Shown here one piece after another: positions 1 through 64,000 of a stretch of 64,000 nucleotides of DNA. Origin of the DNA: Seonamhaeicola sp. S2-3 (lineage in GTDB: Bacteria; Bacteroidota; Bacteroidia; Flavobacteriales; Flavobacteriaceae); NCBI RefSeq assembly GCF_001971785.1, contig NZ_CP019389.1, forward strand, positions 2,925,001 to 2,989,000. Reading direction: 5' to 3'. Within the stretch, counting starts at the first letter, position 1. Each line of letters opens with the position of its first letter. Both the position numbers and the translations under genes were made by a program. The notes under the pieces were generated by a model. The model did not search any database. It was not told the origin of the DNA and was given only the letters and a program-made list of their open reading frames with translations.

Positions 1-1867
1 GTATTTCTTTTATAGCGGTTGATGGTATTTTAACATCTTTACTTAATATAGTTTTCGCCATAGCTAATGCTTTTCCATTCTGTCCGCTCTCATCATACAA
101 TTTCGCTAATAAATAAGGTGGGTAAAACCGTGACGGAATCATATTAGCAGCATGTTTATAAGCAGCTTCTGCTTGTTTGTACTGTTTCATGTTTTTATAA
201 GTATCCCCTAAAGCGGTTTCAATAATAGTGGTGTTTAAATGTGTTTTTGAGCGTTCTAAAATTTGTATGGCTTTTTTATCCTGTTTGTAAATAGAAAGTG
301 CTTTACCGTAATTCATTAAAAATTCACCATTATTCTTTAATTTGGGGTAAGCTGCTTGGTATTCTGCTATAGCACTTTCATAATCACCATATTGATAACT
401 GCTTTGAGCCAGTTTCCAATTTTTAAAGCTGGCATCTAATCTATTTACATAATTAAAACTAAAGACACTTATTAATAGAAGACTTACTAGTATTGAAGTT
501 TTTAAAGCAAGTTTAATAGAAGAATTAATTTTTAAACTTTGAAATCGCTTTGTTTTGCTTTGGTCTAACAAGGCTAAACCAGCCAACAAAACAAGCATAA
601 TAAGTTTAATAGGAAGGATTTCCATGGGATATGAAAAAAACGCAAAGACCCCAATGGACACTAAACTTATTTTTAAAATGATACTTAACTCCTTGTTTTC
701 TTTTCTGGCAGATGTTTTTATAATGAAATATAAAATTAGTATCAATATGATAAAACCAAAGACTCCCTGTTCGGTTATAAATTGAATAAACTCATTAAAG
801 GCATAATACGAATTGTCCGCCACCAAAGCTTCTGGAGTTTCTCCATGCTCTGAAAAGTAATGAGCTTGATAGTTCATATAGTAAGCCTTAAAGCGATCAA
901 AACCTACACCAAAAAATGGGTTATCCTTGATAATTTCGGTAGCGGTTTTCCAAATAAATAAACGCCCGTCTGAAGAGCCCTTTTTAAGATGATAAATACC
1001 AAATAGACTTATCCCTATAATCAATACAGAACCAGCGATTAAAATAGCTTTTTTTAAATTAGTTAGTTGCTTAAAAAGTGTCTTTAAAATTTGATAACGC
1101 AGCTCAAACAAAAGCAGACTAATTATTAAAACAGCTAACCATGCGGCTCTAGATTGTGTAGCGGGAATGATTAGAACAATACTTATTATACCGAGTAAGG
1201 GAACATACTCAAATGAAAGTTTTGTTATAGTATTGAGAATTAAATCCCTTTTCGTGCTTGCATTAAACAAAACTAGGCTGCTAATCACTTTTTCTCTAAA
1301 TAGATACAAACCTAAAGCAATTGGAAAAACAGAGGCTAGAAACCCCGCATAAGGCCCAGGATTGAAATAACTTCCTGTTAATTTAAACCCTGAATGATTA
1401 GATGGATAATATCCTAATAATTGGAGGTTGCCATAAATGGCTTGAATAATGCCAGAGATTACAATAGCCAATAACAACCAGTAAAACGTCTTAATATCTA
1501 GGATCCTAAAAATCAGATAAAGGAATCCAATCCCTAATAATTCAATAAATCTAATAGAAAAACTATAATTTGTTTGAAATAAATATCTATTTGTTACTAT
1601 ATAAATAAGCAGAGCTACTAAAACAATATCCAAACGAGATAATGAGAGGTTAGTTACTTTCGATTTTAAAATCCAGAAAGAGCTTATTCCTAACAAAACT
1701 GCACAGAAATAGACAAATACGATAAACTTACTAGTAATTGTTGATTGAGGATAGCTTGTTATATTTATTTGAGGAATACATACTAATAAAACTATAACAA
1801 AGAGAATATTTAAAAACTTTTTTGATTCAAAGTCAAGAAAATTTGATACAATTTTACCTCTAGACAT
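1..1867 (-). CDS. O-antigen ligase family membrane protein with C-terminal TPRs (partial)
   Basis: Reads from an ATG at 1867 without a stop to the left edge (622 codons), so the C-terminus is outside the window. The first ~440 residues are almost continuous hydrophobic segments (at least ten helices). The loop TGSYFNPGPYAG (about residues 164-175) and a later FGVGFDRF segment are typical of the Wzy_C/O-antigen ligase family, which joins polysaccharide chains to lipid or protein acceptors at the periplasmic face of the inner membrane. The last ~150 residues are soluble with TPR-like repeats (YGDYESAIAEYQAAYPKL), a layout common in flavobacterial members. The substrate (polysaccharide, or glycan for protein O-glycosylation) cannot be told from sequence. 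Family call is firm, function within it is inference. Confidence 0.85.
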   Translation of the reverse strand, partial: MSRGKIVSNFLDFESKKFLNILFVIVLLVCIPQINITSYPQSTITSKFIVFVYFCAVLLGISSFWILKSKVTNLSLSRLDIVLVALLIYIVTNRYLFQTNYSFSIRFIELLGIGFLYLIFRILDIKTFYWLLLAIVISGIIQAIYGNLQLLGYYPSNHSGFKLTGSYFNPGPYAGFLASVFPIALGLYLFREKVISSLVLFNASTKRDLILNTITKLSFEYVPLLGIISIVLIIPATQSRAAWLAVLIISLLLFELRYQILKTLFKQLTNLKKAILIAGSVLIIGISLFGIYHLKKGSSDGRLFIWKTATEIIKDNPFFGVGFDRFKAYYMNYQAHYFSEHGETPEALVADNSYYAFNEFIQFITEQGVFGFIILILILYFIIKTSARKENKELSIILKISLVSIGVFAFFSYPMEILPIKLIMLVLLAGLALLDQSKTKRFQSLKINSSIKLALKTSILVSLLLISVFSFNYVNRLDASFKNWKLAQSSYQYGDYESAIAEYQAAYPKLKNNGEFLMNYGKALSIYKQDKKAIQILERSKTHLNTTIIETALGDTYKNMKQYKQAEAAYKHAANMIPSRFYPPYLLAKLYDESGQNGKALAMAKTILSKDVKIPSTAIKEI

Positions 1868-2453
1868 AAGTGTTTAATATATTATTTTCCTTAATTGTCG
1901 AGAGATGCCTTTTGTGGTAAAGGCTTTACCCAAAAAAAAGATTTTTACTTACAAATCACATCCTGCACTATCCTGTTTTTGCAAATAATTAGTGTTAAAA
2001 AGCCACAGCAATACATAAAACTCCCTTTTGTCTAAAATAATGTAGTAGGCACACTTGATTTATAGGTGAGTTTTTAATGCTTTATTTTAGATCTATGCAA
2101 TTGAATTATTTTAATTTAAGTAACACAATGATTTTTGAGGAAAAATAATATTTAGCCAAGATAGATACTTGGACATATTTGAGGGCACGAAGTTAAAACA
2201 GGAAAGTTTGTAGCAATTTAGCTAGATAATCTAGAAAACATTTGGTTCTAATAGAGCCCTAACTTAACTCATATTTAAAAAAGTGTAAATTGTAGTAACT
2301 AGTTAGATTAAAATATGATTTGTATCCTTATAATAATAAAGACAAACAAATTTTATCTTTTAATAGTTCTTTTGTGATTTAGTGTACAATTAGGTTAACA
2401 TATGAAATAATTCCTGTTAATTTTCTAGTGTTTATAATACATGGCAGAGTATA

Positions 2454-2476
2454 GATTTAATCCTGCCACCCCGACA
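2454..2476 (+). other. 3'-end remnant of a tRNA-Pro gene
   Basis: The bases ATCCTGCCACCCCGACA match the end of a Bacteroidota tRNA-Pro: T-stem 3' strand CCTGC, acceptor strand CACCCCG, discriminator A. The T-loop is degenerate (GATTTAAT instead of GTTCGAAT), and no matching 5' acceptor strand CGGGGTG, D-arm or anticodon arm occurs in the 80 bases upstream. It is therefore a fragment, not a working tRNA. Such 3' tRNA ends are left where integrative elements use a tRNA gene as attachment site, or where a tRNA gene decays; which applies here is open. Confidence 0.6.
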
Positions 2477-2497
2477 AACCTAGTAATAGGAAAAATC

Positions 2498-2538
2498 AAA
2501 ACACTGTTAATCGTATGATTATCAGTGTTTTTTTGTTT
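2498..2538 (+). terminator. Rho-independent terminator behind the tRNA remnant
   Basis: AAACACTG (2499-2506) pairs with CAGTGTTT (2523-2530); the inner arms AATC and GATT pair around a GTAT tetraloop, with one mismatch between the two stem blocks. A run of seven T after the stem start, then GTTTTT, follows. It ends plus-strand transcription 20 bases after the tRNA fragment, as if the terminator of a former tRNA gene had been kept. Confidence 0.75.
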
Positions 2539-3024
2539 TTAGGTGTTTTGTTTATTTCCAAATAAAGGCATTTAAAACCATTAAAAAAGTGAACAAATCT
2601 TTGAACACTTTTTAATCTGAATTTTCATAATTTTAGAGGACTATTTAGAAGCGATTTGACTTTTGTCTTCACTTACCTATTTTTACTTTCTTCGTTATAT
2701 CAATTATTATCGTAACTAACAGATTAGTTCTAGAAACAAAAGGGAAATGAAAGGTATTTGGCAGTAGTTTGTTATGTGTTTTAAACTGTATTTTCTTAAA
2801 AGGGGATATTTTGCAATACTAAATAGTCTAAAAACATAAACGTAAGTAATTTTTTCTTGCAAATATAGTGTGCTATGACATCGATATTAAGTGGAATCTT
2901 CAAAAGTAGTTTAAAAAAAAGCTTTTTAAGTTTGAGAAAACATTCAAAGAAAAATAAAGAAAATATTGTATTTTGTATGGATTTGTTAGAGGTTACGTGT
3001 AGATAAATATATTAAAATAGTTGC

Positions 3025-3441
3025 TTATTTTGATATTTCTGATAAAATCAAAAAAGTATTAGTATCACCAAATTGCATTAATTTGTCTAGTAACTTTTGT
3101 AAGCATAATTGATTTTTTACAACAACTTTTAAATGAATATTTTGATTTCCTGTAATACGATGCGCTACTGTAATTTCAGGAAATTCATGAACTTTATTAA
3201 TAACATATTTCAATTTTCCAGGAAAAACTTTTAGTAAAATAAAGGCTTCTAAATCATACCCTATTAATTTATTATTTATTTGTATATCATATTTTTTAAT
3301 AACACCTTCTTCTTCTAATTTTTGTACACGTTCTCTCACTGAAGATGGAGATAAATTTATTTTTCTTCCAAGATCTGCAAATGATAAACGGGAATTTTCT
3401 TTTAAAATATCTAATAATTTTTTATCTGTGTTGTCAACCAT
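3025..3441 (-). CDS. Lrp/AsnC family transcriptional regulator
   Basis: 138 residues, about the usual length of ~150. Residues 1-60 form the AsnC-type helix-turn-helix (LLDILKENSRLSFADLGRKI, then LSPSSVRERVQKLEEEGVI), and residues 65-138 the RAM ligand-binding/dimer domain (YDLEAFILLKVFPG, HRITGNQNIHLKVVV). Family members sense amino acids and control their transport or turnover. The gene stands divergent to the aminotransferase-RidA pair, with 189 bases between the two starts, so control of that pair and of itself is a reasonable inference. The effector amino acid is unknown. Confidence 0.9.
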   Translation of the reverse strand: MVDNTDKKLLDILKENSRLSFADLGRKINLSPSSVRERVQKLEEEGVIKKYDIQINNKLIGYDLEAFILLKVFPGKLKYVINKVHEFPEITVAHRITGNQNIHLKVVVKNQLCLQKLLDKLMQFGDTNTFLILSEISK

Positions 3442-3630
3442 TGAATCGTTATTTTTTTGTTATTTTTTTGTTTTATTAACGGTAAATATATTAAAAATAA
3501 CATTTAATCAATTTTAAAACGTTTGTTTGTGGTTGTATTTTTGAATTATTAATAATATAATCTATTTAATTGTTGAAAATACGCAATAAATTAGGTTTAG
3601 TGATATGAATTGTAAGCTAAATACAAATAA

Positions 3631-4863
3631 ATGATTAAGAATTTGATAAAAAAAACATTAGATGAAAAGTTTAAGGCGCTTGAAGCAGAGAATGCTCCAG
3701 GTCAAGAAGTAAGACAGGACTTAAGTCAACTTGATAATATAATGAAAGGTAGGAAGTTAGAAGGAGTGTCTGTTGATTTTTCTCATGGAGATATTGACGC
3801 ATTTCCTCCTACTCCAAATTCAGAAAAGTATTGGGAAGAGGGGTTTAGTCGAGGAGCTTCACAGGCTTATACTGAATACCGAGGTGCTTTGGATATAAGA
3901 AAAACTTTAGCAAAACGTCTTGGGGATTTTACAAAAAAGCCTGTCTTGGCAGATAGTGAATTAATTTTAACACCAGGAACTCAAGGTGCATTGTTTTTGG
4001 CTTTAGGGGCAACTGTAGCTACAGGAACTAAAGTAGCGGTTGTAGAACCAGATTACTTTGCTAATAGAAAACTAGTTAAATTTTTTGGAGGTCAAGTCAT
4101 GCCTATTACGTTGCGTTATTTAGAGTCTAATTCTAATAATGGTCTCGATCTTAATGAGCTTGAAACGGCATTTAAACAAGGTACCACAGTTTTAGTTTTC
4201 TCAACACCTAACAACCCTACAGGGTTAGTGTATTCACAAAAAATGATAACAGATATTGCTGTTTTAGCAAACACTTATAATGTAACCGTAATTGTAGATC
4301 AATTATATTCTAGAATGCTTTATAGTGGTGAGGTTTATACACACTTACGTTCATGCCAAGTGCAGCCAGAAAACCTTATTACAATAATGGGGCCTTCTAA
4401 AACAGAATCTTTGAGTGGTTATCGTTTAGGAGTAGCTTTTGGGACGCCTAGCATAATAGATAGGATGGAACGTTTACAGGCAATTGTTTCTTTAAGAGCG
4501 GCAGGTTATAATCAAGCTGTTTTTGAAACTTGGTTTAACGAACCCGACGGATGGTTGGAAAATAGAATTAATCAGCATGAAGCTATACGCGACGAGTTAC
4601 TTAAAATTTTTAGAAATGCAAACCTTCAAACAGCAACTCCTCAAGCGGGAAGTTACTTGTTTCCTAAATTACCAGCATTAAGTGTAGATTTAAATACGTT
4701 TGTTAGGTTATTAAGATATCAAGCACATGTAACAGTTACGCCAGCATCAGAATTTGCACCTCATTTAAAAGATAGTATTAGGCTTAATTTTTCGCAAGAC
4801 CATGATGCTGCAATAGAGGCTGCAAAACGAATTGTAAAAATGGTTGAAATATATGCCTTATGA
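3631..4863 (+). CDS. Class I/II PLP-dependent aminotransferase
   Basis: 410 residues, fold type I aminotransferase. Visible active-site residues are the STPNNPTG loop (Asn194/195), Asp223 in VDQLY that contacts the PLP ring nitrogen, Tyr226, the Schiff-base Lys257 in GPSKTESLSGYR, and Arg265. The motif order and length match aspartate/aromatic-type aminotransferases, but the substrate is not predictable. The stop overlaps the start of the RidA gene by four bases, so the two are translated together. With an Lrp-type regulator divergent upstream, a role in amino acid breakdown is likely. Confidence 0.88.
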   Translation: MIKNLIKKTLDEKFKALEAENAPGQEVRQDLSQLDNIMKGRKLEGVSVDFSHGDIDAFPPTPNSEKYWEEGFSRGASQAYTEYRGALDIRKTLAKRLGDFTKKPVLADSELILTPGTQGALFLALGATVATGTKVAVVEPDYFANRKLVKFFGGQVMPITLRYLESNSNNGLDLNELETAFKQGTTVLVFSTPNNPTGLVYSQKMITDIAVLANTYNVTVIVDQLYSRMLYSGEVYTHLRSCQVQPENLITIMGPSKTESLSGYRLGVAFGTPSIIDRMERLQAIVSLRAAGYNQAVFETWFNEPDGWLENRINQHEAIRDELLKIFRNANLQTATPQAGSYLFPKLPALSVDLNTFVRLLRYQAHVTVTPASEFAPHLKDSIRLNFSQDHDAAIEAAKRIVKMVEIYAL

Positions 4864-5288
4864 AAACAGTAAATAAAAATCCAATACCACAGGGTAAGTA
4901 TATTCCAGCTGTAAGGCATGCTAATGTTATTTATACATCGGGCATGACACCTAGAAAAGATGGTAAACTAGTTTATTCGGGGAAAATAAAAGCTACGGCA
5001 CCTGTTGAAACATATAAAGAAGCTGTTGAAATAGCAACATTAAATGCTATTAATGCAGCTGTTAACTGTTTAGAGGCTGACGAAAAAATTTCTAGGGTAT
5101 TGCAAATGAGTGTTTTTTTAAATACAGAAACAGATTTTACAATGCATTCTAAAATAGCAGATTTTGCATCAGAAATTATTATAAATAATTTAGGAATTCT
5201 ATGTATAGGAAGTCGTGCAGCAATAGGTGTGTTATCTTTACCATCTAATGCACCTGTAGAAATAACATTAGTTTGTAGTGTTAATTAA
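4860..5288 (+). CDS. RidA/YjgF family enamine/imine deaminase
   Basis: 142 residues with the RidA signature near the C-terminus: GSRAAIGVLSLPSNAPVEI, where the arginine in GSRAAIG binds the carboxylate of the substrate. RidA proteins hydrolyse reactive enamine/imine products made by PLP enzymes and so protect other PLP enzymes. Its ATG lies inside the last codons of the aminotransferase gene (ATGA overlap), so the aminotransferase is the likely source of its substrate. A role as 2-aminomuconate deaminase for the kynurenine operon 25 kb away is possible but has no support from position. Confidence 0.88.
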   Translation: MKTVNKNPIPQGKYIPAVRHANVIYTSGMTPRKDGKLVYSGKIKATAPVETYKEAVEIATLNAINAAVNCLEADEKISRVLQMSVFLNTETDFTMHSKIADFASEIIINNLGILCIGSRAAIGVLSLPSNAPVEITLVCSVN

Positions 5289-5596
5289 GAAGTGGGTATT
5301 TCGTTATAACTATAGCTTTTTTACTGACTTACATTTAATTTTAAAATAAAATTAATAAATCGTTAAGAAAACCATTGAATCCTTTTTGTTAATGTTTAAA
5401 AAAGTTGTTTCAATGAAAAAAAGTCGATTTATCCTAAAAATCAACTTTTAAATAATTATTAATAAAATTACCTTTATGGTATATAATTATCTAAACAATA
5501 ACAATTGTACTGAATTAAAAACATTATAAATAAAAAAACATTGAATTATTTGTAATTATAAGTTTTTTATTCGAGTCATCAAAAAAACAATCATCT
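5289..5596. other. Intergenic region ahead of the SusC operon
   Basis: 308 very AT-rich bases between ridA-like gene and susC-like gene. It holds one hairpin (5419-5449) and must hold the promoter of the peptidase/SusCD operon, but no clear TAnnTTTG box with a -33 TTTG at proper distance could be assigned. Confidence 0.5.
5419..5449 (+). terminator. Candidate terminator hairpin after the aminotransferase-RidA genes
   Basis: AAAAGTCGATTT (5419-5430) pairs with AAATCAACTTTT (5438-5449), one C-A mismatch, seven-base loop. The stem is AT-rich and the tail (AAATAATTATT) is not a real T-run, so termination may be weak; it could instead be an operator or a 5' UTR structure of the following operon. 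Confidence 0.4.
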
Positions 5597-8500
5597 ATGA
5601 AAACCAAACTTCATCATGTTTTAAAGAAAACATTATTAGTTACAAGTTTGTTTTTAACATTTTTTCAAAGTTATGGTCTTAAGTATGGCATAGGAGCTAT
5701 AAACAAGAACATTGATTTTTTTGAAGTAAAATGGAAAAAATCAAACTTAAAACTTCCTCAAAAAAGTATAGAGGGTAAAGTTACAGATCAAAGTAATGCA
5801 CCTTTAATAGGAGTTACCGTCATTATAAAAGGAACAAGTAAAGGAACAACTACCGATTTTGACGGTAAATTTAGATTAAACACAAAGGAAGGAGACGTGC
5901 TATTATTTTCGTATTTAGGTTATGGAGATGTAGAGTTAACAGTAGATAGTAGAATATTTTATGATGTGAAAATGAGTCCCTCGGCTGAAGAACTAGATGG
6001 AGTAGAAATATTTTCTACAGGATATCAAAAGATTAGTGAAGAACGTGCAACTGGATCTTTTGCAAAAATTAATACTAAGGTTTTAGAGCGAAAAATAGAT
6101 CAGAGTATTATTGGTAAAATTGCAGGGGAAGCTCCAGGTGTACAGTTTGATCCGTTTATTCAAGAAAAAAATAATATCGGACTTGTAATTCGTGGTAGAA
6201 GTTCTATTAATGCTACTACAGAGCCCTTAGTTGTTGTTGATGGATTTGCTATACCAGGAGGTTTTGGTACTATAAATCCTAACGACGTGGAAACTATTAC
6301 TATTTTAAAAGATGCGGCGGCAACATCTATTTGGGGAATTCGGGCTGCTAATGGTGTTATTGTAATTACCACTAAAAAAGGTGAAAATAACAGTAAATTG
6401 GCGGTAAATCTTTCTGTAAATTCCTCAGTAACTTTAAAACAGGATATTTTTGAAGCACCCTATGCCGATCCTAGCACACAAGTAGATTATCAAATAGGTT
6501 TGTTTAATTTCGAGCAGTATTCGCAACAAAGAAATCTATTTGATGGCAGCTTAAATGAATTTTCACTATATCAAACCAACGCCGTTAGAGAAACTTTGCT
6601 AAGGCTTCAAAGGGGAGATATTGATATTGCCACGGCCGACGGTAGAATAGAGGCTCTTAGAAATAATGATGGTAGAGAAGAATATTCTAGACTCTTTTTA
6701 AGACAAAAGTTGTGGAATCAATACAATTTAAGTGTGTCTAGTGGTAGCGAAAAATATAATTTTAATTCCTCACTGGTATACAATCAAAATAAAGGAGAAA
6801 TTGTAAAAGATAAGTCAGATCAATTTATTTTAAACGTCGTAGGTAATTATAAGTTTACCGATAAATTACAAGCTCGATTTTCCAGTAATATATCGCAAAC
6901 CAAAAGTGAATTTGGTATTAGTACAGGGCCTGTAGATTACTTAATAAACTATCCTGTGTTTGAGCGTATTGTGGATGACAATGGTAATTACCTACCTATG
7001 CGTGGTGGTGTAAATATTGAAAGTTCTCAACTAGCGCAAAGACAAGGTTATCCTTATCCTTGGACTTTTAATCTTAAGCAAGAGTCAGACAATATGGATA
7101 ATACTTCAACAACAACAGATATTCGTATTCAAACAGGATTAAATTACGAAATTTTAAAAGGTTTAAAAATCGATTTAAGTTACCAATATTTATGGTCGTC
7201 GTATTTTGGTCGTAACTTACTAAACGAAAATAGATTCACAACCAGAAACTTAGTAAACTACTTTGCTCAAGTAGATGAAACTGGCCAAGTCATAGAAACT
7301 CCAGTTCCCGTAGGTTCTTTGTTAGATACCTCCACAAGAAGTACTACAGATAACACTTTTAGAGGGCAATTAAATTATTCAACTAGTTTTAAGGATGGAC
7401 TTCATAATATTGATGCCATAGCTGGGTACGAGGTGCGTAAACAAATATCAGAGTTTAATAGAGATCGTAAATTTGGATACAATGACCAATCCCTAATTTT
7501 TACACAACCTAATTTTAACACCCTTTATTCTAGTCCCATTTTTGGCGGACAACGATTAATTAGTTCAAATTCGAGATTAACATATACCGAAAATAGGTTT
7601 TTATCGTACTACGTTAACGGTGCTTATAATTTTGATAAGCGTTATACCATTTCGGGGAGTATGAGGTTAGATGATACCAATCTATTTGGTGCATCCGAAG
7701 AATTTAGAAACATACCTTTATTTTCAGTAGGTTTAAAATGGAATATCACTAAAGAAAATTTCTTTAATTCTACATTTTTTAATAATCTTAATTTAAGAGC
7801 AACCTTTGGTTCTGGTGGAAATGTAGATAGAAATACATCGCCATTTTTAGTAGCCAGACAAGGTCGAGATCAGGGAAGTTTTTTAAACAACTACCTAACT
7901 ATTTCAAACCCTCCTAACCCAACATTACGTCTAGAGAAAACAAAGACCCTTAATTTAGGATTAGATTTTTCTATGGCAAACAGTAGAATTTATGGAAGTG
8001 TAGAATTTTATAATAGAAACAGTGAAGATTTATTGGCAAGACGCAATATAAGTCCAACCTATGGTTTATCTTCTTCATTCTTAAATGTTGCCGAACTATA
8101 CAACAGAGGTATAGATATAGATTTAGGTTTAAGAATTATAGATACCAAAGATTTTAAATTTGATACAAGAATACTTTACAGTCAAAATAAAAATGAAATA
8201 ACTAGTATAGACGAAAGTAATCCTGGTGAAATATTCCTTTTTACACAATATGACGCTAACTCTTTTGTAGTTGGAGACCCGGTTGATAATTTTTATAGCT
8301 TTAGATATGCAGGTTTAGATGAACAAGGGAATCCATCTTTCTTTAATGAAGATAATGATATTATAGAAGTGGGTGGAGATATTGGTGCTATAGAGGCTTT
8401 AAAAAGTGAAGGTTCTAGATCGCCTACACGTACTGGCTCATTAACCAACACATTTACTTATAAAAATTTATCATTACGAGTGCTTACAGTGTATTCTGGT

Positions 8501-8899
8501 GGAAATAGATTTCGATTTGAAAGAAATTACGACCCTAGATTTTTTCAAAACAATGTGTATAGCGATTATGTAAGCAGATGGCAACAACCTGGAGACGAAT
8601 TACTTACCGATGTGCCTAGACTTACATCGCCAAATGAAACGCAAACACCTCTTTATTTGTATCTAAACGAATCAGATAGAAATACCGATGATGCTTCATA
8701 CATTCGTTTATCTCAAGTTAATTTATCCTACCAGTTTCCTGAAACTCTAACTAAGAAATTATCTATGAATAGTTTTACGGTAAGCTTGCAAGCAGATAAT
8801 CTTAAAGTTTGGAATTTTAATAAATGGGATGTCGATCCTGTAAGTCGAACCATACCCATTCCTCCAACCTTTACACTTAACTTAACGACAACATTTTAA
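5597..8899 (+). CDS. SusC/RagA family TonB-linked outer membrane transporter
   Basis: 1100 residues. Order of parts: signal peptide, CarboxypepD_reg-like domain (about 55-130, IEGKVTDQSNAPLIGVTVII), the segment GVEIFSTGYQKISEERATGS that precedes the plug, plug domain (about 150-265, ending GIRAANGVIVITTKKG), then the 22-strand beta-barrel ending in an aromatic residue (TFTLNLTTTF). It forms the barrel of a SusCD 'pedal-bin' importer that moves large nutrients into the periplasm using TonB energy. The SusD partner follows after 11 bases. With peptidases downstream, peptides are the likely cargo, as in the RagAB peptide importer. This is inference from context. No anti-sigma/ECF pair is next to it. 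Confidence 0.93.
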   Translation: MKTKLHHVLKKTLLVTSLFLTFFQSYGLKYGIGAINKNIDFFEVKWKKSNLKLPQKSIEGKVTDQSNAPLIGVTVIIKGTSKGTTTDFDGKFRLNTKEGDVLLFSYLGYGDVELTVDSRIFYDVKMSPSAEELDGVEIFSTGYQKISEERATGSFAKINTKVLERKIDQSIIGKIAGEAPGVQFDPFIQEKNNIGLVIRGRSSINATTEPLVVVDGFAIPGGFGTINPNDVETITILKDAAATSIWGIRAANGVIVITTKKGENNSKLAVNLSVNSSVTLKQDIFEAPYADPSTQVDYQIGLFNFEQYSQQRNLFDGSLNEFSLYQTNAVRETLLRLQRGDIDIATADGRIEALRNNDGREEYSRLFLRQKLWNQYNLSVSSGSEKYNFNSSLVYNQNKGEIVKDKSDQFILNVVGNYKFTDKLQARFSSNISQTKSEFGISTGPVDYLINYPVFERIVDDNGNYLPMRGGVNIESSQLAQRQGYPYPWTFNLKQESDNMDNTSTTTDIRIQTGLNYEILKGLKIDLSYQYLWSSYFGRNLLNENRFTTRNLVNYFAQVDETGQVIETPVPVGSLLDTSTRSTTDNTFRGQLNYSTSFKDGLHNIDAIAGYEVRKQISEFNRDRKFGYNDQSLIFTQPNFNTLYSSPIFGGQRLISSNSRLTYTENRFLSYYVNGAYNFDKRYTISGSMRLDDTNLFGASEEFRNIPLFSVGLKWNITKENFFNSTFFNNLNLRATFGSGGNVDRNTSPFLVARQGRDQGSFLNNYLTISNPPNPTLRLEKTKTLNLGLDFSMANSRIYGSVEFYNRNSEDLLARRNISPTYGLSSSFLNVAELYNRGIDIDLGLRIIDTKDFKFDTRILYSQNKNEITSIDESNPGEIFLFTQYDANSFVVGDPVDNFYSFRYAGLDEQGNPSFFNEDNDIIEVGGDIGAIEALKSEGSRSPTRTGSLTNTFTYKNLSLRVLTVYSGGNRFRFERNYDPRFFQNNVYSDYVSRWQQPGDELLTDVPRLTSPNETQTPLYLYLNESDRNTDDASYIRLSQVNLSYQFPETLTKKLSMNSFTVSLQADNLKVWNFNKWDVDPVSRTIPIPPTFTLNLTTTF

Positions 8900-8910
8900 T
8901 ATCCAGACTT

Positions 8911-10323
8911 ATGAAAACTACAAAATATATCATTATTATATTAGTAACGTTCGTATTAACCGGGTGTACTAGAGACAATTTCTTGGATTTTCAACCCAAA
9001 GGAAAAGTTATACCGTCTAAAATAGAAGAATTTAGAGCGCTATTAGATCAAGTAGAACCAGATCCAAACGTAAACTTTACACAGGGGTTTGGTACACATC
9101 ATGATTTTACCATTATAGCAAGCGATAATTATTTATTAACAGAACAAGCACGAGCCAGTTTTGGTATTAGTCCAGAAGAAATTAATCTGTATTTATTTAA
9201 AGAACAAATTTCTACAGAAAATGGAGACGATAATAACTGGATTAGATATTACAATCAAATTTACGTTGCCAATGTGGTTCTAGAAGGATTAAAAACGGTT
9301 GAAAATGGCACGCCAGAAGCTATAGCCGAAGTAAGAGCAGACGCATCATTACAACGCGCTTTTGCTTATTTTAATTTGGTAAACATTTATAGTGTGCATT
9401 ACAATCCTGAAACCGCAGATACTGATTTAGGGGTGCCTATTAGAGATGGAATAGAATTGGAAGGTGCAGATTTTACAAGAGCCTCAGTTGCCGAAGTGTA
9501 TAACCTTATTCTTAACGATATTAATAATAATATAGAGGCTCTGCCAGATTTACAACCAGCAAATTTAAGTTTTAGACCCTCTAAAGCTGGAGCTTATGCG
9601 TTTTTAGCTCGTGTTTTAATTTACCAAGCTAAATATGAAGAAGCTCTTGAAGCTGCTAATAAAGGCTTAGCTTTAAAAAATAGTTTGAGAGATATTAATA
9701 ATGACCCAGCAGATCCAAGAGATGCCAATGTGTTAGCATATCCTTTGGCCGTTCAAGACGAGCAATTAATTTGGTTTAAAGATTCCGGAGGATTTACTTT
9801 AGTAACCACACCAGAATTTTATGGTTTATATGATGATAACGACCAAAGAAAAAAATGGTTTGCCGATGCCAGAACCTATTTCTTTGCAGAGATAGACAAC
9901 CCTGTACTTGTTGCCCATAGAGCTAATAATAACACCAATGTGTCTTTAACAACTGCAGATTTGTATCTAATGCGTGCAGAATGTTATGCCAGATTGGGTA
10001 ATATAGAACTAGCGAATAACGATTTAAACACACTAAGGGTAAATCGTTTTAAAACTGGAACCTATGTTCCTGTTAACATAACAGATCAAGACGATTTAAT
10101 CGCCTTTGTAAAAGATGAAATTAGAAGAGAGAAAGCCATGAGTACCTTAAGAATTTTTGATATTAAACGTTATAATCGTTTTGATAACGACAACATAACT
10201 GTTACTCATAGTTTTAATGGAGAAACAGTTTCTATAACACCAAATAGTCTCAATTGGGCATTACCCATTGCAAACAATTACATTCTTGCAAATCCAGAAA
10301 TAGAACAAAATCCAAGACAGTAG
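8911..10323 (+). CDS. SusD/RagB family surface lipoprotein
   Basis: 470 residues. The signal peptide ends in the lipobox LTGC (Cys19), so the protein is lipid-anchored; in this family it sits outside the cell as lid of the SusC barrel. SusD features include the N-terminal NFLDFQPKG, TPR-like helices in the middle (AYAFLARVLIYQAKYEEALEAANKGL) and the C-terminal stretch with DLYLMRAECYARLG and IRREKAMSTLRIFDIKRYNRF. It is shorter than many sugar-binding SusDs (500-600 residues), near the size of RagB-like peptide binders. It lies 11 bases after susC-like gene and 23 bases before the first TSP3 lipoprotein. Confidence 0.9.
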   Translation: MKTTKYIIIILVTFVLTGCTRDNFLDFQPKGKVIPSKIEEFRALLDQVEPDPNVNFTQGFGTHHDFTIIASDNYLLTEQARASFGISPEEINLYLFKEQISTENGDDNNWIRYYNQIYVANVVLEGLKTVENGTPEAIAEVRADASLQRAFAYFNLVNIYSVHYNPETADTDLGVPIRDGIELEGADFTRASVAEVYNLILNDINNNIEALPDLQPANLSFRPSKAGAYAFLARVLIYQAKYEEALEAANKGLALKNSLRDINNDPADPRDANVLAYPLAVQDEQLIWFKDSGGFTLVTTPEFYGLYDDNDQRKKWFADARTYFFAEIDNPVLVAHRANNNTNVSLTTADLYLMRAECYARLGNIELANNDLNTLRVNRFKTGTYVPVNITDQDDLIAFVKDEIRREKAMSTLRIFDIKRYNRFDNDNITVTHSFNGETVSITPNSLNWALPIANNYILANPEIEQNPRQ

Positions 10324-10346
10324 TCTCAAATGTAAAAAATATAATT

Positions 10347-11537
10347 ATGAAAACAATTTTTAAATCTATAATAGGTGTATTTCTCTTATTAATTAGCTTT
10401 TCTTGTGATGAGTCTAAAGATAATGTCTCTGGGATATTAATAAATACTGAAGATTTTACAATTGAAGCACCAATTGTTGTAAAAAAACGAGATACCCTAG
10501 GCTTTTTAAAAGGAAGCTCTAATAAAGGCGAGGTTACCTTCTCTTTAATTTCTCAAACACCAGAAAATAGTGTTGTACTGGGGTTAAGGTATGGAGAAAT
10601 AATAGTTGAAAGTCCAGAGTTTTTTAATTCAGATATTACAGACGAAGTTAATCTAGTTATTGAAGTTAAAAAACAACAAGAAACAAAAATATCCAACGTA
10701 ACCATTCGAAGAAATTTAAACGATCCAGACGGCGATGGTGTTGAAAGTAGTATGGATAGTGATCCCAATAGCCCTTGCTTACCTGTACAAGATGTAAATT
10801 ATACTGGGTACAATTCTTACAATAGTATTTGGCGTGAGGCCGATTGCGACCAAGATGGTATTTCTAATATAGATGAATTAACTAATGGTACTAATCCGTA
10901 TTTTGATGAATCGTCCATAGGAGATACCGATGGTGATGGACTTAAGGATGATGTAGATTCAGATCCAAATAACCCTTGCTTACCAGAACAATTTATTGGG
11001 TATCAAGACTTCGATGCCGAGAACGACATTTGGGCAGCAGCAGATTGTAATGGTAATGGTATTTCTAATGGAGATGAAGTTGCCGCTGGAAGATCGCCTT
11101 ATCCTTTTCCAGATATACCTTGTAATGACATATTTAACTTCGAGTTAGAAAATTACGCTAGAGAGTTAAGAACAGTAGATTCTAACAACGGAGAAGGCGT
11201 TACTATTGGGGTTGTTGGAGAACAATGTGGTACTATATTCTTTACCGGAGGAGGTATCTTTAACCAAGGCTGTTTTAATGATGATGTACGTATACCTTTC
11301 TATTTTGAACCTTCAGATCAAACATCATCTAATGGTAGAGTGTTTGTAGAACTCACAGAGTATTCATGTTTATCAGAAGACAGAATGTCTAGTAGAAACT
11401 TTACGGTAGAAGGTTTAGGAACCTATGCAGGTGCTTCTAGAACCGTAGAGTTAACATATATCATCACACAACTAGATGATGATATCCCTGATGATGAAAG
11501 AGTAACTACCGGAACACTAATTATCAGGCCGTTATAG
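10347..11537 (+). CDS. Lipoprotein with thrombospondin type 3 repeats
   Basis: 396 residues when started at the ATG at 10347; an in-frame start at 10254 would lie inside the SusD gene and bury the signal peptide, so it was rejected. The lipobox is SFSC with an acidic Cys-Asp-Glu start, the export signal type of flavobacterial surface lipoproteins. Residues ~120-260 carry calcium-binding TSP3 repeats (DPDGDGV, DTDGDGL, DCDQDGISNIDELTNGTNPY) with regularly placed cysteines (NSPCLP, NNPCLP). The last ~130 residues form a beta-rich domain, also found twice in the next gene. Place after SusD matches SusE/SusF-type accessory lipoproteins. Function unknown; surface binding of the substrate is a guess. 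Confidence 0.8.
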   Translation: MKTIFKSIIGVFLLLISFSCDESKDNVSGILINTEDFTIEAPIVVKKRDTLGFLKGSSNKGEVTFSLISQTPENSVVLGLRYGEIIVESPEFFNSDITDEVNLVIEVKKQQETKISNVTIRRNLNDPDGDGVESSMDSDPNSPCLPVQDVNYTGYNSYNSIWREADCDQDGISNIDELTNGTNPYFDESSIGDTDGDGLKDDVDSDPNNPCLPEQFIGYQDFDAENDIWAAADCNGNGISNGDEVAAGRSPYPFPDIPCNDIFNFELENYARELRTVDSNNGEGVTIGVVGEQCGTIFFTGGGIFNQGCFNDDVRIPFYFEPSDQTSSNGRVFVELTEYSCLSEDRMSSRNFTVEGLGTYAGASRTVELTYIITQLDDDIPDDERVTTGTLIIRPL

Positions 11538-11587
11538 CAGTGAAATTAACAGATTTTACACAATATCAACATAATAAAGCAAGAATT

Positions 11588-12859
11588 ATGAAATATAAAA
11601 TAAATATAAAATGGTCACTTTTGTTAGTAGTTTTTACATTGGTTTTTAATTATTCATGCGTCGAAAATAATGAAGAATTTATTAGCGAAGCAATGGATAC
11701 TGATGGCGATGGCGTGCTTAACAGTTTAGACGAATTCCCTGATGATCCGTGTTTACCCGTTAAAGATGGTACATATACTGATTTCAATGTTTTTAATGCG
11801 GTTTGGCAAAATGCAGATTGTGATGGTGATGGGGTCTCAAATGCAGATGAGTTTGAAGATAAAACTCGCAACCCCTACGTAAACGAGGATACCGATACCG
11901 ATGGCGATGGCGTGCCAGATTTTTTAGATGAAGCACCACAAAACCCTTGCATGCCTGAGCAAGATGAAGGTTATATTGGTTTTGATTCTGATAATGAAAT
12001 ATGGTCTAACTCAGATTGTGACGACGATGGTGTCTCTAATATAGATGAGTATATGAATGGAACAGACCCATACAAAGGCTGTAATTTAGATTTCGATTTT
12101 AGTAATTTTGAAGGCGAACTACAAGCTCGAGACTCTAATAATGGAGATAATATTATAGTAGCTTCTTTATTAGATAGTTGTAACGAAATATTAATAAGCG
12201 GAGACTTTTTAAATTTAGGTTGTACCAATGAAAATATTGAGTTTATAGTGTTCTTAGATCCTTTTGTAGAAGGCGGAAATGAAGGGAATGCCCTTATCGA
12301 AAATGCTACTTTTAATTGTGTTAATGAAGCAGGTGATACCATAGAATATACATTTAATGCTTCAGGTTTTTTTAGTGGTAATGATGGGTTTATGGAATTT
12401 TTTGGCTATACCCTAACCGGAGATGGAGAAACCATTTCAGGAAATTTATTTATAGATCAAATTTCAAATGGTGGCGGAAACGAACGGGATAGATGTAGTT
12501 TTGAAGGCGAGTATAATAGTATTGTAAATATTGATGGAAACGAGAGCTTTGGGGTTGGTATATTTACCCAAAATCCAGAAAATTGTTATGAATATATCCT
12601 TTCTGGAGACTTCTTAAACTTAGGTTGTAATAATGATTTTGAATTAGGAGTATTCTTTGGCGAAGAAGCAGGAGGCTCTGAAGTTATTATAGCCGAAAAA
12701 ACCTTTACCTGCGAATCGGATAGTGGAACCGTTGAATATACCTTTAGAGGCTTTGGAAGTTATTCTAATTCAGAAGGTTTTATAGAATTATCAGAATTTA
12801 CATTAAAAACTTCAGATGGTACCGAAAAGAATGGTACTATATTTTTTGAAGCTTTATAA
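11588..12859 (+). CDS. Lipoprotein with TSP3 repeats and a duplicated C-terminal domain
   Basis: 423 residues from the ATG at 11588; the upstream start at 11540 puts 16 polar residues before the signal peptide and was rejected. Lipobox YSC followed by VENNEE. TSP3 repeats (DTDGDGVLNSLDEFPDDPCLP, spaced DCDGDGVSNADE, DTDGDGVPDF) run to about residue 165. Then come two copies of one ~115-residue domain, each with SGDFLNLGC, a second cysteine in TFNC/TFTC, and YTF before a G-F-x-E strand. The preceding lipoprotein has one divergent copy. The two genes look like products of duplication followed by domain gain. No function is known to me for this domain. Confidence 0.8.
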   Translation: MKYKINIKWSLLLVVFTLVFNYSCVENNEEFISEAMDTDGDGVLNSLDEFPDDPCLPVKDGTYTDFNVFNAVWQNADCDGDGVSNADEFEDKTRNPYVNEDTDTDGDGVPDFLDEAPQNPCMPEQDEGYIGFDSDNEIWSNSDCDDDGVSNIDEYMNGTDPYKGCNLDFDFSNFEGELQARDSNNGDNIIVASLLDSCNEILISGDFLNLGCTNENIEFIVFLDPFVEGGNEGNALIENATFNCVNEAGDTIEYTFNASGFFSGNDGFMEFFGYTLTGDGETISGNLFIDQISNGGGNERDRCSFEGEYNSIVNIDGNESFGVGIFTQNPENCYEYILSGDFLNLGCNNDFELGVFFGEEAGGSEVIIAEKTFTCESDSGTVEYTFRGFGSYSNSEGFIELSEFTLKTSDGTEKNGTIFFEAL

Positions 12860-12890
12860 ATAAAAAAATAATTAATAAAGTATTGAAAGA

Positions 12891-13688
12891 ATGGAAAGAT
12901 ATGTTGTCATGATCTCTTTATTGCTGCTTGTATCGAGTTGTAGAAATGTTCAACCAGACAATTCGTTGCAAAATGATAGGTCTAAAGTTGCTCAAAGAAT
13001 AAAGGACGAAATAAAACCTTTATTTAGAACCTCGATTACGGCAACAGAAATTGATTTTATTAAAGAAACCGATAATGATGCCTTTCTAAATCTTAAGTAC
13101 ATTGGTCAACAAACAAAAGAAATGCCAGGGGGACTTTCAGATGAAGGTTTAATGGATAATGGCACCTATGTGTTTAAAGCGCTTTTTTCCGATGATAAAT
13201 CTGTTGAAATTTGGTTACACAGTAGCTTTGGCAATAAGGAAAAAGCCAAAGCATACGCCGATAAATTAACAAGCAGACTGGGTAAATTACCATCATTTAT
13301 GCGTAATACTTTAAACCATGTCGTAATTCATACTGGCAATCATACAGCTTTTGCAGAAGATGAGGGTGGTTTTTTTGTGCTGTATTCCGATAATATGGAT
13401 ACCAGAATACGCAATAATGATCTAGAAGAAACCGTTTTTCATGAAACATGCCATGTCACATTTGATTTGAAATACGCAAAAAGTAAAGGGTGGAAAGCAA
13501 TTCAAGCAGCCGATAAATCATTTATAACAGAATATGCCAAAAGCAAACCTAATCAAGAAGACATTGCGGAAACGGCATTATTTGTCTACACCATGAAAAC
13601 ATATCCAAATAGATTATCAAAGGAAATAGAACAATGGGTGAAAACTAATATTCCTAACAGATATGAATTTTTAGAAAAGTTCTTTTAG
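12891..13688 (+). CDS. Putative HExxH metallopeptidase lipoprotein (paralogue 1)
   Basis: 265 residues with lipobox VSSC (Cys17). The only catalytic-looking motif is HETCH (residues 184-188) in ETVFHETCHVTFD, which fits a gluzincin-type zinc site; a conserved downstream acidic stretch (QEDIAETALF) could give the third ligand. The C-terminus (NIPNRYEFLEKFF) is almost identical to that of the next gene, with which it aligns over nearly full length. I do not recognise it as a named peptidase family. Position between surface lipoproteins and two certain metalloproteases supports proteolysis as its role. Activity is inferred from the motif only. Confidence 0.65.
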   Translation: MERYVVMISLLLLVSSCRNVQPDNSLQNDRSKVAQRIKDEIKPLFRTSITATEIDFIKETDNDAFLNLKYIGQQTKEMPGGLSDEGLMDNGTYVFKALFSDDKSVEIWLHSSFGNKEKAKAYADKLTSRLGKLPSFMRNTLNHVVIHTGNHTAFAEDEGGFFVLYSDNMDTRIRNNDLEETVFHETCHVTFDLKYAKSKGWKAIQAADKSFITEYAKSKPNQEDIAETALFVYTMKTYPNRLSKEIEQWVKTNIPNRYEFLEKFF

Positions 13689-13713
13689 AAAAACAGAATA
13701 AAAAAATTAAATT

Positions 13714-14535
13714 ATGAAATTAAAAAGTATAGCTAGAGTTTTTTTTCTGTTGATGTTGTTGGTATTTACTAATTGCACCTCAGACAAAAAACCATTTATT
13801 AGAGAAGATCTTAAAGATCAAGAAAATGGTAGTGATGACGAGAATACCAATGAGGGAGATAATACACCTTTATTTGAGTTTTCGGTATCTGGTACTGGTA
13901 TCGATTATATTAAGTCTACAGATCCAGACACATTTTTAGGTATTGAGTATTTAGGACAGTTTGCTAAAGAAATACCAGGAGTAGAACCCACACTAGACTC
14001 TAACGCTTATGTTTTTGAAGCGTCGTTTACTGATGGTAAAAAAATTGGTATTTGGTGTCGTAGTAATTTTGAAACTCTGCAACGCGCCACTGAGTATGCT
14101 AATAAATTAACAGATAAATTAGGTAAGTTACCTGTTTTTATGAGAGATGAATTAAGCCATGTAGCTGTGTTTTCTGGCGCAAGTAGAGCTTCTGCTGAAC
14201 CCGATGGTAAATTTTTCTTTATCTCTGATAAGAGAATAGATGAAAGACTAGCGGATAATCAACTCGAAGAAACGGTTTTTCATGAAACAACACATGTTTA
14301 TTTTGAAAAAAGGTATGGAACAAGTACAACCTGGAAAAATGCCCAAAATACAGATGGTATTTTTGTAACCAAATATGCAGAGGATAATCCAAACGTAGAA
14401 GACATACCTGAAACCGCCATATTTGTATACACCATGGTTAAATATCCAGGACGATTATCTCAAAATATTGAAAATTGGGTAAAAGAGAATATACCTAATC
14501 GGTATGAATTTTTAGAGACATTTTTTGAAGATTAA
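13714..14535 (+). CDS. Putative HExxH metallopeptidase lipoprotein (paralogue 2)
   Basis: 273 residues, tandem paralogue of the gene 25 bases upstream. Lipobox TNC followed by an acidic, low-complexity linker (about residues 35-52, ENGSDDENTNEGDN) that probably works as spacer from the membrane. The core shares GTGIDYIKSTDPDTFLGIEY with the first paralogue's EIDFIKETDNDAF region, LGKLPVFMRDEL, and the zinc motif HETTH (residues 190-194), then VEDIPETAIFVYTM. The second Cys of the HETCH motif in paralogue 1 is Thr here, so that cysteine is not essential. Predicted surface-exposed peptidase of an unnamed family. Confidence 0.65.
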   Translation: MKLKSIARVFFLLMLLVFTNCTSDKKPFIREDLKDQENGSDDENTNEGDNTPLFEFSVSGTGIDYIKSTDPDTFLGIEYLGQFAKEIPGVEPTLDSNAYVFEASFTDGKKIGIWCRSNFETLQRATEYANKLTDKLGKLPVFMRDELSHVAVFSGASRASAEPDGKFFFISDKRIDERLADNQLEETVFHETTHVYFEKRYGTSTTWKNAQNTDGIFVTKYAEDNPNVEDIPETAIFVYTMVKYPGRLSQNIENWVKENIPNRYEFLETFFED

Positions 14536-14598
14536 AATAAAGAGTGTAGAGTTTGCTATTAATTTCGGTGGTATAAAAAAATGTAAAAAGTTTAAAAC

Positions 14599-15498
14599 AT
14601 GGGAATAACAAAAGCTATACATGCACTTGTGTTTTTTTTCTCGCTAATTTCTAGCGGAGAAAAAAAAGACGGGGTTACAGTTCAACAAGATTTAAAGGCA
14701 GAAAATGAAATTTCTAATAACACTATTAGAGTTCTCTCAAATGATACCTTAAGAATACCCGTTGTGCATCATATATCTAGAGATAATAATGGTAATAATG
14801 CGGCTGTTTCAGAACAACGTATAAAAAAAATAATGGGAGATATAAATAAAAATTATAAATCAGGAAAAATTCAATTTTTTACTAAAGCCATTAAATTTAT
14901 TGATAGTACACCATGGAATACCCAATTTGTAAAGCAAGATGATTTTACTGAAAGTAAAGTTTTAGCTTCATTTGAAGATGAAAATGCGTTAAATATATTT
15001 TATTTTATCAAATTATTAAATAGACGCCATGGTGAAATTATTGGAGAGTTGGGGGCAACAGCATTATTCCCAAATCAAGGTAATAACATAAAATTAAGTG
15101 CTACTTCTGTAGAAATTGAAAATACGGCAACAGCAACACACGAAATAGGGCATTATTTAGGACTTTATCATATAGATGATGATTTTAAAGATAGCCAAGG
15201 AAGAATTGAGTTAGTCAACGGGTCTAATTGTGCAGAAGCAGGTGATAAAATTTGTGACACACCTGCTTCGCCAGGCCTTAAGGAGTCTAACATGAAAGAT
15301 TGTGTTTATATTGGAACAGAAACAGACCCTATTGGTGAAAAATACCATCCAGATACGTTTAACTTTATGACGTCATCGGGGAGAACCAGAGCAGATGCTG
15401 CTGGTTTATGCAGAAGACATTTTAGCCCAGGACAAATAGAAAAAATGATTTCAGTATTAAATAATGAAAGGGCGTATTTAATAACAAAAGAAGAATAG
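14599..15498 (+). CDS. M43 (pappalysin/cytophagalysin-like) zinc metalloprotease
   Basis: 299 residues. The metzincin zinc site HEIGHYLGLYH (residues 181-191, HExxHxxGxxH) is complete, followed by the disulphide-type region CAEAGDKICDTPASPG and the Met-turn area NFMTSSGRTRADAAGLCR, all typical for M43B proteins of Bacteroidota. The N-terminus is a hydrophobic segment without lipobox cysteine, so it looks secreted to the periplasm or outside rather than lipid-anchored. Most M43 enzymes of this group are larger and carry a type IX secretion tail; none is present, since the protein ends soon after the catalytic domain. It sits in the middle of the peptidase operon. Confidence 0.85.
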   Translation: MGITKAIHALVFFFSLISSGEKKDGVTVQQDLKAENEISNNTIRVLSNDTLRIPVVHHISRDNNGNNAAVSEQRIKKIMGDINKNYKSGKIQFFTKAIKFIDSTPWNTQFVKQDDFTESKVLASFEDENALNIFYFIKLLNRRHGEIIGELGATALFPNQGNNIKLSATSVEIENTATATHEIGHYLGLYHIDDDFKDSQGRIELVNGSNCAEAGDKICDTPASPGLKESNMKDCVYIGTETDPIGEKYHPDTFNFMTSSGRTRADAAGLCRRHFSPGQIEKMISVLNNERAYLITKEE

Positions 15499-15560
15499 TG
15501 TTTAAAAAAATCTAACTAATAAATTTAATTTTAACAACTCTACATCTTATCAATATCTCA

Positions 15561-17501
15561 ATGAGAATATTATTTAGTAATATAATTTTTTTCTTTTTAG
15601 CTCTATGTGTTTACAGTCAAGAGGCTAAGCCATTATATATGCCACGAGAATTTCAAGAAGCCTACAAAAACAAAACACGAGTGTTTAATGGAGATGTAGG
15701 AGAGAACTATTGGCAAAACTCTAGTGTTTATGTTATAGAAGCAGAAATAGTTCCCGGTACCTGGAAAATTTACGGAAAACAAACCATATCATACACAAAT
15801 AATAGTCCAGATAGTTTGTCTGAAATTGTTATTAAAATGTACCCTAATCATTATAAAAAAGGAGGCGTACGCGCTAATAAAATTCCTCTTGAAAATTTAA
15901 CCAATGGCATGGTTATTTCAAACTTAAAGGTTAATGATGAGGTGGTTAATTTAGGTATAGACGCATCGGTAAGTAATTTGGCTCACGCTACCAAAAAAAA
16001 GAATCCAAGTAGCAATATATCTGTGAGTTATAATTCCACCTTTTTAACATTAGAATTTAATAATAAACCCATACCTCCAAATTCTACTACAAAATTGTCT
16101 ATGGATTGGGAAACAGAAATGCCTTTAATTTATGTGAATAAAATAGGAGCTTATGATAAAGAAAGCGCTTTTATGGGCTATTGGTACCCTCAAATAGCAG
16201 TTTATGATGATATTGATGGTTGGGATAAAAATGAATATACAGGCGCCCAAGAATGTTATACCGATTTTGGCAATTTTAATGTAAAAATTAAAGTGCCAAA
16301 AGGAAATTATGTATTTGCAACTGGAGAATTATTAAATGCGGAAGCGGTATTGAGTCCGCAAGAATATGAAGCCTATATTTTATCAAAAACCAGCCCAGAT
16401 AGTACCCGTATTTTAAATGCTAATACTAAAGATGAAATTGGAAATTCAAAATCTACATGGCATTTTAAAGCAAAACAAGTTAGAGATTTTGGGTTTGGAG
16501 TGTCTAACAATTTTAATTGGCTAGCAAATACCACATTAATTGAAGATAAAAAGGTGTCTTCCAATATTGTTTATAGTTATAAAGACGAAAAAAACCTTAG
16601 AGATCTTTTAAATACTCAACAAAAAAGTATTGAATATTTATCTAATGAATTACCGGGTGTTCCTTACCCATACCAAAGCTTTACATCATTTATAGGGGTG
16701 CCAGAATTTGATGGTATGGAATTTCCAATGATGGCAAATAACGGATTCTCAAAAAGAGAAATAAGTAATAACCTGATGACGTTTCATGAATTAGCACATA
16801 CTTATTTACCACATTGGGTAGGGATAAACGAGGTAAAATATTCTTGGATGGAAGAAGGTTGGGCTACTTTTTTAACTTTTAAATTTTGCCAAAACTTTTA
16901 TAAGGATACCGCATTTGAAAATTATGAATTACAACGCGCCATAAAAAGTTATAAAAGAAGTGCGGGCAAGCAATGGGAACCCCCTTTGTTTAGTCCGTCA
17001 AATTATATGGTGGTTAGAAATATGCACTTTCAGCAATCGTATCGTAAACCTGCTTTTATGTATTTAGCTTTAGAACATCTATTGGGAGAGGAGCGTTTTA
17101 AAAGGTGTTTTAAAACCTATTTAAACAGATGGAAAGAAAAACACCCAACGCCTTTTGATTTTATGTTCACTTTTAATGATGTAAGTGGTGAAAATTTAAA
17201 TTGGTTTTGGAAAAAGTGGGTTTTTGAATATGGTTATGCCGATTTGGGGTTAAAAAAAATAGAAGGTTCAAAAGTTGTATTAGAAAATGTAGGCGGCTTG
17301 CCTGTACCCGTGTCTTTAAAATTAACTTATGCCAATAATAAAACCGCTATCATTAATAAAACACCAGAAATTTGGTCATCAGGAAAGTCTAGCGTATTTA
17401 TAGAGATTGTAAATGTGGAAGGTTTGATTTCTGTAGAGTTAATTTCAGATTCATTTCCAGATGTTAATACCACCAATAACTTAATAGAAATAAAAAAATA
17501 G
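15561..17501 (+). CDS. M1 family aminopeptidase
   Basis: 646 residues with signal peptide (cut likely after VYSQ). Zinc site HELAH (409-413) with the third ligand Glu432, i.e. the HExxH-x18-E spacing of M1 gluzincins; the substrate-binding loop before it is EFDGMEFPMMANN, a variant of the usual GAMEN exopeptidase motif (here GMEFPM). C-terminal part SGENLNWFWKKWVFEYGYADLGL is typical for flavobacterial M1 proteins. It should trim N-terminal residues of imported peptides in the periplasm. It lies 62 bases after the M43 gene and 80 before a symporter gene, in the same operon-like run. Confidence 0.88.
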   Translation: MRILFSNIIFFFLALCVYSQEAKPLYMPREFQEAYKNKTRVFNGDVGENYWQNSSVYVIEAEIVPGTWKIYGKQTISYTNNSPDSLSEIVIKMYPNHYKKGGVRANKIPLENLTNGMVISNLKVNDEVVNLGIDASVSNLAHATKKKNPSSNISVSYNSTFLTLEFNNKPIPPNSTTKLSMDWETEMPLIYVNKIGAYDKESAFMGYWYPQIAVYDDIDGWDKNEYTGAQECYTDFGNFNVKIKVPKGNYVFATGELLNAEAVLSPQEYEAYILSKTSPDSTRILNANTKDEIGNSKSTWHFKAKQVRDFGFGVSNNFNWLANTTLIEDKKVSSNIVYSYKDEKNLRDLLNTQQKSIEYLSNELPGVPYPYQSFTSFIGVPEFDGMEFPMMANNGFSKREISNNLMTFHELAHTYLPHWVGINEVKYSWMEEGWATFLTFKFCQNFYKDTAFENYELQRAIKSYKRSAGKQWEPPLFSPSNYMVVRNMHFQQSYRKPAFMYLALEHLLGEERFKRCFKTYLNRWKEKHPTPFDFMFTFNDVSGENLNWFWKKWVFEYGYADLGLKKIEGSKVVLENVGGLPVPVSLKLTYANNKTAIINKTPEIWSSGKSSVFIEIVNVEGLISVELISDSFPDVNTTNNLIEIKK

Positions 17502-17581
17502 AGCGTTTTTATGGTGTTATTACGTCTTTATCAAAAGTAAAAAAAGACCTGCTTTAAAAACAAATCCATACTACGTATCAT

Positions 17582-18904
17582 ATGAAAAAACTAGAATTGC
17601 ATTGGCAAATATTAATTGGGATGATTGCTGGAATCCTATTCGGTTTCGGGATGACTCAAGTGGCGTGGGGGCAAGAATTTGTTTTAGACTGGATACAGCC
17701 TATTGGGAATATTTTTGTGAAACTTTTAAAATTAATAGCCATTCCTCTCATATTGGCGTCCTTAGTAAAAGGTGTTTCCGATTTAAAAGATATCTCTAAG
17801 TTTAAAAGTATTGGACTTCGTACCATAATAATTTATACCATAACTACATTGGTAGCAATTAGCATTGGCTTGTTAATAGTAAATATAGCGCAGCCTGGAA
17901 AGGGAATTCCGAAAGAAACTATAGATAAACTAATAGAAGCATATTCTAGTGATAGCGGTGTAACCTCCAAATTAGCAGAGGCCTCTATGCAGAAAGAAAG
18001 AGGACCATTACATTTTTTAGAAGACATTGTGCCAGATAATGCTATTTTTGCTATGAGTGATAATGGCTTAATGTTACAGGTTATCTTTTTTACTATTTTC
18101 TTAGGAATCTCCATTTTACTTATAGGGGAGGAAAAAGGAAAACCTTTAAAAAACTTTTTCGATTCTTTAAATGAAGCCGTTTTAAAAATGGTCGATTTAA
18201 TTATGCTAACAGCCCCAATAGCGGTATTTGCGTTACTTGCAAATGTTGTTGTGTCGTCTAGCGATCCAGATTTGTTGATAGCGCTGTTAAAATACGCGGG
18301 TGTGGTTTTCTTAGGGCTTTCATTAATGATTGTTTTTTATTGTATTATGATATCTTTATTTACAGGTTATAGTCCGGTAAAATTTTTATCAAAGTTAAGC
18401 CCAGCACAGTTATTAGCTTTTTCAACAAGTTCTAGTGCAGCAACGCTTCCAGTAACTATGGAGCGAGTTGAAGAACATATTGGAGTAGATGCCGAGGTTT
18501 CAAGTTTTGTTTTACCTGTTGGTGCTACGGTTAACATGGACGGTACAAGTTTATATCAAGGTGTAGCCGCTGTATTTATTTCACAGGCATTGGGTTTTGA
18601 TTTAACATTTGCAGATCAATTAACCATTGTGTTTACTGCTTTATTAGCGTCTATAGGCTCTGCTGCTGTTCCTGGTGCTGGTATGGTGATGCTGGTAATT
18701 GTTTTGGAAGCTATAGGTTTTCCTTCGGATAAATTAGCTATTGGTTTAGCTTTAATTTTTGCCGTAGATCGTCCGTTAGATATGTGTCGTACTGTAGTTA
18801 ATGTAACTGGGGATGCCACGGTGTCTATGTTAGTGGCTAAATCTGTAGGGAAATTGGGTAAACCAAAAATTAGAAATTGGGATGACGCATTAAAAAATAA
18901 ATAA
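17582..18904 (+). CDS. Dicarboxylate/amino acid:cation symporter (DAACS family)
   Basis: 440 residues with eight membrane segments expected of the GltP/Glt(Ph) fold. Diagnostic parts: the serine-rich hairpin tip FSTSSSAATLPVTMERV, the NMDGTSLYQG motif of TM7, and DRPLDMCRTVVNVTGDA in TM8, where the Asp/Arg/Asn residues bind substrate amino and carboxyl groups and cations. Family members bring glutamate, aspartate, other small neutral amino acids or C4-dicarboxylates across the inner membrane with Na+ or H+. As the last gene of the peptidase operon it would take up amino acids released in the periplasm; this link is inference. Confidence 0.9.
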   Translation: MKKLELHWQILIGMIAGILFGFGMTQVAWGQEFVLDWIQPIGNIFVKLLKLIAIPLILASLVKGVSDLKDISKFKSIGLRTIIIYTITTLVAISIGLLIVNIAQPGKGIPKETIDKLIEAYSSDSGVTSKLAEASMQKERGPLHFLEDIVPDNAIFAMSDNGLMLQVIFFTIFLGISILLIGEEKGKPLKNFFDSLNEAVLKMVDLIMLTAPIAVFALLANVVVSSSDPDLLIALLKYAGVVFLGLSLMIVFYCIMISLFTGYSPVKFLSKLSPAQLLAFSTSSSAATLPVTMERVEEHIGVDAEVSSFVLPVGATVNMDGTSLYQGVAAVFISQALGFDLTFADQLTIVFTALLASIGSAAVPGAGMVMLVIVLEAIGFPSDKLAIGLALIFAVDRPLDMCRTVVNVTGDATVSMLVAKSVGKLGKPKIRNWDDALKNK

Positions 18905-19452
18905 TATACCCAATGCAATGCAGTACACTTTTCAGTTTGAAGTGAAAGTTGAAGATACTACTGAAAATGATTCTAAGACTGTATCTTTAAGGTATCCTAA
19001 AAAGGGGAATTCTACATAGTTTTTCCAAATCCGGCTCCAGCGTTATTGACTAATACATCTATTTTTCCATATTTTTCTATAATTGTCTTAACGACTGATT
19101 TTATTGAATCTAATTTTGTTACATTTAAAGAGAGTATTTCTATAGTAAGATTTTTAACCTTCTTCTTTGCTTTTTTTCGTTATAAATAGGAGACGCTTGT
19201 AATAGGTACACGAAAGATATATTTTTTATTAAAAGAAGACTTTCAATCACAAGTCACATAATAGGTAGAGATGTCCTATTTGATTATTTACGCTCAGCAT
19301 CCTTATTTGTTAAATCAAAGAAGAGTTACACAAAAATAACCAACTCTAAGCATTGGCTTTAAAATCTTTTCTTCTTGATTCATTTTAACTAATTTTAATA
19401 TTACTAATTTATTTAAAATTGTCAGATTAAATCTTAACTATTACAATTTATT
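18905..19452. other. Intergenic stretch with degraded gene fragments
   Basis: 548 bases with no intact gene. It contains a short-chain dehydrogenase fragment on the minus strand (19012-19181). A 33-codon open frame at 18918-19019 on the plus strand (begins MQYTFQFEVKVEDTTEN) overlaps its end and is not recognised. The rest is AT-rich without clear signals. It looks like an erosion site between two conserved blocks. Confidence 0.5.
19012..19181 (-). pseudogene. Short-chain dehydrogenase/reductase fragment
   Basis: The minus strand encodes about 55 residues ending IIEKYGKIDVLVNNAGAG and FGKTM before a TAG at 19012-19014. The NNAG motif after a KYGKIDVLVNN strand-helix is the hallmark of classical SDR proteins, where it follows the cofactor fold. 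The N-terminal TGxxxGIG nucleotide site and the catalytic YxxxK are missing, and an in-frame TAA closes the frame just upstream. This is therefore the central piece of a lost ~250-residue gene. Confidence 0.75.
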
Positions 19453-20166
19453 TTAGGACAATTCAAAGTTATTTAGTTCTGTGCCAGGTTCAATTTCATA
19501 AGGAGGTTCGTTTACCTTAAAAATTCTTGCTGTTAGTTTTCCTTTTAAAACAATAGAATCGTTTTTTACATGTAACCAACTACCTTCTCTTAAGCCAACA
19601 ACAGGAGGAGTGTTAAAATAATGAAACTCTTTTATCCTAGTTTCTCGAGTTTCTCCCATGTGTTTACTATTGCTATCTGGGTCTAAATAATGTGGGTTAA
19701 TATTAAAAGGAACTAATTTTAAAGCATCAAAACTTGGCGGATATACAATAGGCATATCGTTAGTTGTTTTAATAGTTAATCCACAAATATTACTGCCCGC
19801 ACTAGTGCCTAAATAAGGTGTGCCATTATTTACAGCCTTTTGTAAAGCATTAATTAAATTATTTTTATAAAGCTTATTAGTTAAAACAAAGGTATTGCCG
19901 CCACCTACAAAAATACCTTTAGCTTGTTTTACAGCTTCAGCGGGGTTATCATATGTGTGAATACCTTTTACTTCCTTGTTTATTTTTTGAAAGGCATTTT
20001 GAGCTGTTTTTGTGTAATCATCATGAGAAATACCACTTGGTCTTGCATATGGGATAAATAAAATTTCTTCAGTATCTTTAAAGAAAATGGCTAGTTCATC
20101 TAAAATATATTCTAAGTAACTACTGCCGTGAATGGTTGAGGTACTAGCAATAAGAATGTTTTTCAT
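19453..20166 (-). CDS. pepE: Peptidase E (alpha-aspartyl dipeptidase), S51 family
   Basis: 237 residues, the normal PepE length. Nucleophile Ser122 in GTSAGSN, the GGGNTF loop (88-93) and a His-containing segment NINPHYLD are the S51 markers. The enzyme splits dipeptides with N-terminal aspartate in the cytoplasm. No signal peptide. It is transcribed opposite to its neighbours and shares no operon, but its function fits with the peptide-handling genes on both sides. Confidence 0.9.
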   Translation of the reverse strand: MKNILIASTSTIHGSSYLEYILDELAIFFKDTEEILFIPYARPSGISHDDYTKTAQNAFQKINKEVKGIHTYDNPAEAVKQAKGIFVGGGNTFVLTNKLYKNNLINALQKAVNNGTPYLGTSAGSNICGLTIKTTNDMPIVYPPSFDALKLVPFNINPHYLDPDSNSKHMGETRETRIKEFHYFNTPPVVGLREGSWLHVKNDSIVLKGKLTARIFKVNEPPYEIEPGTELNNFELS

Positions 20167-20287
20167 TTGTTTTATAAAATTAAGTGTTTAGTAAAACTAG
20201 CTATTTCTATGATTTAACAAAAGTTTAGAACCATTTTTAAATATAATTAAGATAATAAACCGAACTTTATAATTCAAACCAAACCTT

Positions 20288-21091
20288 ATGAAGACAGTAA
20301 TTTTTTTATCCAGTTTATTGTTAATCACTTTTTTTGTTGAAGCACAAGATATAAATAGAGTAGAAGTTCAAGGAAAAATTTATGCCAAAGCTAATGATGT
20401 AGAAGGTGTAACCGTTTTTAATACTTCTACGGCTATAGGAACTATTACAGATAAAAAAGGAGAGTTTACTATGGAAGTAGCTCTTAATGATATCATTCAA
20501 ATATCGGCACTTCAATTTAAAGCTATTTCTATTACTATTACTGAAGATGTAATAAACTCAAAGAAACTAAAAATTCATTTAGTTGAACATATTAACAAAT
20601 TAGATGCTGTTTTAATCTCTTCGGGGCTTTCTGGAAATATTGCTACAGATATTGCTAACGTTAATTATTTAAAACCTATTTTGTTAGATATGGGAAGTAT
20701 GAATGTAGATTTTGAATATTATGATGATAAAAAATATGATGCTAAAGTGGTTGAAGCCGATTTAAAGTCTAGAATAAGTAAAGGTGAATTATACAACGGA
20801 TTTGATTTAAAGAAAATTTCTAAATTAATATTTGGAGCAAAAGATAAAAAATATAAAAATCCTGAAAGTTTTACGTTTGAGAAACCCATTGAATTGGTTG
20901 ATATTTATTCGCATGAATATATAAGTAAGGTGTTTGAAATTCCTTTAGAAGATGTAGAAAAATTTGTAGCTTATGTAGAGGGGCATGATCTTGATAAAGA
21001 ACTTCTAAAAAAAGGAAATGAAATTAAGTGCTTGCAGTTCTTATATGAAAAAAGTCAGCAGTTTTTAAAAGATAAGGATGCAAAAGAGTAA
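20288..21091 (+). CDS. Secreted CarboxypepD_reg-like domain protein (paralogue 1)
   Basis: 267 residues. A signal peptide (cut after VEAQ) is followed by a CarboxypepD_reg-like beta domain at about 25-115 (VEGVTVFNTSTAIGTITDKKGEF), the same fold as the N-terminus of SusC proteins but without plug or barrel. The remaining part, beginning KLDAVLISSGLSGNIATDI, is alpha-rich and unassigned. Flavobacteria commonly carry such genes next to a DUF6702 gene and an M1 peptidase, as here. It overlaps the next gene by 14 bases, so the pair is co-translated. Function unknown. Confidence 0.7.
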   Translation: MKTVIFLSSLLLITFFVEAQDINRVEVQGKIYAKANDVEGVTVFNTSTAIGTITDKKGEFTMEVALNDIIQISALQFKAISITITEDVINSKKLKIHLVEHINKLDAVLISSGLSGNIATDIANVNYLKPILLDMGSMNVDFEYYDDKKYDAKVVEADLKSRISKGELYNGFDLKKISKLIFGAKDKKYKNPESFTFEKPIELVDIYSHEYISKVFEIPLEDVEKFVAYVEGHDLDKELLKKGNEIKCLQFLYEKSQQFLKDKDAKE

Positions 21092-21869
21092 TTGTTTTTT
21101 ACTTTTCTTTTGTCTGTTTGTTTTCAATGTAACATTTTCCCAATCTGTTGAAATTGAAGGAAAGGTTATTAGCAAAACAGATGTAGAAAATATTCATGTA
21201 ATTAATAAAACAGCCCAAACCTTTACTATAACAAACAAAGGCGGAAGTTTTAAAATAACAGCAAAAGTTAATGATACACTTCAATTTTCATCTATTCAAC
21301 AGGGAATTAAAAACGTAGTTGTTTCAAAAGGGGTAATTGTCTCAAAAACTATGTTAATTCAATTAGATGAACAGGTAAATGAACTAGATGAAGTAGTAGT
21401 AGGTAAAGTGCTTACAGGCGATTTATTATCTGATATAGAAAATGCAGAAACAGACACACCTATCAATTTTTATGATGTTGGCATTCCTGGTTATACTGGT
21501 AAACCCGCAACACAAAGTGAAAGGCGGTTAGACGAAGCATCAAGTTTTAACCCATCAGTTGGTTTTGCTGGTTCGGTTTCAATATTACCAATAATTAATG
21601 CCATTACAGGTAGAACAAAAAAACTTAAACAAAGGGTAGAGTTAGAAGCACAAGAAGATTTGTTAAGAAAAGTGAAATCACAAATACCAGAAGATTTTTT
21701 TATTAATTACCCTTTAGGAGAAACATTAAGAGCAGATTTTTTCTATTTCTGTCAAGAAGATCCAAATTTTACTAACCGATGCAAAGGGAAATCAGATTTA
21801 GAAGTATTTCAATATTTAAAAGAAAAATTACATCAATACAAGAAAAACCTTCAATCTACTGATGATTAA
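21078..21869 (+). CDS. Secreted CarboxypepD_reg-like domain protein (paralogue 2)
   Basis: 263 residues, related to the gene that it overlaps by 14 bases. Signal peptide (cut after VTFSQ), CarboxypepD_reg-like domain to about residue 100 with the conserved QLDEQVNELDEVVVGKVLTG transition, then an unassigned C-terminal part with a small hydrophobic stretch (SVGFAGSVSILPIINAITG). The C-terminal region is unlike that of paralogue 1 except around the start. No enzymatic motif is visible. It may be a periplasmic or outer-membrane-associated partner of the nearby M1 peptidase, by context alone. Confidence 0.7.
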   Translation: MQKSNCFLLFFCLFVFNVTFSQSVEIEGKVISKTDVENIHVINKTAQTFTITNKGGSFKITAKVNDTLQFSSIQQGIKNVVVSKGVIVSKTMLIQLDEQVNELDEVVVGKVLTGDLLSDIENAETDTPINFYDVGIPGYTGKPATQSERRLDEASSFNPSVGFAGSVSILPIINAITGRTKKLKQRVELEAQEDLLRKVKSQIPEDFFINYPLGETLRADFFYFCQEDPNFTNRCKGKSDLEVFQYLKEKLHQYKKNLQSTDD

Positions 21870-21924
21870 TCTTTTTTTTGGAACACTTTTTGAAAATCTG
21901 TTTACATTAGCAAAAAATTAATAA

Positions 21925-22428
21925 ATGCAGCGTTTTAAACCATTTCTTTTCTTTTTAATAATTCCTTTAATTGCATTTACAAATATTCATAAATATTACA
22001 TTAGTGTTACTCAAATAGAGTATGTAAAAGAAGAAAAATCAATACAAATCATCTCAAGAATTTTTATTGATGATTTAGAAAATGTACTACGTAAAAGGTA
22101 CAATGATTCTATAATTATTGATGACCCTCAATACGTTAAAGAAACCAATAAGTATATTGAAAAATACTTGAGAAATAAAATAAAAATAAAGGTTAACGGA
22201 GCGGAAACTAATTTTAATTTTGTTGGTAAAGAGTACAATTTAGATATAGTAAAATGTTATCTTGAAATTAAAAATATAGAAAACATAACCTCTTTTGAAA
22301 TAAGCAACAAAGTTTTGTTTGATATGTTTGATGACCAACAAAACATTATAAAAACTAATATAAACTCTAAACAAAAGAGTTTCATTTTAGTGTCTCAGAA
22401 CGATACGGTGGTGTTAAATTTTAATTAA
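21925..22428 (+). CDS. DUF6702 family protein
   Basis: 167 residues. Hydrophobic N-terminus, then HKYYISVTQIEYVKEEKSIQI and SRIFIDDLENVLRKRY, the conserved opening of DUF6702 proteins, usually found directly upstream of an M1 peptidase gene in Flavobacteriaceae, as is the case here (112 bases). Predicted exported beta-rich protein of unknown function. Its constant place beside the M1 gene hints at a joint task. Confidence 0.75.
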   Translation: MQRFKPFLFFLIIPLIAFTNIHKYYISVTQIEYVKEEKSIQIISRIFIDDLENVLRKRYNDSIIIDDPQYVKETNKYIEKYLRNKIKIKVNGAETNFNFVGKEYNLDIVKCYLEIKNIENITSFEISNKVLFDMFDDQQNIIKTNINSKQKSFILVSQNDTVVLNFN

Positions 22429-22540
22429 AAACGCGTTAAACTTTACTTAAAATCCTTAATTTCGTTCACTTTTTAAATAAAGAAAAGGTTTATTGTTTTA
22501 AATAGTAACCTTTTTCTAGTAAAAAACATAAAATTCAGTA

Positions 22541-24846
22541 ATGAAAAGACTAAAGTATTATTTATTGTCTGTAGTTTTTCTGTCTACAGCTGTTTTTGCC
22601 CAGGCTCAGGAAAAAGAACAAGTTAAAACAGGGCATACCAACAATAACAAATTTAAGCAGTTGTATGATGAGTTTGCAACACCGAATATGTATAGATCTG
22701 CATCAGGAGCTCCAGGTAGCGCCTATTATCAACAACAAGCAGATTACAAAATGGATATTGTTTTAGACGATAAAAATGCTAGAATTGCTGGTTATGAAAC
22801 TATTACTTATACTAATAACTCTCCAGACCAATTAAAATACCTTTGGGTGCAATTAGATCAAAATGTAAGGGCTAAAGATTCTAAATCACCCTCAATAGAA
22901 GAAAGTAATGTGAGGCCTGTAATGAGACCAAATGAATTTGCCTCTAAGTTCATGAAAAAACCTTTAGAAAGAGGTTTTAACATACAAAAGGTAGTAGATG
23001 CTAACGATAAGCCCCTACCATATACAATAAACAGAACCATGATGCGGGTTGAGTTACCAAGCCCACTTGAAACAGGTGATAAATTTACTTTTTCAATTAG
23101 GTGGTGGTATAATATAAATGATCATGTAAAAGAAAACGGACGTTCTGGTTATGAGTATTTTCCAAAAGATGGAAATAGAGCCTATGTAATAGCCCAGTTT
23201 TTCCCAAGAATGGCAGTATATAATGATGTAGAAGGTTGGCAAAACTCTCAATTCTGGGGCGTGATGAATTTGCATTGCCATTTGGAGATTATGAAGTTGA
23301 TATTACCGTTCCTGCAGATCATGTTATGGAAGCCACAGGAAAACTTATAAATAGAAAAGAAGTTTTCACTAAAGAAATGATGAAACGCTATGAAGCTGCA
23401 AAAAAATCATATAGAAAACCAGTTTTTATTGTAACCCAAGAAGAAGCAGAAGCTGCAGAAAAAGGATTTTCTAAACAAACAAAAACTTGGAAATTTAAAG
23501 CAGAAAATGTTAGAGACTTTGGTTTTGCTACCTCACGTAAATTTATTTGGGATATGATGGCGGTTAAAATTGGAGATAAAGATGTCATGGCTGTATCTCT
23601 TTACCCTAAAGAAGGAAATCCGCTTTGGGAAGAATGGTCTACAAAAGCTGTTGCTAGTACTTTACAAACTTATTCTAGAATGACCTTTGACTATCCATAC
23701 CATAAAGCAGTTTCTGTACACGCAAAACAACAAGGTATGGAGTACCCAATGATTTGTTGGAATTATGGTAGGCCAAAAGAAGATGGTACATACAGTGACC
23801 GCGTAAAATACGGTATGATGGGCGTTATTATTCATGAAGTAGGACATAACTTTTTCCCAATGATTGTGAATAGCGATGAACGTCAATGGACATGGATGGA
23901 TGAAGGTTTAAATACATTCTTAGAATATTTAGCTCAACAAGATTTTGGAGAAAAATATCCCGAAGCATTATCACCACAGCATGATAAATTTCCATCAGAT
24001 AGAGGTCCAGCTCATTTAATTGTACCTTATATGAGAGGAAATCAAGATTATATGGCTCCTATAATGACCAAAGGTTTAAACACATACCAATTTGGGAATA
24101 ATGCCTACGGAAAACCAGCAACTGCTTTAAATATTTTACGCGAAGTAGTTATGGGGCATGAATTATTTGATTATGCTTTTAAAGAATATGCTAATAGATG
24201 GATGTTTAAGCACCCAACACCAGAAGATTTCTTTAGAACAATGGAAGATGCCTCGGCAGTAGATTTAGATTGGTTCTGGAGAGGTTGGTTTTACACTACA
24301 GATTGGGTAGATATAGGTGTAAAAGACGTAAAGAAATTATACGTATCATCTAAACCAAATAGCTTTATTAAAGATTTAGTAAACCAAAGAGGCGGAAATA
24401 TTAATGATTTACCTCCATTAGTATATTTTGTTGAAGAAGGAAGTGAAGATTATTCAGAAAACATGAAAACTAAATCGTTGTTAGAAAATTCAATACCTCT
24501 CAAAGAGTATATTATGGATAACTTTACACCAGCAGAACAAAGGCAAATTAAAACACCTAAATTCTTTTATAATATTACTTTTGAAAAACCAGGAGGTTTA
24601 GTAATGCCAATTATTGTTGAATATACCTATGCAGATGGCACCAAAAAAACCGAAAAATATCCAGCTCAAATATGGAGAAAAAATGATAGAGAGGTTTCAA
24701 AAGCTATTGCATCCGAAAAAGAAATAGTTAGTATTGTTATAGACCCAAATTTACAAACTGCCGATATTGATACCAGCAACAACTACTGGCCAAGAAAAGA
24801 ACAACAAAGTGAATTTGATAAATTTAAAAGTAAAGTAAAACAATAA
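22541..24846 (+). pseudogene. M1 family metallopeptidase gene broken by a frameshift
   Basis: Two frames together cover one M1 peptidase of about 767 residues. Frame one (22541-) gives signal peptide and N-terminal domain up to VEGWQNSQFWG; the following residues RDEFALPFGDYEVDITVPAD are in the frame one base back. The switch falls at the G-run 23256-23259, where one base (G or C) is missing: restoring it gives continuous W-G-R-D-E. The second part carries the zinc site HEVGHNFFPM with Glu in WMDEGLNTFLE, HExxH-x18-E. No slippery heptamer is evident, so either a real mutation or a sequencing error; if real, the N-terminal product lacks the active site. Confidence 0.8.
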
Positions 24847-24855
24847 CATAATAAA

Positions 24856-24882
24856 AGTCTACTTTTTTAAGTAGGCTTTTTT
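24856..24882 (+). terminator. Rho-independent terminator after the M1 gene
   Basis: AGTCTACTT (24856-24864) pairs over nine positions with AAGTAGGCT (24869-24877; one T-G pair), loop TTTT, followed by a T-run. It closes the DUF6702-M1 transcript and separates it from tatA. Confidence 0.85.
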
Positions 24883-24900
24883 ATTCTATAAACAACTCAC

Positions 24901-24908
24901 TATATTTG
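24901..24908 (+). promoter_or_regulatory. -7 promoter box TATATTTG of tatA
   Basis: Perfect match to the Bacteroidota -7 consensus TAnnTTTG. The last G is followed by four bases and then the GTG start codon of tatA at 24913, so the transcript would begin at or next to the start codon. A clear -33 TTTG is not seen. Confidence 0.55.
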
Positions 24909-24912
24909 TACT

Positions 24913-25200
24913 GTGATATATCGACCTACATTTTTATTTATAAGCGGCGCAGAAATAACTTTTATACTCTTTATAGTTATTATGGTTTTTGGCGCAGATA
25001 AATTACCAGAAATTGCTCGTGGTTTAGGTAAAGGTATGCGCGTGCTTAAAGATGCTACAAACGACATAAAGCATGAGATTACTAAAACTGCAGAAAACCA
25101 CGGTATAGATACCAGTATAACTAATGATGTAAAAAAAGAATTAGATAAGGTAAAAGACGATTTAGAAGATTTTACCGGTTCTGTAAAGCGTAAATTATAA
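24913..25200 (+). CDS. tatA: Sec-independent translocase subunit TatA/TatE
   Basis: 95 residues. One N-terminal membrane helix (about 8-27, ISGAEITFILFIVIMVFGAD) is followed by the TatA hinge and amphipathic helix PEIARGLGKGMRVLKDATNDI and a charged tail. TatA forms the pore for export of folded proteins with twin-arginine signals. The start is GTG at 24913: the only later Met candidates lie within the membrane helix. A -7 box ends four bases ahead of it, which points to a leaderless mRNA. TatC is not in the window. Confidence 0.88.
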   Translation: MIYRPTFLFISGAEITFILFIVIMVFGADKLPEIARGLGKGMRVLKDATNDIKHEITKTAENHGIDTSITNDVKKELDKVKDDLEDFTGSVKRKL

Positions 25201-25346
25201 CACGCCTACTTTTCATACAGTAAGTCATACGCTTTGTCAGGTTTGCATGTATTTTAGCGAATTTTAAGACCTATAAACGATTATTTTCTTTCAACAGGTT
25301 CGAGGCATATAAATTTATAATTACCAAATCTTAAATACTTAGCCTA

Positions 25347-25541
25347 ATGAAACCGAAGATATTAGCATGTTTTCTTGCATGCACTGTTATGGCCTTTGGT
25401 CAAAGTGAAAGAGATATTGTCAAAAGAATTGACAGTATTAATTCAAAAGCTATTTCACACTATTCCAATCAACAAATACTAGATTCTTTTAAAGAGTTTA
25501 ATAAAGCTAAAAAATTATCAGACTCCATTGATGATGATTAT
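25347..25541 (+). pseudogene. 5' part of a hybrid histidine kinase gene cut by an IS
   Basis: 65 codons: signal peptide (CTVMAFGQ) and the start of a TPR sensor region ending in SIDDDY. The reading frame runs into the IS at 25542 and would stop at 25577 after eleven foreign residues. Joining 25541 to 27009 restores one open frame of 759 residues, so this and the segment at 27009-29093 were one gene. Confidence 0.9.
25534..25541 (+). repeat. Target site duplication, left copy (ATGATTAT)
   Basis: The eight bases ATGATTAT occur directly before the left IS end and again directly after the right end (27001-27008). Perfect 8-bp duplication, the length produced by ISL3-related elements. Its identity indicates a recent insertion. 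Confidence 0.9.
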
Positions 25542-25573
25542 GGATCAAGTCCAAAATCTGGGTTTTTACCATT

Positions 25574-26509
25574 TTAAGAATATAATTTAATCAAGCGATA
25601 TAAGAAGTATTCCGTATTCCTGACTCCCCTAAATTGAGATCTAAAAGCCTTTACTTTGGCATTAAAGGATTCAGCTGAAGCATTAGTACTTCTGTTTATA
25701 AAATAGTTGAGTACAGAGCGGTAATTTAAAGTAATACTATTGGCTACCGTTTGGAAGCTCTTAAATCCTGACTCCTCTACATCTTTGTACCAGTGGGCTA
25801 GTTTGGTGTAAGCTACTTTAATATCTATGGCTTGGTTAAAAATATTCCTCAAGCCTTGAACAAGTCCATAAGCTTTCTTTAATTCTGGGTATTCATTAAA
25901 CAATATCTGTCCCCTCTCTTTCTGATTTGGAGTCCATTTATCTGGGGATTTATACAGTAGATATCTACTCCTGGCCAGGAGTTGTTTTGAGCTATCACCA
26001 TTAGAAAAAGTTACAGGTTTAAATTCTTTGTCGGCAGCTCTAGATAGCTTTATCTGTTCATTTTCTTGATCCAAAGCTTCCCATCGGTATTTGATACGAA
26101 GATCTTGGAGCGCCTCTATTGCCAGCTTCTGTACATGGAACCTGTCTGTTACTTGGATGGCTTTCGGGAAACATTTAGTGGAGATTGTTTTCATAGAGTT
26201 AGCCATGTCTAAGGTAATCTCTTTCACTTTAGCACGCTTCTTTGCTGGGATCTTCAAGAGTTGTTCGATAATAGGCTCCACTTTAGTTCCGTGGAATATC
26301 CCAACTAAAGCCCCTTTCTTTCCTTTGGCCTTCTTATTGGTAATGATGGTATAGAGCTCTCCCTTGGACAGCGCTGTCTCATCAATGGATAAATAAGAAC
26401 CTAAGTTTTCAGGGAAAACAAGCCACTGTTTAGCATGACTCTTATGCTCCCATTGCTTAAAATCACTTAAGTGATCCTTATAATGTCTTTGAAGCCTTTT
26501 TCCGGACAT
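25574..26509 (-). CDS. ISAon1 family transposase, catalytic part
   Basis: 311 residues from the first ATG. DDE residues as in ISL3-like transposases: Asp in YLSIDETALSKG, Asp in EITLDMANSM with the downstream DRFHVQKLA motif, and Glu in NASAESFNAKVKAF. The N-terminus begins inside a helix-turn-helix (GMSGKRLQRHYKDHLSDF), whose first half is encoded upstream of the ATG in the same frame, overlapping the end of the N-terminal frame. The protein is therefore probably made by a frameshift from the upstream gene. Catalytic residues are intact. Confidence 0.88.
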   Translation of the reverse strand: MSGKRLQRHYKDHLSDFKQWEHKSHAKQWLVFPENLGSYLSIDETALSKGELYTIITNKKAKGKKGALVGIFHGTKVEPIIEQLLKIPAKKRAKVKEITLDMANSMKTISTKCFPKAIQVTDRFHVQKLAIEALQDLRIKYRWEALDQENEQIKLSRAADKEFKPVTFSNGDSSKQLLARSRYLLYKSPDKWTPNQKERGQILFNEYPELKKAYGLVQGLRNIFNQAIDIKVAYTKLAHWYKDVEESGFKSFQTVANSITLNYRSVLNYFINRSTNASAESFNAKVKAFRSQFRGVRNTEYFLYRLIKLYS

Positions 26510-26552
26510 ACCATACTGGTGCCCAAGTTGTTGGCTGCTCAGAGCAGTATTA

Positions 26553-26939
26553 TCAGTCGATTTCTTTTAAAAAAGCAGCAAACTCTTTTGATATTCGAGT
26601 TCCCTGTGCAATAAATTCATCCCATTCACGACTTACTTTAATCCTCTTTTTATCAAGTAGAACGTCCCAACGCCTTCGTTTAAGATTTAATGATAGTAGA
26701 TTGTCTCGAACGGGATAATCCTCGATTATTCGAGGCTCCATGAAGCCACTGGCTTTATACTTGCAATCCTTGTACTTAGATGGTATTTGTTTTTTCTCCT
26801 CCAAATATATCGTTAGACGGTTCTCATATAAAACATGCTTTATAGGCTTCTTATCGAATCCAACAATATCAAAATACTCTAATATTCCTTCTGGTAATAT
26901 TAAACTTAACAAGGATAACTCAGTGTCTTTATTCATCAA
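26553..26939 (-). CDS. ISAon1 family transposase N-terminal region
   Basis: 128 residues, transcribed first. Contains LPEGILEYFDIVGFDKK and the stretch SLNLKRRRWDVLLDKKRIKV known from N-terminal regions of these elements, with presumed DNA-end binding. It ends FLKEID and stops at 26553-26555; the catalytic frame is open across this point in the +1 frame. A run TTTTTTAAAAG just before the stop could promote slippage. Confidence 0.8.
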   Translation of the reverse strand: MMNKDTELSLLSLILPEGILEYFDIVGFDKKPIKHVLYENRLTIYLEEKKQIPSKYKDCKYKASGFMEPRIIEDYPVRDNLLSLNLKRRRWDVLLDKKRIKVSREWDEFIAQGTRISKEFAAFLKEID

Positions 26940-27000
26940 TATAATTTAAAGTACAAAGAAAATTATTTTTCTCTTTAGACCCAACTTTTGAGATTGATCC

Positions 27001-27008
27001 ATGATTAT
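27001..27008 (+). repeat. Target site duplication, right copy (ATGATTAT)
   Basis: Second copy of the 8-bp duplication made by the IS. Removing the IS and one copy gives codons for S-I-D-D-D-Y-G-K-A-I, continuous in frame. Confidence 0.9.
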
Positions 27009-29093
27009 GGTAAAGCTATTTCTAGTTATAGTTTAGGTAATATATATTGTCTCATGCATGAATTTACCAATGCTAAAACTAGCTATTTAGAAATGTTAGA
27101 GGCAGCAAAAAACTCTAAAGATATGAGTTTAATTGCCAAAGCTTACTTAAGTCTAGGTGAGTTTGAAAAAGAAGTAGGCGCTTCAGAAACAGCATTACAT
27201 CATTTAGAAAAAGCCTTGGCATATATTTCAACTAGTAATTATCTAGGAATGAATGAATATGATAAAATACAATTTGAATCTATTTTATTAAAATCTAGAA
27301 TTAACCTTTGTGAATTATATCTTAATAAATCAGAATTAGATAAAGCTTTAATGAACTTATTAAAATTAGGTAAAATAATTGATACTAATAAAAAATTAAA
27401 AACCTCATATTTAAGTGAATTTAATTATCTATATGGTGTTTATTTTTTGGAAAAGGAACTTTACAATAATGCTCAAAATAAATTTAAAGAAGCACTTAAA
27501 ATTTTAAAGAAAATAAAATCGAAAAATCACGAAAAAATAAACCAACAATTTGTTAAGGTTTATGATAAATTAGCAGAGGCTTATGCCAAATCTGGAAAGA
27601 ATGAAGAGGCTTATTTAGCTTTGTTAGAACATAATAAATACAACAATAAATTCATTAATGATAAAAGAATTAGTTACGAAGCTATTACTAAATCTAAATT
27701 TCTTATAGAAGATTACAAGAATAACGTACAATTAGCAGAAAAAGAAAAAGCCCTTCTTGTACAAAAAGCAGATAAAATTCAATCTACAAATTTTGTAATA
27801 ACAATGGTGCTAATATTATTAGCTATTACAGTAATTTTATTAATAAGAGCTTATAGAGCAAAAAGAAAACTAAATAAAGTTTTAGGAGAGCAAAATAATA
27901 TTTTAGAATATGCTAAAAACGAAGCAATAAAATCATCTGAATTAAAATCTAATTTTATATCTAATGTTACACATGAGCTAAGAACACCTCTTTATGGTGT
28001 AGTTGGTATTACCTCACTATTACTTAAAAACAACAATTTAAGTGCCAGTGACAATAAAATGTTAGAATCTTTAAAATACTCTGGAGACTATCTTTTAAAT
28101 TTAATAAATGAAGTTTTACAATTTGGCAAAATAGAATCTAAAAAATTAGAGTTAAAAAATGTAACCATTAACTTAAGAGAGTTAATAAAAAATAATGTTA
28201 ATTCCTTTAATTATAAGTTGCAAGAAACAAATAATAAAATAGTTACTACCATTGATGATAATGTACCTAAATATATTAAGTGTGATGGTGTTAGGCTATC
28301 TCAAGTATTAATTAACTTAATAGGTAACAGTATTAAATTTACAGAAAGCAGCTATATTTACGTACGTGTTAAGACTTTAAATTTAAGTAATGATAGCGTA
28401 AGGTTACATTTTGAAATTCAAGATGAAGGTAAAGGAATTCCTAAAGATAAATTCAATACTATTTTTGAAGAATTTCAACAATTAGATGAAGAGAGTAATA
28501 CTAATTACAAAGGAACTGGTTTAGGGCTTTCCATAACTAAAAAAATAATTGAACTTTTTGGTAGCGAAATTGTACTACAAAGTGAAGTAGGTGTTGGAAC
28601 CACCATTAGTTTTGATTTAAATTTAGAAATTGATAATGAGAAAAAGTCAGAAGAAGATGCAGAAGAAGTGGTTGGTAAATTAGTTAATCTAAAACAAAAG
28701 CATAAGATTTTAATTGCCGAAGACAATAAAATAAACCAAATAGTAACTAAAAACTTATTGATTAAACAAAATTACGTATGTAAAGTGGTTGAAAATGGGT
28801 TAGAAGCCATAAAAGTTATTGAAAATGAAAATTTTGATTTGATTTTGATGGATATTAATATGCCTATTATGAATGGTGTTGAAGCAACAAAAATTATTAG
28901 AGAAAAGGATGATAACATACCCGTAATTGCACTTACTGCCGCAGATATTGATTATGTTAAAGAGAATTATAATAACATAGGGTTTACGGGAATATTAACC
29001 AAACCATTTGATAATAATGAACTTTTTCAAATGATTCAGGCAAGTATTCAAAATAGTAAAAAATATAATAATGTATTAGAAAATGTTTCTTAA
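27009..29093 (+). pseudogene. 3' part of the IS-interrupted hybrid histidine kinase gene
   Basis: 694 residues remain after the IS. Order: TPR repeats (about 1-230, e.g. NEEAYLALLEHNKYNNKF), one membrane helix (FVITMVLILLAITVILLI), HisKA with the phosphorylated His in NVTHELRTPLYG (His387 of the restored protein), HATPase with GTGLGLSITKKI, and a receiver domain with phospho-acceptor Asp in LILMDINMP (Asp680). A TTG at 26988 inside the IS could start translation in frame, but there the sensor would lack its signal peptide. The kinase is most likely non-functional in this strain. Confidence 0.88.
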
Positions 29094-29094
29094 A

Positions 29095-29736
29095 TCACAG
29101 TTTTCTACTAATAGTTAAACCATCTCTAATAGGTAAAATTACAGTCTCTAACCTAGAGTCTTCCTTTAGTAATTTATTATATTCAAGTAAAGCTTTAGTA
29201 GCTGTATCATTGGGTTTTAGCTCTTCAATTACTTTGCCGCTCCAAAGCACATTGTCAGATAAAATAATGCCTCCAAGGTTTAGTTTATCAATAATAATAT
29301 TATAATAATTGGGGTAATTATCTTTATCAGCATCAATAAAAATTAAATCAAATGTTTTATCAAGCTTGGGTATAATATCTAAAGCATTTCCTAAATGCTG
29401 AATAATTTGATTTCCATAATCAGATTTATCAAAATATTTTCTTTGAAAATCAACCAATTCTTCATTCACATCAATAGTATGTAAAACCCCGTTTTTTTGC
29501 ATGCCTTCAGCTAAACACAAAGCAGAATACCCTGTGTAAGTGCCAATTTCTAAAATATTTTTAGGATTAACCAATTTAGAAATCATGCTTAACAAACGCC
29601 CTTGATAATGACCACTTAACATACGTGGTTGCAAAATTTTTTGGTACGTTTCTCGGGTTAATTGTTGTAATAACTCTGGTTCGTTTTCAGAGTGAGCTAC
29701 AACATAAGCGTCTAATTCTTCAGGTAAAAAATGCAT
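29095..29736 (-). CDS. Class I SAM-dependent O-methyltransferase (caffeoyl-CoA OMT type)
   Basis: 213 residues. SAM-binding motif ILEIGTYTGYSALCLAEG (about 59-76), acidic loop HTIDVNEE, and the metal/catalytic segment FDLIFIDADKDNYPNYYN with NVLWSGKV are those of the cation-dependent OMT family (PF01596), which methylates catechols and similar ortho-dihydroxy or amino-hydroxy aromatics. Last gene of the kynurenine operon; its start overlaps the stop of the decarboxylase gene (TAATG), so they are co-translated. A pathway intermediate such as 3-hydroxyanthranilate or 3-hydroxykynurenine might be its substrate; this is inference. Confidence 0.87.
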   Translation of the reverse strand: MHFLPEELDAYVVAHSENEPELLQQLTRETYQKILQPRMLSGHYQGRLLSMISKLVNPKNILEIGTYTGYSALCLAEGMQKNGVLHTIDVNEELVDFQRKYFDKSDYGNQIIQHLGNALDIIPKLDKTFDLIFIDADKDNYPNYYNIIIDKLNLGGIILSDNVLWSGKVIEELKPNDTATKALLEYNKLLKEDSRLETVILPIRDGLTISRKL

Positions 29737-30818
29737 TAAGATAAAATTCTATTTATTAGTTTTTCTTTAGCGGTTTCATTCTCTCCACAAAGCCATTGTA
29801 TTACATTATCTTCCCAAATAGCGTCATATTCTTCTTGGTTTAAAATATTTCTTTTCATTGCCAAATCTAAAATTTTCCCAGGGTAAGATGATTGTTTGTC
29901 ACTTTCCATTTCGCCTAAAGGGTAGGGGTCATCTAGTCCCATAAGTACCTGTTTAGCGCCATGGTTTTTTATTAATAATTCTAACCCACCTGTATCATGT
30001 ACTAAGGTGTCAAAGAAAATATTTTTATGCCCAACAGCTTTTCTTGGATGGTGTTTGCCTTCAAATAAATCGGGTCTGCCATCAAACCCTTGAATGCGTC
30101 TTCCTAAGTTAATTTGTGCTAGTTGTCCGCCATGAGCAAAACAAGTGCGCATATTAGGGTATTTTTCTTGATAGCCGTTTAATGTTAAAAAATGATAGGC
30201 ATCAGCACATTGCGCTAACATCCAAATTAAATGAAATCGCCACGCAGTATTTTCTAGCTTAATAAATTTTTCACCATCATAGGGGTGAATTTCTACTGCT
30301 AAATTATACTTGTTAGCCAATTCAAAAAGCGGTTCATTTTCTTCATCATAAATACAACGCCATGTTCCAATGGTGTCCATATAATGTGTTGGTAAGCATA
30401 ATAGTTGTAAACCATGTTCTTCTACACAGCGTTCAATTTCCCAACAAGCACTTCTTACAAAACCAGGATGGACCACAAAACCACAAGTAAATTTACTGGG
30501 GTAATTATGCTGTATTTTCGCATTAAAGTCGTTTTGAAAGCGTAAGGCTTTTTTCATTTCTTCAACGCGTAAACCATTACCGTAAAGTTGCGAAAGATTA
30601 AGTACTACAGCATGGTCTATTTTATTACGCTCCATCCATTCTAGTTTTTCGTGTAAAAAGAATGATGAATCTGTTACAGGTCTGCTCCAATCTTTTTGAA
30701 GCATATATTTTCTGTCTTTATCAACCCAAAAAATTCCTTTTTCACGCATATAATCGGGTATTTCCTCTGGGTAAGGAAGCAAATGCGAATGACCGTTTAT
30801 TCTAAGTTTTTTTTTCAT
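29736..30818 (-). CDS. Aminocarboxymuconate-semialdehyde decarboxylase (ACMSD), amidohydrolase family
   Basis: 360 residues. Metal-site residues of the family are all visible: N-terminal HSH motif (INGHSHLLP), His in VEIHPYDG, His in CFAHGGQL and Asp in MGLDDPYPLGEM. ACMSD decarboxylates 2-amino-3-carboxymuconate 6-semialdehyde and so turns the pathway away from quinolinate/NAD towards full catabolism. It lies directly after the dioxygenase gene that makes this substrate (nine bases between), which makes the specific name secure. Confidence 0.9.
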   Translation of the reverse strand: MKKKLRINGHSHLLPYPEEIPDYMREKGIFWVDKDRKYMLQKDWSRPVTDSSFFLHEKLEWMERNKIDHAVVLNLSQLYGNGLRVEEMKKALRFQNDFNAKIQHNYPSKFTCGFVVHPGFVRSACWEIERCVEEHGLQLLCLPTHYMDTIGTWRCIYDEENEPLFELANKYNLAVEIHPYDGEKFIKLENTAWRFHLIWMLAQCADAYHFLTLNGYQEKYPNMRTCFAHGGQLAQINLGRRIQGFDGRPDLFEGKHHPRKAVGHKNIFFDTLVHDTGGLELLIKNHGAKQVLMGLDDPYPLGEMESDKQSSYPGKILDLAMKRNILNQEEYDAIWEDNVIQWLCGENETAKEKLINRILS

Positions 30819-30827
30819 TAAACTATT

Positions 30828-31358
30828 CTAAACTTTCTTAGGAGGCGCCATTATAGTACCACATTTTTTGCAAGTTCGTTTTTTTTCGCTGCTGTAAAAT
30901 TTATCAAAAATCACGGGCATATCGGTTTCTATATCGTCTAATTTAAATTTCTTACGGTATAATAAATTGTCACAGTTTTCGCAATACCACTCTAAGGCAT
31001 CTTTCATTTTTTTAGACCTCGGATATTCTATTACTAATCCAACGGTATTGGCACTACGTTGTGGCGAATGAGGTACTTTGGCAGGTAGCAAATAAATATC
31101 ACCTTCTTTAATATGAACATCTTCGGGTTTACCGTTGTTCATTATTTTTAGCACCATATTACCTTCTATTTGATAGAAAAATTCTGGAGTTTCATTATAA
31201 TGGTAATCTTTTCTATTATTGGGGCCACCAACTACCATAACAATATATTCGCCGTCTTTCCACACACATTTGTTACCTACTGGCGGTTTTAATAAGTGGC
31301 GGTTTTCATCAATCCAAGCTTTAAAATTTATAGGAGAAACTAATTTACTTTTACTCAT
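30828..31358 (-). CDS. nbaC: 3-hydroxyanthranilate 3,4-dioxygenase
   Basis: 176 residues, cupin fold. Catalytic iron ligands: His in DYHYNETPEFFYQIEG, Glu in the same motif (H-x(4)-E pattern), and His in LPAKVPHSPQR. A second rubredoxin-like iron site is formed by the C-terminal pairs CENC and CKKC, found in bacterial and fungal but not mammalian forms. It cleaves the ring of 3-hydroxyanthranilate. Between this gene and the SDR gene upstream lies a 124-base gap with a REP-like repeat, the only real gap in the operon. Confidence 0.93.
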   Translation of the reverse strand: MSKSKLVSPINFKAWIDENRHLLKPPVGNKCVWKDGEYIVMVVGGPNNRKDYHYNETPEFFYQIEGNMVLKIMNNGKPEDVHIKEGDIYLLPAKVPHSPQRSANTVGLVIEYPRSKKMKDALEWYCENCDNLLYRKKFKLDDIETDMPVIFDKFYSSEKKRTCKKCGTIMAPPKKV

Positions 31359-31374
31359 AATTTTTATGTGTTTT

Positions 31375-31463
31375 GGGCGTGCCCTTTCAGGTCAGGCTTT
31401 CGGTAGTCGCTTTTTTGTTCTAAAACAAAAAGAGCTTCAACAATACCTCAATCCTTCACGCAA
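31375..31463. repeat. REP-like repeat, copy A
   Basis: Starts GGGCGTGCCCTTTCAGGTCA and ends AATCCTTCACGCAA. The copy at 37804-37867 has the same ends (GGGCGT..CCTTTCAGGTCGGGCTTTC..CAATCCCTAACGCAA). The middle differs; here it can fold as CTTTTTTGTT/AACAAAAAGAG around CTAA. I recall such GGGCGT...CGGGCTTTCCG elements from many Flavobacteria genomes; they lie between genes. It is inside the kynurenine operon between the dioxygenase and SDR genes. Confidence 0.7.
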
Positions 31464-31482
31464 ATATTTACTATGTTTAAAG

Positions 31483-32265
31483 TTACAAACTTTTTGTTCG
31501 TCCACCATCAACAGGTATGTTAATTCCGTTAATATAGCCAGCGCAATCACTAGCTAAAAACACTACAGCATTGGCTACTTCTTCTGGTTTAGCAAACCGC
31601 TTTGCTGGGGTGTAATTTTTCATTATTTCAGCCATTTCATCAGGTGTTTTTTCTTCAATAGTGGCTTTAATTTTAATAATTTCATGGAGTCTTTCAGTTT
31701 CTGTAAAGCCAGGTAAAACATTATTTACTGTTATGCCAAAGGGTGCTACTTCAATAGATAAGGTTTTACTCCAATTACCCACGGCACCTCTAATGGTATT
31801 GCTAACTCCTAGCATAGGAATGGGTTCTTTAACAGAGGTAGAAATAATATTAATAATTCTACCAAACTGTTCTTTTTTCATAAAAGGAATGGTAGCTTGT
31901 GCTAATACATGATTGCATTTAATGTGCATAGTAAAGGCGTTTTCAAACTCATCTAAACTAGCATTTAAAATATCGCCACTTCTTGGGCCGCCTGTGTTGT
32001 TTACAACAATATGAAATCCGTAGTTTTTATCAATAAACTTTATAACCTGTTCCTGTAATTCTCTAGGTTTAGAAAAATCAGCAACTATATAACTATGATT
32101 TCTGTGTTGCGGTAATTCAGCTAAAACAGCTTTTAATTTTTCTCTATTTCTAGCAACAAGAGTTACATTAACACCTTCTTGAGCTAATGCAATAGCAGTA
32201 GCTTTACCAATACCTTGTGTGCTACCACATACTAGGGCATTTTTGTTATTTAAGTTTAAATTCAT
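31483..32265 (-). CDS. SDR family oxidoreductase of the kynurenine operon
   Basis: 260 residues, classical SDR. Cofactor motif GSTQGIGKATAIALAQ (residues 14-29), NNTGGPRSGD at the NNAG position, and SDGGRT-type C-terminus GINIPVDGGRTKSL. The usual catalytic Tyr-x-x-x-Lys is not obvious at the expected place after IISTSVKEPIPMLG (sequence there is SNTIRGAVGNWSKTL), so the active site deviates from the Y-x-x-x-K pattern. The position between kmo and the dioxygenase gene suggests a role in tryptophan breakdown, but no step of the standard pathway needs it. Substrate unknown. Confidence 0.82.
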   Translation of the reverse strand: MNLNLNNKNALVCGSTQGIGKATAIALAQEGVNVTLVARNREKLKAVLAELPQHRNHSYIVADFSKPRELQEQVIKFIDKNYGFHIVVNNTGGPRSGDILNASLDEFENAFTMHIKCNHVLAQATIPFMKKEQFGRIINIISTSVKEPIPMLGVSNTIRGAVGNWSKTLSIEVAPFGITVNNVLPGFTETERLHEIIKIKATIEEKTPDEMAEIMKNYTPAKRFAKPEEVANAVVFLASDCAGYINGINIPVDGGRTKSL

Positions 32266-32271
32266 AGTATT

Positions 32272-33669
32272 TTATTTAAGTCCAGCTATTCTGTCGTCTT
32301 CAAGAATGGCTTCGGTTTCTTTTTTTACTTTTTCTAAAATAATGTTTATGTCGTCTTTTATAGAAATACTATTATCAGCTAACATGTTTAAAATGGCTTT
32401 ATCTTGTGCACGTCCTTTTAGCATTGCCTCTCTATAACCTGTGTTTTCATTAAAAGTTACTAAACTATATTTTGATGCGTAATCTTTTGGAAATTCCTTT
32501 TCTAAAGCCATTTCTATTTTGCGTTTTTCTTGAAATATAGGATTAGCAACATGATCTTTCATTTCATGAAAATTGTCTATAGCTAAATCTGCAATGGCAT
32601 CGGTGTCTTTTTTTCTGGCGCTTTCGTAGGCTTTAAAAATAGTTTCCCAATTGTTTTTATGTTGATCTAAAATTGTATCTAACACAACCACATCTTCAAA
32701 GGCAGCATTCATGCCTTGACCATAAAAAGGCACAATGGCGTGGGCTGCATCACCCATTAAAAGGGTATTGCCTTTGTAGTGCCAAGGCGAACATTTTATG
32801 GTACCCAAAGGCGCTGTTGGATTGGTGAAAAAATCATCTAACAAATTGGGCATTACCGCTAATGCATCTGGAAACTCTTTTTGAAAAAACTCTAAAACCT
32901 TAGCTTCAGTTGTTAGATTGCTAAAATTATATTCACCTTCATCATAACTTAAAAATAAGGTAACCGTAAAACTACCATCTAAATTTGGCAGAGCAATGAG
33001 CATAAAACTACCACGAGGCCAAATATGAAGTGCGTTTTTATGAATTTTATATCCGCCATTTAACTTAGGTAAAATACTGAGTTCTTTGTATCCATGTGTT
33101 AAATAGTTTTGAGAAAAACTAAACAAGAATTTTTTACCCAAATAGTAACTTTTACGCATTACAGAACCCGCACCGTCTGTGGCAATAATTACATCGGCAT
33201 CTTCAATAAACTCATTTTTTGTTTGATAATCTTTAAAAAGAGCTGTTGTTTTTTCAAAGTTTACCGATTTACACTTTTTATTGAAATAAATGTTTACATT
33301 TTCATGTTTTTCGGCTTCATTTAAAAGGAGCGCGTTTAAATCGCTTCTAGAAATGGAGTTGATGTATTCATGATCTCTACCGCTGTAATTTGATTGAAAG
33401 GTGTTGCCATGAATATCGTGAATCATCCGCCCATCCATGGGGATACAAAGTTGTTTTACTTTGCTTTCTAAACCAACAAGCTTCATGGCTTTATTACCAC
33501 GGTTAGAAAATGCTAAATTTATAGATCTACCTGCAGAAATATCAACTTTTCTAAGGTCTGGACGTTTTTCAAAAACGGTAACATTAAAACCACGTTGCCC
33601 TAAACGTAAGGCTAATAAGGAGCCACATAAACCAGCGCCTATAATGAGTATGTTTTGTTTTTTATGCAT
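32272..33669 (-). CDS. kmo: Kynurenine 3-monooxygenase
   Basis: 465 residues, FAD-dependent class A monooxygenase. N-terminal dinucleotide fold IIGAGLCGSLLALRLGQRG, arginine-rich RSINLAFSNRG stretch and the second FAD motif GDAAHAIVPFYGQGMNAAFED are typical for KMO. It hydroxylates kynurenine to 3-hydroxykynurenine with NADPH and O2. The C-terminal helical part with KDYASKYSLVTF fits KMO rather than other hydroxylases. The start lies eight bases inside the end of kynU; six bases separate it from the SDR gene. Confidence 0.93.
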   Translation of the reverse strand: MHKKQNILIIGAGLCGSLLALRLGQRGFNVTVFEKRPDLRKVDISAGRSINLAFSNRGNKAMKLVGLESKVKQLCIPMDGRMIHDIHGNTFQSNYSGRDHEYINSISRSDLNALLLNEAEKHENVNIYFNKKCKSVNFEKTTALFKDYQTKNEFIEDADVIIATDGAGSVMRKSYYLGKKFLFSFSQNYLTHGYKELSILPKLNGGYKIHKNALHIWPRGSFMLIALPNLDGSFTVTLFLSYDEGEYNFSNLTTEAKVLEFFQKEFPDALAVMPNLLDDFFTNPTAPLGTIKCSPWHYKGNTLLMGDAAHAIVPFYGQGMNAAFEDVVVLDTILDQHKNNWETIFKAYESARKKDTDAIADLAIDNFHEMKDHVANPIFQEKRKIEMALEKEFPKDYASKYSLVTFNENTGYREAMLKGRAQDKAILNMLADNSISIKDDINIILEKVKKETEAILEDDRIAGLK

Positions 33670-34933
33670 TTAAAATAGCTTTCAATCGTTCAACTAAATA
33701 ATAAACATCTTTAAAAGAATTATATAAAGGAACTGGAGCACAACGGATGACATCGGGTTCTCGCCAATCACTTATTACACCAGCTTTGGTTAATTTGTTG
33801 TGTAATGTTTTATCGGCTTTTTTAACCTGAATAGATAATTGGCAACCGCGTTCATTGGGGTTTTTTGGTGTTATAATTTTTATAACATCTTCACCCAAAT
33901 TTTTTAGTAAAAATTCTAAGTATCCTGTTAATTTTTTAGATTTTTCCACAAGTTTATCAAACCCTACTTCATCAAATAAATCTAACGATGCTTTTATGGC
34001 TGCCATTGATAAAATAGGAGGGTTGCTTAATTGCCAACCTTCGGCACCTGGAAGTTGGTCAAATTCATCTCGCATATTAAAACGTGTGTTTTTGTTATGG
34101 CTCCACCAACCTGTAAAACGGTTTAAATCTTTTTTATAAGCATGTTTTTCATGTACAAAGCATCCGGCTAAACTTCCGGGGCCCGCATTTAAATATTTAT
34201 AGGTACACCAAACGGCAAAATCTGCTCCAGAATCATGTAAGTTAAGTTTAACGTTGCCAGCACCATGAGCACAATCAAACCCTACCATACAACCATGTTT
34301 ATGCCCAAGTTCTGTAATGCGTTTTAAATTGAAAAACTGACCAGTATAATAATTAACACCACCAATCATTATTAGGGCTATTTCGTTACCATGTTGGTTT
34401 AAAATGTTTTCTAAATCTTCATAGCGAAGAAGTTCTTCATTTTTTCTAGGTTTCCATAAAATAAGTCCTTCTTTATCATCAAACCCGTGATGGCGTAATT
34501 GTGACTCTACGGCGTATTTATCAGAAGGAAACGCATCACTTTCAATAAGAATTTTGTAACGTGTTTTTGTGGGTTTGTAAAATGAGACCATCATAAAATG
34601 AAGGTTGGCAGTAAGGGTATTCATTACCACCACTTCAATGGGTTTTGCTCCAACCACTTTAGCCATACTTTTGGTTAAAAACTCATGGTATGATAGCCAC
34701 GGATTTTTAGCTTCAAAATGCCCTTCAACACCTAAATTAGCCCAATCTTCAAGCTCTTGATTTACATAGGCTTTAGTTTGTTTGGGTTGAAGCCCTAAAG
34801 AGTTGCCTGTCATGTAAATAAATTCATTTCCTTCTTTGTCTTTTGGAAGATAAAATTTATTTCTAAAATGCGCTAAGGAATCATTTTGGTCTAGTTTTAA
34901 AGCATAATCAAGACCTAATTTATAAGTAGACAA
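33662..34933 (-). CDS. kynU: Kynureninase
   Basis: 423 residues, PLP fold type I. Markers: YMTGNSLGLQPKQTKAYV near the N-terminus, the Schiff-base lysine in WCTYKYLNAGPGSLAG, and RFTGWWSHN with FQLPG-like QLPGAEGWQLSNPPIL. It cleaves kynurenine or 3-hydroxykynurenine to (3-hydroxy)anthranilate and alanine. First gene of a six-gene minus-strand operon; a -7 box TATTTTTG lies 25 bases before its start. Tryptophan 2,3-dioxygenase and kynurenine formamidase, which would feed it, are not in this window. Confidence 0.95.
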   Translation of the reverse strand: MSTYKLGLDYALKLDQNDSLAHFRNKFYLPKDKEGNEFIYMTGNSLGLQPKQTKAYVNQELEDWANLGVEGHFEAKNPWLSYHEFLTKSMAKVVGAKPIEVVVMNTLTANLHFMMVSFYKPTKTRYKILIESDAFPSDKYAVESQLRHHGFDDKEGLILWKPRKNEELLRYEDLENILNQHGNEIALIMIGGVNYYTGQFFNLKRITELGHKHGCMVGFDCAHGAGNVKLNLHDSGADFAVWCTYKYLNAGPGSLAGCFVHEKHAYKKDLNRFTGWWSHNKNTRFNMRDEFDQLPGAEGWQLSNPPILSMAAIKASLDLFDEVGFDKLVEKSKKLTGYLEFLLKNLGEDVIKIITPKNPNERGCQLSIQVKKADKTLHNKLTKAGVISDWREPDVIRCAPVPLYNSFKDVYYLVERLKAILNA

Positions 34934-34957
34934 GGTTTTTTAGTTTTCGGTTTCTAA

Positions 34958-34965
34958 CAAAAATA
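34958..34965 (-). promoter_or_regulatory. -7 promoter box TATTTTTG of the kynurenine operon
   Basis: Minus-strand TATTTTTG fits TAnnTTTG and lies 24 bases before the kynU ATG, giving a 5' UTR of about 20 bases. The -33 element is not clear. The only terminator upstream (35006-35039) shows that the operon does not read through from the lipoprotein gene. Confidence 0.5.
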
Positions 34966-35005
34966 AGCAATATAAATTTAGAAAGAAACAGTACAAAATA
35001 CAAAT

Positions 35006-35039
35006 GAAAAAGCGCATCAACCATTGATTGATACGCTTT
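35006..35039 (-). terminator. Terminator of the 35134-35754 lipoprotein gene
   Basis: On the minus strand AAAGCGTATCAA pairs with TTGATGCGCTTT over 12 bp (one T-G pair), loop of seven bases, then TTTTC. It separates the lipoprotein gene from the kynurenine operon. Confidence 0.75.
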
Positions 35040-35133
35040 GATATATATAGACGCTAATGCGGAAAAATTATGTTATACTTTATATACGTGATTAGTCGGT
35101 ATTTAGATGTTAACCTTACAGCTAAAAGTAAAA

Positions 35134-35754
35134 TTATTTTAAATTAATTTTAATATGTGTAAGTTTAGCAACTTGCTTACCGTCAGGGGTTTTATGGTTT
35201 TGTGCAATTTTAATACCATTAAAGTTTTGGTAATTTTCAAAAGAGTTAATTAATGAAGGTTCTTTAGTGTTTCCTCTTCTAAAAATCCATTCTTTAATAA
35301 TATAATCATCATCAAAAAAAATATCGTATGCATCACCAGGGGTGTAGCCACCATTGTTAGGGTAGGTTATTGTTATTTTGTTCATTAATGTTTTGCTTAT
35401 GGGGGCTGTTTCTTTTGCCATTTCAGATACCGAAGCCGTTTTGTCCCATACTAGTTGAAACGGAATTAAAAGCCAGAATTTATCATTTATAAAGGCGCGG
35501 TCTGCTTTTAAAGATGTGCTATCTAATGCTGATTGGTTATAGCTTATAGTGTCTTCTTTTGTAGTTAAAATGATGTCATTGGTTTTTACAGACCATTTCC
35601 AACTTCTTTTTTCACCAAAAGTGAATGAAATATTGGTAACCTTATCCCAATTTTCAAACCCATGGGCATTGGCAATTTTTTGAGTAACGGTTGGTTCCTT
35701 TTGACAAGAAAAGCCTAAAAGCAATAATATAAAAGCAAAACATAAGTTTTTCAT
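35134..35754 (-). CDS. Conserved lipoprotein, possibly DUF6503-like
   Basis: 206 residues. Signal peptide with lipobox GFSC and Gln next to the Cys. The opening KIANAHGFENWDKVTNISFTFG and repeated pairs of beta-strands recall the LolA-like/DUF6503 proteins of Flavobacteriaceae, which bind lipids or sort lipoproteins in some relatives; I am not sure of the assignment. No enzyme motif. Single-gene unit with its own terminator. Confidence 0.6.
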   Translation of the reverse strand: MKNLCFAFILLLLGFSCQKEPTVTQKIANAHGFENWDKVTNISFTFGEKRSWKWSVKTNDIILTTKEDTISYNQSALDSTSLKADRAFINDKFWLLIPFQLVWDKTASVSEMAKETAPISKTLMNKITITYPNNGGYTPGDAYDIFFDDDYIIKEWIFRRGNTKEPSLINSFENYQNFNGIKIAQNHKTPDGKQVAKLTHIKINLK

Positions 35755-35785
35755 AATTTAGAATTTCTGTAAATATATAATTAAC

Positions 35786-35929
35786 ATGAGTAATACCGAA
35801 CATTATTTTAAAACTAACAAGGCTACTTGGAATGAAAAAGTTAAAGTACACGCCAAAAGTGAGATGTATGATTTAGGTGATTTGTTTAACGTGTTAAATA
35901 CGGCAATTAGCAGGCAAAATAAAGATTAA
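35786..35929 (+). pseudogene. N-terminal remnant of a SAM-dependent methyltransferase
   Basis: 47 residues starting MSNTEHYFKTNKATWNEKV and continuing HAKSEMYDL. This is the typical opening of a class I methyltransferase family of Bacteroidota (N-terminal TWN-x-KV-x-VHAKSEMYDL, normally ~270 residues). The SAM-binding part is gone; after YDL the frame continues with unrelated GDLFNVLNTAISRQNKD and stops. Deletion between two genes is the likely cause. Confidence 0.6.
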
Positions 35930-36004
35930 TTTTTACCATAAAACAAGCTAAATATCAAAATTTGGGTTTATGCACAAGCTCTACTATTTACTATATACGT
36001 TGCT

Positions 36005-36667
36005 CTACGTTAGCTTTTCATTTAATATTTTCCAAATTTGGTCAAAATCATCACTCCATTCATTTTTCAAAAATTTATTTAATAACAGTTTTCTTATCTT
36101 ATGATATTTGTATAAACTAATTATTTCATTTGGTGGTTCTCTCCATATATTGAAAATCACATCAGATCCTTTAAAATGAGATAAAAGTTTTTTATAAATT
36201 ATCTCAGATTTTTCAATAGTTTCATACACATTGATTAACCGTAAATCGTATTCAATTGTATCTTTATTTTTATCTAAATGAGCATATCGATTATTTCTTA
36301 AGGTTTTTACCTTTTTAAGATTACGTTCAATTAAATCATCTATTTGAAACTCTATTTGGCTCAAATCAGCTTGAGTCATTTGTTTTTTCCATTCAATTTT
36401 ATTGATATTGGATTTTGCAAAATTTATAGTCTTTTTTAAGCTAAAATGCTCCTTTGGATTCAATATCTTATGAATGTCCAAGACTAAAAGTTTTACTGAA
36501 TTAAAATATGTTCTATAAAGAAATTTTGATTTATCTACAGCAATTTTAAAATATTCTTTTTCTGTATTTGATAAATGTTGAATATCACTTTTTAATATTT
36601 CCAATTCCACTAAAAGCTTGTAAGTTTCGCTCAATTTTTTTTCAAATATGGAATTCGGATTTTTCAT
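36005..36667 (-). CDS. HEPN/AbiU2-like protein
   Basis: 220 residues, all-helical and lysine-rich, no signal peptide. The segment VKTLRNNRYAHLDKNKD (about 133-149) holds the HEPN motif R-N-x(4)-H that forms the active site of HEPN ribonucleases; its placement after two long helices resembles AbiU2-type HEPN proteins known from phage abortive infection. No antitoxin-like (MNT) partner gene is adjacent; neighbours are a methyltransferase remnant and msrA. Fold assignment comes from the motif and helix pattern alone; defence function is inference. Confidence 0.5.
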   Translation of the reverse strand: MKNPNSIFEKKLSETYKLLVELEILKSDIQHLSNTEKEYFKIAVDKSKFLYRTYFNSVKLLVLDIHKILNPKEHFSLKKTINFAKSNINKIEWKKQMTQADLSQIEFQIDDLIERNLKKVKTLRNNRYAHLDKNKDTIEYDLRLINVYETIEKSEIIYKKLLSHFKGSDVIFNIWREPPNEIISLYKYHKIRKLLLNKFLKNEWSDDFDQIWKILNEKLT

Positions 36668-36764
36668 TTTTTAGATTGGGAATAATTTTAAGAATATGTG
36701 TCGTTTCAACAACTCAAATCCATTGTCAAGCTAATATAGCGAAAATCCTACAAAAAAAATAAAT

Positions 36765-37424
36765 TTAATGAGCTTCTTTAAGTAATTCTTTAGGGAATTT
36801 AGACTTAAACTTATTTAAACGTGGTATTGATGTGCCTTGAATATAAGGGTGGTTAGGGTGTAAGCGTTCAAAATTTTGATGGTAATCTTCGGCTACCCAA
36901 AACTTTTGAAACGGATATACTTCAGCAGCTATTTTAGCATTTAATTTTTTAGCTAAAGCCGCTTTCTTTTTTAAAATAATTTGTTTTTGTGCTTCGTTTT
37001 GGTAAAAAATAATAGAACGGTATTGAGAACCATGATCTGGACCTTGACCATTTACCTGTGTTGGGTTTTGTGATGCAAAATAAACATCAACTAAAGTTTC
37101 AAAACTTACAATATTGGGGTCGTAAATAATTTCAACAGTTTCTGCATGCCCTGTGCGCCCTGTATTGCTGGCTTCATAGGTAGGGTAATCTGTATGTCCG
37201 CCTGCGTAACCAGATATTGATTCATCTACACCTTTAACACTTTCATAAATAGCCTCTACACACCAAAAGCAGCCACTAGCAAAATAAGCTCTGGCTTTTC
37301 CGTTTTGTATAGGAACTTCAACAGGTTTAGCCTTAATAACGCTTTCTTGCTTTTGATTTGTTTGTGCATTGTTTTTGCAATTAAAACATAAAGTGATAAC
37401 TAAAAGGGCTATTAAGGTTTTCAT
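36765..37424 (-). CDS. msrA: Peptide-methionine (S)-S-oxide reductase, exported
   Basis: 219 residues. Catalytic Cys52 in ASGCFWCVEA, followed by SGYAGGHTDYPTYE, NPTQVNGQGPDHGSQYRS and FWVAEDYHQNFE, all standard MsrA motifs. Residues 1-17 form a signal peptide that ends in a possible lipobox (CFNC), so unlike most MsrA it should repair oxidised methionines of envelope proteins. Alone on its strand, no msrB next to it. Confidence 0.93.
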   Translation of the reverse strand: MKTLIALLVITLCFNCKNNAQTNQKQESVIKAKPVEVPIQNGKARAYFASGCFWCVEAIYESVKGVDESISGYAGGHTDYPTYEASNTGRTGHAETVEIIYDPNIVSFETLVDVYFASQNPTQVNGQGPDHGSQYRSIIFYQNEAQKQIILKKKAALAKKLNAKIAAEVYPFQKFWVAEDYHQNFERLHPNHPYIQGTSIPRLNKFKSKFPKELLKEAH

Positions 37425-37887
37425 AATTTTTTTTATTTAAGACGTTAAAACTTTGTAACCTTAACAATTTATTGCAAAAAAAAAATCATTACTCAGGTAA
37501 AGGTTTGAAATTGTATATTGATACCTTCTAAAACAAATTGATAGATAATCAACCAATTACAAAGATAAAAATAACAAGAATTTTTAATTTACAAACGTTA
37601 TAACTGCAAACGGCGCAATCAATTAACAAAACAATTTATAGAAGCCCATAATAACAAAAGACTTCATTTGAGTCTTAACTAGAAAACCCCTAACTTTATA
37701 CACAAAAAACAGAGAAAGAAACTTCTCTAGTTAAATTAAATTTTATTAAAACTGTCAACCTATTTTTAGGCCGACTCAATCTATTATAAATTAAAATATT
37801 TTTGGGCGTTACCTTTCAGGTCGGGCTTTCCGCGTTACATGGTAACTTGCTGCAATCCCTAACGCAAAGACACAACTTAAACGTTAC
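37425..37887. other. Intergenic stretch between msrA and the glycosyltransferase gene
   Basis: 463 bases between divergent genes; must hold both promoters. The only structure seen is the REP-like repeat at 37804-37867, which ends 20 bases before the glycosyltransferase start. No small gene was found. Confidence 0.5.
37804..37867. repeat. REP-like repeat, copy B
   Basis: GGGCGTTACCTTTCAGGTCG at the start and CAATCCCTAACGCAA at the end correspond to copy A (31375-31463). The centre folds as a perfect GTTAC/GTAAC hairpin with loop ATG. Shorter than copy A by 25 bases in the variable middle. Confidence 0.7.
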
Positions 37888-38892
37888 ATGCAATTACAGT
37901 ATTCATTTATAATTCCGGTATATAACAGACCTGACGAAATTAAAGAACTTCTACAAAGCTTTAAGGAACTTAAAACCAATACACCTTTTGAAATTGTTAT
38001 TGTAGAAGATGGCTCATCAATTACTTCAAAAAAAGTGGTAGAGCTATTTAATGAACAACTTAACATTTCATATTATTTTAAAGAAAATTCAGGTCCGGGA
38101 GATTCACGTAATTACGGTATGCAAAAAGCAAAGGGCAATTACTTTATTATACTAGATAGCGATGTTATTTTACCCAAAAACTACCTTACAGCGGTAGAAA
38201 AAAGTTTGTCAGAAAACTATGTAGATTGCTTTGGCGGACCGGACGCAGCTCATGAATCTTTTTCCAATCTTCAAAAAGCTATAAACTTCTCTATGACTTC
38301 ATTTATCACTACTGGTGGTATAAGAGGAAACAAAAATAGTGTAAATACCTTTCAACCTAGAAGTTTTAATATGGGTATTTCAAAAAAGGCGTTTAATGCT
38401 TCAAAAGGTTTTGGGTACATTCACCCCGGTGAAGATCCCGATTTGTCTATTAGACTTTGGAATTTAGGTTTTAAAACCAAACTCATTCCAGAGGCTAAAG
38501 TGTATCATAAACGCAGAATTTCATGGTCTAAATTTTATACTCAAGTTAATAAATTTGGACTAGTAAGACCCATTTTAAACAAATGGCATCCTTCAACTAA
38601 AAAAATAACATATTGGTTTCCAACTATGTTTTGTATTGGTTTTGTGTTGGCTTTAGTGCTCTTTTTGTTCAATTTTAAAGGGGGCTTTTATTTATATTTA
38701 TTGTACTTTGTATTAGCTTTTGTATTGGCTTTAATAAATACAAAAAGTTTAATAGTTTCTGTACAGGCTATAGTGGCAATTTGCATTCAATTTGTAGGGT
38801 ATGGGTATGGGTTTTTAAAATCTACTTGGGCTGTTGGTGTATTAAATAAAGATCCAGAAACGTATTTCCCTAAATTGTTTTTTAAACGGTAA
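37888..38892 (+). CDS. Family 2 glycosyltransferase with C-terminal membrane helices
   Basis: 334 residues. GT-A domain with YSFIIPVYNRPDEIKELLQS at the start, IVEDGSS, and the metal-binding ILDSDVILP; acceptor-side GEDPDLSIRLWNLGFKTKLI with the catalytic E-D. After residue ~240 come two or three membrane helices (FPTMFCIGFVLALVLFLF, YLLYFVLAFVLALI). Probably transfers sugars to a membrane-bound acceptor at the cytoplasmic face. Its stop overlaps the following YbbR-like gene, and coaE overlaps that one, so all three form one unit. Confidence 0.87.
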   Translation: MQLQYSFIIPVYNRPDEIKELLQSFKELKTNTPFEIVIVEDGSSITSKKVVELFNEQLNISYYFKENSGPGDSRNYGMQKAKGNYFIILDSDVILPKNYLTAVEKSLSENYVDCFGGPDAAHESFSNLQKAINFSMTSFITTGGIRGNKNSVNTFQPRSFNMGISKKAFNASKGFGYIHPGEDPDLSIRLWNLGFKTKLIPEAKVYHKRRISWSKFYTQVNKFGLVRPILNKWHPSTKKITYWFPTMFCIGFVLALVLFLFNFKGGFYLYLLYFVLAFVLALINTKSLIVSVQAIVAICIQFVGYGYGFLKSTWAVGVLNKDPETYFPKLFFKR

Positions 38893-39851
38893 TGATAAAA
38901 AAAATAAAATCAGAAATATCAGCATCCATTAAGAATAAAAGAATAAATGTTTTTCTATTATTCTTGTTGTTTTCGTTTGTAATTTTAATTTTTTCTAAGT
39001 TATCAAAAGATTATACCAATACAATTGCATTTAAAATAGATAAAGTAAATGTTCCTAAAGAACAAGTTATTTTAAATGATTCTGCAACGTTAGATATAAC
39101 ACTTAAAACACATGGTTTTAAATGGCTTAATTATTATTTTAAAAAACCTAAAGTAACTATTGATTTTTCTAAAGATGTAACCAAAAAGGACTCAAGATAC
39201 ATATACAATAAATCTAAAGCTTATTTAAATAATACCCAATTTGACAAACAAGTTGAAATATTAAGCATATCTCCAGACACACTAATTTTTAGATATGATG
39301 TTAATATGGTAAAAAAAGTTCCTGTTAAGTTAAAAGGTAATATAAAATTTAGTGCAGGTTATAATACTAATAATCCAATTTTGTTAGAACCAGACTCTAT
39401 TACCGTAATAGGTCCGCATGTTTTGGTTTCTAAAATAGAATATTTAGAAACTAAAGAAATTGTATTAAATGATATTAGAACTAATTTAAATGAGAAAGTG
39501 CCAATACAACTGCCAGACAACAGTTTAGATTTAAAATTTTCTAATACCTCTGTAAACTTAAAAGCAACAGTAGAAAAATTCACAGAAGGTACTTTAAAAA
39601 TACCTGTTAAGATTATTAATATTCCAAAGGGTGTTAAGTTAAAATATTTTCCTAAAGAGGTTAACGTATCATATTATGTGAGCCTAAATAACTTTAGTAC
39701 TATAAAGGTTAATGACTTTAATGTGGTTTGTGATTATGCAAAAATAACAAGTAACCAATCGGTTTTGGTTCCAGAATTAGTTTCATATCCAAGCATAGTT
39801 AAAAATGCCAAAATCAATCAGCATCAAATAGAATTTATAATTACAAAATGA
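38892..39851 (+). CDS. YbbR-like domain protein
   Basis: 319 residues with one N-terminal membrane helix (about 20-38, VFLLFLLFSFVILIFSKL) and three beta-rich repeats facing the periplasm. The repeat containing SAGYNTNNPILLEPDSITVIGP is typical for YbbR domains, found in CdaR, the regulator of diadenylate cyclase in Firmicutes. In Bacteroidota the gene often stands before coaE, as here (four-base overlap). Function in this phylum is not established to my knowledge. Confidence 0.75.
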   Translation: MIKKIKSEISASIKNKRINVFLLFLLFSFVILIFSKLSKDYTNTIAFKIDKVNVPKEQVILNDSATLDITLKTHGFKWLNYYFKKPKVTIDFSKDVTKKDSRYIYNKSKAYLNNTQFDKQVEILSISPDTLIFRYDVNMVKKVPVKLKGNIKFSAGYNTNNPILLEPDSITVIGPHVLVSKIEYLETKEIVLNDIRTNLNEKVPIQLPDNSLDLKFSNTSVNLKATVEKFTEGTLKIPVKIINIPKGVKLKYFPKEVNVSYYVSLNNFSTIKVNDFNVVCDYAKITSNQSVLVPELVSYPSIVKNAKINQHQIEFIITK

Positions 39852-40435
39852 TTATTGTAGGGTTAACAGGAGGCATAGGAAGCGGTAAAACTACAATTGC
39901 TAAACATTTTAAAAGTTTAGGAGTTCCAGTTTATATTGCCGATGAAGAAGCTAAAAAGCTAATGAACAAGTCTAAAGTTATTAAACGAAAACTTATTCAG
40001 CTTTTTGGAGCGCAAGCTTACATTAATGGTAAACTCAATAAGCCTTTTATTGCTAATATTATTTTTAATGATAAGTTGTATTTACAAAAAATGAATGCCA
40101 TTGTGCACCCTAGAGTTGCTAGACATTTTGAAAAGTGGACTTTAAAACAAGAAGCACCATATGTAATTAAAGAAGTAGCTATCTTGTTTGAGAACGGAGG
40201 GCATAAACAATGTGATTTTGTTATAACCGTAACAGCCCCAAAAGAAATAAGAGTAAAAAGGCTTTTAAAAAGAGACAATACTACTAAAGAAAAAATAGAA
40301 GCCATCATGAAAAATCAATGGACTGATGCAGAAAAAATAAAACTATCAGATTTTGTTGTAGAAAACATTAAACTACAAAACGCACTAAATCAAGCGGATA
40401 GTATTCATAAAAAACTTTTAAAAAAAATTGCCTAA
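39848..40435 (+). CDS. coaE: Dephospho-CoA kinase
   Basis: 195 residues. P-loop GLTGGIGSGKTTIA at residues 5-18, YIADEEAKKLM with the substrate Asp, and FVITVTAPKEIRVKRLLKRD as lid region. It phosphorylates the ribose 3'-OH of dephospho-CoA in the last step of CoA synthesis. Starts inside the last codons of the YbbR-like gene. Confidence 0.93.
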   Translation: MIIVGLTGGIGSGKTTIAKHFKSLGVPVYIADEEAKKLMNKSKVIKRKLIQLFGAQAYINGKLNKPFIANIIFNDKLYLQKMNAIVHPRVARHFEKWTLKQEAPYVIKEVAILFENGGHKQCDFVITVTAPKEIRVKRLLKRDNTTKEKIEAIMKNQWTDAEKIKLSDFVVENIKLQNALNQADSIHKKLLKKIA

Positions 40436-40499
40436 CTTAAGATTTTAACATTTTTGTTAAGGTAAGGTTAAAACATAGGTAAGCTAAATGTTAAAATGT

Positions 40500-40507
40500 T
40501 AATTTTG
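40500..40507 (+). promoter_or_regulatory. -7 promoter box TAATTTTG of the two-component operon
   Basis: Fits TAnnTTTG; four bases lie between its G and the ATG at 40512, as at tatA and at the leader peptide at 43903. Transcription would start next to the start codon. Confidence 0.5.
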
Positions 40508-40511
40508 ATTG

Positions 40512-42095
40512 ATGAGTAAAAGAAAATTTATCCTATTGGTAATTTTAATGAGTCTATCTTTAATAGGGATAATTTTCGTTCAAGCGTATTTTATAAACGA
40601 TTCTGTTAAAAATGAAAAAGAACGTTTTAATTTTAATGTAAATAATGCGCTTTATTATGTTTCTAATACCATAGAAACTAATGAGCTTGATGAAAAATTT
40701 GAAACTTACCAAAAATTAATTTCTCAAGAAAATGAAGTTGATTCAACGGCAGTTTCGCAATTATTTATTTATCAAGAAAACAATAATACAAAAGAAGCGC
40801 TTATTTATAGAAGTGGAGTTTTAGAAGAAAACTATAAATTAACTTCGTCGCTCTTTGACATCGGTTTAGATAGTGTTGCAATTCAAAGAATTACGGGAAC
40901 ATCAAATTTAGAAGTTTATAAAGGAGATGACTTGATAAGTGATAAAGATTTAAGTAAAAGTAAAAATCCTATTATAAACATTATGAATAGTGGTAGGATT
41001 AAAGAAGCTGAAAAAAATTACTTTGAAAAGAATTTTAAAGCTTGGGCAAAAACCATTCCTATTCATAAAAGGGTTTCAAAAGAAGTTATAGAAGACATGT
41101 TGTCTAAAAAACTAAAAGAAGATAACATTGATTTAGACTTTGAATTTGCCATTTACGGAAACGGTTTAGCAACCAAAGTACAGAGTGAAAACTTTGAAAA
41201 TAATGAAGAGTCTACATTTAAAGTACCTGTGTTTTATGATGAAAACAATCAAAGTCAATATAAACTTTTAGTAAATTTCCCTAATGATAAAAGTTTTATT
41301 TTATCATCTATTATTGGCATGATTTTGCTATCAATAGTGTTTACGTCAATTATAGTAATAGCATACTCAAGTGCATTGTACCAGCTTATAAAACAGCGTA
41401 AGATATCTGAAATAAAAACAGATTTCATTAATAATATGACACATGAGTTTAAAACACCTATAGCCACCATTAATTTGGCTTTAGATGCTATAAGAAATCC
41501 TGCAATAATTGATGATAAAGACAAAGTAAAACGTTATCTTTTAATGATTAAAGAAGAAAACAAGCGTATGCACGCTCAAGTTGAAAACGTTTTAAGAATA
41601 TCTAAACTAGAAAAAAATGAACTAAATATTAGTAAAGACAGGGTAAGGTTACATGATTTAATAGAAGATGCTATTACGCATGTACAACTTATTGTAGAAG
41701 ACAGACAAGGTTATATAAAAACCTTTTTAGATGCTAGTAAATCATCAGTCTTAGCAAATGAAACCCACTTTACCAATGTTATAGTTAACATACTGGATAA
41801 TGCTATTAAGTATTCTCCAGATGCACCAAAAATAGAAGTATATACAGAAAATGTTGGTACCAACATTTTACTAAAAATAAAAGATCATGGTAGCGGTATG
41901 AGTAAAGCAGCTGCCAAACGTGTGTTCGAAAAATTTTACAGAGAACACACCGGAAATATACATAACGTAAAAGGTCATGGATTAGGTTTAGCTTACGTTA
42001 AACGTATTGTAGATGATCATCAAGGTTATGTTTCAGTAGAAAGTGAAAAAGGAAAAGGAAGCACTTTTATAATTAAGCTTCCCTTAATATCATAA
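40512..42095 (+). CDS. Sensor histidine kinase, RprX-like
   Basis: 527 residues from the ATG at 40512; a TTG three bases upstream is possible but the ATG is preferred. Two membrane helices (about 7-27 and 260-285) enclose a ~230-residue periplasmic sensor. HisKA with His311 in NNMTHEFKTPIATIN, ATP-binding N-box NILDNAIKYSPD and G-boxes KDHGSGMS and GHGLGLAYVKRI. Pair with the response regulator two bases downstream resembles RprX/RprY of Bacteroides. The signal sensed is unknown. Confidence 0.9.
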   Translation: MSKRKFILLVILMSLSLIGIIFVQAYFINDSVKNEKERFNFNVNNALYYVSNTIETNELDEKFETYQKLISQENEVDSTAVSQLFIYQENNNTKEALIYRSGVLEENYKLTSSLFDIGLDSVAIQRITGTSNLEVYKGDDLISDKDLSKSKNPIINIMNSGRIKEAEKNYFEKNFKAWAKTIPIHKRVSKEVIEDMLSKKLKEDNIDLDFEFAIYGNGLATKVQSENFENNEESTFKVPVFYDENNQSQYKLLVNFPNDKSFILSSIIGMILLSIVFTSIIVIAYSSALYQLIKQRKISEIKTDFINNMTHEFKTPIATINLALDAIRNPAIIDDKDKVKRYLLMIKEENKRMHAQVENVLRISKLEKNELNISKDRVRLHDLIEDAITHVQLIVEDRQGYIKTFLDASKSSVLANETHFTNVIVNILDNAIKYSPDAPKIEVYTENVGTNILLKIKDHGSGMSKAAAKRVFEKFYREHTGNIHNVKGHGLGLAYVKRIVDDHQGYVSVESEKGKGSTFIIKLPLIS

Positions 42096-42097
42096 AA

Positions 42098-42802
42098 ATG
42101 GAAGAACAAAAAAAACGAATTTTATTAGTAGAAGACGACCCTAACTTCGGAACCGTTCTTAAAGACTATTTAATGATGAATGACTATGAGGTAACTCATG
42201 CAAAGAACGGAATGGAAGGTTTTGAGAAATTTAAAAAAGACGATTTCGATTTGTGTATTCTAGATGTAATGATGCCCTATAAAGATGGTTTTACATTGGC
42301 TAAAGAAATTAGAGAGAAAAATACCGATGTACCTATAATATTTTTAACCGCTAAGACAATGAAAGAAGATGTTTTAAAAGGGTATAAAGTAGGTGCAGAT
42401 GACTATTTAAACAAGCCTTTTGATAGCGAAGTACTTTTAATGAAAATAAAAGCAATCATACAACGTAAAGCCACAGAAACCATTTCTGATAGTAAACAAT
42501 TTGAGTTTAAAATAGGTAAATTTCATTTAAACTCTAAACTACGTTTCTTACGTTTTAATGGTGGCGAACCCGTTAAATTATCGCCTAAAGAAAATGAATT
42601 GTTACGTTTGTTAGCATTACATGAAAACGACTTAATGCCACGAGAATTAGCATTAACAAAAATTTGGAGAGACGATAATTATTTCACATCGCGTAGTATG
42701 GATGTATACATTGCCAAATTACGTAAGTACCTAAAACTTGACGAAAAAGTAGAAATACTTAACATTCATGGTGAAGGTTTTAGGCTTGTTGTAAACGAAT
42801 AA
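42098..42802 (+). CDS. OmpR-family response regulator, RprY-like
   Basis: 234 residues. Receiver domain with phospho-acceptor Asp56 (LCILDVMMPYKDGF), acidic pair EDD at 12-14 and Lys in NKPFD; C-terminal winged helix with LSPKENELLRLLALH and RSMDVYIAKLRKYL. Lies two bases after its kinase gene. RprY-type regulators act in oxidative stress and envelope control in Bacteroidales; here the regulon is unknown. Confidence 0.92.
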   Translation: MEEQKKRILLVEDDPNFGTVLKDYLMMNDYEVTHAKNGMEGFEKFKKDDFDLCILDVMMPYKDGFTLAKEIREKNTDVPIIFLTAKTMKEDVLKGYKVGADDYLNKPFDSEVLLMKIKAIIQRKATETISDSKQFEFKIGKFHLNSKLRFLRFNGGEPVKLSPKENELLRLLALHENDLMPRELALTKIWRDDNYFTSRSMDVYIAKLRKYLKLDEKVEILNIHGEGFRLVVNE

Positions 42803-42827
42803 TAGTAAAATTCAGTTTAATATATAT

Positions 42828-42868
42828 AATCCAACAACACAGTTTTCTTAGTGTTGTTGGATTTTTTT
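42828..42868 (+). terminator. Strong terminator after the two-component genes
   Basis: AATCCAACAACAC (42828-42840) pairs perfectly with GTGTTGTTGGATT (42851-42863) around a ten-base loop, followed by a T-run. Ends the kinase-regulator transcript. Confidence 0.9.
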
Positions 42869-43019
42869 ATTTCATTTTTAAGTTTGGTTTTAACATTAAA
42901 CTAAGTAGTGATGTTTTGGTTAAATTAAGAAATTGTAGTTAAGTATTTTATTATGTTTTAACCATATATTTCTTTAATCAAACCCATCAAAAATGCTACT
43001 TTTACAAAAAACTAATAGC

Positions 43020-43793
43020 ATGAACAGCAGACAAGACCAATTACAAGCTTTTGATAGATTGTTAACTATAATGGATGAATTACGAGTGCAATGTCCGTGG
43101 GATAAAAAACAAACCATGGAAACACTAAGGCATCTTACCATAGAAGAGACTTATGAGCTTGGAGACGCTATTTTAGATAATAATTTAGAAGAGGTAAAGA
43201 AAGAATTAGGAGATGTGTTACTGCACATAGTATTTTATTCTAAAATTGGTAGTGAAACTAATGATTTTGATATAGCCGATGTTTGCAATCAAATTTGTGA
43301 AAAACTTATAAGTAGGCATCCGCATATTTATGGCAATGTTGATGTTGAAAATGAAGACGATGTAAAACGCAACTGGGAAAATTTAAAATTAAAAGAAGGA
43401 AATAAAAGTGTACTTCAAGGAGTACCTAAAAGTTTACCAGCTTTGGTTAAAGCTAACCGTATTCAAGAAAAAGTAGCAGGTGTAGGTTTTGATTGGGAAA
43501 AACCAGAACAAGTTTGGGAAAAAGTTCAGGAAGAATTACAAGAATTTCAGCACGAAATTAAGTTAGGAAATAAAGACGCTATGGAAAGTGAATTTGGAGA
43601 TGTTATGTTCTCTATGGTTAATTATGCCCGATTTTTAAATATAAACCCAGAAAACGCGTTAGAGCGTACTAACAAAAAATTCTCTAAACGCTTTCAATAT
43701 TTAGAAGAAAAAGCCAAATCTTTAAACAAGCCATTAAAAGATATGACGCTTGCTGAAATGGATGTGTTTTGGGAAGAAGCCAAGAAACTTTAA
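43020..43793 (+). CDS. mazG: Nucleoside triphosphate pyrophosphohydrolase MazG
   Basis: 257 residues from the ATG at 43020, where the MazG alignment (MNSRQDQLQAFDRLLTIMDE) begins; the frame is open nine codons further up, but that start would place the promoter-like TACTTTTA (42997-43004) inside the gene. The tandem MazG folds show CPWDKKQTMETL, EETYELGDAI with ELGDVLLH (EExxE...ExxD metal site), and a second ESEFGDVMFSMVNY. The enzyme hydrolyses NTPs/dNTPs to monophosphates and lowers aberrant nucleotides and (p)ppGpp. Confidence 0.92.
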   Translation: MNSRQDQLQAFDRLLTIMDELRVQCPWDKKQTMETLRHLTIEETYELGDAILDNNLEEVKKELGDVLLHIVFYSKIGSETNDFDIADVCNQICEKLISRHPHIYGNVDVENEDDVKRNWENLKLKEGNKSVLQGVPKSLPALVKANRIQEKVAGVGFDWEKPEQVWEKVQEELQEFQHEIKLGNKDAMESEFGDVMFSMVNYARFLNINPENALERTNKKFSKRFQYLEEKAKSLNKPLKDMTLAEMDVFWEEAKKL

Positions 43794-43866
43794 TGCTAGT
43801 TAAACACACATAATAAGGGTGCCTAATACCCAAAAAATTAATTTAAAACCATCTTAACATTACTAA

Positions 43867-43898
43867 TTTGCTATTAGAGGCTTGTTTTTGTAGTTTTG
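43867..43898 (+). promoter_or_regulatory. Promoter with -33 TTTG and -7 TAGTTTTG
   Basis: TTTG at 43867-43870, 20-base spacer, TAGTTTTG at 43891-43898. Both boxes and the spacing match the Bacteroidota primary sigma factor consensus. It is the best promoter in the window. The ATG of the small leader frame follows after four bases. Confidence 0.7.
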
Positions 43899-43902
43899 CA
43901 GC

Positions 43903-43983
43903 ATGGTAAAAGGAATTAATGAAAATCGAAATAACAGAATCTTCAACTTTAATTTTCTAGTTTTTAGAAATCAGTCAGATAAA
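43903..43983 (+). CDS. Putative 26-residue leader peptide
   Basis: Open frame MVKGINENRNNRIFNFNFLV plus six residues (FRNQSD), ending TAA at 43981. It begins four bases after a perfect -7 box, so the mRNA would be leaderless and the peptide translated at once. Runs of Asn, Phe and Arg (N-R-N-N-R-I-F-N-F-N-F) resemble attenuation leaders that stall on scarce tRNAs. No terminator hairpin with T-run was found between it and the GNAT gene, so the way it would act is unclear. Too short to prove as coding from sequence alone. Confidence 0.4.
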
Positions 43984-44039
43984 TTCATTCCTCCTGCATT
44001 ATAAATTGCAATATTCATTTATACTAACGTAACTTTTAT

Positions 44040-44079
44040 TTGCTTAAGATATTAAGCAAAATCATACCATTTAGTTTTG
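44040..44079 (+). promoter_or_regulatory. Inverted repeat and second -7 box before the GNAT gene
   Basis: TTGCTTA (44040-44046) and TAAGCAA (44053-44059) are perfect inverted arms with a six-base spacer; TAGTTTTG (44072-44079) fits TAnnTTTG. The repeat covers about -46 to -26 relative to a start near 44083, a usual operator place. The -33 element is not TTTG, in keeping with an activator- or repressor-controlled promoter. The protein that binds is unknown. Confidence 0.45.
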
Positions 44080-44137
44080 TAAACCTTTCTATTGGGTCTA
44101 TTCGTTTTATAGACTTAATCATAATCCTATTTATATA

Positions 44138-44575
44138 ATGATTATAAAAACCTTTGATGCCTTTTCAAGGCTATCAATAATTGATATTAATAGTATCACA
44201 AACTTTATATACGATAATTCTGGAACATTTAAAGATTCTAAAAGTGCCATACTAAAGTCTATTAAGTATGCAGCTAAAGAACTACCTGGTTTAGGCGGTT
44301 ACGTGTTTGTTATGGAAGATAGAAATGAAATTCTAGGAGCTGTTGTAGTAAACAGAACCGGTATGAATGAATACCTCTCAGAAAACATATTAGTGTATTT
44401 AGCTGTAAAAAAAGGTTTTAGAAAAAAAGGAATTGCCAAAAAACTAATTAAACATACCATAAAGTATTGTAAAGGAGATATAGCAATACATATTAATAAA
44501 GACAATCCTGTAATAGGCTTATTTGAAAATCAAGGTTTTAAAGCAAGAAATATAGAAATGCGATTAGAGCGATAA
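44138..44575 (+). CDS. GNAT family N-acetyltransferase
   Basis: 145 residues. Acetyl-CoA loop in VKKGFRKKGIAKKLIKHTI (R/Q-x-x-G-x-G/A pattern) and the C-terminal NPVIGLFENQGFKARNIEMRL. Similar GNAT genes, beginning IIKTFDAFSRLSIIDINSIT, stand in front of arginine/proline biosynthesis clusters in Flavobacteriaceae; here proC and proB follow after one small gene. Substrate not known; acetylation of an amino acid or of glutamate for arginine synthesis is a guess. Confidence 0.8.
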   Translation: MIIKTFDAFSRLSIIDINSITNFIYDNSGTFKDSKSAILKSIKYAAKELPGLGGYVFVMEDRNEILGAVVVNRTGMNEYLSENILVYLAVKKGFRKKGIAKKLIKHTIKYCKGDIAIHINKDNPVIGLFENQGFKARNIEMRLER

Positions 44576-44589
44576 TCAAATTAAACAAC

Positions 44590-44781
44590 ATGAAAATTTT
44601 AAAAGTAAAAAGAAAAACAACTTACGAAAAAAGATACACAGTAAAAATGGGAGAATTAACTACAAAGGTTACCTACATAAAAAAGTACTTTTTGGGTTTA
44701 CCCATAAAAACATTACATAAATACAGAGAAACATACTATGGAGAAGTTAAAGATTGTAATGATATCATGCTATTCATCTAA
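44590..44781 (+). CDS. Small hypothetical protein (63 aa)
   Basis: 63 residues, basic and beta-rich (KVKRKTTYEKRYTVKMGELT, KYFLGLPIKTLHKYRETYYG), ending in an acidic/hydrophobic tail. No signal peptide or metal motif. It starts 14 bases after the GNAT stop and ends 25 bases before proC, so it is in the operon. Strand pattern and position make it a likely real gene; I do not recognise its family. Confidence 0.6.
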   Translation: MKILKVKRKTTYEKRYTVKMGELTTKVTYIKKYFLGLPIKTLHKYRETYYGEVKDCNDIMLFI

Positions 44782-44806
44782 ATATAAATCAAACTAAATA
44801 AAACAC

Positions 44807-45613
44807 ATGAAAGTACTAGTAATTGGCGCAGGTAATATGGGACTTACCTATGCAGAAGGAATGTCTAAATCAAAACTTTTAAAAAAGAAAAATATAATGG
44901 TTTTAGATAAGTCTGAAGAAAAACTAGAAGTATTAAACAAAATTGCACATTTTGATGCATTTGATGCTTTAGAAGACTGCGTACCCGAAGCTGATATAAT
45001 ATTTATAGCAGTAAAACCTTATCATGCCGAAGAGGTATTTAAAGCCATTAAAGGGTTAGTAAAACCACAGCAAATTATTATTTCAATTATGGCAGGAGTA
45101 TCTATTTCAAGAATTAACGAGATAACTGGCTTAAAAAAAATTGTTAGAGCAATGCCAAATTTACCAGCAAAAATAGGCAAGGGGTTAACCTCTTATGTAG
45201 CGTCTAATGATGTGTCTCGAATAGAACTACTAACAGTAGAAAGCCTCTTAGATACCACAGGAAAGTCTATAAAAGTATCTAATGAGGAGCTAATAGATGC
45301 ATCAACAGGTATTTCTGGTAGCGGACCAGCTTATGTGTTTTATTTTATGCAAAGCATGATGGAGGCGGCACTACAAATGGGATTTTCAAAAAACGATTCT
45401 ACTGTTTTAGTAAGTCAAACTTTTACAGGTGCTGTAGAACTATTTAATCAGTCTAATTTATCACCAAATTCTTGGATGGAGCGTGTGGCATCAAAAGGTG
45501 GTACAACACGGGCGGCATTAGATTCTATGGACGATAATAACCTAAATGAATTAATAAAAGAAGCTGCTTTTGCTGCATTTAATCGTGCAATTGAATTAGG
45601 AAAAGAATATTAA
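44807..45613 (+). CDS. proC: Pyrroline-5-carboxylate reductase
   Basis: 268 residues, standard length. N-terminal NAD(P) fold VIGAGNMGLTYAEGM, the FIAVKPYHAEEV segment, RAMPNLPAKIGKG, and the C-terminal signature SGSGPAYVFYFMQSMMEAAL. Catalyses the last step of proline synthesis. One base separates it from proB. Confidence 0.95.
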   Translation: MKVLVIGAGNMGLTYAEGMSKSKLLKKKNIMVLDKSEEKLEVLNKIAHFDAFDALEDCVPEADIIFIAVKPYHAEEVFKAIKGLVKPQQIIISIMAGVSISRINEITGLKKIVRAMPNLPAKIGKGLTSYVASNDVSRIELLTVESLLDTTGKSIKVSNEELIDASTGISGSGPAYVFYFMQSMMEAALQMGFSKNDSTVLVSQTFTGAVELFNQSNLSPNSWMERVASKGGTTRAALDSMDDNNLNELIKEAAFAAFNRAIELGKEY

Positions 45614-45614
45614 A

Positions 45615-46385
45615 ATGTATAAAGAAAAAATAGTTATTAAAGTTGGTACTAATGTAATGACCAACAAAGACAACCGAATTGTTAGACCTGTTTTAAATGG
45701 TTTAGTTAGGCAAATAGCAGCACTTTATGAACGTGATATTATGACAATTTTAGTGTCTTCGGGTTCTGTTATAGCAGGTAAAGAAGTTTTAGGAAAATCT
45801 AAAATAGAAGATAAAACACAAAGACGTCAGGTTTATTCAGCTATTGGTCAACCCCGAATGATGCGACTTTATTATAATATTTTTCATGATTATGGAATGA
45901 AATGTGCCCAAGTTTTACCAACAAAAAGAGATTTTAGCCCCGGAATTCATAGACAAAATATGATTAATTGTTGCGAAGGTTTACTAGCAGAAGGTGTTAT
46001 TCCTATTGCTAATGAAGATGATGCTGTTTCTGTAACTATGTCTATGTTTTCAGATAACGATGAATTAGCTAGTTTAATAGCGCAACTTATAAATGCTGAT
46101 AAACTTATTATTTTAACTGATATAGACGGTGTTTACACTGGTCATCCAGAAGAAGAAGATAGTAATTTAATAAAGAATGTTGAACCAAATGAAGATTTAG
46201 ATAAATACATTAAAGAAAGTAATAAAGCTGAAGGCGAAGGTAGAGGAGGTATGGGCTCTAAATTAGATTATGCACAACAAACGGCAGCAAATAACATCCC
46301 TACTTTTATAGCAAATGGAAAAGAAGAAAATACTATAATAGATATTATTGAAGGTAAATCTGTAGGAACTAAAGTGTCTTTTTAA
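45615..46385 (+). CDS. proB: Glutamate 5-kinase without PUA domain
   Basis: 256 residues: only the amino acid kinase domain (VIKVGTNVMTNKDN, SSGSVIAGKEVL, NEDDAVSV, LTDIDGVYTGHP, GGMGSKLDYAQ). The C-terminal PUA domain of the E. coli enzyme (367 residues) is missing, as in many Bacteroidota. It makes glutamyl-5-phosphate, first step of proline synthesis. The next enzyme, ProA, is not adjacent: a terminator and an opposite gene follow. Confidence 0.93.
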   Translation: MYKEKIVIKVGTNVMTNKDNRIVRPVLNGLVRQIAALYERDIMTILVSSGSVIAGKEVLGKSKIEDKTQRRQVYSAIGQPRMMRLYYNIFHDYGMKCAQVLPTKRDFSPGIHRQNMINCCEGLLAEGVIPIANEDDAVSVTMSMFSDNDELASLIAQLINADKLIILTDIDGVYTGHPEEEDSNLIKNVEPNEDLDKYIKESNKAEGEGRGGMGSKLDYAQQTAANNIPTFIANGKEENTIIDIIEGKSVGTKVSF

Positions 46386-46416
46386 ACCTAACACACTTGG
46401 TGAGATAATACCACAA

Positions 46417-46453
46417 AAATTAAAGAGCTTTTAATAAAGCTCTTTAATTTTTT
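46417..46453. terminator. Bidirectional terminator between proB and the DUF349 gene
   Basis: AAATTAAAGAGCTT (46417-46430) and AAGCTCTTTAATTT (46437-46450) form a perfect 14-bp stem with a six-base loop and T-runs on both strands. The stop codon of the minus-strand DUF349 gene lies in the loop (46431-46433), so both transcripts end here. Confidence 0.9.
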
Positions 46454-48455
46454 GTAGTTTAATTTTCCAAAGTTTTAAAGATTCTTTGTGAGCTTTTATA
46501 TTGTTACGTACTTCTTTTACTAAAGGGTTATCATCATCAACATTAGTAAAAAACTGTAAATTATTTTCAAGTTGATTTATTTCGCCTTTAACTTCGTCTA
46601 TCTTTTTTCTAATAAAAGCACGTTCATTGTCTAAGTTTCTGGTATCTTCAGGATTGTTAAGAGTGTCAAGTTTGTTTTCAAACTTAATCATTTCTATTTC
46701 ATTTTTATCCATATCTAAACCAGAAAGTAATGTATCAATGGTTTTTTCAAATTTACCTTCAATGTAGCGTTTATCATTAGGTACTCTACCTAAAGATTTC
46801 CATTGGTTAATTTGGTCTTTTATGGTTTTAATATTTTCCTCTTTATCGCCTTTAAGTTTTATTGTTTTTAAATTGTTAAGAAGTTCGCTCTTTTTATTAA
46901 AAGCTTCAATGTTTTCTTTATTGGCGGCATTTCTGGTAGCGTGTAATCTATCAAAATAATGATTGCAGGCATTTTTAAATTGTTTCCAAATTTTGTCGCT
47001 ATCTTTTCTAGGTACATGACCAATTTTTTTCCAATCGCTTTGAATTTTTTTCATCAAAGGGGTTATGGTTTCAAAATCGTCACTATCTTTATTATCTTCA
47101 GCTACCTTAATTAAATCGAGTTTTTTCTGAAGATTGGTATATTGTTCTTTCTTTAAATTTTTATAAAAGGCATTCTTTTTTCTATTAAATTTTCTAACAG
47201 ATTCTTTGAATTTAGCCCAAGTACTTTCATTAACTTTAATGGGTACTTTGCCTGCGTTAAAGAAATCATTTCTTAAGCTTTCAACTTCTTTAATTTTCTT
47301 TTGCCAAGCATTGTGAGTATTAGCATCTTCTTGGTTGGTTATTGCTTCAATTTTAGCAATAATTTCAAGCTTTTTTTCAAGGTTTTTTTCGTAAACTTTA
47401 TCAAGTTCTTTAAAGTATGCTTGACGCTTATCATTAATTATTTTGGTGGCCGCTTTAAATTTTTCCCAGATAACTTCTCTGTGTTCTTTTGCAACCGGAC
47501 CAAGCTCTTCTTTCCACATTTTGTGTAACTCCTGAAGTTCTCTAAAGGCACGCAATACATTGTCGTCTTTTGCCAATTCTTCGGCTCGCTCAATAATTTT
47601 TAGTTTCTTGTCAAGGTTATGTTTAAAATCTAGATCGCGTAAATCTCTGTTTAAATGCAGAAAATCATAAAAACGTTCTACATGATGGTGATAACTATTC
47701 CAAGCATTGTTGTATTTATCTCTAGGAATAGGTCCTGTGTTACGCCATTCTTCTTGAAGTTCTTTAAAATGCTTGTAGGTGGTATTTATATTTTCTTCAA
47801 CGTTAATTAAACCTTTTAACTCTTCAATAATTTTAAGTTTTTTGGCTAAATTATCTTTGAGAGTTTTTTCTATATTTTGATAATGTTCGTTAAGTTTTTT
47901 ACGATAATTTCTATAAGCTTCTTTGTATCTTTTTTGAACGGGAGATGCGTAGTAAAAGTCTATTTCATGGCCCCCATTATTTATAAATTCCTCTTTCTTT
48001 TCATCTACTAAAGCTTGAAATTTAGTTTTAAAAACACCATTAATTTTATCGACGTGTGATTTAATGGCTTGAACTTTTTCATTTTTTAGAAGTTTTTCTA
48101 ACTCTATAGCTAAAGCTTCTAAAGACATAGAATCATAGTCTTTTACTTCAATGGTATGGCGCTCTTTGTTGCCTTCATCTTCAGCGTCTTCTGCATTAGA
48201 TTCTTCTATTTCATTGATAACTTCATCGTCTGATTTATCTGTAGATTCGAAACTTTTTTCTTCTTTATCAGACTCAATATTAGTTTTATCAACCACTTGA
48301 TTATCTGAAACGTCAGCTTCAGGGGTTGGTTTTTCATCTGTTTGTGCTTCAGAAGATTCTAACGATTTATTAGTATCTAAATCACTAGCGTTTACGTTTA
48401 AATTACTTTTATCAGTGTTTTCTGTGTTCTGCAGTTTGTTATTATCATCAGACAT
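46431..48455 (-). CDS. DUF349 repeat protein
   Basis: 674 residues. An acidic, disordered N-terminus of ~110 residues (ESDKEEKSFESTDKSDDEVI) precedes four to five DUF349 repeats of ~75 residues, each with a W-x(3-4)-G-x-V/I-P-x(5)-W-x-x-F core (e.g. EWRNTGPIPRDKYNNAW, DWKKIGHVPRKDSDKIW), ending in a coiled coil. Highly charged, cytoplasmic. DUF349 proteins are common in Bacteroidota; no firm function is known. Monocistronic. Confidence 0.85.
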   Translation of the reverse strand: MSDDNNKLQNTENTDKSNLNVNASDLDTNKSLESSEAQTDEKPTPEADVSDNQVVDKTNIESDKEEKSFESTDKSDDEVINEIEESNAEDAEDEGNKERHTIEVKDYDSMSLEALAIELEKLLKNEKVQAIKSHVDKINGVFKTKFQALVDEKKEEFINNGGHEIDFYYASPVQKRYKEAYRNYRKKLNEHYQNIEKTLKDNLAKKLKIIEELKGLINVEENINTTYKHFKELQEEWRNTGPIPRDKYNNAWNSYHHHVERFYDFLHLNRDLRDLDFKHNLDKKLKIIERAEELAKDDNVLRAFRELQELHKMWKEELGPVAKEHREVIWEKFKAATKIINDKRQAYFKELDKVYEKNLEKKLEIIAKIEAITNQEDANTHNAWQKKIKEVESLRNDFFNAGKVPIKVNESTWAKFKESVRKFNRKKNAFYKNLKKEQYTNLQKKLDLIKVAEDNKDSDDFETITPLMKKIQSDWKKIGHVPRKDSDKIWKQFKNACNHYFDRLHATRNAANKENIEAFNKKSELLNNLKTIKLKGDKEENIKTIKDQINQWKSLGRVPNDKRYIEGKFEKTIDTLLSGLDMDKNEIEMIKFENKLDTLNNPEDTRNLDNERAFIRKKIDEVKGEINQLENNLQFFTNVDDDNPLVKEVRNNIKAHKESLKLWKIKLQKIKELY

Positions 48456-48630
48456 TTTATAAAAATGTTAAGGTTCAAAAAAAATTGTTAAGTTTCTAAA
48501 GATACTAACAACTAAATTGATTTACAAAGTTTAGAATGCCGATTTAATGTTTGTGAATAATTTTTTGTTTTTATTGTTGCGTTTTAAGCTAAAATATTTG
48601 AATTATTTGGGCATAATTAAAACGTATATT

Positions 48631-49371
48631 TTATTTTAAATTCCAGATAGCCCAAGCTTTTTCGGCTTGTAATTCTAACATTTTTAAACCATTAATAGTG
48701 GTAGCACCTTTTTCTTTACCATGTTTTAAAAAAGTAGATTCTTCTGGGTTGTAAATCAAATCAAATAAAATGTGTTTGTTAGTTATTCCGTTGTACGGAA
48801 TGTTAGGGCATTCTTCAATATTAGGAAAAGTACCTAAAGGAGTGCAATTTATTATTACTGTATTATTTTTAATATCCTCTGTTGTTAGTGTTTGATAGGT
48901 AAAACCAACACCTTGAGATTGTTTTCTTGATACATACTGAAAACTTATTCCTAGCTTTTTTAAGCTGTAAGCAATGGCTTTACTAGCACCTCCTGTTCCT
49001 AAAATTAAGGCTTTTTTATGATGCGATTTCAGGTGAGGCTCAATAGATTTTTTAAATCCATAATAATCTGTGTTATAGCCAACTAATTTTCCCTTTTTTG
49101 TTACTTTAATTGTGTTTACAGCACCTATTTTGGCAGCTTTTTTATTTATTTTATCTAGAAAAGGTATAACTACTTCTTTATAAGGAATAGTTACATTCAT
49201 GCCTTTTAAATTTTTAGTGTTTTTTATAATTGAAGGAAACAAATCTATAGATTCAATATCAAAATTCTCATAAGTTGTATTGGTTATTTGTTCTTTTTCA
49301 AACTTAGATTTAAAGTAAGTTCTTGAAAATGAATAAGCAATGTTTTTTCCTAAAAGTCCTAATTTATTCAT
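48631..49371 (-). CDS. aroE: Shikimate dehydrogenase
   Basis: 246 residues. Substrate site SFSRTYF and NVTIPYKE (with the catalytic Lys), GAVNTIK, nucleotide-binding GTGGASKAIAYSL, and the C-terminal NGLKMLELQAEKAWAIW. It reduces 3-dehydroshikimate with NADPH in the aromatic amino acid pathway. Shorter than the E. coli enzyme (272) but typical for the phylum. Its start overlaps the stop of the upstream DUF368 gene by four bases. Confidence 0.93.
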   Translation of the reverse strand: MNKLGLLGKNIAYSFSRTYFKSKFEKEQITNTTYENFDIESIDLFPSIIKNTKNLKGMNVTIPYKEVVIPFLDKINKKAAKIGAVNTIKVTKKGKLVGYNTDYYGFKKSIEPHLKSHHKKALILGTGGASKAIAYSLKKLGISFQYVSRKQSQGVGFTYQTLTTEDIKNNTVIINCTPLGTFPNIEECPNIPYNGITNKHILFDLIYNPEESTFLKHGKEKGATTINGLKMLELQAEKAWAIWNLK

Positions 49372-50387
49372 TGTTTAATTTTTCTTGTTTTTTGTCCGTA
49401 CCATTCTAATGCCAGTACAATAAATATACCTATTAAAATAAAGCCTATAGCTAAAAAAGTATCGCCTTCTAATTTGGGTAGAAATCTTTGGTAGTTTTCT
49501 ACAATTTTTTCACCACTAGAATCAAAAACAAAAGAACCGTCTGAGTTAGTTTGAAAAACAGTTCTTTTCCAAGGCCATACTACCCCTAAAGAGCCTATAA
49601 TAAAACCAGTTAACAGTGAAAGTGTAATGTTTCTAAAGTGTTTTAAAACATAATTTAATATATGAGAAAATGTTACTAAACCAGTTACAGAGCCTAAAGT
49701 AAATACGGCTAAAACCTTTAGCATTCTAATTCTTTCTGCGTTATCAATAAATGAAAAATCGCCAGATATCACGTCAAAAATAGTATCGTATAATGCATTA
49801 ACAGAGTCTACCAAAAGTAATACATAATTTCCCATTAAGATTAAGATAAATGAGCCGGAAAAACCAGGTAGAGTCATACCAGAAACGCTTATCATTCCGC
49901 AGAAAAAAACAAAAAGGAGATTGTCATTCTCTTTTGCTGGGGCTAAAAAACTAATGCTAACTCCTATAATAATGCCTATTGCAAGCGCAATATATGCTTT
50001 AGTACACCATCCTTCAAAATCTTTACTTATGTAATAAATAGATCCAATTATCATCCCGAAGAACACGCTCCAAACATATAACTCATAATGAAGTATGAGG
50101 TAGTCTAATAATTTAGAAACACTAAAGTAGCTAATAATCATTCCAGAAAACAAAAGACTAATAAACACTCCATTTATGTACCGAAAAAAGCTTTTAAAGC
50201 GTCCGTTTATTAAAAGTTTAAAAGCTTTGCCATTAAATTTTTGGAGCGAATAAATAAATTCTTCATAAAAACCTGCAACAAAAGCTACTACACCTCCGGA
50301 TACACCTGGAACTTTATTAGCAGCTCCCATACCTAGTCCTTTTAAAACTAGAAAAATTTTATCTGTAAATGTTCTAGTACCTTGCAT
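49368..50387 (-). CDS. DUF368 membrane protein (PopT-type polyprenyl-phosphate translocase), copy 2
   Basis: 339 residues with about eight membrane helices. DUF368 hallmarks: GLGMGAANKVPGVSGGVVAF at the N-terminus and GMTLPGFSGSFILILMGNY in the inverted second half, i.e. the same P-G-x-S-G motif twice. The family was shown to move undecaprenyl phosphate back across the membrane (PopT). It shares a base with the end of the other DUF368 gene, which precedes it. The sequence between the two copies is clearly divergent, so they may differ in substrate or regulation. Confidence 0.85.
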   Translation of the reverse strand: MQGTRTFTDKIFLVLKGLGMGAANKVPGVSGGVVAFVAGFYEEFIYSLQKFNGKAFKLLINGRFKSFFRYINGVFISLLFSGMIISYFSVSKLLDYLILHYELYVWSVFFGMIIGSIYYISKDFEGWCTKAYIALAIGIIIGVSISFLAPAKENDNLLFVFFCGMISVSGMTLPGFSGSFILILMGNYVLLLVDSVNALYDTIFDVISGDFSFIDNAERIRMLKVLAVFTLGSVTGLVTFSHILNYVLKHFRNITLSLLTGFIIGSLGVVWPWKRTVFQTNSDGSFVFDSSGEKIVENYQRFLPKLEGDTFLAIGFILIGIFIVLALEWYGQKTRKIKQ

Positions 50388-51310
50388 TACTGTTTTTTAG
50401 ATCCAAGTTTTTCAAGAATAAAAATAGTTGCAAATCCTATAATCATTAAAACTATGGCTAAGGCTAATTGGTTATTTCCTTCAAAAGAAAATGGAGAAAT
50501 ACTTTTTTCTAAGAAAGCAATTTGTTCTCCTTTTGAATTGGTTCTAAACGATAAGGTTTCTTTCCAAGGCCAAATTTTGTTTAATGAACCAATAATAAAG
50601 CCAGTTAAAATAGCTAATGTAAGATTATGATAGTTTTTAAACAACCATTTTAAAAGTTTAGAAAAAGAAAGCAACCCAACTACAGCACCAATGCCAACAA
50701 TTAAAATTGTTTTGTAATCTTTGTTGTTTAGGGCTTCTAAAACAGGTTGGTATGCTCCTAATAAAACCAAGATAAAAGCTCCAGATATGCCGGGTAAAAT
50801 CATAGCACAAATAGCTAAAGCGCCCGCTAAAAACATAAACCAGTAACCAGAACTAGATGCGCTTAACGAAGGAATAGATGTGATATAATAAGCTACAAAT
50901 GCTCCAACAATTAAACCTATTATTGTGATGAGTCGCCATTTTTTTATTTGTTTTCCAATAAAAATAATACTAGCTAAAACCAGACCAAAAAAGAAAGACC
51001 AAATTAATATTGGGTGGTTATGTATAGCCCACTCTAAACCTTTAGCAAGAGATAAAACACTAATACCAATACCTATAAAAAGGGCTAATAAGAAATTGCC
51101 ATTTAATTGGTTCCAAGTAGATTTTAATCCATCATTTTTTAGGGTTTTAAATAAAGAGAAGCTAATGTTGTTAAGTGAAGTTATTAGTTCTTCATAAATG
51201 CCAGAAATAAAAGCTATAGTTCCGCCAGATACACCAGGTACCACATCGGCAGCTCCCATGGCTAATCCTTTTAGAGATATTACAAAATAATCAATAAAAC
51301 GTCTTTGCAT
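50387..51310 (-). CDS. DUF368 membrane protein (PopT-type polyprenyl-phosphate translocase), copy 1
   Basis: 307 residues, first gene of the pair. GLAMGAADVVPGVSGGTIAF and AMILPGISGAFILVLLGAYQ are the two half-repeats with the P-G-x-S-G motif; closer to the family consensus than copy 2. Predicted inner membrane carrier for recycling of undecaprenyl phosphate after peptidoglycan or O-antigen synthesis. A possible -7 box TACCTTTG lies at 51335-51342 on the same strand. Confidence 0.87.
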   Translation of the reverse strand: MQRRFIDYFVISLKGLAMGAADVVPGVSGGTIAFISGIYEELITSLNNISFSLFKTLKNDGLKSTWNQLNGNFLLALFIGIGISVLSLAKGLEWAIHNHPILIWSFFFGLVLASIIFIGKQIKKWRLITIIGLIVGAFVAYYITSIPSLSASSSGYWFMFLAGALAICAMILPGISGAFILVLLGAYQPVLEALNNKDYKTILIVGIGAVVGLLSFSKLLKWLFKNYHNLTLAILTGFIIGSLNKIWPWKETLSFRTNSKGEQIAFLEKSISPFSFEGNNQLALAIVLMIIGFATIFILEKLGSKKQ

Positions 51311-51366
51311 AGTTTAATCTTTTTGCACAAAAATCAAAGGTATGCAATTTAAGTCAACGTTTTAAA

Positions 51367-52755
51367 CTATAAGTTTTGTTTTAGCAGGTTTTTTACAAGT
51401 ATTTTATTAGAAATTGAAGGGAATAACTCTTCTAAAATAAAAGAAAACTCACCGTTATGACTGATAGCATTTTTTAGGTGAAATTCTCCTTTTCTTATTT
51501 CATTTTTTAGAAAAAATAAACCAGCCAATCTAAATTCTAATTCGGCATTTTCTGGATAAAATTCAATGGCTTGTTCAAAATTTTTAATGGCAGCCTCTGG
51601 TTCTCCTAATTTAATAAGTAAATCGCCTCTTGATAGCCAAGTATTTAATTCGTAATTACCAAGATCTAAAGCTTTTTTAAAACCTCTTTCGGCCTCTTCA
51701 TATAAGTTTAGCCTTTGGTTTATTTGGGCATATAGTTTCCAGTAATTTACGTTTTCAGAATCAATATTTATAGCTTTATTAATGTAGTATAATGCCTTTT
51801 GGTAATTTCTATTTTTGTTGTAAAATTTAGTAATGGCAATCCAGCCTTTGTCTAAAAGTGGGTCTTCATGTACTGTTTTGTAATAGTATTGTACGGCTAG
51901 TTCTTTGTTGTTTAATTTTTCATAACAGGCGCCAATTCGTAATAGGGCAAATGACGTTGGGTCATCTAATTTTAAAGAAATGCTATAGCTTTCAATAGCA
52001 TCTTCATATCGTTTTAAAGCTTCTAAAACTTTTCCTTTTTCTAGGTAGGCGCCTACAAAAGTGTCATCGGATATAATGGCAAAATCAAATGCAGCAAGGG
52101 CTTTTTGATAATTTTTTAAAAGCATGTATTGTTTTCCTAATTGATGCCATGCAACTTCACAATAAGGGTTTTTATCTAAGAATGCATTTAAGTATGAAAT
52201 AGCCTCTTCATTTTGGTTTAAAAACTCAAAGCAGTAAATAACATTATAAAGTGCAGAATAATCTTGAAGATCTGCTTCTAAACATTTCATGAAATAATTT
52301 TTGGCATTTTCATATTCATCAAGAAAAAGATATTCCATTCCTATTAAAGAGTACAAATCAACTACATCATCGGTTAATTCTAAGGCTCTTTTTAGTACAT
52401 CAATAGCTTGTTGATGTTCATCTCTTTTAGATAGCACATTGGCTTTTTGAATGTAGATTTCTTCGTTTTTGGGATCTAGACTATAAAGTTCATTAAGTAA
52501 ATTATCAGCCTCTATTAGTTTGTCTTCAAAAACAAAAACTTCCACTTTAAAAAGTTTTAAGTTAATAGAGGAGGGATGTTGATCTAGCCCCAGTTTAATG
52601 GCTTTTTTGGCGAGTGCAATTTTTCCTTGATTAAGATAATAATGGATGATGTTTTCGAATTCTTCAGAATCGAAGAACAAAATATGATTTGTTTTTAACA
52701 TCGATTCAAACTTAGTGAGAGGTAAATTGTTGTTGTCGTTATGACTAAACTCCAT
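51367..52755 (-). CDS. Tetratricopeptide repeat protein
   Basis: 462 residues from the ATG at 52755; a GTG six bases upstream is in frame but has no advantage. Ten or more TPR units fill the protein from about residue 40 to 440 (for example AIDVLKRALELTDDVVDLYS, ALAAFDFAIISDDTFVGAYL). No signal peptide or membrane segment, so a cytoplasmic scaffold. Partner unknown. It lies 56 bases upstream of DUF368 copy 1's stop-to-start border in the same direction; operon membership is possible. Confidence 0.85.
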   Translation of the reverse strand: MEFSHNDNNNLPLTKFESMLKTNHILFFDSEEFENIIHYYLNQGKIALAKKAIKLGLDQHPSSINLKLFKVEVFVFEDKLIEADNLLNELYSLDPKNEEIYIQKANVLSKRDEHQQAIDVLKRALELTDDVVDLYSLIGMEYLFLDEYENAKNYFMKCLEADLQDYSALYNVIYCFEFLNQNEEAISYLNAFLDKNPYCEVAWHQLGKQYMLLKNYQKALAAFDFAIISDDTFVGAYLEKGKVLEALKRYEDAIESYSISLKLDDPTSFALLRIGACYEKLNNKELAVQYYYKTVHEDPLLDKGWIAITKFYNKNRNYQKALYYINKAINIDSENVNYWKLYAQINQRLNLYEEAERGFKKALDLGNYELNTWLSRGDLLIKLGEPEAAIKNFEQAIEFYPENAELEFRLAGLFFLKNEIRKGEFHLKNAISHNGEFSFILEELFPSISNKILVKNLLKQNL

Positions 52756-52893
52756 AAGCACATTTGTAAGGTTCCACTAGAATAAATTTAAGTTTCTATT
52801 TGTTTTGTTTTACTGGATTTTGTAAATGTTTTTAACAAAGTAATGAACAGGTATGACGTAACTTTGCTTTTTTTGTTTTTATTATTTTGATTT

Positions 52894-54096
52894 TCAATCG
52901 TTTGAATGATGTTTCTGTTGTTTGATTTCATCTAAAATACTGATAATTATAGAGCATCCTTTGGTGATTTCTTCTTCAGTAATAGTTAAAGGAGGGGTAA
53001 TTCTAACTGCTTTTTGTTCAAATAAAAGCCAAAAAAGTATTAATCCTTTGTCTTGAGATTTTAATATTAATGAGTTTGTTGTTTCTGCAGAGTCTGTTAT
53101 AATAGCAAGCATTAAACCTTTACCTCTTACTTCTTTTATTAGAGGGTGGACTAATAGTTTTCTAAAAAGGTTCTCTTTTTTTAGAGCTAAATCCATTAAA
53201 TTACTTTGAGTAATTTCCTTTAGTGTAGCTAAAGCAGATGCAGCAATTACTGGGTGCCCCCCAAAGGTAGTTATGTGTCCTTGTTTAGGGTTGTCCATAA
53301 GCAAATCCATTAATTTACTTGAGGCAGTAAAAGCTCCAATAGGCATACCTCCGCCCAAAGCTTTTCCGGTGACTAAAATATCGGGGATGCAATTGTAGTT
53401 TTCAAATCCAAAAAGCTTACCTGTTCTTCCTATCCCTGGTTGAATTTCATCTAGGATTAATAAAGCTCCAACATCATTACATTTTTTTCTAACGTTTGCC
53501 AAATAGTTGTTTGCAGGTTCAATAAAACCAGCTCCTCCTTGAATGGTTTCTAAAATTACACAGGCTGTTTTGGTTGTGATTTTTTCTAAATCTTTTTTAG
53601 AATTGAAATTTATAAATCTAACATTAGGGAGTAATGGCCTGAAAGCTTGTTTGCGTTCTTCATAGCCCATAACACTCATAGAACCCATTGTGTTTCCGTG
53701 ATAAGCCTTATTTGCTGCTATTATTTCACTTCTTCCGGTTGCTCGTTTTGCAAGTTTTAAGGCACCTTCTATGGCTTCGGTACCAGAATTGGTTAGGTAT
53801 GTTTTTTTTAAAGGATTGGGTAAATTATTGGCTAGTAATTTAGTGAGTTCTACAGCTGGTTCTTGAACATACTCACCATAAACCATAACGTGCATGTACT
53901 TGTCTAGTTGCTCTTTTATGGCATTTACAACAAGGGGATGATTATGTCCTAACGGACAAGCCGAAACACCTGCAACAAAATCTAAATAAGCTTTTTTGTT
54001 TGTGTCATATATATAGGAGCCTTTTGCATGGGAGATTTCCATGGCTAAGGGATGGGTGCTTGTTTGCGCTTGGTATTTAAGGAAGTCTGTGGTCAA
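52894..54096 (-). CDS. Class III PLP-dependent aminotransferase (ArgD/ornithine type)
   Basis: 400 residues. LTNSGTEAIEGALKLAKRAT binds the PLP phosphate, Asp in LILDEIQPGIGRTG, and the Schiff-base Lys in LVTGKALGGGMPIGAF. Related to acetylornithine and ornithine aminotransferases; length and motifs do not decide the substrate. The gene starts one base before the end of the OstA-like gene; the two are commonly paired in Flavobacteriaceae, though their functions are not obviously linked. Confidence 0.87.
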   Translation of the reverse strand: MTTDFLKYQAQTSTHPLAMEISHAKGSYIYDTNKKAYLDFVAGVSACPLGHNHPLVVNAIKEQLDKYMHVMVYGEYVQEPAVELTKLLANNLPNPLKKTYLTNSGTEAIEGALKLAKRATGRSEIIAANKAYHGNTMGSMSVMGYEERKQAFRPLLPNVRFINFNSKKDLEKITTKTACVILETIQGGAGFIEPANNYLANVRKKCNDVGALLILDEIQPGIGRTGKLFGFENYNCIPDILVTGKALGGGMPIGAFTASSKLMDLLMDNPKQGHITTFGGHPVIAASALATLKEITQSNLMDLALKKENLFRKLLVHPLIKEVRGKGLMLAIITDSAETTNSLILKSQDKGLILFWLLFEQKAVRITPPLTITEEEITKGCSIIISILDEIKQQKHHSND

Positions 54097-54097
54097 T

Positions 54098-56251
54098 TTA
54101 ATCTATTAAATGAATTAATGTTGGATTCCAAATAACAAAGTCATCGGTTTTATCAATACCAATAATTACAGCTCTTAGTTTGTTTTTATCATGTTCTTTT
54201 TCTGATATTAAAGAGTATTTTTTCCAAACTTTGGTTAAAGTAATTTTTTTATTCTTATAGTTAGTGTAATCACCCCCTTCTTCTTGTAATTTTAATACAA
54301 GGTCGCCTTTTCCTTTTAACCATACAGAGAATTCAAATTTACCATTGGTTTTATTTATAGTTTGGATAATACAACGATAGGAACTATTGTCGTTATTAGA
54401 TTTAATTTTTTGTTTTATTAGATCTCCGTTTGGAGCAGTTTCATTAGTAGATGACACGAAAATACCTTTCTTGTGCCAAACGTTAGATTTAAAATCATCA
54501 GGAAATTTAAGTAAATTACTTTGTTTACTTGCAATAATAGATTCATTTATTAAACTAGGCGATATTTGTCCTGCAGATTCAATGCGTTCTAACATGTCTT
54601 CATCAAAAAAGGCATCTTGCGGGACATAATCTTCAAGTCCTTTTATTATTGGTAATTTAAGCGGAGGGTCGTCTTTAAACAAATCTTCAACACTATTTAA
54701 ACGTTCTTCTTCACGCCAATCAAAGCCTCTTAAGAGTTTATCTTTTTCTTGAAATTGAGATTCTGGGGTGAGCGTTCCATCAATTTGATTTAATCTTGTG
54801 TATTCTTCAATGCCTTCTTCGTCAAAAAGAATTGAAATACTTCCAGATTTAGCTTTGTCAATACCTATTAGTTCTTGTTTGTCATTTCTGGCATAAAAAA
54901 TAGATTCGGCATTTTGAGTAATATCAACTTGTCTTAGTTTATTTTGGTCATTAAATAGGCCTTTTAAGCGCATGCCATAAATTTGATTAAAACCAGTTTT
55001 ACTTATGGTATCTTTACTGATAATAAAGGCATTTTCAAAAACTAAAAGAGAATCAATTTTTTCTGAATCTGGATTGGAAATTAAGTGAATGGTGTCACCA
55101 GTCATTTGGTTTTCTAAATTCCAAAGAATGGGTTTTCTAGTTACAGCAAATTTGTCTGAAGAACTGAATTTATTTAAGTTGATTAATTTTGTTAATCCTG
55201 TTTTTTGATTAGAGTGTATAGAATCTGCTTTTCCGCTTAAGTCTGATTTGTAAATTCTAGCGTTATAATAGGCTCTAATAATTCTATTTTCTGGTTTTCC
55301 GGTAACCATAATTTTATCGGCGTGCATGTATATAGAATCATTTTCCTGAACGGTTATAGCTAGGGCTCTTTTTGTTATGAACACAGAGTCTTTTTCTTCG
55401 CCTTTATAAACCTCGGCATAATGTCCTTTTATTATACTATGATTTAAAGTGTCTGTAACTTTTATATTGTTAGAGGCAGAAGCAAAATTTTTGTTATTAT
55501 CCATATAAAGGCTATCGCCTTCAATTATTCTGTTGTTATATTCTATTCTAGCATTTTTTAGTGCATAGCCAATTTCGTTTTCAGTGTCATAAAAACCCTT
55601 TTCACAATAGGTTTTACTTTCTGGAGTGGTTATGGTTGAGGGACCAAATAAATAGGCGTGACCTGTATCTGAATAATAATCAAAATAATTAGATTTAATT
55701 GTAGAACTATCATTTACCAAAACAACATTTTCAACAAATTTAAATTTGTTTTCTTGCATATAATGCCGTCCTATTTTACTTGTAATAGTAACAGTGGTGT
55801 CTTTTACTACGGTGCCACCACTTCTGTAAAATGCTTCTTGTTTCAGTCTGTCAAAATAAATAGTATCAGATGAAACGGTGGTTTGTGGATCTTTTAAAAC
55901 TACTTCGCCTCGTGCTAAGGCCAATTGGGTGATACCGCTATATTCAATATATTTTGAAGTCATACTTACGGTATCGGCCTGTTTCATTTTTACATTACCA
56001 TAGGCTTCAATAAAATTTTCTTTTCCGTAGTGAATTGCTCTATCGCACCACAAGTCTATACTCTCATGGGCAATGTGTACTTGTTGAGACTCATCTCTAG
56101 TTAAAATTCTTGCTCCTGGATAGTTTTCTTCATCTGTGGTTAAAAATCCAGAATATTTTATTTCAACTTCTTTTTTCTCTTGTGCGTATCCGTTTATTAC
56201 CGAGAAAAAACAAATGGAACAGAAAAAATATATAAGCTTTGTTTTATTCAA
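54098..56251 (-). CDS. OstA/LptA-like envelope protein
   Basis: 717 residues with signal peptide (cut after NGYAQ). Residues ~30-480 are repeating LptA/OstA beta-strand units (WCDRAIHYGKENFIEAYGNV, KQEAFYRSGGTVVKDTTVT), the fold of the LPS bridge between membranes. The last ~150 residues look like a beta-sandwich, carbohydrate-binding-like module (GKFEFSVWLKGKGDLVLKLQ). Much larger than LptA (~185 residues), this size is usual for Bacteroidota. Role in LPS transport is inferred from the domain. Confidence 0.8.
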   Translation of the reverse strand: MNKTKLIYFFCSICFFSVINGYAQEKKEVEIKYSGFLTTDEENYPGARILTRDESQQVHIAHESIDLWCDRAIHYGKENFIEAYGNVKMKQADTVSMTSKYIEYSGITQLALARGEVVLKDPQTTVSSDTIYFDRLKQEAFYRSGGTVVKDTTVTITSKIGRHYMQENKFKFVENVVLVNDSSTIKSNYFDYYSDTGHAYLFGPSTITTPESKTYCEKGFYDTENEIGYALKNARIEYNNRIIEGDSLYMDNNKNFASASNNIKVTDTLNHSIIKGHYAEVYKGEEKDSVFITKRALAITVQENDSIYMHADKIMVTGKPENRIIRAYYNARIYKSDLSGKADSIHSNQKTGLTKLINLNKFSSSDKFAVTRKPILWNLENQMTGDTIHLISNPDSEKIDSLLVFENAFIISKDTISKTGFNQIYGMRLKGLFNDQNKLRQVDITQNAESIFYARNDKQELIGIDKAKSGSISILFDEEGIEEYTRLNQIDGTLTPESQFQEKDKLLRGFDWREEERLNSVEDLFKDDPPLKLPIIKGLEDYVPQDAFFDEDMLERIESAGQISPSLINESIIASKQSNLLKFPDDFKSNVWHKKGIFVSSTNETAPNGDLIKQKIKSNNDNSSYRCIIQTINKTNGKFEFSVWLKGKGDLVLKLQEEGGDYTNYKNKKITLTKVWKKYSLISEKEHDKNKLRAVIIGIDKTDDFVIWNPTLIHLID

Positions 56252-56309
56252 AATAAAAATATTTGAAGCAAAAATAATGATAATTATGATGTTTGATTCT
56301 TTTGAAACG

Positions 56310-56344
56310 AAAAACGCCCCAAAATATTTTTGGAGCGTTTTTTA
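56310..56344 (-). terminator. Terminator after purA
   Basis: AAAACGC-CCAAAA (from 56311) pairs with TTTTTGGAGCGTTTT around a short AT loop with one bulge. On the minus strand it is followed by TTTTTCG, on the plus strand by TTTTTT. It lies between purA (ends 56361) and the OstA-like gene (starts 56251). Confidence 0.8.
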
Positions 56345-56360
56345 TTTTCTAATTAAGAAA

Positions 56361-57635
56361 TTATTTTCTAAAAATAGTCTGTTTTCTATCTGGGCCTACA
56401 GAAACTATAGTAATAGGGATTTCAAGTTCTTTTTCTAAGAAGTTTATATAATCATTTAGTTCTTTAGGGAACTGAGATACATCTGTCATTCCTGTTAAAT
56501 CTGCTTCCCAACCTTTTAGTTTTGTATAAACAGGCTCTACATTTTCTGGCTCAATATTGTAGGGTAAATGCTTAATAATTTCACCCTTATACTTATAAGC
56601 AGTACATACTTTTAAAGTTTTAAAACCAGAAAGCACATCGCCTTTCATCATATTTAATTGGGTAACACCATTTACTTGACAAGCATATTTTAAGGCTACT
56701 AAATCTAGCCATCCACAGCGTCTTCTACGTCCAGTGGTAGCACCAAATTCATTACCTACACGCCCCATGGTTTCACCATCTTCATCAAATAATTCAGAAG
56801 GGAAGGGACCAGAACCAACGCGCGTTGTATAAGCTTTAAAAATTCCAAAAACTTCTCCAATTTGGTTAGGAGCTACACCTAAACCAGTACATGCTCCTGC
56901 AGCTGTAGTATTACTTGATGTTACAAAAGGATAGGTACCAAAATCTATATCTAAAAGAGAGCCTTGAGCACCTTCAGCTAAAATGGTTTTTCCTGTTTTT
57001 TGAGCTTGATAAACGTACTCTTCAGAATCAATGAAGGTTAATGATTTTAAAACATCAATGGCCTTAAAGAATTCTTCTTCTAATTCTTTTAGGTTATATT
57101 CAATATCTACATTGTAAAAGTCTATCATAGACTCGTGCTTGTCTGCTAAAGCTCTGTAGCGTTCTTTCCAGTCGGCTAATTCTAAATCTCCAACTCTTAT
57201 ACCGTTTCTTCCGGTTTTATCCATATAAGTTGGTCCAATACCTTTTAGGGTTGAACCAATTTTGGCTTTTCCTTTAGAGGCTTCGCTTGCGGCATCTAAA
57301 AGTCTATGAGTAGGTAAAATTATGTGTGCCTTACGAGAAATAAGAAGTGACTTTTTATAGTCTATGTTTTGTTCGGCTAATTTGTCTAATTCACTTTTAA
57401 AAATTACGGGGTCTATAACAACGCCATTTCCTACTAAATTCATAGCGCCATCATGAAAAATCCCTGATGGAATTGTGTGTAGCACATGTTTTTTTCCGTT
57501 AAAAACTAAGGTGTGTCCTGCATTTGGACCACCTTGAAAACGTGCTATAATATTATAATCTTTTGTTAGTACGTCAACAATTTTCCCTTTGCCTTCGTCT
57601 CCCCATTGTAGTCCTAGTAGTAAATCTACTGCCAT
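56361..57635 (-). CDS. purA: Adenylosuccinate synthetase
   Basis: 424 residues. N-terminal GLQWGDEGKGKIVDVL with catalytic Asp and the GTP P-loop, ARFQGGPNAGHTLV with catalytic His, GTYPFVTSSNTT, and C-terminal VSVGPDRKQTI. It makes adenylosuccinate from IMP, aspartate and GTP. 13 bases separate it from the Fur family gene upstream, so both are one transcript. Confidence 0.96.
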   Translation of the reverse strand: MAVDLLLGLQWGDEGKGKIVDVLTKDYNIIARFQGGPNAGHTLVFNGKKHVLHTIPSGIFHDGAMNLVGNGVVIDPVIFKSELDKLAEQNIDYKKSLLISRKAHIILPTHRLLDAASEASKGKAKIGSTLKGIGPTYMDKTGRNGIRVGDLELADWKERYRALADKHESMIDFYNVDIEYNLKELEEEFFKAIDVLKSLTFIDSEEYVYQAQKTGKTILAEGAQGSLLDIDFGTYPFVTSSNTTAAGACTGLGVAPNQIGEVFGIFKAYTTRVGSGPFPSELFDEDGETMGRVGNEFGATTGRRRRCGWLDLVALKYACQVNGVTQLNMMKGDVLSGFKTLKVCTAYKYKGEIIKHLPYNIEPENVEPVYTKLKGWEADLTGMTDVSQFPKELNDYINFLEKELEIPITIVSVGPDRKQTIFRK

Positions 57636-57648
57636 TGTAAAAAATTAG

Positions 57649-58101
57649 TTATTTGTTTGATTTTCTATTTCCGTAAAAATAAAGTGAGTGATTATTAATT
57701 TCAATATCGAAAACCTCTTCTATAGTTTTTTTAATAGATTGAATTCTTGGATCGCAAAATTCTATAACTTCACCAGTATCGGTAAGAATTACGTGGTCAT
57801 GTTGCTTATCAAAATATGATTTTTCGTAATGTGCTTGGTTTTGCCCAAACTGGTGTTTTCTTACCAAACCACACTCTAAAAGTAATTCTATGGTGTTGTA
57901 AAGTGTAGCACGAGATACTCTATATTTTTTGTTTTTCATATTAAGATATAGAGATTCTATATCAAAATGCTCATCACTATTATAGATTTCTTGTAGTATA
58001 GCGTAACGCTCTGGCGTTTTTCTGTGTCCGTTACTTTCTAAAAAGCCGGTAAAAACACTTTTTACTATTTCTTGATTTTTATTGTCTGCTTTTGCGGTCA
58101 T
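57649..58101 (-). CDS. Fur family transcriptional regulator
   Basis: 150 residues. Winged helix at about 15-90 ([40 protein letters not shown]), metal site [17 protein letters not shown] in the dimer domain. The CxxC pairs for structural zinc are absent (only one Cys besides that in EFCDP), as in other flavobacterial Fur proteins. Fur, PerR or Zur type cannot be decided. Co-transcribed with purA and preceded by relA/spoT. Confidence 0.88.
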
Positions 58102-58111
58102 AATTCCATGG

Positions 58112-58119
58112 CAAATTTA
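58112..58119 (-). promoter_or_regulatory. -7 promoter box TAAATTTG before the Fur family gene
   Basis: Minus-strand TAAATTTG fits TAnnTTTG and ends ten bases before the Fur ATG, which would give a very short 5' UTR. A -33 TTTG is not seen, and the box lies within the end of the relA/spoT transcript. Confidence 0.4.
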
Positions 58120-58127
58120 CACTTTTT

Positions 58128-60350
58128 TTACACTCTAGTAACCTTATCTATACCATTAATTTTTTTTAGTTTTTCAATTAGCTTTTTTATAATGGTATTG
58201 TTCTTTACTTCTATGTTTATTTTTCCAGAGAAAAGCCCGTCATTACTTTCAAAATTCAGACTTTTCATGTTTACGCTCATATTTGAAGATACTATTTGTG
58301 TAATTTCATTTACCAGACCAATATTATCAATTCCAGATATAACAATTTTAGCTACAAATACTTGGTGTGTAGAATCTACCCATTTAGCAGGTAAGATTCT
58401 ATAAGCATAATTAGATTGTAAACTTACGGCATTAGGACAGTTTTTTTTATGAACCTTAATCCCATCAGAAACAGTTAAAAAACCAAAAACAGGGTCTCCG
58501 GGTATGGGGTTGCAACAATTAGATAGTTTATAATCTAGTTTTTCTTGTTCTTTACCAAAAACTAAAGAATCATAATTACTTGTTATTTCTTCTTTTTCTA
58601 AATCTTCCTTTTTAATGGTAGATTTTCTAGTAATTTTATTTTTAATAAAGCTCATTAACGCATTGCTTCTAGATGAAGCAAAGTTTTTGAGCATAGTATT
58701 ATCAATAGTACCAATGCCAACTCTATAAAATAAATCTAAACTTGTTTTAAGCTTAAAGAAGTTTACAAGCTCATTAATAGATGATTCGTTTAAGTTTATT
58801 TTAAGCTGTTTTAGTTTTCTTCTAAGAATTTCTTTTCCTTCTTCACCAATGCGTTTTTTGTCTTCTCTTAAAGCCGATTTAATTTTACCTCTGGCTCTTG
58901 CGGTAGTTGCGTAGTCTAACCAGTTTGAATTAGGTTTAGCACTTTCTGATGTTAAAATATCAACTTGGTCTCCGCTTACTAATTCATGACTTAGAGGTAC
59001 TAATTTACCATTTACTTTTGCGCCTCTGGTTTTCATACCAACTTCAGTATGAATACTAAAAGCAAAGTCTAGGGCGGTGGCACCTTTTGGTAGCGATTTT
59101 AAATCGCCTTTAGGTGTAAAAACAAAAATTTCTTTTGAGTATAAATTGAGTTTAAATTGCTCAACAAAATCTACGGCATTGGTTTCGGGATTTTCAAGAG
59201 CTTCTTGTAGCCTGTTTATCCAAGTATCTAAACTGTCTTCTTTTTCGTTTGATTGTTTGTATTTGTAATGAGCAGCATAGCCTTTTTCGGCTATTTCGTT
59301 CATGCGTTCACTTCTAATTTGAACTTCAACCCAGCGCCCTTTGGGCCCCATAACGGTAATGTGAAGCGCCTCGTAACCTGTAGATTTAGGCGATGAAATC
59401 CAGTCTCTTAATCGTATGGGGTTTGGTCTAAAATGGTCTGTTACAATGGAGTATATTTTCCAGGCAAAAAACTTTTCGTTTTCTAAATCGCTTTTATATA
59501 TAATTCTAATGGCGAATTTATCGTAAACCTCATCAAATGTCACCCCTTGTTTTTGCATTTTTTTTCGTATAGAAAAAATGGATTTTGGGCGACCTTTAAT
59601 AGTGTATTGAAAATTTTCTTTATCTAAAGATTTTTTAATAACACTACTAAATTGATTAATATACTCGTCTTGTTCTTCTTTGCTTTCTTTTATTTTACCA
59701 AGAATGTCATTGTAAACATCTGGTTCAGTATATTTTAAACCTAAGTCTTCAAGTTCGGTTTTTATGTTGTAAAGTCCAATTCTGTGGGCTAGTGGTGCAT
59801 AAATATAAAGGGTTTCTGAGGCTATTTTTTCTTGCTTATCAGGACGCATAGAGTCCATAGTTTGCATATTGTGAAGCCTATCTGCAATTTTAATAATGAT
59901 AACTCTAACATCATCATTAAGTGTTAGCAGCATTTTTCTAAAATTTTCTGCTTGTAAAGACACATCCATGTCTTTTTCTTTACTTAAAGATGATATTTTA
60001 GTAAGCCCATCAACTATAGTTGCTACGGTTTTACCAAATAGTTTTTCAATGTCTTTAATGGTATAATCTGGACTATCTTCAACAACATCATGCAATAACG
60101 CGGCAGCAATAGATGTACCATCTAAACCAATTTCTTGTGCCACAATTTTAGCTACAGCTAGCGGATGAAAAATATAAGCTTCGCCAGATTTTCTGCGCTG
60201 GTTTTTGTGTCCATCTAGAGCTACTTCAAAGGCGCTTCTTATTAGTTTTTTATCGTCATCAGAAAGCGTAGTGTAGCTTACCTTTAAAAGTTCTTTGTAG
60301 GCTTTTGTTATGGCTGCATTTTCTATTTCAATAGCTTCTTCTGTCATCAT
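58128..60350 (-). CDS. spoT: Bifunctional (p)ppGpp synthetase/hydrolase RelA/SpoT
   Basis: 740 residues, full domain set: HD hydrolase (about 50-200, HPLAVAKIVAQ, LLHDVVEDSPD with the HD pair), synthetase (250-370, YDKFAIRIIY, SPKSTGYEALHITV), TGS (395-460, FTPKGDLKSLPKGATALDFA) and C-terminal ACT (665-740, ISGIDNIGLVNEITQIV). Since the HD pair and synthetase residues are both kept, it should make and destroy the alarmone. A TAnnTTTA-like box lies four bases before its ATG at 60350. Confidence 0.95.
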   Translation of the reverse strand: MMTEEAIEIENAAITKAYKELLKVSYTTLSDDDKKLIRSAFEVALDGHKNQRRKSGEAYIFHPLAVAKIVAQEIGLDGTSIAAALLHDVVEDSPDYTIKDIEKLFGKTVATIVDGLTKISSLSKEKDMDVSLQAENFRKMLLTLNDDVRVIIIKIADRLHNMQTMDSMRPDKQEKIASETLYIYAPLAHRIGLYNIKTELEDLGLKYTEPDVYNDILGKIKESKEEQDEYINQFSSVIKKSLDKENFQYTIKGRPKSIFSIRKKMQKQGVTFDEVYDKFAIRIIYKSDLENEKFFAWKIYSIVTDHFRPNPIRLRDWISSPKSTGYEALHITVMGPKGRWVEVQIRSERMNEIAEKGYAAHYKYKQSNEKEDSLDTWINRLQEALENPETNAVDFVEQFKLNLYSKEIFVFTPKGDLKSLPKGATALDFAFSIHTEVGMKTRGAKVNGKLVPLSHELVSGDQVDILTSESAKPNSNWLDYATTARARGKIKSALREDKKRIGEEGKEILRRKLKQLKINLNESSINELVNFFKLKTSLDLFYRVGIGTIDNTMLKNFASSRSNALMSFIKNKITRKSTIKKEDLEKEEITSNYDSLVFGKEQEKLDYKLSNCCNPIPGDPVFGFLTVSDGIKVHKKNCPNAVSLQSNYAYRILPAKWVDSTHQVFVAKIVISGIDNIGLVNEITQIVSSNMSVNMKSLNFESNDGLFSGKINIEVKNNTIIKKLIEKLKKINGIDKVTRV

Positions 60351-60410
60351 AGATTAAAAGTAATATAAAGAATATTAACAGCCAACTAGATGACAATTTT
60401 TTGTAAAGTT

Positions 60411-60983
60411 TTAAGAGTTTAAAAAATTAATTAATTGTTTAATGGCTTTTCCGCGGTGTCCAATACTGTTTTTTAGGCTTAAATCCATTTGAGCAAAGGT
60501 TTCTTTATAGCCTTGTGGTTTAAATATAGGGTCGTAACCAAATCCTTTTTGGCCTTGTTTAGTATTGGTAATAATGCCTTTGCAAATACCCGTAAAGGTG
60601 TGAATTTTGTTATTTAAGTGAAGTGCTATAACGGTTTTAAACTGGGCATTTCTATTTTCTTTATTATTTAGCTCATTTAGTAATTTGTTCATGTTGTCAT
60701 CACCATTTCGTTGGTTACCAGCATATCTTGCAGAGTAAACCCCTGGCGCACCGTTTAAAGCTTCAACTTCTAAACCAGTATCATCTGCAAAACAATTATA
60801 GCCATAATGGGTTTTAATATATTCTGCTTTTTGTATGGCATTGCCTTCAATAGTGTTTTGGGTTTCTGGAATATCTTCTAAGCAACCAATATCTTTTAAA
60901 CTTAAAAGTTTAATGTGTTTTGGCATTAAAATTTGAACTTCATTAATTTTATTAAGGTTATTGGTGGCGAAAACAAGTTGCAT
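60411..60983 (-). CDS. rdgB: Non-canonical purine NTP pyrophosphatase (RdgB/HAM1)
   Basis: 190 residues. VFATNNLNKINEVQIL at the N-terminus, FADDTGLEVEALNGAPGVYSA, GFGYDPIFKPQG and SHRGKA-like IGHRGKAIKQL at the end, all ITPase motifs. Removes dITP and XTP from the nucleotide pool. 60 bases upstream of the relA/spoT start, same strand. Confidence 0.95.
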   Translation of the reverse strand: MQLVFATNNLNKINEVQILMPKHIKLLSLKDIGCLEDIPETQNTIEGNAIQKAEYIKTHYGYNCFADDTGLEVEALNGAPGVYSARYAGNQRNGDDNMNKLLNELNNKENRNAQFKTVIALHLNNKIHTFTGICKGIITNTKQGQKGFGYDPIFKPQGYKETFAQMDLSLKNSIGHRGKAIKQLINFLNS

Positions 60984-61282
60984 TTAAAAACAAGATTTTT
61001 TGATATTACAAAGTAACAATAAGTTTATGTTAGTGAAAAAAAACACTCATAATTATTTTAATTTTTATATTTTGCAGACGCTTATAAATATTTTTTGTCC
61101 TAAAGAATAATTTATATTCAAACTCTCTCATTCTCTCATTCATTTATTTTGGTCGTATTTCATTGAAAATATGTGACTTAACTCTGTTGTTTGTGTCATA
61201 ATGATTTATGATAATAATCAAAATAAGAATTACATTTTATTAAAAATAAATCAGTTTTAATTAGTTGGTAAAAAACTATTAA

Positions 61283-64000
61283 TGAATAACCTAGAGAAGT
61301 CAATTAAAAACAGATATGTATTATTTATATCTACCATTTTACTAATAACTATAGTGGTTTTGGTTATTATCCAAAAGAGTGTTAATAATCAAAAAAACGA
61401 TTTTTCACTAATTAATATATCTGGAAAACAACGTATGCTTATTGAAAGCATTACTAAAACAGCATATTTTATTGATAAAAATACAGATGAGATTTTAGAA
61501 TTGAACGCGTTAAATTCATTAAAAAACCTTACAGAAGAATTTGAAAATGCACATAATTATCTCTATTTAGAGAATAATTTTGATAAGAAAAACATTAAAG
61601 TAGATTCTTTACTAAAAATCAGTGAATTATATCTAAAAAAAATATCTTCTTCAAGCAGAAATATTGTTGAGTATTCCAACCCCAAGTTAATTAAGCAAAA
61701 TGTAGGTAACATTACATTAGCAGAACCTTTTTATTTATCAGCTATGGATGCTGTAATTAACGAATATCAAAAAGCAGCAGAAAGCAAACTTCAAAACCTA
61801 ATAAATACTATTTATTTTCTTGTATTAATAGCTGCTTTAGTATTAATTGCCGAATTCATATTTGTTTTAAAACCTATATTAAATCAATTGTTTAAGAAAA
61901 ATGATCAGCTATTAAAAGCCAATAATGATTTGGTTATTTCAGAAAATAAGATAAAAGCAAATATGTTAGAGTTAAAAAAACTCAAAACAGATTTAGAGAT
62001 AAAAGAAAGGTACAATAAAGCTTTTATTGAGCAAGCCCCAACATCTATTGCTATGCTAGATGCAGATATGAAATACATTGCCGTATCTAAACGCTGGATA
62101 GAAGACTATAAAATGGAGGGAGAAAAAATTATAGGGCGTTCTCATTATGATGTTTTCCCAGAAATAGGAGAGGATTGGAAGGCAAAACATCAACAATGCC
62201 TTAATGGAGCTATAGATGTTTGCGATGAATCTCCTTTTGTTAGACTTGATGGAACAGTTCAATGGATATTTTGGGATGTACGTCCATGGTATATGTCAAA
62301 TGGTAATGTTGGTGGTTTAATAATGTATACGGGAGATGTTACTCATATAAAAGAAAAAGATGAAGAACGGATTAGAATTGAAAATATATTAGATAGTACA
62401 AATGAAATTGCTAGAATAGGAACCTGGGATGTTGATTTAGTAAAAGATGAAATCTTCTGGAGTAGAATGGTGCGTGAGATACATGAGGTACCTAAAAACT
62501 ATAAACCAGATTTAGAAACAGCGATTAAATTTTTTAAAGAAGGAAAAAGTAGAGATACCATTGAAAGGGTAGTTAAAGAAGCTATAGAGCATGGTACATC
62601 TTATGATGAAGAGGTGCAGCTTGTAACAGAAAAAAATAATGTAATATGGACACGTACCATTGGGCAAGCAGAAATTGTAGATGGTAAATGTGTACGTATT
62701 TTTGGGGTTTTTCAAGATATAAACGATAAAAAAATATCAGAATTAGCTTTAAACAAAGCACATAGAGAATTGCAAGCTATATTTAATGCTAAACCAATAG
62801 CAATTGTAACTACAAATAATAATGGTATTATTAATCATTTTAACAAAGGGGCAGAAATTTTAACAGGATATTCTGCATCTGAAATGATAGGGTTGCAAAA
62901 ACCAGAAGTTTATCATGTTAAAGATGAATTAGACAAGTTTAGAAATGATATTGCCAAGTTATACGGTAAAAATCCAATAGGATTTAACCCTCTGTTAGAA
63001 TTATCAAAACAAAATGCTTACGATGCTCGTGAGTGGACTTATGTAAGAAAAGATGGTACAACAATCCCTGTTCAATTAACTTTAACGGCACTAAAAAATG
63101 AGGAAGGTGAAAAAATAGGTTTCTTAGCTGTCTCTTCAGATATATCAAAAAGAAAGAAAGCCGAAAATGAACTCTTAAGAAAAAATCAGTTATTAAATTT
63201 TGCTGAAAAAATAACAATGATGGGGAATTGGCAATGGAATCTTACTACTAACTCAGTAAAATGGTCTTCTAACCTTTATCGAATTTTTGGAGTTGAAAAA
63301 AATATAAAATTGAATTACGATACTTATTTTGGTTTTGTTCACCCAGATGATAAAGTAAAAGTAACTAACCATGTAGAGAAGTCAATTGAAAATAAAAAAT
63401 TTGTTGATTTAATACACCGAATTAAATTAACAAAAGGAACAGTAAAAACCATACAACTCTTAGCTGAAATAATTACAGATAAATTTGGTAATGTTACAGA
63501 AATGATAGGTACATGTCAAGACGTTACAGAGCAAAAAATGGCCGAAAAGAAGTTTAGAGGATTGTTAGAATCAGCTCCAGATGCCATGGTAATAGTTAAT
63601 GAAAAAGGAATAATACAGCTTATTAATAAACAAGCTGAAAAATTATTTGGATATGCCGCAGAAGAATTATTAGAAAAACCAGTAGAGATACTCATTCCAA
63701 AGCGTTTTACAGGAATGCATCAGGGCTATCGTGACACCTTCTTTACTAGTCCCAAAACAAGAAGTATGGGGCAAGGAAAAGAGCTATATGGGGTTAATAA
63801 AAACGGGTTAGAAATTCCTATACAAATAAGTCTTAGTCCATTACAAACAGAAGAGGGGCTATTAGTGTCTGCGGCTATACGTAACATTACCGAGCAAAAA
63901 TTAGCAGAAAATAAAATAATTAAAGCAAAAGAAAATTTAGAAGTGTTAGCAAATAAATTAACAGCACAAAACACACAACTAGCAGATTTTGCACATATTA
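61283..64000 (+). CDS. Multi-PAS sensor histidine kinase (partial, C-terminus beyond window)
   Basis: 906 codons without stop to the right edge. Two membrane helices (about 12-31 and 172-195) enclose a sensor with NISGKQRMLIESITKTAY, the signature of PilJ/NarX-type periplasmic sensors (PF13675). A coiled coil is followed by five PAS domains (about 235-350, 370-490, 495-620, 635-745, 755-870; e.g. GIINHFNKGAEILTGYSASE, GIIQLINKQAEKLFGYAAEE). The visible end NTQLADFAHI is the start of a HisKA dimerisation helix, so kinase domains should follow outside the window. Ligand unknown. Confidence 0.88.

Follow-up and report, generated by a model that had tools for sequence, protein, structure and literature searches.

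A laterally transferred twelve-gene SusCD–peptidase block in Seonamhaeicola sp. S2-3 with a likely role in peptide utilisation

Introduction

SusCD pairs are usually read as the mark of polysaccharide loci. Oligopeptide SusCD systems are also described: RagAB of Porphyromonas gingivalis and BT2263-2264 of Bacteroides thetaiotaomicron are cited as such in PMC10132118, which, in the passages on the polysaccharide utilisation locus (PUL) TRV642_0198-0209 of Flavobacterium collinsii, lists SusCD together with five peptidases of families S9, S37, M24 and M43, oligopeptide uptake being the authors' prediction. SusCD loci with peptidases are already known, and what is new in the block described here is an amino-acid module and an HExxH family; a literature search found no paper on this block. 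If the block is indeed a self-contained, transferable SusCD unit, protein use would be packaged and exchanged like glycan use. The unit also offers a well-delimited case on which to test substrate, aspartyl peptides being the candidate to try first, and it brings an undescribed HExxH family into view.

Results

Extent of the locus

The window, i.e., the whole stretch of 64,000 nucleotides analysed, had been described preliminarily as carrying a nine-gene peptide utilisation locus. ORF reading and profile searches bear out the coordinates, orientation and families of all nine plus-strand ORFs, separated by gaps of 11, 23, 50, 31, 25, 63, 62, and 80 b (taking starts at 10347 for TSP3a and 11588 for TSP3b). 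The gaps are free of terminators as described: the four plus-strand terminator-like sites are all intragenic, at 5851 (SusC), 11902 and 12816 (TSP3b), and 13882 (HEb), and the seven sites found in 4000–21000 are no excess over the 8.0 (sd 3.0) found in shuffled sequence. The nine genes hold as a group but not as the whole unit, since an Lrp-type regulator, an aminotransferase and a RidA also belong to it, giving a twelve-gene unit of about 16 kb (window 3019–18914). As stated earlier, no CAZyme or sulfatase family is matched among the nine; profile searches found no carbohydrate-active enzyme among all twelve, which sets the block apart from polysaccharide utilisation loci, while peptidases encoded with SusCD and no CAZyme inside are the gene content of a peptide-importing SusCD locus. 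The window contains no tRNA, and there is no Rfam match in 1–24000.

The SusCD pair and the TSP3 lipoproteins

SusC (5597–8899, plus strand) is a SusC/RagA TonB-linked outer membrane transporter with a Plug domain, scoring 549.8 bits against TIGR04056 (cut-off 368.25) and 56 against TIGR04057 (cut-off 46.2). SusD (8911–10323, plus strand) is a SusD/RagB lipoprotein with the lipobox cysteine at residue 19, matching PF14322 and PF07980 (SusD_RagB 56.1 bits, cut-off 23.1), and the two form a RagA/B-type transporter pair; the SusDs of the block copies form one group with support of 100/100.

Two lipoproteins follow on the same strand. TSP3a (10347–11537), in which acidic residues come after the lipobox, has a predicted layout of a cadherin-like domain, two TSP3-type spacers and a C-terminal 8-strand domain (AF2 model, pLDDT 83.8); Foldseek finds a cadherin at E 7.5e-5 and, as a weak barrel match, hoefavidin at E 1e-3. 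By sequence alignment TSP3b (11588–12859) consists of TSP3 spacers and a C-terminal domain in two copies. The assignment of both to TSP3 was sound, the DxDGDG/DCDxDG repeats being plain in each, although the profile model is weak, reaching only TSP3a, below cut-off (TSP3_bac, E 0.0039).

The HExxH lipoproteins

HEa (12891–13688, plus strand) is an HExxH lipoprotein of an unnamed family, and HEb (13714–14535, plus strand) is its paralogue at 47% identity. Neither reaches any cut-off in Pfam or NCBIfam; against TIGR04549, LP_HExxH_w_tonB (cut-off 75 bits), HEa scores 14.4 bits and HEb has no match, and sequence searches gave no credible solved relative. The site itself is strongly conserved: H184, E185, and H188 are invariant across 43 alignment rows, and E227, 39 residues past the second histidine of HExxH, is found in at least 90% of them. 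The HEa model (pLDDT 87.9) has a predicted fold nearest to Zmp1/PPEP-1 (Foldseek 2n6j, prob 1.00), then to M1 peptidases; the match to PPEP is modest (E 7.1e-3; TM 0.51 by target and 0.39 by query). An acidic export signal is absent from HEa, so HEa and HEb may face different sides. The family also occurs in Rhodobacteraceae, Saprospiraceae, and one planctomycete, and 27 of 35 HE loci have neither SusCD nor AAT-RidA in the surrounding DNA, which in part consists of short contigs. A link of the family to hydroxyproline or hydroxylysine, via neighbouring DHDPS-type, aldehyde dehydrogenase and APH-aminotransferase genes, was dropped as the models are too unspecific.

M43, M1 and the symporter

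The last three genes, again on the plus strand, are an M43 (pappalysin-type) metalloprotease (14599–15498; PF05572 33 bits, cut-off 23), an M1-family metallopeptidase with a signal-peptide-like N-terminus (15561–17501; PF01433 63.4 bits, cut-off 27.7), and a DAACS/SDF symporter of Asp/Glu type (17582–18904; PF00375 416 bits). The M43 protein has the zinc motif HEIGHYLGLYH, of the family form HExxHxxGxxH; comparison of N-termini shows that the lipobox cysteine present in its relatives is missing here and in Algibacter pacificus. The M1 protein contains the family's zinc site, HExxH-x18-E. In TM8 the symporter reads LDMCRTVVNVTGD against LDMARTTVNVTGD in the aspartate transporter 9bgz, with the common pattern LDMxRTxVNVTGD at the substrate-site motif. 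The preliminary description had listed symporter and M43 among the nine genes; both are present here, but M43 is dispensable among block loci, and three of these (in Hyunsoonleella ulvae, H. pacifica, and an uncultured Algibacter) have no symporter.

Sequence alone cannot reveal the substrates of SusCD systems, and the pair could import a non-peptide such as a siderophore or cofactor, with the peptidases as maturation or housekeeping enzymes; siderophore peptides contain acidic amino acids such as hydroxyaspartate. Against this stand the four peptidase-type genes in one operon, the M16, metzincin or S9-like genes carried by the relatives, and domain searches that found no iron gene among the twelve, and we consider such an import very improbable.

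Regulator, aminotransferase and RidA

At the left end of the block lies a divergent Lrp/AsnC-type regulator (3025–3441, minus strand; HTH_24, AsnC_trans_reg) with 96% amino-acid identity to its A. pacificus counterpart. Alignment of six intergenic regions shows a common AATTAATC box in the divergent region (3442–3630), possibly an Lrp site. On its other side begins AAT (3631–4863, plus strand), a PLP aminotransferase of PRK06207 type (642 bits, cut-off 464; E 2.1e-151 against PDB 3nra); canavanine-gamma-lyase is a candidate identity that we do not claim. A RidA-family protein follows (4860–5288, plus strand; Ribonuc_L-PSP 41.7 bits, cut-off 27.3), overlapping AAT by 4 b. Between RidA and SusC, a six-genome alignment reveals conserved stretches (5289–5596, plus strand) with a promoter-like TAnnTTTA box at 5469, from which we infer a promoter role.

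This 308-b gap with a promoter-like box of its own would suit an independent amino-acid module merely travelling with the SusCD–peptidase operon, as would the occurrence of Lrp-AAT-RidA without SusCD in Labilibacter and in genome G335, of AAT-RidA in G376, and of AAT without RidA in G004, G052, and G263. Lrp adjoins AAT, or the gene preceding it, in Labilibacter and G335 as well as in Croceitalea, H. pacifica, and the uncultured Algibacter. However, the module lies upstream of SusC in all six copies in which that side is visible (our genome, A. pacificus, Croceitalea, H. ulvae, H. pacifica, uncultured Algibacter), and at E 1e-100 AAT turns up in no more than 5 of the 199 family genomes, three of the five being block carriers; mere co-travel is on these counts distinctly improbable.

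Recurrence and neighbourhoods

The gene order, for which a search of related genomes had been proposed, recurs in other genera beyond chance. Copies are found in Croceitalea, H. ulvae, H. pacifica, the uncultured Algibacter, and A. pectinivorans, and a partial one in a Cellulophaga MAG; those outside our genome show small losses and moves (Croceitalea, Hyunsoonleella, other Algibacter). In H. pacifica and the uncultured Algibacter a cyanophycinase-like S51 gene (aspartyl-bond) sits between Lrp and AAT; a search of six further carrier genomes found no such gene. Among more distant SusCD relatives, peptidases adjoin in 7 of 11 neighbourhoods.

Relatives lying beside carbohydrate enzymes instead of peptidases had been named as evidence against peptide use. 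None was seen with 20 neighbours scanned, yet in three hosts the intact block, with its peptidases, sits amid glycan genes: two GH92 and a GH94 in A. pacificus; GH5, GH2, GH3, and CBM6-bearing genes in H. pacifica; and, in the uncultured Algibacter, a sulfatase. These flanks fit a glycoprotein or proteoglycan as the true substrate, the peptidases stripping the protein part and neighbouring glycan loci using the sugars, as do a rhamnosidase-type gene adjoining the Lrp-AAT-RidA-HE group of Labilibacter and the second SusC-like gene that three carriers (H. ulvae, H. pacifica, uncultured Algibacter) have after the block. We nevertheless think a glycoprotein substrate unlikely: the glycan families vary from host to host, the stretch common to our genome and A. 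pacificus contains no glycan gene, and there are zero glycan enzymes inside the block.

Lateral transfer and genomic site

The block shared with A. pacificus H164 (3019–18914) has 94.1% DNA identity and sharp ends. Its dS values against A. pacificus are 0.06–0.65, in comparison with 1.31–2.78 for nine nearby ORF pairs, and all twelve genes are open, with dN/dS of 0.04–0.43. The HExxH gene was not found in any of six congeners searched. Because of this sharp-ended identity, the low dS relative to neighbours and the missing HExxH gene, we judge from the sequences that the block is laterally transferred, perhaps repeatedly.

Plain insertion at an empty site was rejected, the site being rearranged relative to the congeners. 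The right flank matches all six congeners from the S51 gene PepE onwards, and in three ORF listings of congeners (L049–L051) PepE adjoins genes found at 3.72 Mb in our genome. No obvious repeat was found on reading the two block edges. PepE itself (19453–20166; 305.6 bits, cut-off 156) was rejected as a unit member, as it is genus core and outside the common block; it may help the function of the unit.

Discussion

Peptide utilisation, as first proposed, remains the best supported reading. Counting against it are the glycan genes around the block in three hosts, the three block loci that lack the symporter, the 27 of 35 HE loci with neither SusCD nor AAT-RidA nearby, the two plasmid regions with AAT but no amino-acid importer, and the modest PPEP and weak barrel matches. 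It is favoured because four metallopeptidase-type genes lie in the SusCD operon, the symporter is of Asp/Glu type, the order is conserved in other genera, and peptidases adjoin in 7 of 11 neighbourhoods of SusCD relatives. The predicted HE fold, the S51 gene of two carriers, and the company of AAT with an importer and RidA in three plasmid regions also speak for it. We consider it likely that the block is a laterally transferred peptide-utilisation unit, probably of two transcripts under one Lrp-type regulator.

The sequences show the content, order, transfer and recurrence of the genes, the catalytic motifs and the predicted folds. Substrate, sidedness, promoter, regulation, and the direction of each step, as well as the course from surface cutting through import to periplasmic trimming, are conditional in what follows. 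The first transcript (AAT-RidA) would serve amino-acid degradation, the PLP enzyme converting its substrate and RidA hydrolysing the imine or enamine by-product; the second would start from its own promoter ahead of SusC. TSP3a and TSP3b would use calcium-binding spacers to keep ligand-binding domains at a distance from the surface, endo-cuts would come from HEb and M43, SusD would close over the peptides, and SusC would import them using TonB energy. In the periplasm, HEa and M1 would shorten the peptides, and acidic amino acids (Asp/Glu) would cross the inner membrane by the SDF symporter where it is present.

A bolder version, which we hold as doubtful, is that the mobile unit serves peptides rich in aspartate, perhaps of cyanophycin type or bearing hydroxyaspartate, with the HE proteins as a new family of PPEP-like endopeptidases and AAT as a PLP lyase, not a plain transaminase. 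A secreted cyanophycinase-like enzyme would be an addition in some carriers, the symporter would import the freed aspartate-like amino acid, RidA would clear the enamine product of AAT, and the unit would spread and recombine among marine Flavobacteriaceae.

Comparison with known systems

The S51 gene that H. pacifica and the uncultured Algibacter carry in addition resembles cyanophycinases of solved structure (E 1.8e-16), but its TIGR02069 score of 113 bits is below the cut-off of 126.6. HEa shares the HExxH site with its best fold match, the Pro-Pro endopeptidase Zmp1/PPEP-1 of Clostridioides difficile, from which it differs in being a lipoprotein and in sequence (15–16% identity), the likeness being one of predicted structure. 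Plasmid operons of Rhizobiales and Variovorax resemble the amino-acid module in having an AAT 59–62% identical to ours, then RidA; they differ in that an amino-acid ABC importer supplies them and in the presence of a HAD hydrolase and a dehydratase, the latter coming closest to threo-3-hydroxyaspartate ammonia-lyase (in Martelella 331.5 bits, below the cut-off of 452). AAT, RidA, and the importer occur together in three of the five plasmid regions examined, the importer being missing from two.

Six of the more distant relatives (L021, L022, L026, L028–L030) have, besides SusCD, thioredoxin/DsbD genes and M16 or S9-like genes. Their SusC is 29–42% and their SusD 30–48% identical to ours and peptidases adjoin, but they have preceding ECF sigma/anti-sigma-like pairs (by size and order), a longer SusC and other peptidases. 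Among the peptidases given for F. collinsii TRV642_0198-0209 in the relevant passages of PMC10132118, only M43 is common to our block, and those passages make no mention of HExxH lipoproteins, a TSP3 pair or an AAT-RidA module. RagAB and BT2263-2264 share with our locus the SusC and SusD pair, with oligopeptide import reported for them where PMC10132118 refers to them; to this pair the operon described here adds TSP3 lipoproteins, four peptidase-type genes and a symporter, with AAT, RidA, and Lrp beside it.

Gene content and extent of the block

The preliminary description placed a nine-gene peptide/protein utilisation locus at 5597–18904, and reading of the ORFs bore this out: nine genes on the plus strand at the positions described, with intergenic gaps of 11–80 bases and, by family model scan, no carbohydrate enzyme among them, as claimed. 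Of the proposed families, SusC, SusD, the M43 protease, the M1 aminopeptidase and the DAACS/SDF symporter (SDF) score above curated cut-offs, the repeats of the two TSP3 lipoproteins (TSP3a, TSP3b) are visible yet below cut-off, and the two HExxH lipoproteins (HEa, HEb) pass no Pfam or NCBIfam cut-off. The unit is, however, larger than described, since a PRK06207-type PLP aminotransferase gene (AAT) and RidA, overlapping each other by 4 bases, lie upstream on the same strand, with a divergent Lrp/AsnC regulator gene beside them, giving a twelve-gene block at 3019–18914. With 49 Plug-domain matches in the genome, its SusC belongs to one among many TonB-linked loci.

Six aligned SusC upstream regions share conserved stretches that end in TAnnTTTA, a sequence similar to the flavobacterial promoter box TAnnTTTG; AAT-RidA and the nine genes would thus probably form two separate transcripts. 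The Lrp–AAT intergenic regions have AATTAATC or close forms in common.

Outside the block, the short segment at 2449–2574, which contains a hairpin and a T-run, recurs at three further places in the genome and in three congeners; it has no Rfam match. Between the symporter and an S51 gene, 18915–19450 holds short coding-like fragments, one resembling by eye a short-chain dehydrogenase, and looks decayed. An M1-type peptidase gene at 22541–24846 is broken into two overlapping frames (22541–23350 and 23236–24846), by either a frameshift or a sequencing error; its partner in Algibacter pacificus H164 and in compared genome G176 is a single ORF of 760–773 aa.

Recurrence and transfer between lineages

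A pattern scan over 84,980 genomes yielded 35 loci with HExxH lipoproteins (HE), seven of which (L058–L062, L065, L077) also carry SusC or SusD and block-type TSP3 genes. The proposed search for the same order in relatives showed AAT and RidA preceding SusC in L058–L062; the contigs of L065 and L077 stop short of that side of SusC. The symporter is present in L058, L062 and L065 and absent from L059–L061, and L077 gives no view of that part. Hyunsoonleella ulvae has two M43 genes, and in uncultured Algibacter (L061) M43 is reduced to a broken remnant. HEa sequences group together in the HE tree, as do those of HEb; the single HE of Croceitalea falls on the HEa side, and that of A. pectinivorans, positioned after the symporter, lies outside the HEa group. 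Of the 28 loci left, 27 show HE with neither SusCD nor AAT-RidA, some of them on short contigs. The last, in Labilibacter, lacks SusCD and has the order Lrp-AAT-RidA-HE, with an inner stop in the HE gene.

Several further genes adjoin these groups. Related small genes lie directly 3′ of HE in L067 (10967–11377), L068 (9105–9518) and L069 (10826–11236), the one scanned belonging to the glyoxalase superfamily. Similar-looking secreted proteins with the motif PPxGRxAIVADGNSPDPDD and no Pfam match (L075, 6768–7619; L061, 13965–14840) adjoin the AAT-RidA-HE group in Labilibacter and the block in uncultured Algibacter. In L102 (8899–14104), genes for another aminotransferase and for a gamma-glutamyltranspeptidase come after Lrp-AAT-RidA.

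The whole of 3019–18914 matches A. pacificus H164 as one alignment at 94.1% DNA identity, ending 6 bases past the Lrp stop and 10 past the symporter stop, with no further collinear match on either side within the 20 kb read. HEa occurs in 8 of 199 family genomes (E 1e-5), each from another genus, and within the genus in one of seven genomes, the present one. Against A. pacificus, the twelve genes have no inner stops, dN/dS of 0.04–0.43 and dS from 0.058 (SDF) up to 0.652 (Lrp), whereas nine nearby ORF pairs, two of which share a single partner, have a near-saturated dS of 1.31–2.78, and flank matches are 65–82% identical. These comparisons make the block more recent than the divergence of the lineages. 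The dS is also uneven, about 0.06 for SusC, M1 and SDF and 0.45–0.65 for Lrp, AAT and TSP3a, a mosaic which suggests more than one exchange.

Lipoproteins and their sidedness

All 43 aligned HE sequences share H184, E185 and H188, and at least 90% keep E223, D224 and E227. The predicted model is confident beyond residue 40, and its best fold match is Zmp1 (2n6j; E 7.1e-3, probability 1.00, target-based TM 0.51). PPEP-1 (6r5b; E 0.03, probability 0.97) ranks ninth, amid M1 aminopeptidases. HE is likely a gluzincin-type peptidase. TSP3a is predicted to consist of a cadherin-like domain followed by spacers and a C-terminal domain of eight strands that weakly matches hoefavidin; TSP3b has two copies of this C-terminal domain. 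The position and architecture of both recall the additional surface-binding lipoproteins that glycan loci encode, and by analogy both may bind ligand.

Export signals after the lipid cysteine described in PMC5080379 are acidic, including C-X-K-(D/E)2 and SDDFE. The corresponding residues are acidic in TSP3a (CDESKDN, CNESDDS) and TSP3b (CVENNEE) and intermediate in HEb (CTSDKKP, CTTDKDV). In HEa, R or K directly follows the cysteine in six of seven copies, the exception being A. pectinivorans; in the HEa-type copy of Croceitalea, this residue is in turn followed by E (CKERG). These signals would place TSP3a/b outside the cell and HEa in the periplasm. M43 lacks a lipid cysteine in this genome and A. 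pacificus and has one in five relatives' copies.

The amino-acid module and possible substrates

At E 1e-100, AAT has matches in five of the 199 family genomes and five of the 395 phylum genomes, and it is found in 28 plasmid records. Of five plasmid regions read, three have an amino-acid ABC importer and dehydratase followed by AAT-RidA, one carries AAT alongside genes for a dehydratase, an aspartate dehydrogenase-type enzyme and a hydantoinase, with RidA not listed, and one has AAT-RidA next to genes for a polyamine importer and a sarcosine oxidase. Both scanned dehydratases come closest to the threo-3-hydroxyaspartate ammonia-lyase model, scoring below its cut-off. In H. pacifica (L107, 9036–10652) and uncultured Algibacter (L108, 2727–4337, minus strand), two of the eight carrier genomes searched, a secreted cyanophycinase-like S51 gene of 536–538 aa stands between Lrp and AAT, separated from the latter by 10 bases; it matches solved cyanophycinases (7uqv, E 1.8e-16) and scores 113 bits against TIGR02069, under the 126.6 cut-off. 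S51 enzymes act at aspartyl residues. Together, the plasmid neighbourhoods and dehydratases, the symporter and the S51 gene argue moderately for an aspartate-like amino acid as substrate of the module.

In A. pacificus the block is bordered by two GH92 genes and one GH94 gene. In H. pacifica, genes of the GH5 and GH2 families and CBM6-bearing ones lie to its left, with another SusC and a GH3 gene to its right. Uncultured Algibacter has a sulfatase gene beside it, together with one of the 3-keto-disaccharide hydrolase type. Although all of these are outside the shared stretch, they leave a glycoprotein substrate a lower but real probability. Use of peptides by the block is likely.

Distant relatives and known peptide loci

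With a threshold of E 1e-40, SusD has hits in 17 of the 199 genomes of the family, and the eight block SusDs form one group (support 100/100) among 19 sequences. Beyond the block, 11 neighbourhoods of SusCD relatives were read. Seven have peptidases 3′ of SusCD: M16 in L021, L022, L026, L028 and L029, a DUF4953 metzincin in L027, and S9-like hydrolases, also matching the esterase model BD-FAE at lower scores, in L029 and L030; L020 and L023–L025 have none within the genes scanned. As the preliminary peptide reading anticipated, neither glycoside hydrolase nor sulfatase was met among 20 chosen neighbours scanned. TSP3a-like lipoproteins occur in L020–L024 and L028, and small genes together with genes of 320–400 aa before SusC look, from size and order, like ECF sigma/anti-sigma pairs. 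Thioredoxin-like genes are present in L025, L026 and L028–L030. In L029 (8339–16732), L030 (8660–14175), L026 (11387–15765) and L028 they accompany SusCD and M16 or S9-like peptidases, with DsbD additionally in L029 and L030; these loci perhaps import and reduce disulfide-bearing peptides.

Our literature search found no paper on the twelve-gene block. Peptide SusCD loci already described include RagAB, BT2263–2264 and TRV642_0198–0209 of F. collinsii, the last with S9, S37, M24 and M43 peptidases (PMC10132118); single SusC genes adjoin peptidases in a Muricauda bin (PMC7029141), and glycosyl hydrolases or peptidases adjoin 12 of 19 SusCD operons in Z. profunda (PMC2864250). SusCD loci with peptidases are thus already known, and the twelve-gene block is a new form of them.
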